This document shows positions 1 to 43,101 of a stretch of 43,101 nt of DNA, piece after piece. The DNA lies in assembly GCA_903873715.1 (NCBI GenBank), contig CAIQPS010000002.1, positions 1 through 43,101 of the forward strand, given 5' to 3'. Below the pieces are notes generated by a model. It worked only from the letters and a program-made list of their open reading frames with translations. It searched no databases and was not told where the DNA came from. The DNA comes from an uncultured Actinomycetes bacterium (GTDB lineage Bacteria; Actinomycetota; Thermoleophilia; RBG-16-64-13). The translations under genes and the position numbers were made by a program. Each line of letters starts with the position of its first letter. Position 1 is the first letter of the stretch.

Positions 1-807
1 ATCATCACCGCTTCGCTCACCGGCCCGGCGGCCACCTCGAAAGAGACCCCGGCGATGCCCCGCAACGCAGAAGAGATCGCGGTAGCCGCCAAGGACGCCT
101 ACGAGGCCGGAGCCGCCGTGCTCCACATCCACCTGCGCGACAACGACAACTTCACCGCCGACCTGGACGTGGCCAAGCGCACCGTCGCGGCCGTCCGGGA
201 GAAGTGCGGGGGGATCGTCCAGCTCTCCACGGGCGGCGGCATGCCCTACGAGGAGCGCATGAAGATCGTCGAGGCGAAGCCGGCCATGGCCACCCTCAAC
301 CCGGCGACCATGACCATGGGCGACAACGAGTTCCTCAACCCGCCCAAGCTGATGTACAAGCTGGCCGAGCGGATGCTCGAGCTGGGGGTCAAGCCCGAGA
401 TCGAGATCTACGACACGGGTCACATCCCGCTGATGCTCAACCTGCTCAAGAAGGAACTGGTCACGCTGCCGCTCCAGGTGTCCTTCGTGATGGGCACCCA
501 CGGCGGGATGAAGGCCGACCCGATGCTCCTCTCCTACTGCGTGCGCGAACTTCCTGAGGACACCAGCTGGCAGGTGATCGCCATCTCCAAGGCCAACCTG
601 CCGCTCACCACCATCGGTCTGGCCATGGGCGGGAACGCCCGCGTGGGCCTCGAGGACACCATCTACATCCGGCCGAAGGAACTCGCCACCTCCAACGCCC
701 AGCTGGTCGAACAGCTGGTGGGCGTGGCCAAGTCGATGAACCTGCAGCCGGCATCGGTCGAGGAGGTCATCGACCGGCTGAAGCTCGACCGCGACCTCAT
801 CGGGTAG
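1..807 (+). CDS. beta-keto acid cleavage enzyme (BKACE/DUF849, Kce-like), 5' truncated
   Basis: The 3' part of a BKACE-family enzyme. The frame is open from base 1, where it already reads the family's first strand (IITASLTGP), so the start lies just outside the window and the internal ATG at 55 is not the true start. The family condenses a beta-keto acid with acetyl-CoA to give acetoacetate and a new CoA ester; the founder cleaves 3-keto-5-aminohexanoate in lysine fermentation. Visible signatures are the zinc-binding HIH in VLHIHLRD, the STGGG loop, EIYDTGH, and the Glu in RVGLEDTIY that corresponds to the third metal ligand. Substrate cannot be told from sequence. No other lysine-fermentation gene is in view. 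The TAG stop is followed by a 120-bp gap. Confidence 0.9.
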   Translation: MITASLTGPAATSKETPAMPRNAEEIAVAAKDAYEAGAAVLHIHLRDNDNFTADLDVAKRTVAAVREKCGGIVQLSTGGGMPYEERMKIVEAKPAMATLNPATMTMGDNEFLNPPKLMYKLAERMLELGVKPEIEIYDTGHIPLMLNLLKKELVTLPLQVSFVMGTHGGMKADPMLLSYCVRELPEDTSWQVIAISKANLPLTTIGLAMGGNARVGLEDTIYIRPKELATSNAQLVEQLVGVAKSMNLQPASVEEVIDRLKLDRDLIG

Positions 808-927
808 CGGCATCGGAGCAGGCAGGAATTCCTTGACAAGAAGGATGCCCGACGTTCTCGGCAAACGCGGCCGTTACCCCCAGGCCGCGTTTCCCGAGGA
901 CGTCGCTAACTCCAGGGGCCAAGCACC

Positions 928-1833
928 ATGGCTATGAAGCACGGCATCCACCTGGAGAGGGTCAGCGCAAGCACCGTAGCGGCGATTGACGAAAGACTGA
1001 TGTCAAACGCTGCAGCACTGATCCTAGACGACTTCATTGTCGCAGTTGACGTGGGAATGCGGCCGTACGCTGCACGACTTCTGCGGGCGACGCTCGAAGA
1101 GGAGTATCAGCGTCCGGTGAGGTTTGCCTGCCTCACCCACTACCACGCCGACCACGCCTTCGGGCTCCAGCCGTTCAAAGATGTCGCGTTGTTTGGGTCG
1201 TTCGAGATCGCCGAGACGCTCGTGGGTGGTCCCGATTGGTCACCGGACGCGATCGCCAGATGGAGGCGAGACGATCCCGATGGCGGCGATTGGCTTAACG
1301 AGGTCGAGTTCATCGTCCCCGCGCTGCTATTTCGGGAGCGACTGGATATTACGAATCGTGCCAGAGTCGCCGAGTTTCATCACTCTGGCGGGCACACGAG
1401 GTGTTCTGTCTACGGCTATCTGCGGGATGAGCGAGTGATTTTTGCGGGAGATCTGCTGTTCTCGGAGATGTTTCCTTTTGCGGGTGACGTCTCTACTGAC
1501 CCCGAGCGATGGATGGCCACTCTGAGGAGCTGGTTGACCATGGATGTCGATCATGTGATCCCTGGCCACGGCGCTGTTGTGGGTATCGAAGAGGTCGAAA
1601 AGCAGCTGAAGTTTCTCGAGACGTTAAAGCAGAACACGATCGAAGCCATCGAAAACGGTCGAGACCATGACGAGATCGTCTTGCCCGCAACGTACCCGCA
1701 GCCCGACGAGGGCTGGGTCGTAGAAAGGACGACTCGGCGGTGGCACTCGTATTACGGCGAACGGTGCTCGCGGTCGAGGACGGATGTGAACGAAGGCCAG
1801 CACCAGGAGCATCCCAACGCCGTCCTGCCCTGA
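928..1833 (+). CDS. metallo-beta-lactamase-fold hydrolase
   Basis: A 301-residue MBL-fold protein with a complete set of metal ligands: THYHADH (HxHxDH) near residue 71, the second-site His in the GGHT region, Asp in FAGDLLF, and His in VIPGHG. These support a dinuclear metal hydrolase; the substrate (thioester, lactone, phosphodiester or sulfate) cannot be assigned. There is no signal peptide. Start at ATG 928 or the in-frame ATG 934; the ribosome site (aggggcc) is weak. Base composition and codon use are visibly less GC-rich than the neighbours, with many T-ending codons, and a decayed gene-poor stretch follows, which suggests recent acquisition. Confidence 0.85.
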   Translation: MAMKHGIHLERVSASTVAAIDERLMSNAAALILDDFIVAVDVGMRPYAARLLRATLEEEYQRPVRFACLTHYHADHAFGLQPFKDVALFGSFEIAETLVGGPDWSPDAIARWRRDDPDGGDWLNEVEFIVPALLFRERLDITNRARVAEFHHSGGHTRCSVYGYLRDERVIFAGDLLFSEMFPFAGDVSTDPERWMATLRSWLTMDVDHVIPGHGAVVGIEEVEKQLKFLETLKQNTIEAIENGRDHDEIVLPATYPQPDEGWVVERTTRRWHSYYGERCSRSRTDVNEGQHQEHPNAVLP

Positions 1834-1902
1834 TGCGTTCGCAACGGGCCGTTCGTTTTTTGCACGCCTTCGGTTGACAGGAGTTGATCGGCTGCCCCGA
1901 CG

Positions 1903-2163
1903 ATGCCACTTCTGGGTCAAGAGTTCGTCGCTCACTTCATGGCGGCCTACAAGAACGCCGATGTGGTGGTTTGCGGCTAGAACCACCGTGCGTTCTTCGT
2001 CGAGTACCTCATGTGTAATGAGCGGGTGGGCGCGCGGGTTGTAGCAGCGGGGCGCTCGCCGGCGGAACAGCGCCGGCGGGTCGAGCATCAAGCTGCAAAT
2101 CCACCCGCCTTGCTCGTCGTCTACCGTCCGTCCTCACGGCTCCAAGGGCTGGGGGCGAGGTAA
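1903..2163 (+). pseudogene. decayed coding fragment(s) in a gene-poor scar
   Basis: The stretch 1834-2503 has no convincing intact gene. From ATG 1903 a protein-like frame (EFVAHFMAAYKNADVVVCG) meets a TAG at 1978-1980 but continues in frame with plausible sequence (RAFFVEYLMCNERVGARV) to TAA 2161. On the minus strand, 2121-2231 encodes a short peptide containing VALDLQELKRAGYLAPSPWS, whose helix-turn pattern also looks like a protein remnant. Short inverted repeats (GCCA..TGGC near 2310, TCACC..GGTGA near 2360) follow. I recognise no family. Gene remains beside a lower-GC neighbour fit an old insertion site, but this is weakly supported. Confidence 0.25.
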
Positions 2164-2503
2164 CCGGCCCGCTTCAGCTCCTGAAGGTCGAGAGCCACGC
2201 CCTTCTCCACGGGGATCGTGATCGGCGTCACGGTACCGCCCGGCGACCCCACCTCCCCCCTGCCCGGTCAGTCATCGGTCGTCTCCGGTAGTGTGAAACC
2301 AAGCCACAATATTGGCACTCATTCCGCGCACAAAAATAAAGAAGTCATGTTGGGCGAAATCACCGGGGAAATTGGTGACTTGCGGGCGATCGAGGCTGGC
2401 CGATATCGGCCTGGCGAAACAGGCGCGACACTTTAGGCCGCAGATTCAGAAGTTGTCCGGTTAACTCCACTGGCCGACGTGACGACCGACATGCCGGCGT
2501 CCG

Positions 2504-3250
2504 TCACCGCCGTCTGAACACGTAGATCGCCCACCCTATGGTGTCGCGACCCCAACGAAGATAGGCCGCCTTCTCCTCATCCACCCTGCGCAGGATCTCG
2601 GGGATGTCTGGATCGTCCGGGTTCGAGCGTGCCCACTCGAAGGAAGCGGACCACTGCAGCCCCTGATATCTGTCCCAGTCGTCGCCGTTGCTGACAACGG
2701 TGTGGACCAGTTCGAGGCCCCGCCGCTCCCCGGCCTCGACATTGCCGATGTGGGTCCCGAACGCCTCCTTCGGAAGGCCGAGGGCCTCTAGGTATTCCTC
2801 GCACGGCTCGTGCAGCCAGTAGGGCTCGCCCGTGATCACCCAGCCGCCGGGGGCGGTCATCCGCGCGAGCGCATCCAGCGTCCCCGCGTGCCCCCCGTAG
2901 ATCCAACTGGCGCCGAGACAGGAAGCCACGGTGAAGCTGTGAGCTTCTTCCGGTTTGAACTCGGCACCGTCCATCTCCTTGAAGGTGATCGCCGCCCCAG
3001 GCGCCCGGGCCTCGAGTCGCTTCCGGGCCTCGGCGATGAAGAACGGAGAGAGATCGATCCCGAGGCCGTCGATCCCGCAGGCCTCAGCCAGACGGATGAG
3101 GAACTCGCCCTTTCCGCAGGCGATATCAATGACGCGAGCGCCGGCGGGGAGCCGCAGTAGTCCCACGAGGTGGTCCATCTTCTCCAGGCTCGTGGGATTG
3201 CAGATCACGTGCTCGCGATGGGTGACGTCGAAGAATCTCCACATGTCCAT
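2504..3250 (-). CDS. class I SAM-dependent methyltransferase
   Basis: A 248-residue Rossmann-fold methyltransferase. Motif I is VIDIACGKGEF near residue 40, followed by the acidic strand end GLGIDLSP and the post-motif segment VASCLGASWIYGG, the usual order in the Methyltransf_25/ubiE-like superfamily. The N-terminus (MWRFFDVTHREHVICNPTS) resembles small-molecule methyltransferases of this group. The substrate is unknown. The start at 3250 has a good ribosome site (AGAGGAA, 9 nt upstream). It stands alone on the minus strand, divergent from the membrane protein gene at 3368. Confidence 0.85.
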   Translation of the reverse strand: MDMWRFFDVTHREHVICNPTSLEKMDHLVGLLRLPAGARVIDIACGKGEFLIRLAEACGIDGLGIDLSPFFIAEARKRLEARAPGAAITFKEMDGAEFKPEEAHSFTVASCLGASWIYGGHAGTLDALARMTAPGGWVITGEPYWLHEPCEEYLEALGLPKEAFGTHIGNVEAGERRGLELVHTVVSNGDDWDRYQGLQWSASFEWARSNPDDPDIPEILRRVDEEKAAYLRWGRDTIGWAIYVFRRR

Positions 3251-3367
3251 GGGTCGTTTCCTCTGTCCGACTGGCGATCACCTTGACCCTTGCCAGCCTA
3301 CCACCGGCCGCCTCCGCGGGGCGTATGATGGTGTCAACGAGCTGACCGATCCGAGGCAGGTGGTGCG

Positions 3368-3859
3368 ATGTACCGGACGGCGTCTCACACCCATCCCAAA
3401 CAGCGCGTGGCCTTCGCCGGGATCGTTGCTCTCGTCACCTTCCTTGTCCCCCTGCTGCCCGCTCTCCTCGTGGCGCCGGAATGGCAGCTGGCCCTTGCGG
3501 CTACTCTGGTCGTCTCCGCTTTCGTGTTCGAGCTGCTGAGCCGCCCGCAGCCGGAGTGGGGCTATGGGTTGGCCTTCGCCTTGATACCGGCTCTGGTGGT
3601 CGGCGTCGGTGCCGGCGTAGTCGTGGGGGTCGACCCCAGCGGTTCGCGTTGGGAAGGCGTGTTCTATTTCTTCGTCGTGTTCGTCCCGGCGTTCCTGCTG
3701 GGCATGCTGGGCGCGTCGATCGCCTCTCTGGTGGCGCGACCGTTGAACCCCGAGAATCGCCTGTGGGCTCCTCGACGGCTACGGGCCTGGCATGTGGGAG
3801 CGGCCGTCGCGGTCGCCGAGATCGTCGCGGTGGCGGCTCTGACGGGAGCGATGAGCTAG
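3368..3859 (+). CDS. small multi-pass membrane protein, unknown function
   Basis: A 163-residue hydrophobic protein with about four to five predicted membrane segments: roughly residues 14-36, 40-58, 66-90, 100-125 and 140-160. There is a short polar N-terminus and a positively charged loop (NRLWAPRRLRAWH) before the last helix. I recognise no family. The start ATG is preceded by GAGGCAGGTGG. It converges on the coiled-coil gene at 3862 with only 2 bases between the stops. Confidence 0.6.
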   Translation: MYRTASHTHPKQRVAFAGIVALVTFLVPLLPALLVAPEWQLALAATLVVSAFVFELLSRPQPEWGYGLAFALIPALVVGVGAGVVVGVDPSGSRWEGVFYFFVVFVPAFLLGMLGASIASLVARPLNPENRLWAPRRLRAWHVGAAVAVAEIVAVAALTGAMS

Positions 3860-3861
3860 GC

Positions 3862-4077
3862 TCAGGACCGCGCCCGGATGGCCTCCTCGACCTCGGCTAT
3901 CTTGGCCTCCAGGTTCGCCACGTCGGATTCGTACTTGCTCACCTTCTTGGCCGAGATGTGCATCCCGGTCTGGCCCAGGACGAACATGCGTTCCTCCTGC
4001 AGTTCCTCCATGTCGTCCTGAAGCTTTGCCAGAAGCTCCTGCAGCTCTGCCGCGCTCATCTCACTGAGTCCATCCAT
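3862..4077 (-). CDS. small coiled-coil protein, unknown function
   Basis: A 71-residue soluble protein, almost entirely charged heptad-like helix (ELQELLAKLQDDMEELQEER, then VSKYESDVANLEAKIAEVEE), so a helical hairpin or dimeric coiled coil is likely. The longer frame extends to 4449 but its upstream part has shadow-like composition. ATG 4077 has an upstream GGGTGG ribosome site and begins the helical protein, so I chose it. Function unknown. Confidence 0.55.
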   Translation of the reverse strand: MDGLSEMSAAELQELLAKLQDDMEELQEERMFVLGQTGMHISAKKVSKYESDVANLEAKIAEVEEAIRARS

Positions 4078-4330
4078 CGCGCCACCACCCTTTCGATCGG
4101 GCTGGAGGCCGGGCTTGCCGGCCGGTCGGGAACGATCACAGCACTGCAATGATAGGCCATCGAACAGCTTGTTGACTCCTCCCGACTTCGGCCTAGAATC
4201 AGAGATGGTACGGGGCTTCAACAGCCCCGTGATCGACTCGGGAAGGCCGCCGGGATGGGGTCTGGATCGAGTTCGCACCTGCGGGACCCCCTCCTGGTCG
4301 GAGCGTAGCCGGGAAGGAGGCAGCGGTCCC

Positions 4331-4561
4331 ATGAAGTCCGCCATTCGAGCCATGTCGGCGCTGTTGATGGTCGCTCTGCTGGCGCTCGTGGTGGCGACCG
4401 CGGTCGCCGACGCGGGGAAGACTCTCAGCACCACCCGGGTGATGACCACGTTGGATCTGATGCGCGTGGCGCCCGCTCACGCTGAGAGGGGGACCACCGC
4501 CGAGATGACCACAACCACGGAGCCGGGAGCGGGGTTCATCTCGTCCGTGAGCGTGGACTGA
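4331..4561 (+). CDS. small exported protein, unknown function
   Basis: A 76-residue protein with a typical Sec signal: positive N-terminus (MKSAIRAM), hydrophobic core (LLMVALLALVVATAVA) and likely cleavage after AVADA. The mature part is short and Ser/Thr-rich. A strong AAGGAGG ribosome site lies 11 nt before ATG 4331. The lack of any known domain keeps confidence moderate. Confidence 0.5.
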   Translation: MKSAIRAMSALLMVALLALVVATAVADAGKTLSTTRVMTTLDLMRVAPAHAERGTTAEMTTTTEPGAGFISSVSVD

Positions 4562-4609
4562 GGGCCGGGATCGGTAGCGGCGACTCCGGGCGGCCGGCGG
4601 CCCGCGCTC

Positions 4610-5068
4610 CTACCAGCCGGTGGTGGCTACCGAGCCGACCACTTTGACGTATACGACGTTCCCGTGGGCGCCCTTGTCGGCGTAAACGCCGAACTGGTTG
4701 CCGGAGCCCGAGGTCGTGGCGATCGAGTACGAGACCGCCGCTCCGAAATAGTCGACGCTGTTGGTGGCGGCGGAGGCCGTCGCGGCGATAGAAGGAGTGG
4801 CGACGTCGACCACGTGGCCGTCCGCCTCGTTCCAGTGGATGGTGGGCTCTATCGCTGCCAGCACCGATGCCCCGATGGCGTACGTGTGCGAGTCGACGTA
4901 GGCGGATTCCATCCCAACGACCGCCTCGCGCACGAGGGAGACCGCCGAGGCATCCTCGGCTTTGCCCCGGTGATGAAGGAACGACGGGATGGCGATGGCC
5001 GCCAGCACCGCGATGATGATGGTCACCACCAACAACTCTACAAGGGTGAAGCCGCGCTGGGCTTTCAT
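4610..5068 (-). CDS. type IV prepilin-like protein (class III signal)
   Basis: A 152-residue pilin or pseudopilin. The N-terminus MKAQRGFTLVELLVVTII is the canonical prepilin site: cleavage between Gly6 and Phe7, with the Glu at mature position 5. It is followed by the roughly 20-residue hydrophobic helix and the usual IPSFLHHRGKAEDA alpha-1 continuation. The C-terminal part is Ala/Ser/Thr-rich and beta-like. I chose ATG 5068 to give the standard short leader; the longer frame to 5179 adds non-homologous residues. No prepilin peptidase, ATPase or other assembly gene is in the window, so this is an orphan pilin that would need machinery encoded elsewhere. Confidence 0.85.
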   Translation of the reverse strand: MKAQRGFTLVELLVVTIIIAVLAAIAIPSFLHHRGKAEDASAVSLVREAVVGMESAYVDSHTYAIGASVLAAIEPTIHWNEADGHVVDVATPSIAATASAATNSVDYFGAAVSYSIATTSGSGNQFGVYADKGAHGNVVYVKVVGSVATTGW

Positions 5069-5165
5069 CCTGTTCACGACACCGGACACCTGCCACTCCC
5101 TGCTCGTGCTGCTCGCCACCTCGGCCCATGGCCGCTGCGGAAGGTCCCTGATGCCGGCCCCCCGC

Positions 5166-5235
5166 CAAAAGTGCCCCACTGTAATGGGCCACTACCATTT
5201 TCGGCAAGATGAACCTGTCACTTTGTACGCCTAAA
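5166..5235. repeat. inverted-repeat stretch resembling an insertion-sequence end
   Basis: Upstream of the pilin gene is AAAAGTGCCCC, then ACTGTAAT, then GGGCCACTACCATTTT: an imperfect inverted repeat (AGTGcCCC / GGGcCACT flanked by A and T runs), followed by TGTCACTTT. This style of repeated GTGGCCCACT-like motifs is known from IS21-family ends. No transposase is nearby, so at most this is a solo remnant. Low confidence. Confidence 0.25.
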
Positions 5236-5308
5236 GTCCAACAACTTCAGGCCGATACTGGCGGCCACGCGCTTCCGTACGCTTGGCGGACCGGTCGACG
5301 TCAGAGGC

Positions 5309-5314
5309 TATAAT
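5309..5314 (+). promoter_or_regulatory. -10 box of the crcB operon
   Basis: A perfect TATAAT. A start about 6-7 nt downstream falls at the 5' end of the fluoride riboswitch, which supports the assignment. The -35 is poor: TTGGCG at 5283-5288 is 20 nt away. Confidence 0.7.
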
Positions 5315-5317
5315 CCA

Positions 5318-5371
5318 GGCGGCGATGGCATCCGCGACGCCGCGGCGCAGGCCGCTGATGATGCCTACCGT
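5318..5371 (+). promoter_or_regulatory. fluoride riboswitch (crcB motif)
   Basis: Matches the fluoride aptamer. The conserved GGCGATGG is at 5321, and GCTGATGATGCCTACC at 5354-5369. The pseudoknot pairs GGCATC (5327-5332) with GATGCC (5360-5365). A short stem pairs GCGG (5319-5322) with CCGC (5332-5335), and the second hairpin is GCGGC-GCAG-GCCGC. It lies directly in front of crcB, its classic target. No U-tract terminator is seen between aptamer and gene. The conserved CCTAC (5364-5368) can alternatively pair with GTAGG (5370-5374), so control of translation initiation is likely. Confidence 0.92.
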
Positions 5372-5407
5372 AGGTGGCGATCGCTCTTGCGCGACGGGAG
5401 GCTTTTC

Positions 5408-5785
5408 GTGCTGACCCGCTTTCTGGCAGTGGCTCTCGGCGGAGCCGTGGGGTGCATGCTCCGCTACGGGACGACCCTCGGGGCGGCCCGGTTCTTCGGC
5501 ACCGGGTTCCCGTTCGGCACCCTCATCGCCAATCTGGCCGGCTGTCTGCTGGCCGGGCTGATCTTCGGTGTCACGGCCAAGCATGCGGGGTTCTCCCCGC
5601 TCCTGCGCGTCCTTCTGCTGACCGGCTTTCTCGGCGGCTACACGACCTTCTCCAGCTTCATGGCGGAGACCGTCACCCTGATGCAGGACGGCAGCTGGGC
5701 GTTGGCCGCGGGAAACTTCCTGGCCAATAACGTCGCGGGTGGGGTGCTCGCGATCGGAGGGATCTATCTCGGGCGTCTGGTGTGA
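5408..5785 (+). CDS. crcB: fluoride exporter CrcB/Fluc
   Basis: A 125-residue dual-topology fluoride channel of usual length. Signatures are GGAVGCMLRY at the N-terminus, GTLIANLAGC, and GFLGGYTTFSSF with the TTFS break, plus four membrane helices. I chose GTG 5408 over the longer TTG at 5387, because a GGGAGG ribosome site lies 6 nt before it and the family begins at this point. The fluoride riboswitch upstream and the DUF190 gene 13 bp downstream confirm the role. The channel works as a dimer; only one copy is present, so a homodimer is expected. Confidence 0.95.
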   Translation: MLTRFLAVALGGAVGCMLRYGTTLGAARFFGTGFPFGTLIANLAGCLLAGLIFGVTAKHAGFSPLLRVLLLTGFLGGYTTFSSFMAETVTLMQDGSWALAAGNFLANNVAGGVLAIGGIYLGRLV

Positions 5786-5798
5786 GGAGTGTGGTCAC

Positions 5799-7049
5799 AT
5801 GACGGGCATGACATACAAGATCGTCCACATATTCACCAGCGAGCAGGCTCACGTGCACGGAGCCCCTCTCTACGAGGCCATCGTCAGGGTGGTCGCCAAA
5901 GAGAGGAGTGCGGCGCGTTGCATCGTCACGCGCGGAGTGGCCGGGTGCTTCGAGAACGGTGAGACCGCCTCGCACCGGGTGCTGGACATATCCCACAACA
6001 TGCCGGTGAAGATCGAGATCGTACTGCCGGGCCCCGAACTGGAACGGGTGCTGCCGGCCATCGAGGAGCTGGTGGGCGACGGGGTCATCGTGGTCCAGGA
6101 AGGTGGGATGATCGTCCACCGCACCACGGGGAGCCTCTTGCCCCGAAGCGCCAGGGTACGCGACGTGATGACCGTCCCGCCGGTCTCCGTGGGCCCCTAC
6201 GACGGTCTCCGCCAGGTCTTGCGCGTGCTGGTGCGGTCGGAGTTCGACGGCGTCCCGGTGACGGACGGCAACGGGCGTCTGCTCGGGATGATCGGCCAGG
6301 AGCACCTCATCCGCAAGACCGGCCTTCACGCCACTCCGGGACTGCTGGCCGCTCTGGCCCAGGGCGAGCCCGAGGCGGTTCCGGAAGCCGACCTGTTCCC
6401 ACCGGCCGCGGCCGGCATGACCGCGGGTGATGTCATGACCCCGGCGGGGGAGACCGTCGCCGACGACGACCTTCTGGTGGACGCCGTCAGGCTCATGGTC
6501 AAGAACGACCTCAAGCGCCTCCCGGTGCTCGACGCCGAGCGGCACCTTGCCGGTATGCTCTCCCGCATCGACGTCCTCCGCCTCGCTTCGGTGGGCGCTT
6601 CCCGCCGGCAAGCGCTGGCGGGGTACGGTGGCAGCGTTCCCGGTGGCACTCCCATCGGGAAGGCCCGACTTCTCGAGGTCCCGCGAGTGGCTGCGCACGC
6701 GCCGGCCCGTGACGTGCTCGACGTCATCGACGATGAAGGCCGGCGGGTCGCGGTGGTGGATGCGGACGGACGCCTTGAGGGAGTCATCTCGGACAAGGAC
6801 CTGCTGCCCCTCGTCGACCCCAAGGCGCGGCACCGGCTCGATGGTCTGACCGCCGCGGACATCATGCGGCCCGTACCGGCCGTCTCGCTGGCCGAGACCG
6901 TGGACGAGGCGCTGCGCTTCATGGTGGAACACAGACGGCAGCGCGTACCCGTTGTGGACACTGAAGGGAGATATGTGGGGATGCTCGGCAGGGAGGAGCT
7001 CCTGCGGATGCTGGCGCCGGCACACGACGACGCTCCTTCCGCCATATGA
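5799..7049 (+). CDS. DUF190 protein with four CBS domains
   Basis: A 416-residue soluble protein. Residues 1-105 form a DUF190 domain (VHIFTSEQAHVHGAPLYEAIV), a small family often next to crcB. After it come two Bateman modules: CBS1 at VRDVMTVPPVSVG, CBS2 at AGDVMTPAGETVADDD, a weaker CBS3 at ARDVLDVIDDEGRR, and CBS4 at AADIMRPVPAVSLAETVDEA. CBS pairs usually bind adenine nucleotides, so nucleotide- or ion-responsive control of fluoride handling is plausible but inferred. I chose ATG 5799 because it follows the crcB stop by 13 bp with GAGGAG upstream. Its stop overlaps the next start (ATGA). Confidence 0.85.
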   Translation: MTGMTYKIVHIFTSEQAHVHGAPLYEAIVRVVAKERSAARCIVTRGVAGCFENGETASHRVLDISHNMPVKIEIVLPGPELERVLPAIEELVGDGVIVVQEGGMIVHRTTGSLLPRSARVRDVMTVPPVSVGPYDGLRQVLRVLVRSEFDGVPVTDGNGRLLGMIGQEHLIRKTGLHATPGLLAALAQGEPEAVPEADLFPPAAAGMTAGDVMTPAGETVADDDLLVDAVRLMVKNDLKRLPVLDAERHLAGMLSRIDVLRLASVGASRRQALAGYGGSVPGGTPIGKARLLEVPRVAAHAPARDVLDVIDDEGRRVAVVDADGRLEGVISDKDLLPLVDPKARHRLDGLTAADIMRPVPAVSLAETVDEALRFMVEHRRQRVPVVDTEGRYVGMLGREELLRMLAPAHDDAPSAI

Positions 7050-8677
7050 GTGCCGCCAACGAAGACCTGAGCGCCGCGCGCGGCCGCATCGCCGCGGCCT
7101 ACGACCCGCTGCTGCTGCAGGAGGCTGGCCACCGGCTGACCGACCTGCTCGCCGCGCACATCACCAAGGCGGAGGCCGGTCTGTCCGATGCCGTGCTCCC
7201 CTGGGTGGAGCCGGCCGAGGGCATCCGCGCGGCCACGGACTATCTGCGGGGCCCGGCCGCCTTCGCGCCGCCTCTCTCTCGTGACGGCGACCCGTGCGAG
7301 GAGGCGGCAGCCGAGCGGTCGTTCTCCCGGGACGATCTTGCCGCTCACTTCTCCAGACTGGTCGAGGTCATGCTCCAACGTGGCCTCAACCTCCACGACC
7401 CTCGCTACATCGGCCATCAGGTACCGGCTCCGGTGCCGTTGGGCGGGCTGTTCGATGCGGTCGGTTCGGTGACCAACCAGGTGATGGCCATCTACGAGAT
7501 GGGCCCCTTCAGCACGGCCGTGGAACAGGCCATGATAGGCGAACTGGGAGCGGCGCTCGGCTGGGAGCCGGGGACGTTCTCGGGCGCCGTCACGCACGGC
7601 GGATCGCTCGCGAACCTCACCGGCCTGCTGACCGCGCGCAACGTCGCCCTGGGCGATGTGTGGGAACAGGGGCTGGCATCGAGAGCTGTGGCCGCGACCG
7701 GCGCCGGCGGCGCCGCGGGACCGGGGCCCGGCGCAGCCGCCCTCGCGCCCGTCCTGGTCGCCCACGCCGAGACCCACTACAGCGTGGCGCGCGCGGCCGG
7801 CATCCTGGGCATCGGTAGCCACCGGGTGGTGAAGGTCGGACTGGACGCGCGCGGCCGCATGGACCCGGCACTGCTGGACGACGCGCTCAACCGCCTTGAC
7901 GAGGAGGGGCGGCCGGTGGTGGCCGTGGTGGCCTGTGCCTGCGCGACGCCCACCGGCGCCTTCGACCCGCTGCACGAGATCGCCGATGTCTGCACTCGTC
8001 ACGGAGTGTGGCTGCACGTGGACGCCGCGCACGGAGGCGCGGCCGTGCTCAGCGAGCGGCATCGCCATCTCGTCGCCGGCCTGGAAAGGGCCGACAGCGT
8101 CGTCTGGGACGCCCACAAGATGCTGTTCGTGCCGGGGCTGTGCGCTTTCGTGCTCTACCGCGACCGGGCCAACCGGTTCGAGGCGTTCCGGCAGGACGCT
8201 CCCTACCTCTTCGACCCCGCCGCGCCGAGCCTCGCCGAGTACGACAGCGGCATCAAGACCGTCGAGTGCACCAAGCGTGCCGCTGCTTTCGGCTTGTGGG
8301 GCGTGTGGTCGCTGTTCGGGCGGCAGCTGTTCGCCGACATGGTCGATGTCACCTTCGAGCTCGGCCGCACCTTCTACGACAAGCTCCAGGCGGCCGGCGA
8401 CTTCGAGCCTCTTCACGACCCGCAGTGCAACATCGTGGTGTTCCGGCACGTGCCCGCGGAGCTGCGGGACGCGCCCGCCCAGAAGATCGGCGACTTCCAG
8501 CTCGAACTGCGGCGGCGGATCATCGAATCCGGCGACTTCTACATCGTGCCCTTCAAGAGGGACGGCATAGGCGCCCTGCGGGTGACCATCATCAACCCGC
8601 TGACCACCGCGGAGCATCTCGACGCTCTGATGGAGGCGCTGCGGCGCCACGGGAGAGACCTGCTGGCGGGCCGTTAG
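7046..8677 (+). CDS. group II pyridoxal-phosphate-dependent decarboxylase
   Basis: A 543-residue fold-type I PLP enzyme of the glutamate/2,4-diaminobutyrate/aspartate decarboxylase group. Visible: RYIGHQVPAPVPLGGLFDAV substrate region, THGGSLANLTGL phosphate-binding loop, HYSVARAAGILG, HVDAAHGG with the PLP-pyridine Asp, and WDAHKML with the Schiff-base Lys. Length fits the family. The substrate cannot be set from motifs. Its start overlaps the stop of the DUF190-CBS gene (ATGA), so it is translationally coupled to a fluoride-response operon, an unexpected partner. Proton-consuming decarboxylation could ease HF-driven acidification, but that is speculation. Confidence 0.88.
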   Translation: MSAANEDLSAARGRIAAAYDPLLLQEAGHRLTDLLAAHITKAEAGLSDAVLPWVEPAEGIRAATDYLRGPAAFAPPLSRDGDPCEEAAAERSFSRDDLAAHFSRLVEVMLQRGLNLHDPRYIGHQVPAPVPLGGLFDAVGSVTNQVMAIYEMGPFSTAVEQAMIGELGAALGWEPGTFSGAVTHGGSLANLTGLLTARNVALGDVWEQGLASRAVAATGAGGAAGPGPGAAALAPVLVAHAETHYSVARAAGILGIGSHRVVKVGLDARGRMDPALLDDALNRLDEEGRPVVAVVACACATPTGAFDPLHEIADVCTRHGVWLHVDAAHGGAAVLSERHRHLVAGLERADSVVWDAHKMLFVPGLCAFVLYRDRANRFEAFRQDAPYLFDPAAPSLAEYDSGIKTVECTKRAAAFGLWGVWSLFGRQLFADMVDVTFELGRTFYDKLQAAGDFEPLHDPQCNIVVFRHVPAELRDAPAQKIGDFQLELRRRIIESGDFYIVPFKRDGIGALRVTIINPLTTAEHLDALMEALRRHGRDLLAGR

Positions 8678-8735
8678 CCCGGGCGAAGGCCGCTCAGGGC
8701 CCGGCTCGCCGTCCGGCGGCCGTGGATCCCGACCG

Positions 8736-9356
8736 TCAGGCCCGGGTCACCCTGAAGGGCACCGAATAAGTGAACATGCTCCCCGTGTAGCCGCTGTACG
8801 TCACCGTGATGGTGATGGTCGCCGTGTACACCGTGCCGGAGGTGCCCGGGACCGCGGTGCGGATGTTCACCTGCTGCTTGGCTCCGGCAGCCATCGTCAC
8901 GGAGGCGCTCCGCCCGGAGTTGCCCACGTTGGCGAAGCCGATCCCGTTGATGACGTTGTTCGGGTCGACAGAATCGATTATCGCCACCGTGATGGAGGTC
9001 ACGCCCGCGGGGAAGGTGGAGGGGGCCTTCACCGTGAAGACGCGGGTCTCGTTGGTGTTGGCGCTCGGCTCCTTGCCCAGGTTGACGCTCAGCGTCGCGT
9101 CGCTGCCGGTGGCGGCCATGGCCGTCGGGGTGACGCCGGCCTGGGTGTAGTAGCCGTTGAGGCCGTCGGGGTCGGTGCCGGTGGGCGACGCCTGGGAATA
9201 GAGATGCAGGAAGTCCGACACGCCGGCGCTGGTGGCCGAGGCGGTCGACGAACTGGCCGCGGTGAAGGTGGCGCCCGAGGTAGCGACGATGCTTCCGGCG
9301 ACGGCCGTCAGGACGGCCAAGGCGATGGCTATGAGGAGTCGGCGCTTCACCGTCAC
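8736..9356 (-). CDS. SipW-dependent secreted protein (TasA/camelysin-like)
   Basis: A 206-residue exported protein. The N-terminus (KRRLLIAIALAVLTAVAG) is followed by SGATFTAASSSTASATSAG, the GATFTA-type site typical of SipW substrates. The remainder is a Thr/Ser/Val-rich beta-sandwich-like domain ending FTYSVPFRVTRA, with no cysteines. GTG start overlaps the stop of the signal peptidase gene by 4 nt (GTGA), making it the last gene of the operon. Probably a surface or fibre protein; fibre formation is inferred from TasA. Confidence 0.7.
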   Translation of the reverse strand: MTVKRRLLIAIALAVLTAVAGSIVATSGATFTAASSSTASATSAGVSDFLHLYSQASPTGTDPDGLNGYYTQAGVTPTAMAATGSDATLSVNLGKEPSANTNETRVFTVKAPSTFPAGVTSITVAIIDSVDPNNVINGIGFANVGNSGRSASVTMAAGAKQQVNIRTAVPGTSGTVYTATITITVTYSGYTGSMFTYSVPFRVTRA

Positions 9357-9916
9357 TTGGCCTCGGCGGGGTCGCAGAGGGGGTCGAGCGCCGGGTCGGA
9401 CGGGCAGCCCGGGTCCTCCTCGTCTTCCTCCGGTCTCTTGCGGAGCCAGGAGACGGTGAAGCCCATGATCAGCAGCCCGACCACCACCAGCAGCACGGTA
9501 CGGACCACCCGCAGCGTGAAGGCCGCGAGCACGTAGCCCACCCAGGGCATGTGGAAGGCGTACTTGGCCTGGACGCTCTTATCGAGAGTGAACTGCCACG
9601 GGTCGACCGCCTCGTTGGCGTCACCCTTGGTCTTGAACACCGGCCTGCCCGTGTCGTCCTTCTGGATGTCGACGATGCGGTGGGTGACGTTGGCCGGCAT
9701 GCTCGGCGGGCGGAAGGTGATGACGTCGCCCACCCGCAGGCTGCTGACCGGGACGGTCTTGTCGAAGACGATGGACCCTTTGGAGATGGAGCCCGTCATG
9801 GATCCGCCGGTGATCACGTACATCGACACACCGAGAGCGTGAGCGGCCACGCCCCCGCCAATGATGGCGAGCGCGACCACGGCGAAGAGCGACCAGGCGA
9901 TGATCCTGCGCTTCAT
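9353..9916 (-). CDS. sipW: SipW-type signal peptidase I (Ser/His, ER-like)
   Basis: A 187-residue membrane signal peptidase. An N-terminal helix is followed by VITGGSMTGSI with the nucleophile Ser, VGDVITFR, and NVTHRIVDI, where His replaces the general-base Lys of bacterial LepB, as in archaeal, ER and SipW enzymes. Then come TKGDANEAVDP and a C-terminal helix with a basic/acidic cytoplasmic tail. In Bacillus SipW processes TasA and TapA; here it is flanked by its likely substrates and overlaps both neighbours by 4 nt, so one coupled operon is clear. Confidence 0.9.
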   Translation of the reverse strand: MKRRIIAWSLFAVVALAIIGGGVAAHALGVSMYVITGGSMTGSISKGSIVFDKTVPVSSLRVGDVITFRPPSMPANVTHRIVDIQKDDTGRPVFKTKGDANEAVDPWQFTLDKSVQAKYAFHMPWVGYVLAAFTLRVVRTVLLVVVGLLIMGFTVSWLRKRPEEDEEDPGCPSDPALDPLCDPAEAK

Positions 9917-10473
9917 TGGGTCACTCCGGTGAAGGTGAGGGTCTCGGTGGTGGATAGGTTCTGGAGCGCTGCCGCCCCGTTGGCTGCGGGGAAGGCCACG
10001 GTGAAGCGGAAGTTCTTGGTCGTCCCGGGGGTGAAGCTGCCCAGGGACACCCCGCCCGACACGGACTGGAGGTCGGCGAACTTGCCGGTCCAGAGGGTGG
10101 TGGCGGTCCCGGTGACGTCCTCGATCTGCAGCGTGACGGCCCCGGCCAGCGCGTTCCCGTCGCCGGTGCCGGTGAGGGTCACCACGCTGGTGCAGTTACC
10201 GGTCACGGAGATCGAGAGGGTCCCGGCGGTGGAGGGGCCGCCCGGGATCAGCTTGGTGGCAGTCACCACGGCCGTCGAGGCCTTCGAGTTGGTCAGCACC
10301 ATGGTGCCGGCGGTGAAGACGGAGCCCGGGTTCTTCGAGTTGCTCGTGTACGAAGCCCCCGACCGGCCGATCTGAAGGCCCAGGAGCAGCGAGAGGGCCA
10401 GGGCGGCGATCGCGGCGAACGCGATCATCGTCCGGGTCCTTGGTCTCCGTGCTGTCTTGGCTGCCTTGCTCAT
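9913..10473 (-). CDS. SipW-dependent secreted protein (TasA-like)
   Basis: A 186-residue exported protein: basic N-terminus (KTARRPRTRT), hydrophobic core (MIAFAAIAALALSLLLG), then SGASYTSNSKNPGSVFTAG, the SipW-site pattern shared with the neighbour at 10607. The mature region is beta-rich with NCTS, TLQIEDVTG and FTVAFP segments similar to TasA-family proteins. ATG 10473 is chosen as it begins the signal; the frame extends further upstream but in shadow-like sequence. A strong GC hairpin lies just upstream, and its stop overlaps sipW (ATGA). Confidence 0.75.
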   Translation of the reverse strand: MSKAAKTARRPRTRTMIAFAAIAALALSLLLGLQIGRSGASYTSNSKNPGSVFTAGTMVLTNSKASTAVVTATKLIPGGPSTAGTLSISVTGNCTSVVTLTGTGDGNALAGAVTLQIEDVTGTATTLWTGKFADLQSVSGGVSLGSFTPGTTKNFRFTVAFPAANGAAALQNLSTTETLTFTGVTQ

Positions 10474-10542
10474 GTCTTCCCGGCTTCGTCTACCTTCGTG
10501 TCGTGTCGGCGGCGCTTCCGTGGGTGCTCTTGGGATGTGTGG

Positions 10543-10580
10543 CCGGGCCCGCCGAGGTGGTAGACCTTCGGCGGGCCCGG
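10543..10580 (-). other. GC-rich hairpin inside the TasA/SipW operon
   Basis: CCGGGCCCGCCGA (10543-10555) and TCGGCGGGCCCGG (10568-10580) form a perfect 13-bp stem with a 12-nt loop. It sits between the first and second genes of the operon and has no U-tract on either strand. It could act as a partial terminator or a 3' stabiliser giving more of the first (major) protein than of the downstream genes. Confidence 0.6.
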
Positions 10581-10606
10581 CTGCGGACCTACTCGCGAGC
10601 TGTCGG

Positions 10607-11179
10607 CTACTGGATGGCGGCCCAGTCGAACTCGACGGTGCTGCTGCTGCCCATGTAGGCGTTGTCACCGGAGGCGTTGTCGGCCGGGATGTCGCCTTTC
10701 GGGAAGGTGACGGTGAACGTGTAGGTGTGGGAGGCGCTGGCGGCGTACGTCACGGCGGCCAGGGAGGTGAAGTCCTTGAGGTTGCCGTTGTAGACCACGG
10801 TGCTGCCGTCTTCGATCTTCAGGGTGAGGACGTTGAACAGGTGGCCGCTGCGGACGGGGTTGGTGCCCGTGGTGTCGGCGGTCTTCTGCATCGACAGGGT
10901 GAAGGCGCCGGAGATGTCACCGGTGTTCTGGATGGTGACGGTACCGGTCTGGACGTCGCCCGGCTTCATCTTGTCCATGGTCAGGATGGCGGCGCCGTCT
11001 TTGCTGTTGCTGTTGACGATCTTGCCGGCGGTGAAGACGTTGCTCGGGTTGGCGGACGTCGAGGTGAAGTCGGCGCCGCTGCCGACCAGGAAGGCGGAGG
11101 CGAGCACGATGCTGGCGGCGAGGAGGCCGCCGGCGGCGACGAGCTTGCGCCGCTTGGAACTGAGCGAGAAGCGTTTCAT
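10607..11179 (-). CDS. TasA/camelysin-like secreted protein, first gene of operon
   Basis: A 190-residue exported protein with a basic N-terminus (SLSSKRRKLVAA), a hydrophobic core, and SGADFTSTSANPSNVFTAG at the expected SipW cleavage region. The mature domain has the TasA-family pattern: MKPGDVQTGTVTIQNTGDIS, TLKIEDGSTVVYNGNL, YTFTVTFP. GGGAG lies 8 nt upstream of ATG 11179. Placement ahead of sipW matches the Bacillus tapA-sipW-tasA logic, and the hairpin following it would favour high expression of this product as the main fibre subunit (inference). Confidence 0.8.
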   Translation of the reverse strand: MKRFSLSSKRRKLVAAGGLLAASIVLASAFLVGSGADFTSTSANPSNVFTAGKIVNSNSKDGAAILTMDKMKPGDVQTGTVTIQNTGDISGAFTLSMQKTADTTGTNPVRSGHLFNVLTLKIEDGSTVVYNGNLKDFTSLAAVTYAASASHTYTFTVTFPKGDIPADNASGDNAYMGSSSTVEFDWAAIQ

Positions 11180-11242
11180 TCTGTATCTCCCTTTCCTACT
11201 TGTTCTCGATCTGGTTGCGGATCTGCCTGCTGCTGGTCTCTT

Positions 11243-11803
11243 CTATCTGGAGCGCGTGGTGCGCATTGCTGCCGTGCCATCGTAGTGTGGGGCCCCTCGT
11301 ATGCCATCGGATGGAACGCCTGATGCGCCCTCCGCCGATTCGCCAGTCTTACCCTGGACGAAAGGCATAGATCCGAGCGAGCGGTCGTACCGGGGCCCGG
11401 CGTGGGCCCGGCGGATCGTCTCCAGGAGCATGCCGGCGCTCGACTCCTTGAACAGGCAGCAGAGGGCGCCTGCTTCGAGGGCCCGGCGCTCGATCTCCGG
11501 GTCGGCGTAGCTCGCCAGGGCGATGATGTGGCAGTTCGGATCGATCTCTTTCATGCGCCGGGTGACGATGGGACTGTCCATGCTGGGGGCCGCGAGTTCC
11601 ATCACGACAACCTGGGGCCGGGTATCGGTGAAGAGGCGAAGGGCCTCCATGGCGGAGCCGGCCTCGGCGACTATCTCCAGATCGGCGCACGTGGAGAGGA
11701 AGACCCGCAGCCCGTGGCGGACCCGCGCGTGCTCGTCGACCACCATGACCCGGACGGGGGCCGGTCCCCGTCCCGTCCTTTGCCCTTGTTCGTTCGCTGC
11801 CAT
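11243..11803 (-). CDS. degenerate stand-alone receiver (pseudo-receiver)
   Basis: A 186-residue protein with one receiver domain (about residues 17-135) and a disordered C-terminal tail but no DNA-binding domain. It is a close paralogue of the receiver at 15192 (shared VRHGLRVFLSTC / VRQGLRTFFSTC and EAGA signatures). The phosphoacceptor Asp of MDM is Glu here (VVMELAAP), the switch Thr of LTS is Ala (ALAS), and one acidic-pocket Asp is Glu (VVDEH), while the Lys (LFKE) is kept. It should not be phosphorylated normally and may mimic the active state. It sits 63 bp upstream of the TasA operon on the same strand and divergent from the kinase gene. Confidence 0.8.
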   Translation of the reverse strand: MAANEQGQRTGRGPAPVRVMVVDEHARVRHGLRVFLSTCADLEIVAEAGSAMEALRLFTDTRPQVVVMELAAPSMDSPIVTRRMKEIDPNCHIIALASYADPEIERRALEAGALCCLFKESSAGMLLETIRRAHAGPRYDRSLGSMPFVQGKTGESAEGASGVPSDGIRGAPHYDGTAAMRTTRSR

Positions 11804-11888
11804 GCAGGCACAGTAGCCTGGGGTGCTGCTGGTGCCATCTGGCAGGTGTTCATGTCTTGCCTAGCTAGAACGCCATACTGATACCTGG

Positions 11889-14800
11889 ATGAAGGTCATA
11901 GGCGGCCGGGCGCGTATCATTCCAGAGATGGATGAGACAGTAGACGAGGTTACCCACGCCGAGATCCCTGTGGACGCGACTCCGCGCCGCCGCGGGCTGA
12001 CCCGCCGCGTGGAGTCGGACCTCGTGCACCGCGTGTCGCGGATCGTGACCGAGACTGCCGATCCGTTCACCGCCCTGATCACCGTCACCGAGGAGGTGGC
12101 CCGGGTCTTCAAGGCCGGCCTGGTAGGCGCGATGATCCTGGGCGAAGGCTTGGACGGGCACCATCTGGCGCTCTCGGACCCGGCGCTGCGGGAACAGGCC
12201 GATGCTCTCTTCTCCGAACAGATCCGCCGGGACGACGGTCTCATCACCGCCCTGCGTCAGTCGGGTTTCCAGCTGCGGACGGACGGTCCACCCGCCTCGG
12301 CCCCTATCGGCTGGCGGCATCTTTTGGGCGCCGAGCGTCTGGGCCCGGCTTTGCTGGTCCCCTTCATCGTCCGCGGAGTCACCGAGGGCGGGCTTGTGAT
12401 CGTCCGAGAGCCTGGTGGAAGCGCGTTCGACGAAAGCGAGACCTGGGCCGCCGAGAGCATCGCCGGCATTCTTGCCCTCTCCATAGGGGCCTCGGCGCGA
12501 GCCAACGAGTTGGACCAGTTCTTCGCCACGTCCCTCGAGCTACTCTGCATGATCGACCGGGGCCGGCGTCTCCATCGCCTGAACCCGCAAGGGGAGAAGC
12601 TTCTGGGATATGAGCCGGGACGGCTGGAGGGCTTCGCCTTCCTCGATCTGGTGCACCCCGACGACAGGCCCGCGACGGCAGCGGCGCTCGACGATCTGTT
12701 CGAAGTGCAGGTGCCCGCGCAGTTCGACAACCGCCTGCGTACGGCGGACGGCTCGTATCGGGAGTTCGAGTGGCTGGCGAGACCGGGCAGGGATCTGGTC
12801 TACGCCGCGGGCAGGGACGTCACCGACTTGAAGCGGCAGGCGCGGGCGCTCAAAGAGAGCGAGGACCGGTACCGCCTCATCGCCGAGAACATCAACGACG
12901 TCGTCTTCGTCATGGACCTCGAAGGTATGACCATCGAGTACGTCAGCCCGTCGATCATGCATCTCACCGGACACCTGCCCGAGGAGCTGATCGGTCGCAC
13001 GCCGTTCGCCATCCTCTCTCCGGAGGCGCAGAAGAGGGCCATGGAATCCACCGAGGCGCACACCGCAGGCTCGGAGTCCGGAGACGCGGAAGCGGCCAAC
13101 TATCTGGTGCAGACGGAGTTCTCCAGGAAAGGCGGGGACCAGATCCCCGTGGAGTTGTCGGTGAAAGTCCTCCTTGACGCGGACGGGAAGGCGCGCAAGC
13201 ACGTCACTCTCTGCCGCGATATCACGGTGCGGAAGGTCGCGGAAGAGGCGCTCCGGGAGAGCGAAGAGAGCTTCAGGCTCATCGCCGACAACGTGGCCGA
13301 CGTCATATGGATCCTCGACCTCGCCACCATGCGCCTTTCGTACGTGAGCCCCTCAGTCGAGCGCTTGCGTGGATACACGCCCGCCGAGGTCATGTTGCAG
13401 GACGTCCACGAAGTGGTGACCCCCCGGTCGTACGAGAAGGTCATGGGACTGCTGCGATCCAGTATGGAGCGAGCGTACCGGGGCGAGCAGGTCGCGGTCG
13501 AGAGCCTGGAGATCGAGCAACCCCGCAAGGAGGGCGGCGTGGTCTCGACGGAGATCATCACGCGTCTGCTCTCGGGGCCTGACGGCAGACCCAACCAGGT
13601 CCTGGGCGTGTCGAGGGACATCACCCTGCGGCTCGCGGCCGAGACTGCCTTGCGCGACAGCCGGAAGCGCCTCGAGGACCTGGTGTTCGTCGTCGGCGAC
13701 TGGATATGGGAATCGGACGCCGAGTTCAGGTACACCCTTTGCTCGGAAGGCGTGCGGTCCGTCCTGGGATATGAACCCGCGGATGTGATCGGCAAGCGGC
13801 CGTGGGACTTCATGGTCCCGGAAGACGCGGAGAAGATGCGCGAGCACGCCCGGGAGAGAGCGGCGCGCAAAGAGGGTTGCACCGAGGTCGTCAACCGCAA
13901 CCTACGGCGCGACGGGCGGGAGGTGGTGCTGCTCACATCCTGCGTGCCGATCCTGAACGAGTACGGTGACCTGGCGGGGTTCCGCGGCATCGACAAGGAC
14001 ATCACAATAGCCACGCAGACCCAGGAGTCGCTGCGGCGCAGCGTCGTGGAACTGAACGCCCTATGGCAGATCGCGGAGACGGTGGCCGGTCCGGACGACC
14101 TGAGCGCGGCGCTCACCAGCGTCACCCGTCAGGTGTCCGACGCGCTCGAAGCCCACTTCGCCCTCGTGGTCACGTTTGGGGAGGGCGGGGAAGGGCGGAA
14201 CGTCATCGCCTCCACCAAAGCGGACACAGCCTGGTGTGAAGAGTTGTTCCTCGGGCGCTCGCAGCAGCACATGCCCGGCCTGGCCAAGGTCGCGGCGTCC
14301 GGCGAGCCCCTCGTGCTGAACGACCTGACGTCGGGACCTCTGCCGCCGCTGATGGCCGAGAGCGCCAGGGCCCAGGGCTTCTCTCGCCTGCTGGTGATCC
14401 CTCTGGTGCTGCAGACCGAGACCATCGGGGTGCTGGGAGTCACCCGTTCCGAAGACGCTCCGCCCTTCAGGGAGCGGGACATCGAGTTCGCCCAAGCCGC
14501 GGCCGGGAGCGTGGCGGCCGCAGTCGTACACGCGCGCCTGCGCGTGGAAGAGAACCTCAAGACCGCGAGCCAGGTGCGGGACCACCTGGCACGAGAGCTG
14601 CACGACGCAGTCACCCAGAGCGTGTACTCCGCCAGCCTGATCGCGCAGGCCCTACCGGCCATCTGGAAGCGGTCGCCCGACGACGCCATGAACGGTCTGG
14701 GACAGTTGCAGCGTCTGGTCCGCTCGGCGCTCGCCGAACTGCGCATCCTGCTCTACGAACTGCGGCCGGGCTCGTTGGCCGGTGTAGGTCTGGACCAGCT

Positions 14801-15173
14801 GATCGAGCGACTTGGCGACAGTCTGGCCGGGCAGGCGGACGTCACTGTGACGGTGGAGGCCCGCATAGGGGTGCCGCCGCCCGCCGAGGTGAAGGAAGCT
14901 CTCTACCGGATCGCACAGGAGGCGTTCAACAACATAGCCAAGCATGCGCGCGCGTCCAACGTGAGCGCGGCTGTCGTGGCCGACGCCACCGGTGCCGTCC
15001 TCACGGTAGAGGACGACGGCGTGGGGCTGGACACGGATCCCGTGGAGGGCGATCACCACGGGCTGGCCATCATGGGCGAGCGCGCCGAGGAGATAGGCGC
15101 ACAGTTGCGAATCGGTAGAATAGAGCCCGCCGGCACGCGGTTGATGGTCCGCTGGACCGCGCCGGATCTTTAA
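11889..15173 (+). CDS. multi-PAS/GAF sensor histidine kinase (NarX/LiaS class)
   Basis: A large cytoplasmic kinase without membrane segments. Order: N-terminal GAF-like domain (about 45-195), PAS1 (about 220-320), PAS2 (RYRLIAENINDVVFVMDLEG), PAS3 (SFRLIADNVADVIWILDL), PAS4 (GDWIWESDAEFRY), a GAF domain (about 720-880), HisKA_3 with phospho-His in ARELHDAVTQS, and a HATPase with EAFNNIAKHA, VEDDGVGLD and HHGLAIMGERA. The first ATG (11889) lacks a ribosome site; ATG 11928 is an alternative. A possible promoter (TTGCCT 11857, TGATAC 11879, 16-nt spacer) would favour the later start. The cognate regulator follows 18 bp downstream. Signal unknown; soluble PAS/GAF suggests internal redox or small ligands. 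Confidence 0.92.
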   Translation: MKVIGGRARIIPEMDETVDEVTHAEIPVDATPRRRGLTRRVESDLVHRVSRIVTETADPFTALITVTEEVARVFKAGLVGAMILGEGLDGHHLALSDPALREQADALFSEQIRRDDGLITALRQSGFQLRTDGPPASAPIGWRHLLGAERLGPALLVPFIVRGVTEGGLVIVREPGGSAFDESETWAAESIAGILALSIGASARANELDQFFATSLELLCMIDRGRRLHRLNPQGEKLLGYEPGRLEGFAFLDLVHPDDRPATAAALDDLFEVQVPAQFDNRLRTADGSYREFEWLARPGRDLVYAAGRDVTDLKRQARALKESEDRYRLIAENINDVVFVMDLEGMTIEYVSPSIMHLTGHLPEELIGRTPFAILSPEAQKRAMESTEAHTAGSESGDAEAANYLVQTEFSRKGGDQIPVELSVKVLLDADGKARKHVTLCRDITVRKVAEEALRESEESFRLIADNVADVIWILDLATMRLSYVSPSVERLRGYTPAEVMLQDVHEVVTPRSYEKVMGLLRSSMERAYRGEQVAVESLEIEQPRKEGGVVSTEIITRLLSGPDGRPNQVLGVSRDITLRLAAETALRDSRKRLEDLVFVVGDWIWESDAEFRYTLCSEGVRSVLGYEPADVIGKRPWDFMVPEDAEKMREHARERAARKEGCTEVVNRNLRRDGREVVLLTSCVPILNEYGDLAGFRGIDKDITIATQTQESLRRSVVELNALWQIAETVAGPDDLSAALTSVTRQVSDALEAHFALVVTFGEGGEGRNVIASTKADTAWCEELFLGRSQQHMPGLAKVAASGEPLVLNDLTSGPLPPLMAESARAQGFSRLLVIPLVLQTETIGVLGVTRSEDAPPFRERDIEFAQAAAGSVAAAVVHARLRVEENLKTASQVRDHLARELHDAVTQSVYSASLIAQALPAIWKRSPDDAMNGLGQLQRLVRSALAELRILLYELRPGSLAGVGLDQLIERLGDSLAGQADVTVTVEARIGVPPPAEVKEALYRIAQEAFNNIAKHARASNVSAAVVADATGAVLTVEDDGVGLDTDPVEGDHHGLAIMGERAEEIGAQLRIGRIEPAGTRLMVRWTAPDL

Positions 15174-15191
15174 CTCGACGGAGGTAGTCAG

Positions 15192-15836
15192 GTGGAGGGC
15201 CCATCCCCGATCAAGGTCATGATCGCCGACGACCACCCCATGGTACGGCAGGGGCTCCGCACGTTCTTCTCCACCTGCGACGACATCCAGGTGGTGGCCG
15301 AAGCGTCTAACGGCGTGGACGCCGTGCAGAAGAACGTCCAGAATGCCCCGGACGTCATCCTGATGGACATGGTCATGCCGATGATGGACGGGGCCGCAGC
15401 CACCGCCCAGATCCTCGCCGACCGGCCGGCTTGCCGGGTCATCGTGCTCACGAGTTTCGTCGATCCGGTCACCGTCAAGCGGGTCCTCGAGGCCGGAGCC
15501 GTCAGCTACCTGCTCAAGGACGCCAGTCCGGACAAGCTCGCGGACGCCATCCGTCAAGCCCACCTGGGCAGAGGCTCGATCGATTCGAGTGCCGCTCAGG
15601 CTCTGGTGGCTGCGCAGGTCCAGGCCAGGCAGCACACCGTCGGCGAAGATCTGACGCAGCGCGAGCGCGAAGTGCTGACCCTGGTGGTCGCGGGGCTCAA
15701 CAACCGGGAGATAGCCTCCAAGCTGTTCCTCAGCCAGGGAACGGTGCGCCTGCACGTCAGCAACGTGCTCCGCAAGCTGGAGGCTCCCAATCGCACGTCC
15801 GCCGCCATGCTGGCCGTGCAACACAACCTGGTGTAG
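15192..15836 (+). CDS. NarL/FixJ-family response regulator
   Basis: A 214-residue regulator: receiver (about 5-122) with DDHP acidic pair, phosphoacceptor in ILMDMVMP, Thr in LTSF and Lys in LLKDA, then a LuxR-type HTH (LTQREREVLTLVVAGLNN, then FLSQGTVRLHVSNVLRKL). GTG start with GGAGG 8 nt upstream. Placed directly after the PAS kinase, so it is the likely partner. The degenerate paralogue at 11243 shares its receiver and may interfere with or bypass this pathway. Target genes are not shown by sequence; the TasA operon and the secreted protein at 16067 are neighbours. Confidence 0.93.
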   Translation: MEGPSPIKVMIADDHPMVRQGLRTFFSTCDDIQVVAEASNGVDAVQKNVQNAPDVILMDMVMPMMDGAAATAQILADRPACRVIVLTSFVDPVTVKRVLEAGAVSYLLKDASPDKLADAIRQAHLGRGSIDSSAAQALVAAQVQARQHTVGEDLTQREREVLTLVVAGLNNREIASKLFLSQGTVRLHVSNVLRKLEAPNRTSAAMLAVQHNLV

Positions 15837-15878
15837 CCGTTCGTACAGACTGGTCCGAGGTCTAGTCCTCCCCGGGAT

Positions 15879-15904
15879 GCACACTGGACTTCGGCCCAGT
15901 GTGC
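15879..15904 (+). terminator. hairpin after the kinase/regulator operon
   Basis: GCACACTGG (15879-15887) pairs with CCAGTGTGC (15896-15904) around an 8-nt loop, 43 nt after the regulator stop. No T-run follows, so it may be a factor-assisted terminator or a 3' end stabiliser. Confidence 0.35.
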
Positions 15905-16066
15905 CGGTACCGACCCCTTCTTAAAATAGACCTAGAGAGCGAGGTGGTTCGCCCTCAGGCCCCGCTCTCCCGCCCCCACACTCGCGGACCATGGGGGTGC
16001 GACACGCTTTCTGCGCGGGTTTCCTTACTGAGTGGGGCAGCCACTGAAGAGGAAGGAGATTGCGGA

Positions 16067-16645
16067 ATGAAGAGATTCGTGTTGGTGGTCTTCCTGGCGA
16101 TGACGCTGCTGCTGACAATGGGAGTCGGCATCGCTCTCGCCGGGAACGGTTCCCCGTCGGGGTTCCACGAGAACATCAACGTCATAGGTGTGAACAACGC
16201 CAAGAACGCGAACTACACCGGCGGAAACGGATCCACCATCTTCATCTCCCGTACCGGTAGCACCCAGTTCTTCGTGTACGGCGGCAACAGCTTTGCCATA
16301 GTCGACCATGACGGCACGGATGGCAAAGTGGGCACTTCGGCCATGAGCGCCGAGACTGCCGGCCTCATCTTCCCGTACATCGGCTGGACCGGGTACGGGA
16401 CCGGCCACTGGAACGTGGACATCTACGCACGGCTACTCGGCCCGACCAGCGCTTCCTTCCGCTGGACCACCGAGTACTACGACGGCCTCGCCTGGGTGCA
16501 GTTGAGTTCCTTCACCCTGGACCGGAGCAGCAAGTTCAGCCTCAAGACGGGCGACGTCCTGATCGACGGCTACAGGAACATCCTCTGGACCTGGGACCAG
16601 AAGAACGACTACCGCATCTGCCAGCTGAGGATCTATATCCACTGA
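16067..16645 (+). CDS. secreted beta-rich protein, unknown function
   Basis: A 192-residue exported protein: signal peptide MKRFVLVVFLAMTLLLTMGVGIALA, cleavage likely after ALA. The mature part is rich in Gly, Asn, Tyr and Trp with alternating hydrophobic strands (FVYGGNSFAIVDHDG, WNVDIYARLLG, RWTTEYYDGLAW), suggesting a beta-sandwich surface or carbohydrate-facing protein. One Cys near the C-terminus. Start ATG 16067 has a strong GGAAGGAG 8 nt upstream; the frame opens earlier but without signal. A strong terminator follows directly. Family not recognised. Confidence 0.7.
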   Translation: MKRFVLVVFLAMTLLLTMGVGIALAGNGSPSGFHENINVIGVNNAKNANYTGGNGSTIFISRTGSTQFFVYGGNSFAIVDHDGTDGKVGTSAMSAETAGLIFPYIGWTGYGTGHWNVDIYARLLGPTSASFRWTTEYYDGLAWVQLSSFTLDRSSKFSLKTGDVLIDGYRNILWTWDQKNDYRICQLRIYIH

Positions 16646-16669
16646 TCTAGGTCTGAGGCAGGTCCGCGC

Positions 16670-16700
16670 AGAGGGGGCCTCCGGGCCCCCTCTTTGTTGT
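16670..16700 (+). terminator. intrinsic terminator of the 16067 gene
   Basis: AGAGGGGGCC (16670-16679), loop TCCG, GGCCCCCTCT (16684-16693), then TTGTTGT. A textbook rho-independent terminator on the plus strand. Confidence 0.9.
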
Positions 16701-16748
16701 GCGCAGGTGTCTCGGCGCCCCCAAACAACACGTGGGGATCACGACCGC

Positions 16749-16780
16749 AGAAAAGAAGAGGGAGCCTTGCGGCTCCCTCT
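16749..16780 (-). terminator. intrinsic terminator of the hydA1 operon
   Basis: On the minus strand GAGGGAGCC, loop GCAA, GGCTCCCTC, then TTCTTTTCTG; plus-strand arms at 16758-16766 and 16771-16779. It ends the operon running from 20853 and sits back to back with the plus-strand terminator at 16670. Confidence 0.88.
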
Positions 16781-16816
16781 CCGATGTCCAGCGTAGCCGC
16801 GCCGTAGGCGCCGGGG

Positions 16817-18745
16817 CTATTCGATGTGCTTGCCGCGCGCGACGTAGTGCGTGTGCAGCAACTCGTGGCTCTTGTGACCGCACGGCCCGTCGGTGAGGAA
16901 CTCCTCGTAGACCTTGACCACGGCCGGGTTCTCGTAGGACTTGCGGATGTCGAGCTCGTGGTCCTCGGAGTAGATGGCCTTGGCGCGCGCCGCCCGGATC
17001 TCTTTGCTGGTCGGGATGGGCTGGCCGCCGCCGCCCAGGCAACCACCCGGGCAGGCCATGAACTCGATGAAGTGGCAGTGGCTGAACTTGCCGCCGTGCT
17101 TGATGTCTTCCATGACCTTCTTCGCGTTTGCCGTGCCGTGGGCCACGGCCACCTTGAGGGTGGCGCCTTTCAGCCAATCCCAGTTGGGTACCAGGTGCTT
17201 GAGGATGTCCGGCACCGGGCCCACGTCCGGGATCTTGACCTCCACGTAACGGACGCCTTCGAAGCCGCGCACCGGGATGATGTCGCCCTGCTCGAAGATG
17301 CTCTCCACCTTGCGGCCGGTGACCAGCTCGATGACCGTGCGCAGCGCCGACTCCATCACGCCACCGGTGGCGCCGAAGATAAGACCCGAGCCGGTGGCTC
17401 CGCCGAACGGGTCGTCGAAGTCGGACTTGGGCATGGTGGGCACGTCGAGGCCTGCCTGATGGAACATCTTGCCAAGCTCGCGGGTGGTGAGGCCGAAGTC
17501 GACGTCCTGGTAGCCGCTGTCGACCATCTCCGGGCGGTTGCACTCGAACTTCTTGGCCGAGCAGGGCATGAGGGCCACGCTCACGATGTTCTTGGGATCG
17601 AGGCCCAGCTTATCGGCGTAGAAGGTCTTGATGAGCGCCCCGAACATCTGCTGCGGGCTCTTGGCCGTCGACAGGTTCGGGATGAACTCCGGATAGAAGT
17701 GCTCGCAGTACTTGACCCAGCCCGGCGAGCAGCTGGTGAACTGCGGCAGCGCGACCGACGTCTCACCCTCTACTAGAGCTTTATACAAGCGGAGAACGAG
17801 CTCCGTGCCCTCCTCGATGATGGTGAGGTCGGCGGTGAAGTTGGTGTCGAACACATGGTCGAAGCCCATGCGCTTGAGGCCGGTGTTCATCTGGTAGGTG
17901 ACCGAGGTGCCGGGCGCCAGGCCGAAGCACTCGCCCATGGCGGCGCGGGGCGACGGGGCCGTCTGGATGACCACGTGCTTGTTGGGGTCGTCCAGGGCCT
18001 TCCAGACCTGGTCGAGAGCCGGGTTGGCGTACAGGGCCGCGGTCGGGCAGCGGTTGATGCACTGGCCGCAGTTGATGCAGATCTCGTTGCCGAGGGGCTT
18101 CTGCATGAAGGTGGAGATCTCCACCTTGTTGGAGCGGTTCATCGCCTCGAGGACGCCCACTTCCTGGACGTCGATGCTGGTCCGCACGCAACGGCGGCAG
18201 CGGATGCACTTGTTCATGTCGCGGACGATCGAGAAGCTCGAGTCGTCGATCGCCACCGGTTCTTCGACATGACCGAAGCGGAAGCCGTCGACCCCGTACT
18301 CCTCGGCCAGTTGCTGCAGCTCGCAGATGCCGTTACGGATGCACGAGTAGCAGTCCCCGCAGTGCTCGGAGAGCAGCAGGTCGAGCACATGCCGGCGGGC
18401 GATGCGAACGGCCTTGGAGTAGGTCTTGATCCTGACGGGCGCGGTGATGGGATAGGCGCAGGCGGCCTGCAGGGTCTTCTGACCCTCCACTTCGACCACG
18501 CAGATGCGGCAGATCCCGGCCACTTCCAGGTCCGGGTGATGGCACAGAGTGGGGATGCGCACGCCCATGCTCTTGGCAGCCTCGAGGATGGTGGTGCCGA
18601 GAGGGACCTTGGTCTCCATCCCGTCGATGGTCACCCCGATCGTCGCCCCGATGGCGTCGGCCACAGGCGTTTCCCGGGGGAGATCCGGCTGGAACAGCTG
18701 GCTGAGCGGCGCTCTCCGGCGAGGCAGGCAGGTGTTATCGGCCAT
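16817..18745 (-). CDS. hydA: [FeFe]-hydrogenase catalytic subunit (copy 1)
   Basis: A 642-residue HydA of the multimeric NAD-linked class. N-terminal plant-type [2Fe-2S] domain (TLCHHPDLEVAGICRICVVE), His-ligated [4Fe-4S] (EHCGDCYSCIRNGIC), then a two-cluster ferredoxin segment. The first motif, CIRCRRCVRTSIDV, lacks its fourth Cys; the second, CINCGQCINRCP, is complete. H-domain: TSCSPGW, MPCSAKKFEC, and EFMACPGGCLGGGGQP; small-subunit-like tail HELLHTHY. TSCSPGW has Ser where characterised enzymes usually have TSCCPxW. I chose ATG 18745 (GGAG 10 nt upstream) over ATG 18754. It overlaps the nuoF-like gene by 11 nt. Expected role: reversible H2 oxidation coupled to NAD(H) and ferredoxin. Confidence 0.95.
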   Translation of the reverse strand: MADNTCLPRRRAPLSQLFQPDLPRETPVADAIGATIGVTIDGMETKVPLGTTILEAAKSMGVRIPTLCHHPDLEVAGICRICVVEVEGQKTLQAACAYPITAPVRIKTYSKAVRIARRHVLDLLLSEHCGDCYSCIRNGICELQQLAEEYGVDGFRFGHVEEPVAIDDSSFSIVRDMNKCIRCRRCVRTSIDVQEVGVLEAMNRSNKVEISTFMQKPLGNEICINCGQCINRCPTAALYANPALDQVWKALDDPNKHVVIQTAPSPRAAMGECFGLAPGTSVTYQMNTGLKRMGFDHVFDTNFTADLTIIEEGTELVLRLYKALVEGETSVALPQFTSCSPGWVKYCEHFYPEFIPNLSTAKSPQQMFGALIKTFYADKLGLDPKNIVSVALMPCSAKKFECNRPEMVDSGYQDVDFGLTTRELGKMFHQAGLDVPTMPKSDFDDPFGGATGSGLIFGATGGVMESALRTVIELVTGRKVESIFEQGDIIPVRGFEGVRYVEVKIPDVGPVPDILKHLVPNWDWLKGATLKVAVAHGTANAKKVMEDIKHGGKFSHCHFIEFMACPGGCLGGGGQPIPTSKEIRAARAKAIYSEDHELDIRKSYENPAVVKVYEEFLTDGPCGHKSHELLHTHYVARGKHIE

Positions 18746-19922
18746 GGATCTCATCTCCGAAATGCTCGATGATGGACAGCAGCGCCACCGAGCTGGATTG
18801 TCCCAGCCCGCACTTGGAGGCGACCTGCATGGTGTTGGCGAGCCCCTTGAGCTCGTCCAGGTACTCGTCTGAGCAGGTACCGGCCTTGAGCATCTCCACG
18901 CCTTTGAGCAGTTTGTCGTTGCCCACCCGGCAGGGGGTGCACTGGCCGCACGACTCGTCCACGAAGAAGTCCATGATGTTATGAGCGAGGTCGAGCATGT
19001 CGCGGCCCGGGCCGATGACGATCACCGAACCACCGGTGGGGACGTCCTCGAAGGCCAGCCGGCGCTCGAAGTCCTTCTTGGGCACGCACCGGCCCGAAGC
19101 ACCGCCGATCTGCACGGCCTTGGCGTCGCTGCCGCCCACCTCTTTCAGCAGGTCGGCCACGGTGATCCCGAACGGGAACTCGTAGACGCCCGGCTTCTCG
19201 CAATCGCCGGATACGCTGAACAGCTTGTGACCGGTGGAGTTGTTGGTGCCGATGCTCTTGAACCAGTCGACCCCGTTGACCATGATGCAAGGCACCCAGG
19301 CCAGCGTCTCGACGTTGTTGACCACGGACGGCCGGTTCAGGAAGCCGGACACCACCGGGAACGGCGGCCGGTTGCGCGGCTCGCCGCGAAAGCCCTCGAG
19401 GGATTCGATGAGGGCCGTCTCCTCGCCGCAGACGTACGCGCCTGCACCCATGGCCACCATGATGTTGAAGTTGAACCCTTCGACCCCGCAGATGTTCTGG
19501 CCGAGGAGGTTCTCCGCCTTGCGGCGCTTGATGGTGTCTTCCAGATGCTTGCGCAGGTACGCGTACTCGGCCCGCAGGTAGATGAGACCCAGGGAGGCGC
19601 CGATGGCCCTGCCCCCGATGGTCATCCCTTCCATGACGAGGTCGGCGTATTCGCTGAGGATGAGCCGGTCTTTGAAGGTGCCGGGCTCCCCTTCGTCAGC
19701 GTTGCACATGACGTACTTGGGAGTCCGCTTCTCAGCGGCGGCGAAGTTCCACTTGATGCCGGTCGGGAAACCGGCGCCGCCGCGCCCCTTCAACTTGGAG
19801 TCGCGCACCATGTCGATGATGTCCACGCGGGGCATGGCGAGCGCCTTCCTGAGGCCCTCGCCGGCGGGGATGGCGGAGAAGGTGAGCGTGTTGCCCTGGG
19901 TCTTGATGGCGTCGGTGCTCAT
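18735..19922 (-). CDS. hydB: NuoF/HydB-like NADH-binding flavoprotein, short form
   Basis: A 395-residue 51-kDa-type subunit. FMN/NADH loop GRGGAGFPTGIKW, CNADEGEPGTFKDR, CGEETALIESLEG, and the [4Fe-4S] site DESCGQCTPCRVG with the distal Cys in KCGLGQ. It lacks the N-terminal thioredoxin-like [2Fe-2S] domain and the C-terminal ferredoxin clusters of full HydB, so it is the minimal catalytic core. The start overlaps the NuoE-like stop (ATGA). With NuoE and HydA it forms a trimeric NAD-dependent, possibly bifurcating hydrogenase; whether the short form bifurcates cannot be told. Confidence 0.93.
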   Translation of the reverse strand: MSTDAIKTQGNTLTFSAIPAGEGLRKALAMPRVDIIDMVRDSKLKGRGGAGFPTGIKWNFAAAEKRTPKYVMCNADEGEPGTFKDRLILSEYADLVMEGMTIGGRAIGASLGLIYLRAEYAYLRKHLEDTIKRRKAENLLGQNICGVEGFNFNIMVAMGAGAYVCGEETALIESLEGFRGEPRNRPPFPVVSGFLNRPSVVNNVETLAWVPCIMVNGVDWFKSIGTNNSTGHKLFSVSGDCEKPGVYEFPFGITVADLLKEVGGSDAKAVQIGGASGRCVPKKDFERRLAFEDVPTGGSVIVIGPGRDMLDLAHNIMDFFVDESCGQCTPCRVGNDKLLKGVEMLKAGTCSDEYLDELKGLANTMQVASKCGLGQSSSVALLSIIEHFGDEIHGR

Positions 19923-20473
19923 GACTCACACTCCACGGGGTTCTCGCCCAGCAAGGGCTGTTCCGCGGCCCGTGCAGGCGTGTGCGCTTCCGGCCGCTTC
20001 TTGTAGTCCTGGACGATGACGGCCACCCGGTTGGGCGTGAGCTTCGTATGGATCTCGTCGTTCACCAGCATGGCCGGGCCCTGGTCGCACATGCCCATGC
20101 AGTTGGCCCATTCGAGGCTGAACATGCCGTCGGCAGACGTCTCGCCGAACCCGATGCCCAGATTGCGGGAGAGCTGCTTGGCGATCTCTTCCTTGCCGGC
20201 CAGCTCGCACGAATAGGTGCGGCACAGCCGGAAGATGAAGCGGCCCTCGGGCTTCGGGTTCAGGAAGGCGTAGAAGGTGGCCACCGCGTTCACTTCGACC
20301 GGGTGGCAGCCAAGCACGTCGGCGATGATCTGCATCGCCTCGCTGTCGATACCCCTGTATTTCTCTTTGACCGTGCGAAGTACGGGGATGAGGGAGGCGC
20401 GGTTGTAGTTGGTGAGGGCCGCGACCTCCATGACCTCTTCGCGCAGTCTGGCGTAGTCGACCACAGGCCTCAC
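19919..20473 (-). CDS. hydC: NuoE/HydC-like [2Fe-2S] subunit
   Basis: A 184-residue 24-kDa-type thioredoxin-fold protein. [2Fe-2S] ligands are seen as CRTYSC (C-x4-C) and CMGMC (C-x3-C). The N-terminal helical part (RASLIPVLRTVKEKYRGI, LGCHPVEVNAVATFYAF) is standard. The C-terminus has a short extension (KKRPEAHTPARAAEQPLLG). Start overlaps the receiver stop (ATGA) and its stop overlaps hydB (ATGA), so the four-gene operon is tightly coupled. Confidence 0.93.
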   Translation of the reverse strand: MRPVVDYARLREEVMEVAALTNYNRASLIPVLRTVKEKYRGIDSEAMQIIADVLGCHPVEVNAVATFYAFLNPKPEGRFIFRLCRTYSCELAGKEEIAKQLSRNLGIGFGETSADGMFSLEWANCMGMCDQGPAMLVNDEIHTKLTPNRVAVIVQDYKKRPEAHTPARAAEQPLLGENPVECES

Positions 20474-20853
20474 CGTGCCTTCTCAGCGAGGAGGCGGGTC
20501 ACCTTGGCGACCAGCACCGACGGGTCCACCGGCTTCTCGACGAACTCGTCGACGGGGACCATCTCGTCGTCCTTGCCGATGTTGAGGCCGAGCGCGCGGT
20601 TGACGCTCGTGAGCATGAGGATGGGCAGGTCGGTGTGGCCTTTGCGGCGCACCGCCCGGGCGAAGACCAGGCCGTCGTCGTGCTCTTCCATCATCACGTC
20701 GAGGATGAGCAGATCGGGCGCGTTGGCCTCGAGCGCTTTGAGGCCGGCCTCGACGTTCGAGGCGCTGGCGACCGTATGCCCTTGTTTTTCCAGGACGTAG
20801 CGCCCGGCCTCTACCATGTCCGGGTCGTCGTCCACGATTAGGATCTTGGCCAC
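20470..20853 (-). CDS. CheY-like single-domain response regulator
   Basis: A 127-residue receiver with all key residues: DDD pocket at IVDDDPD, phosphoacceptor in LILDVMMEEHDDG, Thr in MLTSVN, Lys in FVEKPVD. No output domain. GTG start with GAGGGAG upstream. It leads the hydA1 operon and overlaps nuoE, an unusual place for a receiver; it probably interacts with the hydrogenase or receives phosphate from the sensor kinases encoded just upstream (22206 or 21025). It resembles the receiver at 24268 (both have the MM(x)3-4D and long TS-alpha4 insertion GLNIGKDDEMVPVDE / GLDFRPRSEEE). Confidence 0.9.
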   Translation of the reverse strand: MAKILIVDDDPDMVEAGRYVLEKQGHTVASASNVEAGLKALEANAPDLLILDVMMEEHDDGLVFARAVRRKGHTDLPILMLTSVNRALGLNIGKDDEMVPVDEFVEKPVDPSVLVAKVTRLLAEKAR

Positions 20854-20930
20854 AGTTCTCCCTCACTCGCTAGACAGCACGTGGAAGAGCCCGGCCCCCC
20901 CGGACCCGCGGCGCCTGCGGCGACCGCGTA

Positions 20931-20965
20931 CTGTGAATTATATATCAGTAGGGCGCGCGGCGGAA
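20931..20965 (-). promoter_or_regulatory. promoter of the hydA1 operon with Rex-like operator
   Basis: On the minus strand, -35 TTCCGC (20960-20965), 17-nt spacer, -10 TATAAT (20937-20942). The -10 lies inside CTGTGAATTATATATCAG (20931-20948, plus strand), which matches the Rex consensus TTGTGA-N6-TCACAA at 5 of 6 bases in one half and 3 of 6 in the other. The position would block RNA polymerase. The AT-rich island stands out from GC-rich surroundings. The operator is inferred. Confidence 0.55.
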
Positions 20966-21024
20966 GGAGGCCAAGAGGCCCGGACGGCGTATTCTGCCTG
21001 CGGGAGGCGTGTCCGGGCTGCGGC

Positions 21025-22209
21025 TCAGGCGTTCGCCGAGGCCGGAGCCGGCTCCGGCGCAGCCGCCGAGTCGGCATCCCTGAGGGTCACCGTGAAGATC
21101 GACCCCTTGCCCTTCTCGCTCTTCACGGTCGCGTCGCCGCCGTAGAGCTGGGCGAGCTTCCGCACGGTGGAGAGCCCCAGGCCGGAGCCGAGGATCTTGT
21201 AGGTGTCCTCGTTCTTGATGCGCACGAACTCCTGGAAGAGCTTGGCGCTCTCCTCCGCCGTGAGACCGATGCCCGTGTCGGCCACCTGGATCTTCACGGG
21301 GCCCGGGGCGCCCCCGTCGAGGGTCTTGCGCTCGAGGGCCACGGTGACGGTGCCGCCGTCCTTGTTGTACTTGACGGCGTTGGACACCAGGTTGTTGAGG
21401 ATGATCTCCAATTCGCCCGGGTCGGCCAGCATCTCGACCGGTTCGGCGGCGCGCAGGGTGATGGTGATGCCCCGTCCGGCCGCCTCCTGCGAGACCATGT
21501 CGATGGCCGCCTGCGTGATCGCCCGCACGTCGGCGCTGACCAGTTCTCGCTGCTTCTGCCCGGATTCGATCCTGGTGAGGTCGAGCAGGTCGAAGATGAG
21601 CTTCCGCATGCCGTCCAGGCGCACGAGGCTCCTGTCGATCATCAGGCGCCTGTCTTCGGGCTCGTCTGGCTGCAGGATCTTGAGATAGCCCTCTATGGCG
21701 TTGATCGGTGATTTCAGCTCGTGGGAGAGCACCGAGATGAAGTTGAACCGCACCTGGCGCTGGGCTTCGGCGAGGCGGCGGGCCTCCCGGCTGATGATCA
21801 GCTGGTCTGTGGCCTTACGGACCGCGTACCGCAGCTCCTCCGGAGAGAACGGCTTGGGCAGGAAGTCATAGGCGCCGAGCTTGGTGGCCTGCACCGCGGT
21901 CTCGAACGTGGCGTAGGCCGTGATCATGATGGCCAGGATGCTGCGCCCCTGGGTCTTGAGCTTCTGAAGGATGTCCAGCCCGTTGATGCCCGGCAACTTG
22001 AGGTCCACCAGAAGTAGGTCGAACTCGGCGCCCTTGTCCAGTTCCTCGAAGAACTGCTCTCCGCTGCCGAAGTGGGTGGACGTATAGGAGACGTCCACCT
22101 CCACGTCCTCCACGTGCACCTGGTACTTGTTGAGGATGCGCTCGACCGCCAGACAGAGCGGCTCCTCGTCGTCCACCATGGCGACCCGCAAGGCCTGCTG
22201 CGGGCTCAT
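21025..22209 (-). CDS. receiver-histidine kinase (REC-HisKA-HATPase)
   Basis: A 394-residue protein. Receiver (about 8-125) with DDEEPL, phosphoacceptor in LLVDLKLPG, Thr in ITAYA and Lys in LPKPFSPEE; HisKA with phospho-His in SVLSHELKSPINAI; HATPase with NNLVSNAVKYN, VADTGIGL and GSGLGLSTVRKL. The tail is Ala/Pro-rich. The receiver comes first, as in phosphorelay intermediates that take phosphate from another kinase. The frame opens upstream to 22818 but that is shadow sequence; ATG 22209 overlaps the stop of the hydrogenase-sensor kinase (ATGA), its likely upstream partner. Confidence 0.92.
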   Translation of the reverse strand: MSPQQALRVAMVDDEEPLCLAVERILNKYQVHVEDVEVDVSYTSTHFGSGEQFFEELDKGAEFDLLLVDLKLPGINGLDILQKLKTQGRSILAIMITAYATFETAVQATKLGAYDFLPKPFSPEELRYAVRKATDQLIISREARRLAEAQRQVRFNFISVLSHELKSPINAIEGYLKILQPDEPEDRRLMIDRSLVRLDGMRKLIFDLLDLTRIESGQKQRELVSADVRAITQAAIDMVSQEAAGRGITITLRAAEPVEMLADPGELEIILNNLVSNAVKYNKDGGTVTVALERKTLDGGAPGPVKIQVADTGIGLTAEESAKLFQEFVRIKNEDTYKILGSGLGLSTVRKLAQLYGGDATVKSEKGKGSIFTVTLRDADSAAAPEPAPASANA

Positions 22210-24257
22210 GCCAGCGCTCCGATCATCCCGTGCGAGGTGGGCGCGCCTGTCTCCTTGCGCGGCAGATCGATGCGGAACGTGGTGCCGGTGGGACCGGCCG
22301 CCGGGTCGCTGTTGGACTGCACGCTTATCTGACCGCGGTGCATCTTGATGATGCCGTGAGTGACCGCCAGCCCGAGCCCGGTCCCCATCCCCACCTGCTT
22401 GGTGGTGAAGAACGGGTCGAAGAGCTGGGCCATGTGTTCCTTCGCGATCCCGCTGCCGCTGTCCGCGACTTTGATGGTGACCGTGCCGGCCGTGTCCGTG
22501 AGGGTGATGGTTATCGTGCCGCCGTCGGGCATGGCGTGCTGGGCGTTGGTGAGCAGGTTGGTGAGCACCTGCACGATCTGGTCGCCGTCGATCTCGGCGA
22601 TGCTGTCGTTCAGGCGGTCGTCGACGGTGATCTCCACGTTCTCGGCGGTCGGGGCGGTGCGGATGACCTTCTCCACCAACTCGGACAGGTCCGTGGGCTG
22701 CCGCACCACCCGGCTCTGGCGGGCGAAGTTGAGCAGCCCGGAGATGATCCGCTTGCAGCGGTTGGCCTGGTCCACGATGGTCTCCAGGTCCGCCTTCACC
22801 TCGGAGTCGTCCTCGCACTCCTCGAGCAGCAGGTTGGCGTGCAGGAGCAGCGTGCCGAGCGGGTTGTTGACCTCGTGGGCGATGCCGGCGGCGAGTTGCC
22901 CCATGCTGGCCAGCCGCCCGGTGCGCTCGAGCGCCTCCTTGGCCTCTTCCAGCGACTTGTGCGACTCCTCAAGCTGCCTGTAGGCAGAACGGAGTTGCTC
23001 GATGGCGTGGGGGAGGCACATGTCCGAGTCGGCCAGTCCGGCGAACACCGCGTAGGCGTGGTCCAGGCAGGTGTCGTACCCGCAGGCGCCGCAGTTCAGC
23101 AGGTCCTGGGCCTTGTACTTGCCCATCCGCCGGAGGATCTCGTCGATGTCCTGCAGGGTCGGGATCTCGGCGAGGGTCTGGACGTCGGCCTGATACTCAC
23201 GGCTGAGGTCCAGGTCCCGGTAGGTCTCGGGGGCGCCGTCGACGAGGGCGCGCTCTTCATCGGTCATGCTGCCCAGGCGGTTGCGGGCGTACGCACTCAC
23301 GCGGCTTCGGCGCTGGAGCATGGTGAGGTCGCTGGTCATGCCGGGCCCGGCGAAGCAACCCGAGCAGGAAAGCACGTCGAGCAGCCGGGTGTCGCCGCCG
23401 GCGGTCATGTCGAACTCGGTGATGGCTTCGATGAACTCGCCCCGGCCCTCGGCTATCACCAGTTCGCCGGTGAGGAGGTCCTCATCGAGGCCGGCGGTCT
23501 GAAGAAGCCCCCCCGCGATGGGGAACACCGCACCGATGCCGCCATGCGGGGGGTCGAAGCGGTCTCCGTACGCGAAGTCGTCCGGTCTGACGCCTCTTCG
23601 CGCGAACATGTCCCGCAGTTCCGCGAAGGTGAGCACCGCGTCGACTTCCCCGTGGGTGGTGTCGATCGATGCGCGCTTCTTGGCCACGCACGGGCCCATG
23701 AACACGACCTTCGTGTCGGCGCCCATCTCGTACCTCAGCACCCGCGCCATGGCCACCATCGGAGAGACGATGGGGGCGAGATGCGGCATCAGTCTGGGAT
23801 GGTACTTGCGCACGTATGCCACGGCCGCGGGGCACGGGGTGGTGATGTACCGGCCCTGCGGGTCCTTCTCGAGGAGCTTGCGGTATTCCCCGGCCACGAG
23901 GTCCGCGCCGAGCGACATCTCATGGACGGAATCGAACCCCAGCGCTCTGATCATGGAGATCAGCCGGTCGGGCGAGATGTCGACGAATTCGGCGGGGAAG
24001 CTGGGGGCGACCATGGCCACCACCTTCTCCCCGCTCGCCAGCAGCGAGAAGGCCTTGGCGGTGTCGTCGCGGACCTGCTTGGCGTTCTGGCTGCACACCC
24101 GGAGGCAGTTGCCGCACCCGATGCAGCGCGGCTGGATGACGCGGGCCTGACCGTCCACCACCTGGATGGCCTTGGCGGGGCACTCCCGCACGCAGGCGTA
24201 GCACATGCGGCATTTCTCGCCGATGATGGTGATGAGCGGGTTGTCCCAGGTGGGCAT
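22206..24257 (-). CDS. HsfB-like sensory [FeFe]-hydrogenase / histidine kinase
   Basis: A 683-residue sensor. Two [4Fe-4S] ferredoxin motifs (CRMCYACVRECP, CIGCGNCLRVCS) at residues 16-60. Then an H-domain (about 75-370) with divergent signatures: TTPCPAAV for TSCCPxW (proton-relay Cys replaced by Pro), MGPCVAKKRA for MPCxxKxxE, and LSCSGCFAGPG for the third motif. Next a CoFeSP-type [4Fe-4S] motif (CGACGYDTC, then MCLP), a short coiled coil, HisKA (GIAHEVNNPLG) and HATPase (NLLTNAQHA, VADSGSGI, GTGLGLAVTHGI). The family is proposed to sense H2 or redox state by a slow H-cluster and signal by phosphorylation. Regulator genes lie on both sides. Confidence 0.93.
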   Translation of the reverse strand: MPTWDNPLITIIGEKCRMCYACVRECPAKAIQVVDGQARVIQPRCIGCGNCLRVCSQNAKQVRDDTAKAFSLLASGEKVVAMVAPSFPAEFVDISPDRLISMIRALGFDSVHEMSLGADLVAGEYRKLLEKDPQGRYITTPCPAAVAYVRKYHPRLMPHLAPIVSPMVAMARVLRYEMGADTKVVFMGPCVAKKRASIDTTHGEVDAVLTFAELRDMFARRGVRPDDFAYGDRFDPPHGGIGAVFPIAGGLLQTAGLDEDLLTGELVIAEGRGEFIEAITEFDMTAGGDTRLLDVLSCSGCFAGPGMTSDLTMLQRRSRVSAYARNRLGSMTDEERALVDGAPETYRDLDLSREYQADVQTLAEIPTLQDIDEILRRMGKYKAQDLLNCGACGYDTCLDHAYAVFAGLADSDMCLPHAIEQLRSAYRQLEESHKSLEEAKEALERTGRLASMGQLAAGIAHEVNNPLGTLLLHANLLLEECEDDSEVKADLETIVDQANRCKRIISGLLNFARQSRVVRQPTDLSELVEKVIRTAPTAENVEITVDDRLNDSIAEIDGDQIVQVLTNLLTNAQHAMPDGGTITITLTDTAGTVTIKVADSGSGIAKEHMAQLFDPFFTTKQVGMGTGLGLAVTHGIIKMHRGQISVQSNSDPAAGPTGTTFRIDLPRKETGAPTSHGMIGALA

Positions 24258-24267
24258 CAGGACCCGC

Positions 24268-24810
24268 CTATGAGTCTGGTCCCGTACCGGTCGTGCCGCC
24301 GTCTGGGCCGGCGCCGCCGGCAGGTGGCTCGCCGCTCCTGCCCGCCAGCAACTCCGCGATCTTGGGGAGCAGCTTGGCCGGCACGAGCGGTTTGTCGAAG
24401 TAGGCGTCCACGTTCATCTGCTTGGTCTCCTCCTCCGAGCGGGGCCGGAAATCAAGGCCGAGGGCACTCGAGACCGACGTGGAGAGGATGACGGGGATGC
24501 CGGCGTAGGCGGGGTCCTCTTTTATGGCTCTCGCGAAGGAGAAGCCGGAGTCCATGGAGGTCATCATGAGGTCGCTGATGACCAGATCGGGCTTCTCTTC
24601 CGCCATCTTCTTGAGGGCCGCCTGCGGCTCGGAGGCGGTGACGACGCGGTAGCCGGCCCGCTCGAGGACCATGCGGTTTATCTCGACGAAATCGAAGTCG
24701 TCGTCGACGATCAATATGAGAGCTTGACCAGCCGTCGTGTTCGCTCCTTTGCGACCGTCCCGCCGGGGACTGGGTTTATGCGGTGCCGCCGCCGCGAGCG
24801 GCGGCGGCAC
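24268..24810 (-). CDS. single-domain response regulator, start uncertain
   Basis: A receiver (VDDD pocket, phosphoacceptor in LVISDLMM, Thr/Ser in LSTSVS, Lys in YFDKPL) with a Gly/Pro-rich tail. The only standard start upstream of the fold is GTG 24810, which lies inside the hairpin that closes the hydA2 operon. A good AAAGGAG (24744-24750) instead points to a start near 24735-24738, where the codons are ACG ACG; a non-standard ACG start or a sequence error is possible. It precedes the sensor kinase gene by 10 nt, so it is the probable cognate regulator. No DNA-binding domain. Confidence 0.85.
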   Translation of the reverse strand: MPPPLAAAAPHKPSPRRDGRKGANTTAGQALILIVDDDFDFVEINRMVLERAGYRVVTASEPQAALKKMAEEKPDLVISDLMMTSMDSGFSFARAIKEDPAYAGIPVILSTSVSSALGLDFRPRSEEETKQMNVDAYFDKPLVPAKLLPKIAELLAGRSGEPPAGGAGPDGGTTGTGPDS

Positions 24811-24812
24811 CG
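24781..24812 (-). terminator. long GC hairpin after hydA2
   Basis: CGGTGCCGCCGCCGC (24781-24795) and GCGGCGGCGGCACCG (24798-24812) form a perfect 15-bp stem, 46 nt past the hydA2 stop. No U-run follows on the minus strand. It may be a partial terminator or processing site that separates the hydrogenase operon from the sensor operon. Confidence 0.55.
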
Positions 24813-24858
24813 GGTTCCCGTCTTCGGGGGAGGTATGGCCGCTACTTCACTCGGTCAA

Positions 24859-26631
24859 CTATACCCTGTCCTTCTCGGTGTACTTGGTGTGCAGCAGCTC
24901 ATGGGACAGATGGCCCAGCGGCTGGCCCAGATACTCGTCGTACAGGGCGAGGATCTCCGGGTTCTCGTGGGATTTGCGCAGCTCGCGGCCTTCGTCCTCC
25001 GCATAGATGGCCTTGATGCGGGCCTGCCGCACCGCGTCGGAGGTGAGACGCGGTTGACCGCCGCCGCCGATGCACCCTCCGGGGCAGGTCATCACTTCCA
25101 CGAAGTGGTAGGACGCTTCACCGCGACGGATGCGGTCGATCACCTTCTGTGCGTTGGCGAGACCGTGAGCCACCGCCACGTTGACCGTCGCTCCTTTGAG
25201 GAACGCCCAATCGGGCACGGTCTCCTCGATGGTGACGGACGCTTCCTTGACTCCCTCCAGGCCCTGGATGGGCGTCACATGGAGGTTGTCGAACGGGAAG
25301 GCGGTGCCGGTGACGATCTCGTAGGCCGTGCGGAGTGCTGCTTCCATAACCCCTCCGGTGGCCGCGAAGATATCGGCGGCACCGGTGGAGATGCCCAGGG
25401 GCTTGTCCATCTTCTGCTCGGGCAGGCTGCGGAAGTCGATGCCGGCCTGCTTGACCATGCGGGCGAGTTCCCGGGTGGTCAGCACGTAGTCGACGTCCTG
25501 CATGCCGTCACGACCCATCTCCGGACGGGCGCACTCGAACTTCTTGGCAGTGCAGGGCATGACCGAGACCACCACCACGTTCTTGGGATCCATGCCCAGC
25601 TTCTTCGGGTAGTAGGTCTTGGCCAGGGCGCCGAACATCTGCTGCGGCGACTTGCAGGTGGACAGGTTGGCCAGCATGTCCGGGTTGTAGTGCTCCATGT
25701 AGTTGATCCAGCCCGGGGAGCAGCTGGTGAACATGGGGAGGGCGACCTCCTTGTCTTCCACCAGGGCCTTCTTGAGGCGGGTCAGCAGCTCGGTGCCTTC
25801 CTCGATGATGGTGAGGTCGGCCGTGAAGTTGGTGTCGAACACCGCGTCGAAGCCCAGACGGCGGAGGGCCGCCACCATCTTGTCGGTCACCAGGGTGCCT
25901 GGTTCGTATCCGAACTCCTCGCCGAGGGCCGCGCGGATGGCCGGGGCCGTCTGGACGATCACGTGTTTCTTGGGATCGTCGAGCGCTTCCCAGACCTTCT
26001 CCGTCACGCTGTTCTCGGTGATCGCCCCCACCGGGCACACGGCGGCGCACTGTCCGCACTGGACACAGACGACGTCCGCCAGGTCCATGGCGAAGGCCGG
26101 ACCGATGACCGTGTTGAAGCCGCGGTTCTGCGGGAACAGGGCGCCGACACCCTGCACCTGGTTGCAGACGGTGACACACCGCCGGCACGAGATGCACTTC
26201 CCGGTGTCGCGGACGAGAGCGGGCGTGGTCCGGTCGATCTTCTGACTGGTCCTCTCGCCCTGGTACGTGACCTCGTCGATGTTCAACAACTCGGCCAGGC
26301 TGCGCAGCTCACAGTCGGCGGTGCGCACGCAACTCTGGCAGTCGCCGGCGTGCTCCGAGAGGAGCAGTTCGAGTACCGCCCGGCGAGCGCGGCGCGCACG
26401 GCTGGAACTGGTGTGAACGACCATGCCCTCTGTGGCCGGCTGCACGCACGAGACCACGAGGGTCTTGGCTCCCTCGACCTCCACGAGGCACATCCTGCAG
26501 GCGCCGATGGCCTGCACGCCCTCGAGGTAGCACAGGGTGGGTATGCGGGCGCCGGCCTGCCGGCAGGCGTCAAGCAGGGAAGTGCCCTCAGGCACCTCGA
26601 CCTTGATGTCGTCAACGGTCAGGACTGGCAT
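24859..26631 (-). CDS. hydA: [FeFe]-hydrogenase catalytic subunit (copy 2)
   Basis: A 590-residue HydA. [2Fe-2S] domain (TLCYLEGVQAIGACRMC), His-ligated cluster (EHAGDCQSCVRTADC), complete 2x[4Fe-4S] motifs (CISCRRCVTVC, CVQCGQCAAVCP), then H-domain TSCSPGW, MPCTAKKFEC and EVMTCPGGCIGGGGQP, ending HELLHTKY. Unlike copy 1, all ferredoxin Cys ligands are present. Start ATG 26631 overlaps the stop of the flavoprotein gene by one base (TAATG). The frame continues upstream to 26799 but that is shadow of the flavoprotein. Expected to form a complex with the NuoF-NfnB fusion, ferredoxin and NuoE proteins encoded immediately upstream. Confidence 0.96.
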   Translation of the reverse strand: MPVLTVDDIKVEVPEGTSLLDACRQAGARIPTLCYLEGVQAIGACRMCLVEVEGAKTLVVSCVQPATEGMVVHTSSSRARRARRAVLELLLSEHAGDCQSCVRTADCELRSLAELLNIDEVTYQGERTSQKIDRTTPALVRDTGKCISCRRCVTVCNQVQGVGALFPQNRGFNTVIGPAFAMDLADVVCVQCGQCAAVCPVGAITENSVTEKVWEALDDPKKHVIVQTAPAIRAALGEEFGYEPGTLVTDKMVAALRRLGFDAVFDTNFTADLTIIEEGTELLTRLKKALVEDKEVALPMFTSCSPGWINYMEHYNPDMLANLSTCKSPQQMFGALAKTYYPKKLGMDPKNVVVVSVMPCTAKKFECARPEMGRDGMQDVDYVLTTRELARMVKQAGIDFRSLPEQKMDKPLGISTGAADIFAATGGVMEAALRTAYEIVTGTAFPFDNLHVTPIQGLEGVKEASVTIEETVPDWAFLKGATVNVAVAHGLANAQKVIDRIRRGEASYHFVEVMTCPGGCIGGGGQPRLTSDAVRQARIKAIYAEDEGRELRKSHENPEILALYDEYLGQPLGHLSHELLHTKYTEKDRV

Positions 26632-29600
26632 TACTTCACCTCTTCTTGTACTTCGGCGCCTACGCCCCGCGCGGCGGCCACTGGGATCTTGCCGTAGTCG
26701 CAGCGCAGGCAGCGCTTCGCCTCGGCGCAGGCAGTGTCGAGGTTCCAGGAGAGCTCGACCTCGTCGAAGGTGCAGGCGCGGGCCTCGGGATCGAGGCACA
26801 CGACCGCGGCCCGCGCGGTGGTCACCGGGTCGGCGTCTGGATCGAACCAGACGTCCACGGCGACGTCCCTGCGCCAGAACGCGTGGTTGGCGCCTGTCAG
26901 ATACTGGTCGATGGCCACGGCGGCGCGTTCGCCCGCTCCGACGGCCTCCACAACGGATGCGGGGCCGGTCGCGGCGTCACCGCCCGCGAAGATCCACTCC
27001 ACGCTGGTGGCGCCGGTCGCGCGGTCGACCTTGAACCAGGCGCGGTTCATCTCGACGGGCAGGTCGCCGATGAGCGCCTTCGCGTCGAGCGACTGGCCGA
27101 CGGCTGCGATCACCTGGTCGCACGCGACGGTGAAATCGGGGTTGCGCCCGGCGACCGGGGCCCTGCGGCCGCTCCGGTCGTAGTCCCCGAGAGCCATCTT
27201 CTGGCAGAGCACGCCGAGCACCTTGCCGTCCTTGTCGCGGAGGATCTGCTTGGGCGCGGTGAGGGGCAGCACTGTGATGCCCTCTTCGTCCGCAGCCAGG
27301 ATCTCCTCCGCCCAGGCGGGCATCTGCTCGCGCTGGCGGCGATAGAGGATGTTGACGTGCTCGGCGCCGAGCCTCAACGCCGTCCGAGCCGCGTCGATGG
27401 CGGAGTTGCCGCCACCCACCACGGCCACCTCGGTCCCGACCGCGGCCGTGCCGTGCACGTTGTAGTCGCGAAGGAAGGTGAGAGCTTCGGTCACGCCGGC
27501 GCCACGCTCGCCGGGGATGCCCATGCCGACACCGGCCGGGGCGCCCACGCCGAGGAACACGGCTTCATAGCCCTCGTCCTTCAGGCCCTGGAGGGTGAAG
27601 TCCTTGCCCAGGGTCATGCCGTGCTTGATGGTCACGCCCATGCTCTCGATCATGCTGATCTCGCGGCCCAGTTCCTCACGGGGCAGCCGGTAGGCCGGGA
27701 TGGCCTGCACCAGCATGCCGCCCGAACTCGGCTCCTTCTCGAACACCGTGGGCTTGTAGCCGAGGCGGGCCAGGAAGTACGCACAGGAGAGACCGGCGGG
27801 GCCGGAGCCCACCACGGCGATCTTCTTGGCCGCGTTCTCAGTGTTCACTTTGACCTGGGGCAGCCGGACCTCGGTCTCCTGCTCGGTCATGAAACGCTTG
27901 AGGCTGCGGATGGCGACGGGCTCGTCGAGGCCGCCGCGCACGCACTTGCTCTCGCAGGGGTGGAAGCACACGCGGCCGCAGATGCTGGCCAGCGGGTTGC
28001 GTTCCCGGTGCAGCGTGAGAGCTTCGTCGAAGCGCTTCTCGCCTATGAGGCTCACGAAACCGGGCACGTTCACGTTGGCCGGGCACGCGTTGGTGCACTT
28101 GGACGTGAACATCGTCGAGCAGACGCCGGCTTCGCAGTAGTGGTCCTTGATGTGGGCCTCATACTCGTGGCGGAAGTGGCGGATGGTGGAAAGCACCGGG
28201 TTGGCCGCCGTCTGGCCCAGACCGCAGAGGGCGGTGTCCTTGATGATGGTGCCCAGTTCCTCGAGCGCCTCGATGTCGCCTTCCCTGCCCTCACCGTTGC
28301 AGATGCGGGTGACGATCTCGAGCATGCGCTTGGTGCCCACCCGGCAGGGCGGGCATTTGCCGCAACTCTCGTCCTGGATGAAGTCCAGGAAGTAGCGCGC
28401 CACATCCACCATGCATGAGTCGTCGTCCATGACGATGCAGCCGCCGGAGCCCATGATGGCGCCCAGTTCCTGCAGGGTCTCGTAATCGACGGGGACGTTG
28501 AGGTCGGTCTTCGGGATGCAGCCGCCGGACGGGCCGCCGAGCTGGACGGCTTTCAGTTCCTTGCCGTTCGGCACGCCGCCGCCGATCTCGTAGACGATCT
28601 CACCCAACTGGACGCCGATGGGCACTTCCACCAGACCGGCGTGCTGGATGGCGCCACCGAGGGCGAAGACCTTGGTGCCCTTGCTCTTCTCGGTACCGGT
28701 GCTGGCGTACCACTCGGCGCCCTTGAGGATGATGGGGGCGATGTTCGCGAACGTCTCGACGTTGTTGAGCACGCTCGGCTTGTCCCACAGGCCTTTGACG
28801 GCCGGGAACGGGGGACGGGGCCGGGGCTCGCCGCGGCCGCCCTCGATGGAGCGCATGAGGGCCGTCTCTTCACCGCAGACGAAGGCACCGGAGCCCATGC
28901 GGATCTCGAGGTCGAACTCGAAGCCGGTGCCCATGATGTCGGTGCCGAGCAGTCCCAGGTCACGCGCCTGGTCGATGGCGTACTGCAGACGCTCGACCGC
29001 CAGCGGGTACTCGGCCCGCAGGTATACGAAGCCCTGCTTTGCGCCGATGGCATAGGCGCCGATGGCCATGCCTTCGATTAGGCTGTGCGGGTCGCCTTCG
29101 AGGACCGACCTGTCCATGAACGCGCCGGGGTCGCCGTCGTCGGCGTTGCAGAGGATGTATTTGACGTCCGACTCGGTCTGCCGGGCGAACTTCCACTTGA
29201 GCCCTGTGGGGAAGCCGGCGCCGCCGCGGCCGCGCAGGCCGGAGCGCAGGACTTCACTCACGACCTCTTCGGGCTTCATCTCGGTGAGCACCTTGGCCAG
29301 GGCCTGGTAACCCTCGCGGGCGACGTACTCCTCTATCTTGAGCGGGTCGATGATCCCGGAGTTCCGCAGAACGATCTTCACCTGGCGGTTGAAGAACTCC
29401 ACGTCCTCCATCTCGGCGACGGAGCGGTCGGTGCCCGGAGCGTGGCTCACAAGGCGGGTGACGACCCGGCCCTTGAGGAGGTGCTCCTCGCAGATCTCAT
29501 GCACGTCCTCGATGTGGACGTTCTGGTAGAAGACCCCGTCCGGGTAGATGAGGACCACGGGACCGACGGCGCAGGGGCCGAGGCAGCCGGTCTCGATGAC

Positions 29601-29726
29601 CTGCGTGTTCTGGGCGATCCCCATGTCCGCGAGCTCTTTGGAGAACGCCGCGCTTACTTCCAGGGCACCTGAGGCGATGCACCCGCCCCCGGTGCAGATG
29701 AGCACCTGGTTGCTGATCTTTTCCAT
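26631..29726 (-). CDS. NuoF/HydB fused to NfnB/GltD-like FAD-NAD(P)H oxidoreductase
   Basis: A 1031-residue fusion. Residues 1-100: thioredoxin-like [2Fe-2S] domain (CTGGGC, CLGPC). About 120-540: NuoF core with GRGGAGFPTGLKW, CGEETALMRSIEGG, and DESCGKCPPCRVG. About 545-640: Cys-rich linker with CTNACPANVNVPG and ICGRVCFHPCESKC, as at the N-terminus of NfnB and GltD. About 645-1000: FAD fold (AVVGSGPAGLSCAY), NAD(P) fold (AVVGGGNSAIDAARTA, ILYRRQREQMPA), FAD end (FAGGDAATGPASVVEA), and tail CLRCDYG. The expected HydB C-terminal ferredoxin is replaced by this module. It may add NADP(H) or a second flavin site to a bifurcating hydrogenase, comparable in content to Sporomusa-type Nfn complexes. 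Confidence 0.93.
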   Translation of the reverse strand: MEKISNQVLICTGGGCIASGALEVSAAFSKELADMGIAQNTQVIETGCLGPCAVGPVVLIYPDGVFYQNVHIEDVHEICEEHLLKGRVVTRLVSHAPGTDRSVAEMEDVEFFNRQVKIVLRNSGIIDPLKIEEYVAREGYQALAKVLTEMKPEEVVSEVLRSGLRGRGGAGFPTGLKWKFARQTESDVKYILCNADDGDPGAFMDRSVLEGDPHSLIEGMAIGAYAIGAKQGFVYLRAEYPLAVERLQYAIDQARDLGLLGTDIMGTGFEFDLEIRMGSGAFVCGEETALMRSIEGGRGEPRPRPPFPAVKGLWDKPSVLNNVETFANIAPIILKGAEWYASTGTEKSKGTKVFALGGAIQHAGLVEVPIGVQLGEIVYEIGGGVPNGKELKAVQLGGPSGGCIPKTDLNVPVDYETLQELGAIMGSGGCIVMDDDSCMVDVARYFLDFIQDESCGKCPPCRVGTKRMLEIVTRICNGEGREGDIEALEELGTIIKDTALCGLGQTAANPVLSTIRHFRHEYEAHIKDHYCEAGVCSTMFTSKCTNACPANVNVPGFVSLIGEKRFDEALTLHRERNPLASICGRVCFHPCESKCVRGGLDEPVAIRSLKRFMTEQETEVRLPQVKVNTENAAKKIAVVGSGPAGLSCAYFLARLGYKPTVFEKEPSSGGMLVQAIPAYRLPREELGREISMIESMGVTIKHGMTLGKDFTLQGLKDEGYEAVFLGVGAPAGVGMGIPGERGAGVTEALTFLRDYNVHGTAAVGTEVAVVGGGNSAIDAARTALRLGAEHVNILYRRQREQMPAWAEEILAADEEGITVLPLTAPKQILRDKDGKVLGVLCQKMALGDYDRSGRRAPVAGRNPDFTVACDQVIAAVGQSLDAKALIGDLPVEMNRAWFKVDRATGATSVEWIFAGGDAATGPASVVEAVGAGERAAVAIDQYLTGANHAFWRRDVAVDVWFDPDADPVTTARAAVVCLDPEARACTFDEVELSWNLDTACAEAKRCLRCDYGKIPVAAARGVGAEVQEEVK

Positions 29727-29756
29727 ATCTTGTTCCTTCGCTATCCGGTGAGCGGC

Positions 29757-30134
29757 CTAGGAGGCGATGAGGTATTCGGTCGCCGGTTTGCCCCCGACGA
29801 GGTGCGACTGCACGATCGCGTGCACCTTGTCGCGGTTCTCCAGCAGACCGTAGTGGTACACCGACCCATCGGCGAAACTCACCGTGGCCATCGGCTCCAT
29901 CTCGCACAGCCCGGCGCAGCCGGACTGGTGGATGGTGACGTTGGAAAGCTTGGCGTCGGCGATCTCGGAGAGGAACGCCACGACGACGTCCCGCGCCCCG
30001 GCGGCGATGCCGCAGGTGCCCATGTGGACCGTCACCTTGATCTCCTTCGGGCCGCCGCGCAGGTCGAGGTCTTCCTTGGCCTTGCCGGCCATGGCGAGCA
30101 GGTCGGCAGGGCTCTTGATCTTGTCAGCCATCAC
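29757..30134 (-). CDS. thioredoxin-like [2Fe-2S] ferredoxin
   Basis: A 125-residue protein with VTVHMGTCGIAAGARD and HQSGCAGLCEMEPMATV, the pattern of the small [2Fe-2S] proteins found beside NuoE in clostridial hydrogenase operons. Only three Cys are visible, so the fourth ligand is unclear. Start overlaps the NuoE-like stop (ATGA); the fusion gene follows after 30 nt. Likely an extra electron-transfer subunit. Confidence 0.87.
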   Translation of the reverse strand: MMADKIKSPADLLAMAGKAKEDLDLRGGPKEIKVTVHMGTCGIAAGARDVVVAFLSEIADAKLSNVTIHQSGCAGLCEMEPMATVSFADGSVYHYGLLENRDKVHAIVQSHLVGGKPATEYLIAS

Positions 30135-30673
30135 TCGCTCCTTCCACCGGCGCCGACAGCTTCAGGCGCGTACTGGGCCAAGACCTCGTTGATCCGCGCC
30201 GGCTTGACCCGGTGATGCACGACGTCGTTGATCGTGATCACGGGCGCCAACCCGCAGGCGCCGAAGCAGCGGGCCACTTCGAGGGAGAACTCCCGATCCT
30301 CGGTGGTCTCTCCGACGTCGATGCCCAGTTGCTTCTTGAGGGCTTCGAGCACCTGCATCCCCCCGCGCACGTAGCACGCGGTGCCCAGGCATACTCGGAT
30401 GAGGTTGCGGCCCCGTGGGACCGTCGAGAAGAACGAGTAGAAGCCGACCACGCCGGCCACCTCGCTGTAGGGTTTGCCGAGGCCCTTGGCGACCTTCTTG
30501 AGGGCCACTTCCGGCAGATAGCCGAAGATGCCCTGGGCCATCTGCAGCACCGGGATCAATGCCCCCGGCTTCTCCTTGTACTTTTCGATCACTTCGTCCA
30601 GGCGGGCGAGCAACTCCTCTTCGGAGGCCTCCTCACATCCTGAACAACCCGTTTTCCCAACATCGTCGGTCAT
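30131..30673 (-). CDS. hydC: NuoE/HydC-like [2Fe-2S] subunit (copy 2)
   Basis: A 180-residue 24-kDa-type subunit with CLGTACYVRGG and CFGACG for the [2Fe-2S] site and the usual helical lead (GALIPVLQMAQGIFGYLPE). An N-terminal CSGC pair is extra. GGGAG lies upstream of ATG 30673. A 135-bp gap separates it from the GHKL ATPase gene; I see no convincing promoter there, so read-through from rex is likely, with an internal start possible. Confidence 0.93.
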   Translation of the reverse strand: MTDDVGKTGCSGCEEASEEELLARLDEVIEKYKEKPGALIPVLQMAQGIFGYLPEVALKKVAKGLGKPYSEVAGVVGFYSFFSTVPRGRNLIRVCLGTACYVRGGMQVLEALKKQLGIDVGETTEDREFSLEVARCFGACGLAPVITINDVVHHRVKPARINEVLAQYAPEAVGAGGRSE

Positions 30674-30808
30674 GCTCGCGACTCCCTTTCTCTACCGTCG
30701 TTGACGTCGTCACTGCTTTGCCCTCGGCCGCACGTTCCGTCGCCCCCCGACGTCTGCTGCGTCCCTGACTGGTGCGCGCTTGGGCACACCCGAGTCTTAC
30801 AACCATCT

Positions 30809-31306
30809 TCAGGTCACTGACTCCTCCGCGAATCGTTGGAGCCGTGTTGCCGCCTCCAAAGGAGGGGCGTCGTGGAGGGGGGGCACGAACGCGTCCCCTC
30901 TCAGGGTCACCTTGAACTCCACGCCCGGATTGGTCACCGCCGTGACGATGATGGTGGTGGCCACATCGCCGATGGGCGGCCGGTCCAGGTCGTTCAGTCG
31001 CATATGGGTCTCCACGCGCACCCCACCCAACTCGGGCGACGTCCCGATGGTGAGGCCGCCGCCGGCCGCTTCCGCGTCGGCTTTGAGGAGCGCCAGACCG
31101 AGCCCCGTCTTCTTGCCGGGCTTGGTGGTGTAGAACGGGTCGAGGGTCTGCTCCGGGGTGGCGCTGAGCCCGGTCCCGTCGTCGTCCACGGCCAGGCTGA
31201 GCTCGTCGCCCGCCCGGTCGATGACCACCTCGATGTCCACGCGGGTCGCCCCGGCGCGGGTGGAGTTCTCGAGCACCTCGAGGAGGTAGAGGGAGAGGTC
31301 ATGCAT
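30809..31306 (-). CDS. GHKL-family ATP-binding protein
   Basis: A 165-residue stand-alone HATPase: N box EVLENSTRAGAT, G1 DDDGTGL, F-box-like DPFYTTK, G2 KTGLGLALLK. There is no HisKA or phospho-His region, so it cannot be an ordinary sensor kinase. Stand-alone GHKL ATPases act as anti-sigma or Ser kinases, or as partners of another histidine-bearing protein. Start overlaps the PHP gene stop by 8 nt. The same set of neighbours is seen in some clostridial hydrogenase operons, but I know no established function. Confidence 0.88.
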   Translation of the reverse strand: MHDLSLYLLEVLENSTRAGATRVDIEVVIDRAGDELSLAVDDDGTGLSATPEQTLDPFYTTKPGKKTGLGLALLKADAEAAGGGLTIGTSPELGGVRVETHMRLNDLDRPPIGDVATTIIVTAVTNPGVEFKVTLRGDAFVPPLHDAPPLEAATRLQRFAEESVT

Positions 31307-32072
31307 CGCCGCCTCCCGAGCCCCCGCGGCCGACCCTCGCGGTCGTGCGCCCGCCGGCGCGCTTGAGGGCCAGGGCCAGTTCGGAGAAGGTGGGCGCCTC
31401 GGCGGTCAACTCGGTGACCCCCTGGCCGATCTCCTCCAGGTAGTGGGCGTCCGACGAGCCGACGAGCGGCAGTCCCACGGCCACGATCTGTGCCAGCCTG
31501 GGGGAGTCCGCCTGCATCCACTTGGAGGTCTCCAGGGCGTCGAACCCCGCGTCCTCCGGGAAGAACCCCAGCTGCGACAGGACGCTGAAGGCTTTCCTGT
31601 CCACGTGGGCCGCTATCGCCAGACCGCCACCGTCGTGGATGAGCGCCACGGTCTCGTCCAGACCGAGCGGAGTCGCCATGGCCAGGGCCGCGGTCTCGGC
31701 GCCCACGGTACGGCCGTCCACATCCAGCACCGGCTGTTCGCCGAAGAACGAGTAGTAGTGCTCGTCGGCGGCGGGGAGCATCTCGCGGACCCGGGCCGCC
31801 ACCCGCTCGGCGTGATCGGCGTCGGGGAACAGGCCGACCACGTGGACCTCTTCCGCGCTGGTCAGCTCCATCCCGGCCAGCACTGCCAGGCCCGCGGCTT
31901 CGCCCGCCTGCTGGACGGCCCGGACGTTGCCGGCGGCGTTGTGGTCGCACACGGCGATCATCTCAAGCCCTCTCGCCAGCGCCGCGGCCACGATGGCCGC
32001 GGGAGTCATCTCGTCCGCACCGCACGGCGACAGGGCCGTGTGGATATGAAGATCCGCACGGAAGAGCCGCAT
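31299..32072 (-). CDS. PHP-domain metal-dependent phosphoesterase
   Basis: A 257-residue PHP protein with metal ligands in order: ADLHIHTALSPCG, VCDHNA, GMELTSAEEVHVVG, IAAHVDRK, and GSSDAHYLEEIG. No polymerase or histidinol-phosphatase features, so it resembles the YciV/TrpH-like group that removes phosphate from nucleotides or small phosphates. I chose ATG 32072, where the fold begins; a longer frame to 32141 overlaps the DRTGG gene. In this operon it could act as the phosphatase opposing the two ATPase proteins (inference). Confidence 0.88.
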   Translation of the reverse strand: MRLFRADLHIHTALSPCGADEMTPAAIVAAALARGLEMIAVCDHNAAGNVRAVQQAGEAAGLAVLAGMELTSAEEVHVVGLFPDADHAERVAARVREMLPAADEHYYSFFGEQPVLDVDGRTVGAETAALAMATPLGLDETVALIHDGGGLAIAAHVDRKAFSVLSQLGFFPEDAGFDALETSKWMQADSPRLAQIVAVGLPLVGSSDAHYLEEIGQGVTELTAEAPTFSELALALKRAGGRTTARVGRGGSGGGDA

Positions 32073-32128
32073 CGATGTGGTCCGTTCGTCCAACCATGGT
32101 CCCTTACAGCACGCTCCTACTCCCGGCG

Positions 32129-32476
32129 CTAGGCCGGGCACCCCCGCAGACCCAACTCGTACATCCGTCCGACCAACTCGAAGGTGTCGGCCTTCGAGGC
32201 GAACAGAGAGAGCCCCTCGCCGGTGGCCCGCTCGATGATGTCTTCCTCGGGCATCCGGCCGCAGGAGAAGATCACTCCCCTCAGCCCGGCATGGCTGGCC
32301 ACGGCGATGACGTTCAAGTGCACCTGGAGGGTCACCAGCAGGCCGCCCTCAGGAGCGTGGGCCAGTACGTCGCTGAGCAGGTCGGAGGCGTAGCCCTGGG
32401 TGATGACCGCGTCGCCGTCCCCGGCGGGAGTGAGCTCTTCTAGGCCGAGGGCCTCGGCCAGTTCATGCAAGGTCAT
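32129..32476 (-). CDS. stand-alone DRTGG-domain protein
   Basis: A 115-residue protein with a DRTGG-like fold: helix MTLHELAEALGLEEL, GYASDLLSDVLAHAPEGGLLVT, and AVASHAGLRGVIFSCG, then a KADTFELVGRMYELG tail. DRTGG domains occur next to phosphotransacetylase or in HPr kinase N-termini and are thought to bind ligands. The same fold is fused to Rex at 34192 in this operon. Start overlaps the ATPase-ferredoxin gene stop (ATGA), with GGAGGACGCGGAG upstream. Confidence 0.8.
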   Translation of the reverse strand: MTLHELAEALGLEELTPAGDGDAVITQGYASDLLSDVLAHAPEGGLLVTLQVHLNVIAVASHAGLRGVIFSCGRMPEEDIIERATGEGLSLFASKADTFELVGRMYELGLRGCPA

Positions 32477-34167
32477 GACTCCGCGTCCTCCTTCTCCGGG
32501 GCGATGTACGGGCACAACCCGATGGTGGCCCGTTCCATGACGACGTCTTCGGCCAGGGCGGCGCAGGTGGGCGCGCCGCAGGTGCCGCAGTCCCGGCCCG
32601 GCAGCGAGCGGACTATCGCCTGCAGCCGGCCGAGTTTCTGGATGGCCTTGCCCATGTCCGGGTCCAGCCGGATGCCCGGCCGGGCCGCGTACGGCCGGCG
32701 GCGGGTGGTGGCGGCCAGGAGCGCTTCGGCCGAAGCTGCGCCTCCGTTGCCGTCCTGGGTCTGGACCTGGGCCAGGTCGCGGCTCCAGCGGCGGAGCGCG
32801 ACGTGATAGTCCTCGAACAGCAGGGGGGAGCCGAAGCAGCCGCCCTCGCAGGCGTACGCCTCGATCGCCGGGATGTCTTCGAGCAGACCGTTCTCGATCT
32901 CCTCGAGCACGGCCATCACGTGGCGGATGCCGGTCACCACCAGCGTGTCGCCGCGCATCTGTGTCCCGGGCGGCGTCTCGGCCGAAGCGGCCGGGGCCGG
33001 CTCACCGCCGATCGCGGGGCCTGTCAACTCGACCATCACGGGGCTGCGCAGCGCCTCGGGCAGCAGGCAGTCGATGGTCGCGCCGCCCTCGGCGGCCGGC
33101 TTGTGCACCTCGCCCGCCGCCAACACGGACCGCTGGCCCGGGCAGGAGACCACGCAGGCGAGAGCGGCGTCGCCGCTCAGAGCCTCCACGGCCTCCCAGG
33201 GAGAGGCGACCGGAGGTATCGACGAGACGAGCGAGGGGAACTTCAGTTCCACCAGATTGATGATGGCGGGGCACATCGGGAGGATGGCGGGGCCGGCGGG
33301 GATCTCCCCGCCGGCAGTCACCGCCGGATCCGAGGCGGCCGCAGTGCCGCCGGCTTCGCCGGGCGCCTGCGCGGCCCTCCGTACCGCCTCTTCGAAAGGC
33401 CGAGCCGTGTGGGCCTGGGGGAATCCCAGACGGCCCATCGCCGTGAGTACCCGCGCAGGCGGGTAATCCGAGCCAAAGCCTGCGAGCAGCGCGGGGGGAG
33501 CCACGAGGGCGGCGGTGCTGCGGGCTTTGACGTCGTCGACGGAAGTGAGGACATCGCGGATGGTGAGGGCGCCGGTCGCGCACGCCGAGATACATTCCGC
33601 GCAGTCTATACAGAGGTGCTCGAGCACCATCGGCCGGCCTCCACGGACGCGCAACGCCTGCGTGGGGCAGGCGGCCAGGCAGGCCCGGCAGTCGCGGCAG
33701 CGGTCGGCGGAGGCATACAGGGAGATGGCCGGTGCCACCGAGGTGACTTCCGGGCGCAGATACACGCTGAAGCTCACCCGGGTGCCCTCACCGGGGCGTG
33801 AGGTGACTCGCAGGCGGTCGCTGCTGCGCTGGATGTTCGGCAGGCCCATCCCGGCCCCGAAGCCCAGGGCCCGGGCCTCGGCCGTGGCGGTGGAGAAGCC
33901 CTCTTTCATCGCCATCTCGATGTCGGGGATCCCCGGTCCTGCATCGACCACGTTGACGTCGATCCGGGTGTCCGACAGCGAGGCTTCGAGCCGGCCGCCG
34001 ACCGAGTGGATCACCACGTTCATCTCCGCCTCGTAGGAGGCGATCATGGTGCGGCGGATGGCGTCGGCCTCAGCGCCGATGTGCTTGAGGTGCTCCTTGA
34101 TGGCGCGCGAAGCCGCACCCGCCCTGCGGAAGTCGTTGCTCTCTATCTCGTAGGAAACGAACTCCAT
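32473..34167 (-). CDS. RsbW-like ATPase fused to ferredoxin and divergent [FeFe]-hydrogenase domain
   Basis: A 564-residue fusion. Residues 1-137: anti-sigma-type HATPase with SYEAEMNVVIHS, VVDAGPGIPD and GFGAGMGLPNIQRSSD. Residues 157-200: two [4Fe-4S] motifs (CRDCRACLAACP, CIDCAECISACA). About 225-460: a hydrogenase-like domain keeping single Cys at the first motif (LPMCPAI), second (VSCPGQRS, Lys lost) and third (ACEGGCFGSP), enough for a [4Fe-4S] site but without the proton-relay Cys. About 530-557: CoFeSP-type cluster motif (CGTCGAPTC, LCPY), as in the sensor at 22206. It looks like a redox or H2 sensor controlling an ATPase/kinase output. Proteins of this content accompany hydrogenases in other anaerobes; the function is not established. 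Confidence 0.85.
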   Translation of the reverse strand: MEFVSYEIESNDFRRAGAASRAIKEHLKHIGAEADAIRRTMIASYEAEMNVVIHSVGGRLEASLSDTRIDVNVVDAGPGIPDIEMAMKEGFSTATAEARALGFGAGMGLPNIQRSSDRLRVTSRPGEGTRVSFSVYLRPEVTSVAPAISLYASADRCRDCRACLAACPTQALRVRGGRPMVLEHLCIDCAECISACATGALTIRDVLTSVDDVKARSTAALVAPPALLAGFGSDYPPARVLTAMGRLGFPQAHTARPFEEAVRRAAQAPGEAGGTAAASDPAVTAGGEIPAGPAILPMCPAIINLVELKFPSLVSSIPPVASPWEAVEALSGDAALACVVSCPGQRSVLAAGEVHKPAAEGGATIDCLLPEALRSPVMVELTGPAIGGEPAPAASAETPPGTQMRGDTLVVTGIRHVMAVLEEIENGLLEDIPAIEAYACEGGCFGSPLLFEDYHVALRRWSRDLAQVQTQDGNGGAASAEALLAATTRRRPYAARPGIRLDPDMGKAIQKLGRLQAIVRSLPGRDCGTCGAPTCAALAEDVVMERATIGLCPYIAPEKEDAES

Positions 34168-34191
34168 CGGCCCGGACCTTCGGCGCGTCCC

Positions 34192-35307
34192 CTACGCGGA
34201 CTTCTCGACGACGTCGTCCATCATCCCCGTGAGTATCTGGTAGATGAGGCCGCAGGTCTCGAAGACGCCCACGGGCGAGACCATGATCATCGTGGAGTTG
34301 GTGCGGGCGAGGGTGACGATCTCCTTGTCGGGGTTGACGCCCTCCACGAAGCAGACCCCGGGCACTTCCATGAGTTCCGCCACCCGGACCATCTGCACGT
34401 TGGCGAGGTTGGTGACGAGGAGGGTGGTTCGGGACGCCTCGTTCAGCAGGTCGCTCACCCGGTCTCCTGCGTAGATCCTGGTGATCTTCGCGCCCTCCGG
34501 GCCGGGTGTGAGCACCGTGGCGCCTATCCGGCGCGCGAGATCCTCGAGTCTCATGTCGGCCCCCGCAAGTAGTGAATCGATACTCTGGATGATGGGTCGC
34601 ATCTCGGCATCCGACGCGGCTATGCCGGTGAACGTCTCGGTATCGGAGTCCTGGTCGTCGGTCGTGGAGGCGCCGTCCTGGCGAGCGAAGAAGGCCGCCG
34701 TCTCCAGCGCCGACGTGATGTCCATGTGACGTACGAAGATCTGCTCCGGCAGGCGCAACGGTACCGCGGTGAAGTCCACGAGGCTGCGCACCCCGGCCCG
34801 GACCAGGCTGTCGGCGACCTTCTGGGCCACCTCCGGCGGCACGGCCAGGATGGCCACCCGGATGCCCTTGTCCTTGACGATCTGTTCCAGGTCGGCCATC
34901 GCGTGCACGTGGCAGCCCTCGATGGTCGTCCCGATGAGGGTCGGGTCGGTGTCGAAGCCGGCGGCGATGTGCAGCAGCGGGCGCCGCCCGGCGAAGTGGG
35001 CGAGCACGGAGCGGCCCAGGCGGCCGAGCCCGACGAGGGCTACGTCCTGCCGGGTGGTGCCGTCCAGCAGGTGCTCGATGCTGGCGAGGCAGGTGTCGAG
35101 CTGGTAGCCGCGGTTGGGGCTGCCCGAGTACCCGATCACCATGAAGTCGCGCCGCACTTGAGCGGCGCTGACGCCGGCCAGGTGAGCGAGTTGGTGGGAG
35201 TAGATGCTCGTGGTGCCTGTCTTCTGGAGGTCGGAGAGCACGCGGCGATAGCGGCTGAGCCGCTGCACTGTCTTGCGCGAGACCACGGGCTTTGCGGTCG
35301 ATGCCAC
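34192..35307 (-). CDS. rex: redox-sensing repressor Rex with C-terminal DRTGG domain
   Basis: A 371-residue protein, far longer than normal Rex (about 210). Residues 10-80: winged helix (SRKTVQRLSRYRRVLSDL, SAAQVRRDFMVIGYSG). About 85-210: Rossmann domain with GLGRLGRSVL, FDTDPTLIG, AILAVPPEVAQ, and VDFTAVPLRLPE, the NADH site of Rex. An acidic Ser/Thr linker (about 212-240) leads to a DRTGG domain (LEDLARRIGATVLTPGPEG, YAGDRVSDLLNEA, SPVGVFETCGLIYQIL). I chose GTG 35307 with GGAGG 5 nt upstream; the longer GTG 35334 lies inside a Rex operator. It leads the hydA2 operon; the next gene follows after 24 nt. Confidence 0.92.
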   Translation of the reverse strand: MASTAKPVVSRKTVQRLSRYRRVLSDLQKTGTTSIYSHQLAHLAGVSAAQVRRDFMVIGYSGSPNRGYQLDTCLASIEHLLDGTTRQDVALVGLGRLGRSVLAHFAGRRPLLHIAAGFDTDPTLIGTTIEGCHVHAMADLEQIVKDKGIRVAILAVPPEVAQKVADSLVRAGVRSLVDFTAVPLRLPEQIFVRHMDITSALETAAFFARQDGASTTDDQDSDTETFTGIAASDAEMRPIIQSIDSLLAGADMRLEDLARRIGATVLTPGPEGAKITRIYAGDRVSDLLNEASRTTLLVTNLANVQMVRVAELMEVPGVCFVEGVNPDKEIVTLARTNSTMIMVSPVGVFETCGLIYQILTGMMDDVVEKSA

Positions 35308-35318
35308 GCTACCTCCAA

Positions 35319-35383
35319 CCGTTACAGCAATCACAATGCTGTTATCCTTTTCACAATCTACTCTTTCGGGTAGAGTAAGTCAA
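35319..35383 (-). promoter_or_regulatory. rex promoter with tandem Rex operators
   Basis: Minus-strand -35 TTGACT (35378-35383), 17-nt spacer, -10 TAGATT (35355-35360). Two sites with a perfect TTGTGA half follow: TTGTGAAAAGGATAACAG (35339-35356; second half 4 of 6) and TTGTGATTGCTGTAACGG (35319-35336; second half 3 of 6). They are exactly 20 bp apart, two helical turns. The first overlaps the -10. This fits autorepression of rex and the operon behind it, relieved when NADH rises. Confidence 0.75.
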
Positions 35384-35397
35384 CACTACGTAGTGTT
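35382..35397. promoter_or_regulatory. perfect palindrome AACACTACGTAGTGTT
   Basis: A 16-bp perfect palindrome overlapping the -35 box of rex, in the intergenic region shared with the plus-strand TM1266-type gene. It is unlike the Rex consensus, so it may bind a second regulator acting on both directions. Confidence 0.5.
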
Positions 35398-35492
35398 TTC
35401 GGGCGCTGATCGGGCCGTTTTAGGCCGGTGTCCGAGAGCTACACTGGTGGTGGAGGGCGCGACCAAAAAGGGCGGACAAGGAGGGGATCTCG

Positions 35493-35741
35493 GTGAAGCA
35501 CACCATCTTCGGCATCCACATCTCGCATCGCACGGAGAACGTCCCGGCACTCCAGGCGTTGCTGACCAAGTACGGCTGCAGCATCCGCACCCGCCTTGGT
35601 GTGCACGACGCCGATTCCACGGAGTGTTCCCCCAGCGGTCTGGTGCTCATCGATGTGATCGGCGCCGACGTCGAGCGTTTCTATATGGAGTTGTCGGACC
35701 TCAGGGGCGTCGACCTGCAGAGGATGGACTTCGCGGAATGA
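35493..35741 (+). CDS. TM1266-type iron-only hydrogenase system regulator
   Basis: An 82-residue ACT-like/NikR-C-like small protein: VNNRTENVP-type start seen here as IHISHRTENVPALQALL, LTKYGCSIRTRLGVHD, and SGLVLIDVIGADVERFYMEL, ending LRGVDLQRMDF. The family occurs beside [FeFe]-hydrogenase maturation genes and is named a putative regulator. GTG start with AAGGAGGGG upstream. It is divergent from rex and its stop overlaps the ABC substrate-binding gene start (ATGA). Confidence 0.88.
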   Translation: MKHTIFGIHISHRTENVPALQALLTKYGCSIRTRLGVHDADSTECSPSGLVLIDVIGADVERFYMELSDLRGVDLQRMDFAE

Positions 35742-36892
35742 GGACCCGTCCCGTCAAACAGGCCTCTGCTCGCCGGCGGCCCACGCCCCGGTGGGCTGGC
35801 GTGCTCCTCGCCGTAGCCCTGGCGGCAGCCCTCCTTCTGGGCGGCCTGACCGCCGCGTGCGGGTCCGGCTCCACCACCACGACCGCGGCCCAGCCGGGCT
35901 CGTCCACCACGGCCGCGTCGCCGACCACGGAGTCGCCGTCCACCTCGGAGGCGGCCACCTCCACCTCGGCGGCCGCCGGCAGACTCGACACCATCACTCT
36001 GGTGGCGCCGCCCGGACCCATGGCCATCCCGCTCGCCTACATCGCGGTGAACGACAAGCTGTCCGCCGTGGCAGCGCAGACCAAGGTGGTCGTCTGGGAG
36101 AACGCGGACCAGCTCAAGGCCTACGTCGCCGGCAAGCAGGGTGATTTCGTCACCATGCCGTCGAACAACTCGTCCATCTTCTACAACAAGGGCATCGCGC
36201 TGCAGTTGCTGGACATCTCGGTCTGGAACATCACCTACCTCATCACCAGTGACGGCACCGCCGCGAATCTCGCCGACATCAAGGGGCAGTCCGTGGCCGT
36301 GTCCCTCCAGGGCAGCGTCCCCGCCCTCATGTTCCAGTACCTCGCCAAGGCGCAGGGGCTCGACCCGGCCAAGGACTTCCAGGTCCGCTACGCCACCGAT
36401 CCCACGCAGGCGGCCCAGCTGCTGCTCTCCGGCCAGGTGCAGAACGCGGTGCTGAGCGAGGCCCTCGCCACGGCCGTCATCCTGCAGACCAAGGACAGCG
36501 CCAAGCCGCTGCACCGGGCGCTCGCGTTCGACAAAGCCTGGACCGATTCCGCCGGTGGCGACACCCCCATCGCCGGCACGGTAGCCACGGGTTCGGTTCT
36601 CGGCAGGCCGGACGTCATCGTGGCGTTCGAGCAGGCCTACAAGGAAGCCGTGCAGTGGATGCTCGACAACCCGGAAGAGGCCGGCGAGCTCATGGCCGCC
36701 CAGTTCCCACAGCTCGGTCTCAAGGCTCCGGTCATGACAGCTTCGCTCAAGAACATCACCTGGAGATACACGCCGGCGAAGGACGCCCGGCCGAGCCTGG
36801 ACGCCTTCTACCAGGACCTGTCCGAACTCTCGCCTGAAGTGATCGGGGGCAAGGTGCCCGACGATGGCTTCTACTTCTCACAGACTGAATAG
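35738..36892 (+). CDS. ABC transporter substrate-binding lipoprotein (NitT/TauT-like)
   Basis: A 384-residue lipoprotein: basic N-terminus, hydrophobic core and lipobox LTAAC with Cys about 45, then a long Ser/Thr-rich linker and a type II periplasmic-binding fold (TLVAPPGPMAIPLAYIAVND, GDFVTMPSNNSSIFYNKGI, DIKGQSVAVSLQGSVPALMF). Closest in pattern to NitT/TauT and SsuA-like proteins; ligand unknown. Start ATG 35738 overlaps the TM1266-type stop, so it is translationally coupled to a hydrogenase-linked regulator. The permease start lies 29 nt inside its 3' end. Confidence 0.88.
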   Translation: MRTRPVKQASARRRPTPRWAGVLLAVALAAALLLGGLTAACGSGSTTTTAAQPGSSTTAASPTTESPSTSEAATSTSAAAGRLDTITLVAPPGPMAIPLAYIAVNDKLSAVAAQTKVVVWENADQLKAYVAGKQGDFVTMPSNNSSIFYNKGIALQLLDISVWNITYLITSDGTAANLADIKGQSVAVSLQGSVPALMFQYLAKAQGLDPAKDFQVRYATDPTQAAQLLLSGQVQNAVLSEALATAVILQTKDSAKPLHRALAFDKAWTDSAGGDTPIAGTVATGSVLGRPDVIVAFEQAYKEAVQWMLDNPEEAGELMAAQFPQLGLKAPVMTASLKNITWRYTPAKDARPSLDAFYQDLSELSPEVIGGKVPDDGFYFSQTE

Positions 36893-37634
36893 GGTCATCT
36901 GGATCCTCGCGGGGGTGGCTGCCATCCTTATCGGGTGGCAGCTGCTCTCGCTGTTCCTTCCCCCGGTGTACGTGGCGTCGCCGGCCGCCAGTCTCAGGGC
37001 GCTCGGGCGGCTCGCCTGGGGAAGCACCCTGTGGATCCAGGTGCTCATCACCTTGAAGCGCCTGGTCGTCGGCTTGGCGGTGGGGGCCGCCGGGGGATGG
37101 GCGCTCGGGATAGCTTCCGGGCTGTACGCCCGGGTCCGCGCCTTCCTCGAGCCGATACGCTGGGTCGGCATGACCATCCCCGTGGTCATCGTCGCCGGGC
37201 TCGCCGCTCTGTGGTTCGGCCTGGGGGACTTCACCGTCATGGTGGTCGTCGGCCTGATCGTGCTCCCCACCATGTTCGTCAACACCGTCGAGGGCATCCG
37301 GGCCATCGACCGGGACCTCGTGGAGATGGGCCGGGTGTTCCGCTTCTCCCGCCGCCTGCTGCTGCGCGAGGTCTACCTGCCGGGCATCGCCTCGCCCTCC
37401 ATCGCCGGACTGACCCTCGCCACCGGCATCGGCATCCGGGCCGTGGTGCTGGCGGAAGTCCTGGGGGCCGCGAGTGGCATCGGCCACGCGTTCTCCCGGG
37501 CGAGCAGTTGGCTCGAGACCGACGTCATGTTCGCCTGGATCATCGCGCTTCTCGCCCTGATGGCGCTCATCGAGTTCGGCGTGCTGCGCCCGGTGCGGCG
37601 GCGGGCGCTCCGCTGGCGGAAGGCCGAGCAATGA
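36864..37634 (+). CDS. ABC transporter permease (NitT/TauT-like)
   Basis: A 256-residue inner-membrane permease with about six helices and the cytoplasmic EAA loop (EMGRVFRFSRRLLLREVYLP, then GIASPSIAGL). It belongs to the BPD_transp_1/SsuC-like group. It overlaps the binding-protein gene by 29 nt and the ATPase gene by 4 nt (ATGA), completing a three-gene importer. Confidence 0.9.
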   Translation: MASTSHRLNRVIWILAGVAAILIGWQLLSLFLPPVYVASPAASLRALGRLAWGSTLWIQVLITLKRLVVGLAVGAAGGWALGIASGLYARVRAFLEPIRWVGMTIPVVIVAGLAALWFGLGDFTVMVVVGLIVLPTMFVNTVEGIRAIDRDLVEMGRVFRFSRRLLLREVYLPGIASPSIAGLTLATGIGIRAVVLAEVLGAASGIGHAFSRASSWLETDVMFAWIIALLALMALIEFGVLRPVRRRALRWRKAEQ

Positions 37635-38305
37635 TCGTATTCGAGCATGTCAGCAAGTCCTTCGATTCGCTCAAAGTCTTGAACGACGTCTCGTTCCGCC
37701 TCGCGTCGGGGGACATCCTGGGGGTAGTGGGACCGTCGGGCGTGGGCAAGACGACCCTCCTCCGGCTCATCACCGGCATCATCGCCCCTGACGAGGGGTC
37801 GGTCCAGGTGGCGCAGGGCGCCGTGGGATACGTCTTCCAGGAGCCCCGCCTGCTGCCGTGGCGCACTGCCCTGGACAACGTCGCGGTGGCGCTGCGCGCC
37901 CAAGGGATGGAAAAGGACGGCGCTCGGGTCAAGGCGGCTGAGTGGCTGGGGCGGGTCGGGCTGGCCGGCTTCGAGCACTACCACCCGGCGGAGTTGAGTG
38001 GCGGTATGGCCCAGCGGGTGGCCGTGGCCCGCGCTCTGGCCATCGAGCCGGCCGTGCTGCTCATGGACGAGCCCTTCGTCAATGTTGACATAGACCTCAA
38101 GTCGAGCTTGATGGTCATGCTGCAGGGGTTGCTCGCCGGCGGGAAGACCACGGCCGTCTACGTCACCCACGATCTGACGGAAGCCTTGCGCCTGGCCGAC
38201 CGCGTCATCGAACTGCAGGCCGACCGGACGGTCCGCGAACTGGACCTCAGCGACCGGGCCGCCGTCGCCCGGGACTGGTTCGCACGAGCCTCCGCCCAGG
38301 AGTAG
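37631..38305 (+). CDS. ABC transporter ATPase (NitT/TauT-like)
   Basis: A 224-residue ATPase: Walker A GPSGVGKTT, Q-loop VFQEPRLLPW, signature LSGGMAQR, Walker B VLLMDEPF, and switch His in YVTHD. The EPRLLPW segment is typical of the SsuB/TauB/NrtD branch. ATG 37631 overlaps the permease stop. The operon appears to end here. Confidence 0.93.
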   Translation: MIVFEHVSKSFDSLKVLNDVSFRLASGDILGVVGPSGVGKTTLLRLITGIIAPDEGSVQVAQGAVGYVFQEPRLLPWRTALDNVAVALRAQGMEKDGARVKAAEWLGRVGLAGFEHYHPAELSGGMAQRVAVARALAIEPAVLLMDEPFVNVDIDLKSSLMVMLQGLLAGGKTTAVYVTHDLTEALRLADRVIELQADRTVRELDLSDRAAVARDWFARASAQE

Positions 38306-38414
38306 CGCGTCGCGGCGGCGGGATCCGCCAAACTCCACATTCCGGCCTAGATACTTTTGTCGCGGATGCTCCTAGCATCGCCCCGCATCAGCAGTGTGAG
38401 TGCGAGGAGGAGCG

Positions 38415-38945
38415 ATGTTCGAGAAACAGGCGTGGATGCAACGAGCCGGCGAGTACCCCCAGACCGACCAGGAGTACTTCGCCCTGCTCTCCCGGGCCGT
38501 GTTCAGCGCCGGGCTGGGGCCCAAGGTGGTGGAGAGCCGCTGGAAGGAGATGGGCGAAGCGTTCCACGGCTTCGACCCCGGCCGGGTGAAGACCATGGGT
38601 GAGGAGGACGTCGCCCGGCTACTGAGCGACCCCGCGGTCATCCGCAACCGGCGTAAGATAGAGGCAGTGATCAAGAACGCCGGTACGTTCCTGGAGCAGG
38701 TCGAGGAGCGCAAGGCCACCGGCGGCGCCGGGCGAGTCGCGGCGCGCAAGACAGCCGCCAACGGTCACTCCGCGTTCCACGACTACCTCCTGGGCCTCGG
38801 CGCCGGGGCCGACTTGGACCTGGCCGCCGACGGGCTGGCGGGCGTGTTCTCCCACCTGGGGCGCACGTCGGCGATGTTCTTCTTGTTCAGCGCGGGGTTC
38901 CGCCCCCGCGAGACGGAGGGTTTGCCGCCTCTGGGAAACGGTTAG
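38415..38945 (+). CDS. DNA-3-methyladenine glycosylase I family
   Basis: A 176-residue protein with the Tag fold: DQEYFALLSRAVFSAGLGPKV, WKEMGEAFHGFDPGRV, GEEDVARLLSDPAVIRNRRK and EAVIKNA. These match the helix-hairpin core and the conserved NRxKIxAVxxNA segment. The C-terminal GRTSAMFFLFSAGF region is present, but the zinc-site Cys/His of E. coli TagA are not evident, as in shorter bacterial homologues. ATG 38415 with GAGGAGG upstream. Confidence 0.8.
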   Translation: MFEKQAWMQRAGEYPQTDQEYFALLSRAVFSAGLGPKVVESRWKEMGEAFHGFDPGRVKTMGEEDVARLLSDPAVIRNRRKIEAVIKNAGTFLEQVEERKATGGAGRVAARKTAANGHSAFHDYLLGLGAGADLDLAADGLAGVFSHLGRTSAMFFLFSAGFRPRETEGLPPLGNG

Positions 38946-38961
38946 GACCTCTGTCGTAGAG

Positions 38962-38981
38962 GCGGCGGCCGCGGCCGCCGC
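38962..38981. repeat. 20-bp perfect GC palindrome
   Basis: GCGGCGGCCGCGGCCGCCGC between the glycosylase gene and the 39001 gene. It could form a short hairpin and act as a weak terminator; no T-run follows. Confidence 0.4.
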
Positions 38982-39000
38982 TCCGGATGAAGGAGGCATC

Positions 39001-39285
39001 ATGGACAGGACCGACTTCAGAGACTTCGAAGGCAGGCTCACTCACTGGCTCCAGAGTGGATACGGGGTCCTGGCCGACGACGTCGACGGGGAGCTCCGCA
39101 TCACCGTGATGTTCAAGGCCGGCGGAGGCGCGACCGGCAGCGAGCGGGAGCAGGAGTACTGGCCCATGACCGCCGAGATCGTCGAGTTGCTCGCAGCGAA
39201 CGGGGTGGAGGTGTCCCGGTCGCTCTCGGGGCCGCGCTCCTGGGCCGGCACCCATCCCGCCGAACTCGAGGAGATATTGGACTGA
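39001..39285 (+). CDS. small hypothetical protein
   Basis: A 94-residue soluble protein (FRDFEGRLTHWLQSGYGVLA, GELRITVMFKAGGG, EYWPMTAEIVELLAANGVEV). It has a strong AAGGAGG 6 nt before ATG 39001 and normal codon use, so it is probably real. No domain recognised. Confidence 0.6.
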   Translation: MDRTDFRDFEGRLTHWLQSGYGVLADDVDGELRITVMFKAGGGATGSEREQEYWPMTAEIVELLAANGVEVSRSLSGPRSWAGTHPAELEEILD

Positions 39286-39318
39286 CCGCGGGTGCCGGGG
39301 GCGGTCGTACCGGCTCCG

Positions 39319-39357
39319 AGTGCCGCACCGCAGTACGTGGGGCCGCCGTGCGGCACT
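39319..39357. other. inverted repeat upstream of thiolase gene
   Basis: AGTGCCGCAC (39319-39328) and GTGCGGCACT (39348-39357), perfect 10-bp arms with a 19-nt spacer, between the 39001 gene and thiolase. It may be a terminator without U-tract or an operator. Confidence 0.4.
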
Positions 39358-39502
39358 GGCGCGGCGGCCCGACCGCGCGTGTTCGGGGCCAAGGCGCCGC
39401 CGGGATGGTATCTTTCCCTACGCATGCCACTAATAGGGTCGCGCCGTCTGTCGCCGTGTCTTGGGGGGACATCGCAACGAGAGGCGCGGAAAGGAGTCCC
39501 CC

Positions 39503-40684
39503 TTGTCTCGAGAGGTTGTGATCCTCAGCTACGCCCGTACCCCCGTCGGCCGCTACCTGGGCACTCTGCAGGACATCCCGGCCAGCAAGCTCGGCGCCAT
39601 CGCGATGACCGAAGCCATCAAACGGGCCGGCATCGACGCCAAAGAGATCGAAGAAGTCGTCATGGGCAACGTCCTCCAGGCCGGCCAGGGTCAGAACCCG
39701 GCCCGCAAGGCGTCCCTCCTCGCCGGTATCCCGGAAGACATCCACGCCTGGACCCTCAACATGGTCTGCGCCTCCGGCGCCAAGGCCCTCCACGTGGCCG
39801 CCAACACCATCAAAGCCGGCTCGGCTGAAGTCATGATCGCCGGCGGCATGGAGAACATGAGCGCGGCCCCGTACCTGGTCCCCAAAGCCCGCACCGGCTA
39901 CCGCATGGGCGACGGCGTCCTCCAGGACGAGATGATCTACGACGGTCTGTGGTGCTCCACCTGTGACATCCACATGGGCATCACCGCCGAGAACGTGGCC
40001 GAGAAATACGGCGTCACTCGCGAGACCCAGGACAAGATCGGCTACGAGAGCCAGCAGAAAGCCGCCAAGGCTATCGCCGACGGCAAGCTGAAGGCCGAGA
40101 TCGTCCCGGTCCTCATCCCGCAGAAGAAGGGTGACCCGAAGGTCTTCGACACCGACGAGCACGTCCGCGCCGAGACCACCCTCGAGGGCCTGGCTTCCCT
40201 GAAGCCCGCCTTCAAGAAAGACGGTACCGTCACCGCCGGTAACGCTTCCGGCATCAACGACGCCGGCGCCGCCTTTGTCGTGGCCTCCAAAGACTGGGCC
40301 GACAAGCACGGCCTCAAGCCGCTGGCCACCATCGTCGGCTATGCCAGCGCCGCTCTCGACCCGGCGTACATGGGCATGGGCCCCTACTACGCCACCAAGA
40401 AAGTCATGGACATCACCGGCATGACCGTGGACCAGATGGACGTCATCGAGTCCAACGAAGCCTTCGCGGCCCAGGCCGGCGCCGTTGCCCAGGAACTGGG
40501 CTTCGACATGAAGAAGGTCAACCCCTACGGTGGCGCCATCGCCCTCGGCCATCCCATCGGTGCCTCGGGCGCCCGTATCCTCTGCACGCTCATCTCCGGG
40601 CTCAAGCAGGAGGGCGGCACGTACGGTCTGGCCACGATGTGCGTGGGTGGCGGCCAGGGAGTGGCCACCATCCTCAAAGTCTGA
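39503..40684 (+). CDS. acetyl-CoA C-acetyltransferase (thiolase)
   Basis: A 393-residue thiolase, the standard length. Nucleophile Cys89 in NMVCASGAKAL, ESNEAFAAQ, GGAIALGHPIGASGAR with catalytic His, and second Cys in MCVGGGQG. It condenses two acetyl-CoA or cleaves acetoacetyl-CoA. TTG 39503 is chosen because AAAGGAG lies 7 nt upstream and the protein begins with the family's REVVILSYARTP; the longer frame from 39461 has no homologous residues. The gene has an extreme preference for C/G third bases, for example near-uniform GCC and ATC, which suggests strong expression. Confidence 0.95.
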   Translation: MSREVVILSYARTPVGRYLGTLQDIPASKLGAIAMTEAIKRAGIDAKEIEEVVMGNVLQAGQGQNPARKASLLAGIPEDIHAWTLNMVCASGAKALHVAANTIKAGSAEVMIAGGMENMSAAPYLVPKARTGYRMGDGVLQDEMIYDGLWCSTCDIHMGITAENVAEKYGVTRETQDKIGYESQQKAAKAIADGKLKAEIVPVLIPQKKGDPKVFDTDEHVRAETTLEGLASLKPAFKKDGTVTAGNASGINDAGAAFVVASKDWADKHGLKPLATIVGYASAALDPAYMGMGPYYATKKVMDITGMTVDQMDVIESNEAFAAQAGAVAQELGFDMKKVNPYGGAIALGHPIGASGARILCTLISGLKQEGGTYGLATMCVGGGQGVATILKV

Positions 40685-40766
40685 GATTATTCGCACCTCA
40701 GACGCGGGAAAAGTCTGGCCTGAGCCGCGATAGCGGATCGACCGGCGCAAGAAGAAGGAGTAGCAC

Positions 40767-40991
40767 ATGAAGGAAGACGTCGAAAAGGCATTGGACCTTA
40801 TCCGTCCGGCGCTGCAGAACGACGGTGGCAACGTCGAACTCGTCGATGTCGACGAAGCGACGGGGACCGTCAAGGTCAGACTGGTCGGGGCCTGCGGTAG
40901 CTGCCCCATGTCCCAGTTGACCCTGCGCATGGGCGTCGAGCGCGTGCTCAAAGAGAACGTCCCGGCCGTCAAAGAGGTCGTCCCGGTCTAG
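40767..40991 (+). CDS. NifU C-terminal domain Fe-S scaffold protein
   Basis: A 74-residue NifU/NfuA-type scaffold: [20 protein letters not shown] and [13 protein letters not shown] with the CxxC that holds a bridging [4Fe-4S] cluster. AAGAAGGAG precedes ATG 40767. Useful in a genome with so many Fe-S hydrogenase subunits. A terminator follows. Confidence 0.95.
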
Positions 40992-41026
40992 GAGCCCCGC
41001 TCCACCGGTCGCTCGAGAAGCGAACG

Positions 41027-41066
41027 AAAAGGCCCCGCTCTTCTCAGGAAGGCGGGGCCTTTTGTC
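41027..41066 (+). terminator. intrinsic terminator after NifU-like gene
   Basis: AAAAGGCCCCGC (41027-41038) and GCGGGGCCTTTT (41052-41063) with a 13-nt loop, then GTCTG. The A-run on the other side makes it potentially bidirectional, serving also the minus-strand gene ending at 41175. Confidence 0.85.
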
Positions 41067-41174
41067 TGCTGTGTGTGGGGGCACCGGCTGGTGCACCGCC
41101 CGCATTGCGGCCCCGCCCGCGACGCGCCGAGCCCGGCCGCGGCCCCCGGCCGGCGGCGCAGCCCGCAGCCCGCG

Positions 41175-41483
41175 CTACTTCTTGACGCTCGTGATGTGCC
41201 CGGTGGCCTTGTCCAGCTCGTCTTTGAGGAAGTTGAGCTTGGAGGCCTCGGAAGCCAGCTTCTGCATGCTGTCGGCGAGCACTTCCTGGTGCCGCTCGAG
41301 TTCGCGGAACAGCGGCTCCAGGTTCTGCACCTTGCGCATGATGATCTGGACGTCGGTCATGGAGTTGATCCCCGCCTTGCGCGCGGCTTTGATCAAGCGG
41401 ATGACCGCGAGAGCCAGATAGATCAGCCCGGCGAGGATGAGTGCGCAGCCGATGCCGATGAGGATGTACGCGGGGTAAGGCAT
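41175..41483 (-). CDS. membrane-anchored coiled-coil protein
   Basis: A 102-residue protein: one N-terminal membrane helix (AYILIGIGCALILAGLIYLA), then a long charged helix (LEPLFRELERHQEVLADSMQ, LNFLKDELDKATGHI). It resembles small DUF948-like proteins but no firm family is assigned. It converges on the NifU terminator and is 77 nt downstream of the NlpC/P60 gene on the same strand. Confidence 0.65.
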   Translation of the reverse strand: MPYPAYILIGIGCALILAGLIYLALAVIRLIKAARKAGINSMTDVQIIMRKVQNLEPLFRELERHQEVLADSMQKLASEASKLNFLKDELDKATGHITSVKK

Positions 41484-41560
41484 AGGTCGATTCTAGCGGA
41501 AAACGGCGGCGGCGACGCCTGGCGGAGGGGAGGGCGGCGCCGTACGGCGGCCGTTCGTGC

Positions 41561-42796
41561 CTAGTCGAAGAGCGGGTCCCCGGTGCGCATCTCTATGGGG
41601 AAGCGCCGTATCGCGGCCAGGTCGTGCCGGTTGCTCAGCTTGGAGATCATGACCTGGCTGGGCGTGTGGATGTACAGCCCGTCGCCGATGTAGATGCCGA
41701 CGTGGTGCACCGGGAAGCCGAAGGCGATGAGGTCGCCGGGCTTGATGTCCTTGAGGTCCACGGGGATGCCCATCTGGGCCATGTATCCGGAGTAGTGGGG
41801 CAGTTTCACGCCGTGCTGCTTGAACACGTAGCGCACGAAGCCCGAGCAGTCCATGCCGGTGGAGGGCTTGCTGCCGCCCCACACGTACGGGACGCCCAGG
41901 TAGGCGGCGGCGGTCTGGATGAGCTGGTTGGCGACCTTGTCGTCCGCTTGGGGCAGCTCGCCCTGGTAGATCTGGCCGCCGTTCAGGATGTGGGCCTGCG
42001 CGGCCAGCAGCGCTGCGTCCAGCTTGGCCTGCAGTTCGGCCTGAAGCCGGGCCTGTTCGGCCGCCTGCCGCTGCTGCTCCTGGGTGAGGATGTCCCTCAC
42101 TCGGCTGTCCAGCGACGCGAGCGTCTGTTCGCGCACCGCGATCTTGCTCTGGATCTCCTTGGCGGTGATGGCCAGCTGGTCGCGCAGCTTCAGCGCCTCG
42201 GCCTTCTGGTCGTCGGCGGCCTTGATGAGCATGTCCAGCTTGGCGGCGCTGTCCTTGAGGTCGGACACCAGGCGCTTGTCTTGGTCGGCGAGCGTGGAGA
42301 CCAGGCGCACCCGGTTGTACAGGTCCTCGAGGCCGTTGGACGCTATCAGGATCTGGAGTAGCTGGTCGCGCCCCCCGGACATGTATACCGATTTGAGCCG
42401 CTGGGCCAGCAAAGCCTGGCGCTGGGCCTTGTCCCGCTGCGCGTCCTCGACGGTGCGGCGAAGTTCGCTGATCTTGGCGTTCGCCGCGTCGAGGTCGTCC
42501 TGGCACTTGTTGTATTCCTCGGACTTCAGCTCCAACTGCTCGTTCAGCTCTTCGAGTTGGGCTTGGACCGCCTGCGCCTTTGCGGTGAGTTCGTCCACCT
42601 GGGTCTTGGCCGCCCCTTGGGGGGCGAACTCCGTGGTGGTCGTCGGCGCAGCGGTGGTGGAGGTGGTCACGGCGCGAGCCGGCACGCCCGTCGCGCAGAA
42701 GAGCACCACCGCGATGGCGGCCCCGCAGCCGAGGGTGCGCAGGACGGCGCCCCTCCGGCAGCTTCTCTTCCGTTCCAGACGATTCGACTGACCCAT
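41561..42796 (-). CDS. secreted NlpC/P60 peptidoglycan endopeptidase with coiled coil (CwlO/RipA-like)
   Basis: A 411-residue exported protein. Basic N-terminus (RLERKRSCRRGAVL) and hydrophobic core end at ARA; a Thr-rich stretch, a long coiled coil (about 60-270), and a C-terminal NlpC/P60 domain with catalytic Cys in GMDCSGFVRYVF, His in VHHVGIYIGDG and third residue in LYIHTP. This is the layout of CwlO/PcsB/RipA hydrolases that are held inactive by the coiled coil and activated by FtsEX-type complexes. ATG 42796 is chosen because it begins the signal peptide; the frame opens to 42943 without homology. Confidence 0.9.
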   Translation of the reverse strand: MGQSNRLERKRSCRRGAVLRTLGCGAAIAVVLFCATGVPARAVTTSTTAAPTTTTEFAPQGAAKTQVDELTAKAQAVQAQLEELNEQLELKSEEYNKCQDDLDAANAKISELRRTVEDAQRDKAQRQALLAQRLKSVYMSGGRDQLLQILIASNGLEDLYNRVRLVSTLADQDKRLVSDLKDSAAKLDMLIKAADDQKAEALKLRDQLAITAKEIQSKIAVREQTLASLDSRVRDILTQEQQRQAAEQARLQAELQAKLDAALLAAQAHILNGGQIYQGELPQADDKVANQLIQTAAAYLGVPYVWGGSKPSTGMDCSGFVRYVFKQHGVKLPHYSGYMAQMGIPVDLKDIKPGDLIAFGFPVHHVGIYIGDGLYIHTPSQVMISKLSNRHDLAAIRRFPIEMRTGDPLFD

Positions 42797-43003
42797 CGGC
42801 GATAGCGACCTTTCCGCTGTTTCCTTCTTTGTATCGGCATCCGAGGCGAAACACTTTCGCGCCCGGCCCTTCACAAGGATGCAGCGCGCCGCCGCACTCC
42901 GCACTCCGACCTTGGGCCGAAGATGGCTTGGGAGGGGCTGCAAGCGTCGACGGTCCCAAGGCGTTCGCGGAAGGGTTTGGAGAACGCTGCCTGCGGGGCG
43001 TGC

Positions 43004-43009
43004 TATAAT
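43004..43009 (+). promoter_or_regulatory. extended -10 of the initiator tRNA
   Basis: TGCTATAAT: perfect TATAAT with an upstream TG motif, 15 nt before the mature tRNA 5' end. No clear -35 at normal spacing. Confidence 0.7.
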
Positions 43010-43024
43010 CCACCTTCCAAGCGG

Positions 43025-43101
<77 letters not shown>

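Follow-up and report, generated by a model that had tools for sequence, protein, structure and literature searches.

A candidate redox-responsive switch encoded beside an electron-bifurcating hydrogenase in an uncultured actinobacterium

The sensory hydrogenase TamHydS of Thermoanaerobacter mathranii, from the Group D putative H2-sensor (M2e) family, binds an H-cluster and turns over after artificial maturation, and the papers describing it pose the signalling route of Group D sensory hydrogenases as an open question (PMC8163306, PMC10407848). HATPase_C-containing "group C1" [FeFe] hydrogenases have earlier been reported from Hydrogenedentota; the passages of that report that deal with them describe HATPase_C on a hydrogenase-like protein, P1-P3 motifs that are hardly findable, and genes partly beside group A3 hydrogenases (PMC11406978). 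On the regulatory side, the SpoIIAB-like kinase CapK phosphorylates a conserved Ser in the STAS domain of a repressor, CapS, by which the operon is derepressed (PMC13373217), and in Caldicellulosiruptor a Rex operator lies at the promoter of the Hyd operon, which Rex represses (PMC6391272, PMC8579813).

These are among the known systems closest to the locus studied here. In a 43,101-nucleotide stretch of DNA (the window), the initial annotation had placed five adjacent, overlapping or closely spaced genes inside a hydrogenase operon, which gene calls and Pfam/NCBIfam domains bear out (Table 1): all five are on the minus strand, neighbours overlap or lie at most 24 bp apart, and together with a true bifurcating hydrogenase they form a single operon. 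The domain matches include Rex (1e-55), HATPase_c (6e-9), the Fe-S domain PF04060 (2e-11), Fe_hyd_lg_C (2e-8) and DRTGG (1e-6), besides two ferredoxin clusters, PHP with PHP_C, and a second HATPase in the GHKL gene. The Rex-DRTGG gene starts at a GTG behind GGAGG, the longest ORF extending to 35334. The hydrogenase, SpoIIAB and DRTGG folds that had been proposed were all recovered with AlphaFold2 and Foldseek. A TSCSPGW motif in the window HydA was discarded as an oddity, as A. woodii HydA1 has the same motif. We read the five genes as a redox-responsive switch for the adjoining electron-bifurcating enzyme, in which a redox-gated SpoIIAB-type kinase would act on DRTGG domains, including that of Rex, and we put the probability of this reading at roughly one half.

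Table 1. Operon genes, flanking genes and regulatory sites in the window.
Feature	Position	Strand	Basis
Operon promoter, sigma-70 type, TTGACT-17-TAGATT	35355..35383	-	1 found in 800-bp region vs 0.0 expected from shuffles
Predicted Rex operator TTGTGAAAAGGATAACAG, adjoining/overlapping the -10 box	35339..35356	-	operator scan
Second, weaker Rex half-operator	35319-35336	-	operator scan
Rex (wHTH + NAD Rossmann) with C-terminal type-2 DRTGG (DRTGG2), ~residues 256-380 of 380-aa ORF	34192..35307	-	domain and family-profile searches
RsbW/SpoIIAB-type ATPase (aa 1-138) fused to Group D-derived [FeFe]-hydrogenase-like protein (HydD)	32473..34167	-	Pfam/NCBIfam, structure model, alignments
Stand-alone type-1 DRTGG protein (DRTGG1); invariant D45, S48, T62, H66	32129..32515	-	Pfam, structure model, alignment
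PHP phosphoesterase with PHP_C	31299..32141	-	Pfam/NCBIfam, metal-ligand conservation
Stand-alone GHKL ATPase, histidine-kinase-like catalytic domain without DHp	30809..31306	-	Pfam/NCBIfam, alignment
HydC (NuoE-like subunit)	30131..30673	-	Pfam/NCBIfam
HndB-like [2Fe-2S] thioredoxin-fold protein	29757..30134	-	Pfam/NCBIfam
HydB (NuoF) fused to GltD-like FAD module	26631..29726	-	Pfam/NCBIfam
HydA, catalytic [FeFe] hydrogenase near A. woodii HydA1	24859..26640	-	7q4v match, 623 bits; above FeFe_hydrog_A cut-off
Response regulator	24268..24810	-	domain scan
Group C-type sensory [FeFe] hydrogenase fused to HisKA-HATPase, conventional H2-sensor candidate	22206..24257	-	domain scan and residue comparison

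The gene set is not a chance assembly, because its order is identical in 13 relatives and the cassette DRTGG2-RsbW-HydD(-DRTGG1-PHP-GHKL) turns up in some 18 phyla among the best-scoring 80 of more than 511 loci, a sample that leans to uncultured phyla; synteny and structure together likewise rule out an annotation artefact. Within this sample, all six families occur together in 37 of 56 well-flanked loci, and most cassettes are not found with hydrogenases. Confinement to close relatives, the main finding that would have counted against the initial annotation, is thus excluded, and its remark that similar accessory genes accompany some clostridial hydrogenases understated a pan-bacterial family whose core is the putative sensory hydrogenase of Group D/M2e. 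Moreover, nearly all neighbouring pairs of the cassette are fused in some genome, so that the fusions form a chain: Rex-DRTGG2 and RsbW-HydD in the window lineage, DRTGG2-RsbW in four loci (L063, L086, L115, L119), HydD-DRTGG1 in two (L109, L122), PHP-GHKL in two (L088, L112), and an in-frame GHKL-HydC fusion in two genomes (L036, L040). These fusions predict physical contacts, and on balance we expect RsbW and DRTGG to interact directly. The chain of fusions and the location of most cassettes away from hydrogenases go beyond the published accounts that we found. Fusions, conservation and structure all give good support to the proposal that links an Fe-S sensor to a kinase-type ATPase and to DRTGG partners.

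That GHKL can be fused to HydC speaks for a direct action on the enzyme, and the best-surviving alternative, to which we give a minor share of the probability, builds on this fusion: the ATPases and HydD would dock on HydC/HydB as a post-translational gate or assembly/activation factor, using ATP to activate, insert or stop electron flow, with Rex a mere transcriptional passenger. The cassette often adjoins electron-bifurcating enzymes, even in bacteria without any hydrogenase. In line with such a role, it is conserved beside NuoEF-type complexes with differing catalytic subunits (HdrA, molybdopterin, HydA); among relatives it tracks HydA (12 of 13 genomes with the orthologue; Fisher p 3e-9, uncorrected for kinship), and not HydA2. 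However, no NuoEF genes were found near the cassettes of L042 and L043, the known roles of SpoIIAB-type ATPases are those of kinase/anti-sigma proteins rather than chaperones, and Rex is fused to DRTGG2 in all window relatives.

The predicted Rex operator is the sole site with three or fewer mismatches in the window to the 18-bp form TTGTKAAN4TTMACAA, and the same operator class lies 5' of Rex-DRTGG in 10 relatives; a model with a 6-bp spacer was rejected as the wrong form and misses the site. The Rex part (PDB match 2vt2, 3e-32) is followed by a DRTGG domain that scores 17.1 bits, below the Pfam cut-off of 25.2, and that reaches 109-125 bits in relatives with a family profile built here. Rex-DRTGG very probably autoregulates its own operon. 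The placement of a Rex operator at a bifurcating-hydrogenase operon promoter is shared with Caldicellulosiruptor, where Rex is a global, unfused regulator, whereas the window Rex is dedicated, carries DRTGG and is the first gene of its operon. In other lineages Rex lies outside the cassette, and a Rex-mediated output can therefore not be the general function of the module.

The window ATPase has the N-box Glu/Asn (E46/N50), the G1 motif (D75/G77/G79), the G2 motif GFGxGxGLPN and the fold of the SpoIIAB/RsbW anti-sigma kinases. Almost all these residues are 95-100% conserved (96 sequences), its only PDB sequence relatives are SpoIIAB proteins, aligned at E46/N50, and its AlphaFold2 model matches SpoIIAB 1til (TM 0.84, 2.1 A; Foldseek). 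The domain is a putative Ser/Thr kinase. It differs from the known kinases in being fused to an Fe-S sensor in an operon without a STAS partner (no STAS substrate was matched among the scanned window proteins), its proposed partner being DRTGG. The arrangement resembles CapK/CapS, in which a SpoIIAB-like kinase is paired with a DNA-binding repressor that bears an invariant-Ser domain and controls its own operon; but CapS relies on a STAS domain, the system takes ssDNA as its input, and Fe-S, PHP and DRTGG are lacking (PMC13373217). The DRTGG domain is not a STAS domain; its fold matches 2ioj (TM 0.74-0.79). A serine is 100% conserved in both types, S48 of DRTGG1 (73 sequences), which a model of good confidence puts in the opening turn of a helix, and S294 of DRTGG2 (89 sequences). 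Phosphotransfer to DRTGG is a plausible proposal that we hold with slightly less than even confidence, and removal of the phosphate by PHP, whose predicted His/Asp/Glu metal ligands are invariant or nearly so, is a doubtful one.

The solved relatives of DRTGG, namely 2ioj, a CBS-DRTGG pyrophosphatase (3l2b/3l31) and the HPr kinase N-domain, are domains of a ligand-type or structural kind; the role of the invariant Ser could be to hold a ligand rather than to take a phosphate. A nucleotide-ligand system, in which DRTGG binds a nucleotide or acyl-phosphate signal that PHP destroys and to which both GHKL ATPases respond without protein phosphorylation, would agree with the proximity of DRTGG to CBS domains in the pyrophosphatase regulatory region and with the nucleotide or RNA phosphoesterases among the closest PHP relatives. 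We consider it rather improbable given that the DRTGG2-RsbW and HydD-DRTGG1 fusions speak for contact between proteins, both GHKL domains carry full N-boxes, and the cassette has no nucleotide-making enzyme.

By residue signature and cluster layout, HydD is a member of the TamHydS family. In a tree without TamHydS itself, the HydD clade is supported at 96, apart from groups A and C, with the fused lineage as one clade (100), and the model matches the hydrogenase fold (CbA5H, CpI; E ~1e-11). The protein shares with TamHydS two N-terminal [4Fe-4S] clusters (C157-C196), four cubane cysteines (C299/C342/C440/C444), a C-terminal CX2CX4CX16C motif (C527-C552), the missing proton-relay Cys, and a gene position next to those of a bifurcating hydrogenase and a histidine-kinase-like ATPase (PMC8163306, PMC10407848, PMC13104023). 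All 16 Fe-S cysteines are invariant in the window lineage. It differs in its fusion to the ATPase, its long branch (2.84) and its pocket: the Lys at CpI position 358 is replaced by an invariant Q345, the hydroxyl residue T353 by V340, and the W..GG(E) segment with E252 by a variable low-complexity linker, partly at pLDDT < 50, so that E289 (E436) is the only residue kept among those compared. We considered and dismissed the loss of a large piece between cluster motifs two and three, as this stretch varies in length and the segment is replaced. The window HydD thus likely lacks a diiron site, and as it keeps the Fe-S cysteines and loses the pocket residues, it is probably a redox rather than an H2 sensor. 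The passages on Hydrogenedentota describe neither the DRTGG, PHP, GHKL and Rex partners, nor a maturase-free distribution, nor the kinase type (PMC11406978).

A true H2 sensor, in which H2 alters the state of an H-cluster on HydD and so drives the ATPase, as hypothesized for TamHydS, draws on the H-cluster function of matured TamHydS, on clostridial members that carry its residue signature (A137, E252 at E289-37, D378/D403) and adjoin a true HydA, and on the presence of HydF and HydG in the window genome. Such a sensor, and with it the "H2" or "H-cluster" sensor of the initial annotation, is nevertheless improbable here, because the pocket residues are gone and most relatives' genomes are without H-cluster maturases; in addition, an intact group C hydrogenase-histidine kinase and its response regulator are already encoded in the window for H2 sensing. 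Neither HydF nor HydG was found in any of the 13 HydD genomes without HydA, six of them complete chromosomes, whereas HydG is present in 6 of 8 HydD genomes having HydA (Fisher p 0.0005). The absence of H-cluster maturases from many HydD genomes suggests that H2 sensing is not the common job of the family. The module is not hydrogenase-specific. The pocket Lys is conserved in maturase-free genomes as well, so that a conserved pocket is no close guide to diiron binding; a kept Lys358 was therefore rejected as proof of a diiron site, as was, on the pocket residues, a working hydrogenase as the main reading of the window HydD. Classical partner switching, with RsbW-HydD as the anti-sigma factor of an unlinked sigma factor, has the SpoIIAB/RsbW fold in its favour and is very improbable, as neither a STAS antagonist nor a PP2C phosphatase or sigma gene turned up in the operon and the cassette spans many phyla with different sigma systems.

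In the redox-responsive switch that we favour, HydD, a Group D fold with four predicted [4Fe-4S] sites and probably no diiron, would read the low-potential electron pool, presumably ferredoxin, and its oxidation state would determine how active the fused SpoIIAB/RsbW-type ATPase is. The latter would act on free DRTGG1 and on the Rex-fused DRTGG, most likely via Ser phosphorylation. Bound to the operator over its own operon promoter, Rex-DRTGG would integrate NADH/NAD, through its Rex domain, with the HydD-RsbW signal, through its DRTGG domain, so that in the window lineage NADH and ferredoxin would be read by one repressor. PHP, as a putative phosphatase, and the second GHKL ATPase may return the signal to its starting state or oppose it, and GHKL would touch the HydC subunit.

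For the family as a whole, we tentatively suggest that Group D "H2-sensing hydrogenases" are mostly non-hydrogenases, serving as the ferredoxin-reading, diiron-free sensor of a pan-bacterial redox phosphoswitch. This switch, HydD-RsbW-DRTGG joined as a rule by PHP and GHKL, would control NADH-linked bifurcating complexes of several catalytic kinds, with DRTGG as a new receiver class, a substrate of SpoIIAB-type kinases, wired to Rex in the window lineage. The fusions give the sequence of partners in Group D sensory hydrogenase signalling and open each contact to direct testing. A common job of the family other than H2 sensing would change the annotation of HydD genes. If the proposed switch is right, anaerobes would match their electron-bifurcating enzymes to NADH and ferredoxin through a dedicated route, a control point that would matter for acetogenesis, syntrophy and biohydrogen.

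Gene coordinates and domain searches confirmed the row of five genes that the initial annotation had placed at 30809-35307, with hydrogenase subunits next to it, in this window of 66.5% GC. Behind the GHKL gene, the minus-strand row continues with HydC, an HndB-like protein, HydB-GltD and HydA, the last being a genuine catalytic subunit near A. woodii HydA1; beyond HydA come a response regulator, then the second sensor of the row, a group C-type hydrogenase fused to a histidine kinase, and after that a second HydCBA set. HydA2 of this second set exceeds the cut-off for NADH-dependent group A6 hydrogenases and is also present in relatives lacking the cassette, by which we mean DRTGG2-RsbW-HydD (type-2 DRTGG, SpoIIAB/RsbW-type ATPase, hydrogenase-like Fe-S protein), often with DRTGG1-PHP-GHKL. 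Together with its response regulator, the group C-type hydrogenase-kinase makes up a conventional H2 two-component sensor, which lies in the same operon as the cassette and is kept in relatives. An ordinary Rex, separate from Rex-DRTGG, is encoded on another contig of the same genome (G000:C146; loci L044, L134) and has an operator-like site; this contig also carries a third hydrogenase set, which includes a further group C sensor, with HydF and HydG close by.

Features of the window: coordinates, strand and basis of assignment
Feature	Coordinates	Strand	Basis
Divergent 82-aa protein	35493-35741	+	
16-bp palindrome	35382-35397		
Rex-DRTGG	34192-35307	-	domain searches
RsbW-like ATPase/ferredoxin/hydrogenase-like fusion	32473-34167	-	domain searches
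DRTGG	32129-32515	-	domain searches
PHP	31299-32141	-	domain searches
GHKL	30809-31306	-	domain searches
Response regulator beside group C-type hydrogenase-kinase	24268-24810	-	
Group C-type [FeFe] hydrogenase fused to HisKA-HATPase	22206-24257	-	
Second HydCBA set	16817-20473	-	

The hydrogenase-like part of the cassette falls within one clade, separate from groups A and C (tree support 96). Its clostridial members match the published signature of TamHydS, the Group D (M2e) putative sensory hydrogenase of Thermoanaerobacter mathranii (PMC10407848, PMC13104023): Ala at the proton-relay Cys, D378 and D403 adjoining C-terminal cluster Cys residues, E252 exactly 37 residues ahead of E289, and spacings of 152 and 89 versus the published 151 and 90. 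Based on clade membership and this signature, HydD is assigned by sequence to the Group D/M2e family. Structure prediction of the window fusion (AlphaFold2, mean pLDDT 73.8) bore out the proposed folds, with Foldseek matching [FeFe] hydrogenases (E about 1e-11) and SpoIIAB (TM 0.84, 2.1 A). That this protein senses H2 through an H-cluster is unlikely: the 14 fused sequences all keep the 16 Fe-S cysteines, but every one has Gln at the position of the pocket Lys (CpI 358), which is K in 94% elsewhere. Most have Val in place of the hydroxyl residue at 353, and variable low-complexity sequence replaces the W..GG(E) segment; within this stretch, residues 384-402 of the model have pLDDT below 50. 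The stem of the fused clade is long (2.84), as expected from a change of constraint. We infer that the window HydD carries four [4Fe-4S] clusters but lacks a diiron site, and that it senses redox state and not H2. For H2 sensing, the group C hydrogenase-kinase of the same window, in which the pocket Lys is retained, is the stronger candidate. Two relatives (G044, locus L042; G019, locus L043) have two modules each, one of them fused and pocket-less, the other an unfused DRTGG1-DRTGG2-RsbW-HydD set whose HydD has the pocket residues (R replacing K in L042, K kept in L043).

Among 61 genomes (its own and 60 relatives), 15 encode the RsbW-HydD fusion, and in nearly all of these the order Rex-DRTGG2, RsbW-HydD, DRTGG1, PHP, GHKL, HydC, HndB, HydB-GltD, HydA, response regulator, sensory hydrogenase-kinase is identical to the limit of the contigs. 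Fusion and HydA orthologue occur together in 12 of the 61 genomes (Fisher p 3e-9, uncorrected for kinship). One genome has the HydA orthologue without the fusion, its match being clipped at one end, and in three others the fusion occurs with no complete match to HydA: loci L028 and L039 run into a contig end, and the third (G017, L040) has the cassette and HydB-GltD, with other genes and no HydA downstream of the latter. An RsbW profile run against 84,980 species genomes found at least 511 relatives. In the 56 well-flanked loci from the best 80, HydD was present in 55, DRTGG2 in 53, DRTGG1 in 47, and PHP and GHKL each in 41; 37 of the loci have all six families. Cassette loci came from records of about 18 phyla (by MAG titles, some possibly misnamed), so the gene set is conserved well beyond close relatives, with DRTGG2-RsbW-HydD as the core and DRTGG1-PHP-GHKL as a frequent second block.

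The cassette is not tied to hydrogenase. Its neighbour is HydA in just 3 of the 82 unfused loci, each of them clostridial, and an HdrA-type subunit in 27/82. Of these 27 matches, 20 are strong, scoring about 390 bits and upwards, and the weak ones may represent other flavoproteins; one HdrA-type neighbour was verified against solved HdrA (418 bits). A molybdopterin oxidoreductase adjoins the cassette in 14/82. In a mostly MAG-based, non-random sample of 21 genomes searched whole, HydG and HydF exceeded their cut-offs in 6 and 5 of the 8 genomes with a true [FeFe] hydrogenase, and each in none of the 13 with HydD alone (Fisher p 0.0005 for HydG), six of which are complete chromosomes (CP070718, CP070770, CP070834, CP070795, CP070825, CP070664). 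Another 50 genome entries yielded HydG in just 6 cases (one repeating an already counted genome), and it was not detected in the three clostridial genomes with true HydA either. A different maturation route is possible. Complete chromosomes such as those of loci L084, L090 and L126 keep the diiron-pocket Lys, although no HydF, HydG or HydA was found in them.

The individual domains are already known, as is a Group D protein adjoining bifurcating hydrogenases (PMC3561251, PMC8163306), and a HATPase on a hydrogenase-like protein has been reported in Hydrogenedentota (PMC11406978). In mostly non-subscription literature, leaving out the 2010 clostridial hydrogenase survey, we found no account of the six genes as a cassette or of the fusions among them, nor of partners other than hydrogenase or of an occurrence in genomes without maturases.

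The operon has a sigma-70-type promoter (TTGACT-17-TAGATT), directly followed by a predicted Rex site, TTGTGAAAAGGATAACAG, the only site in the 43-kb window that differs from the Rex consensus at no more than 3 positions. In 10 relatives, Rex-DRTGG is likewise preceded by a site of this class, often with a second half-site array downstream. Rex represses bifurcating-hydrogenase operons in Caldicellulosiruptor (PMC8579813, PMC6391272); the window differs in having a dedicated in-operon Rex with a DRTGG domain. The perfect palindrome AACACTACGTAGTGTT overlaps the promoter of Rex-DRTGG at its -35 box and is missing 5' of that gene in relatives. The divergent protein, which shares this intergenic region, scores just below the CPF_0552 family cut-off and may be a further small regulator. 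Another Rex-type site, TTGTGAAATCAGTAACGA (G000:C14:44725-44742; loci L130, L133), precedes genes read by eye as an apparent DUF485 protein and an ActP-like solute symporter, and is a possible second target of Rex-DRTGG.

Single open frames join Rex-DRTGG2, DRTGG2-RsbW, RsbW-HydD, HydD-DRTGG1, PHP-GHKL and GHKL-HydC; no DRTGG1-PHP fusion was seen among cassette loci. By the usual reading of gene fusions, these imply predicted contacts running from repressor to kinase to sensor and, separately, from PHP to GHKL to enzyme. RsbW has every GHKL motif, its Glu/Asn aligning with SpoIIAB E46/N50. The D..S motif is invariant in both DRTGG types (D45/S48 in 73 DRTGG1 sequences, D291/S294 in 89 DRTGG2 sequences), and the metal-site residues of PHP are invariant or nearly so. 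DRTGG1 S48 sits in the first turn of a helix (confident model, pLDDT 89), which recalls the phosphorylated Ser of STAS domains, without homology. The main rival, a direct gate or activation factor acting on the enzyme, is hinted at by the GHKL-HydC fusion. Best supported is a switch by which HydD, through its Fe-S chain, would control the fused SpoIIAB-type ATPase, and this ATPase in turn would act on the DRTGG domains, including the one carried by Rex. In the CapK/CapS system, a SpoIIAB-like kinase has been shown to phosphorylate a repressor that binds DNA and thereby to free its own operon (PMC13373217).
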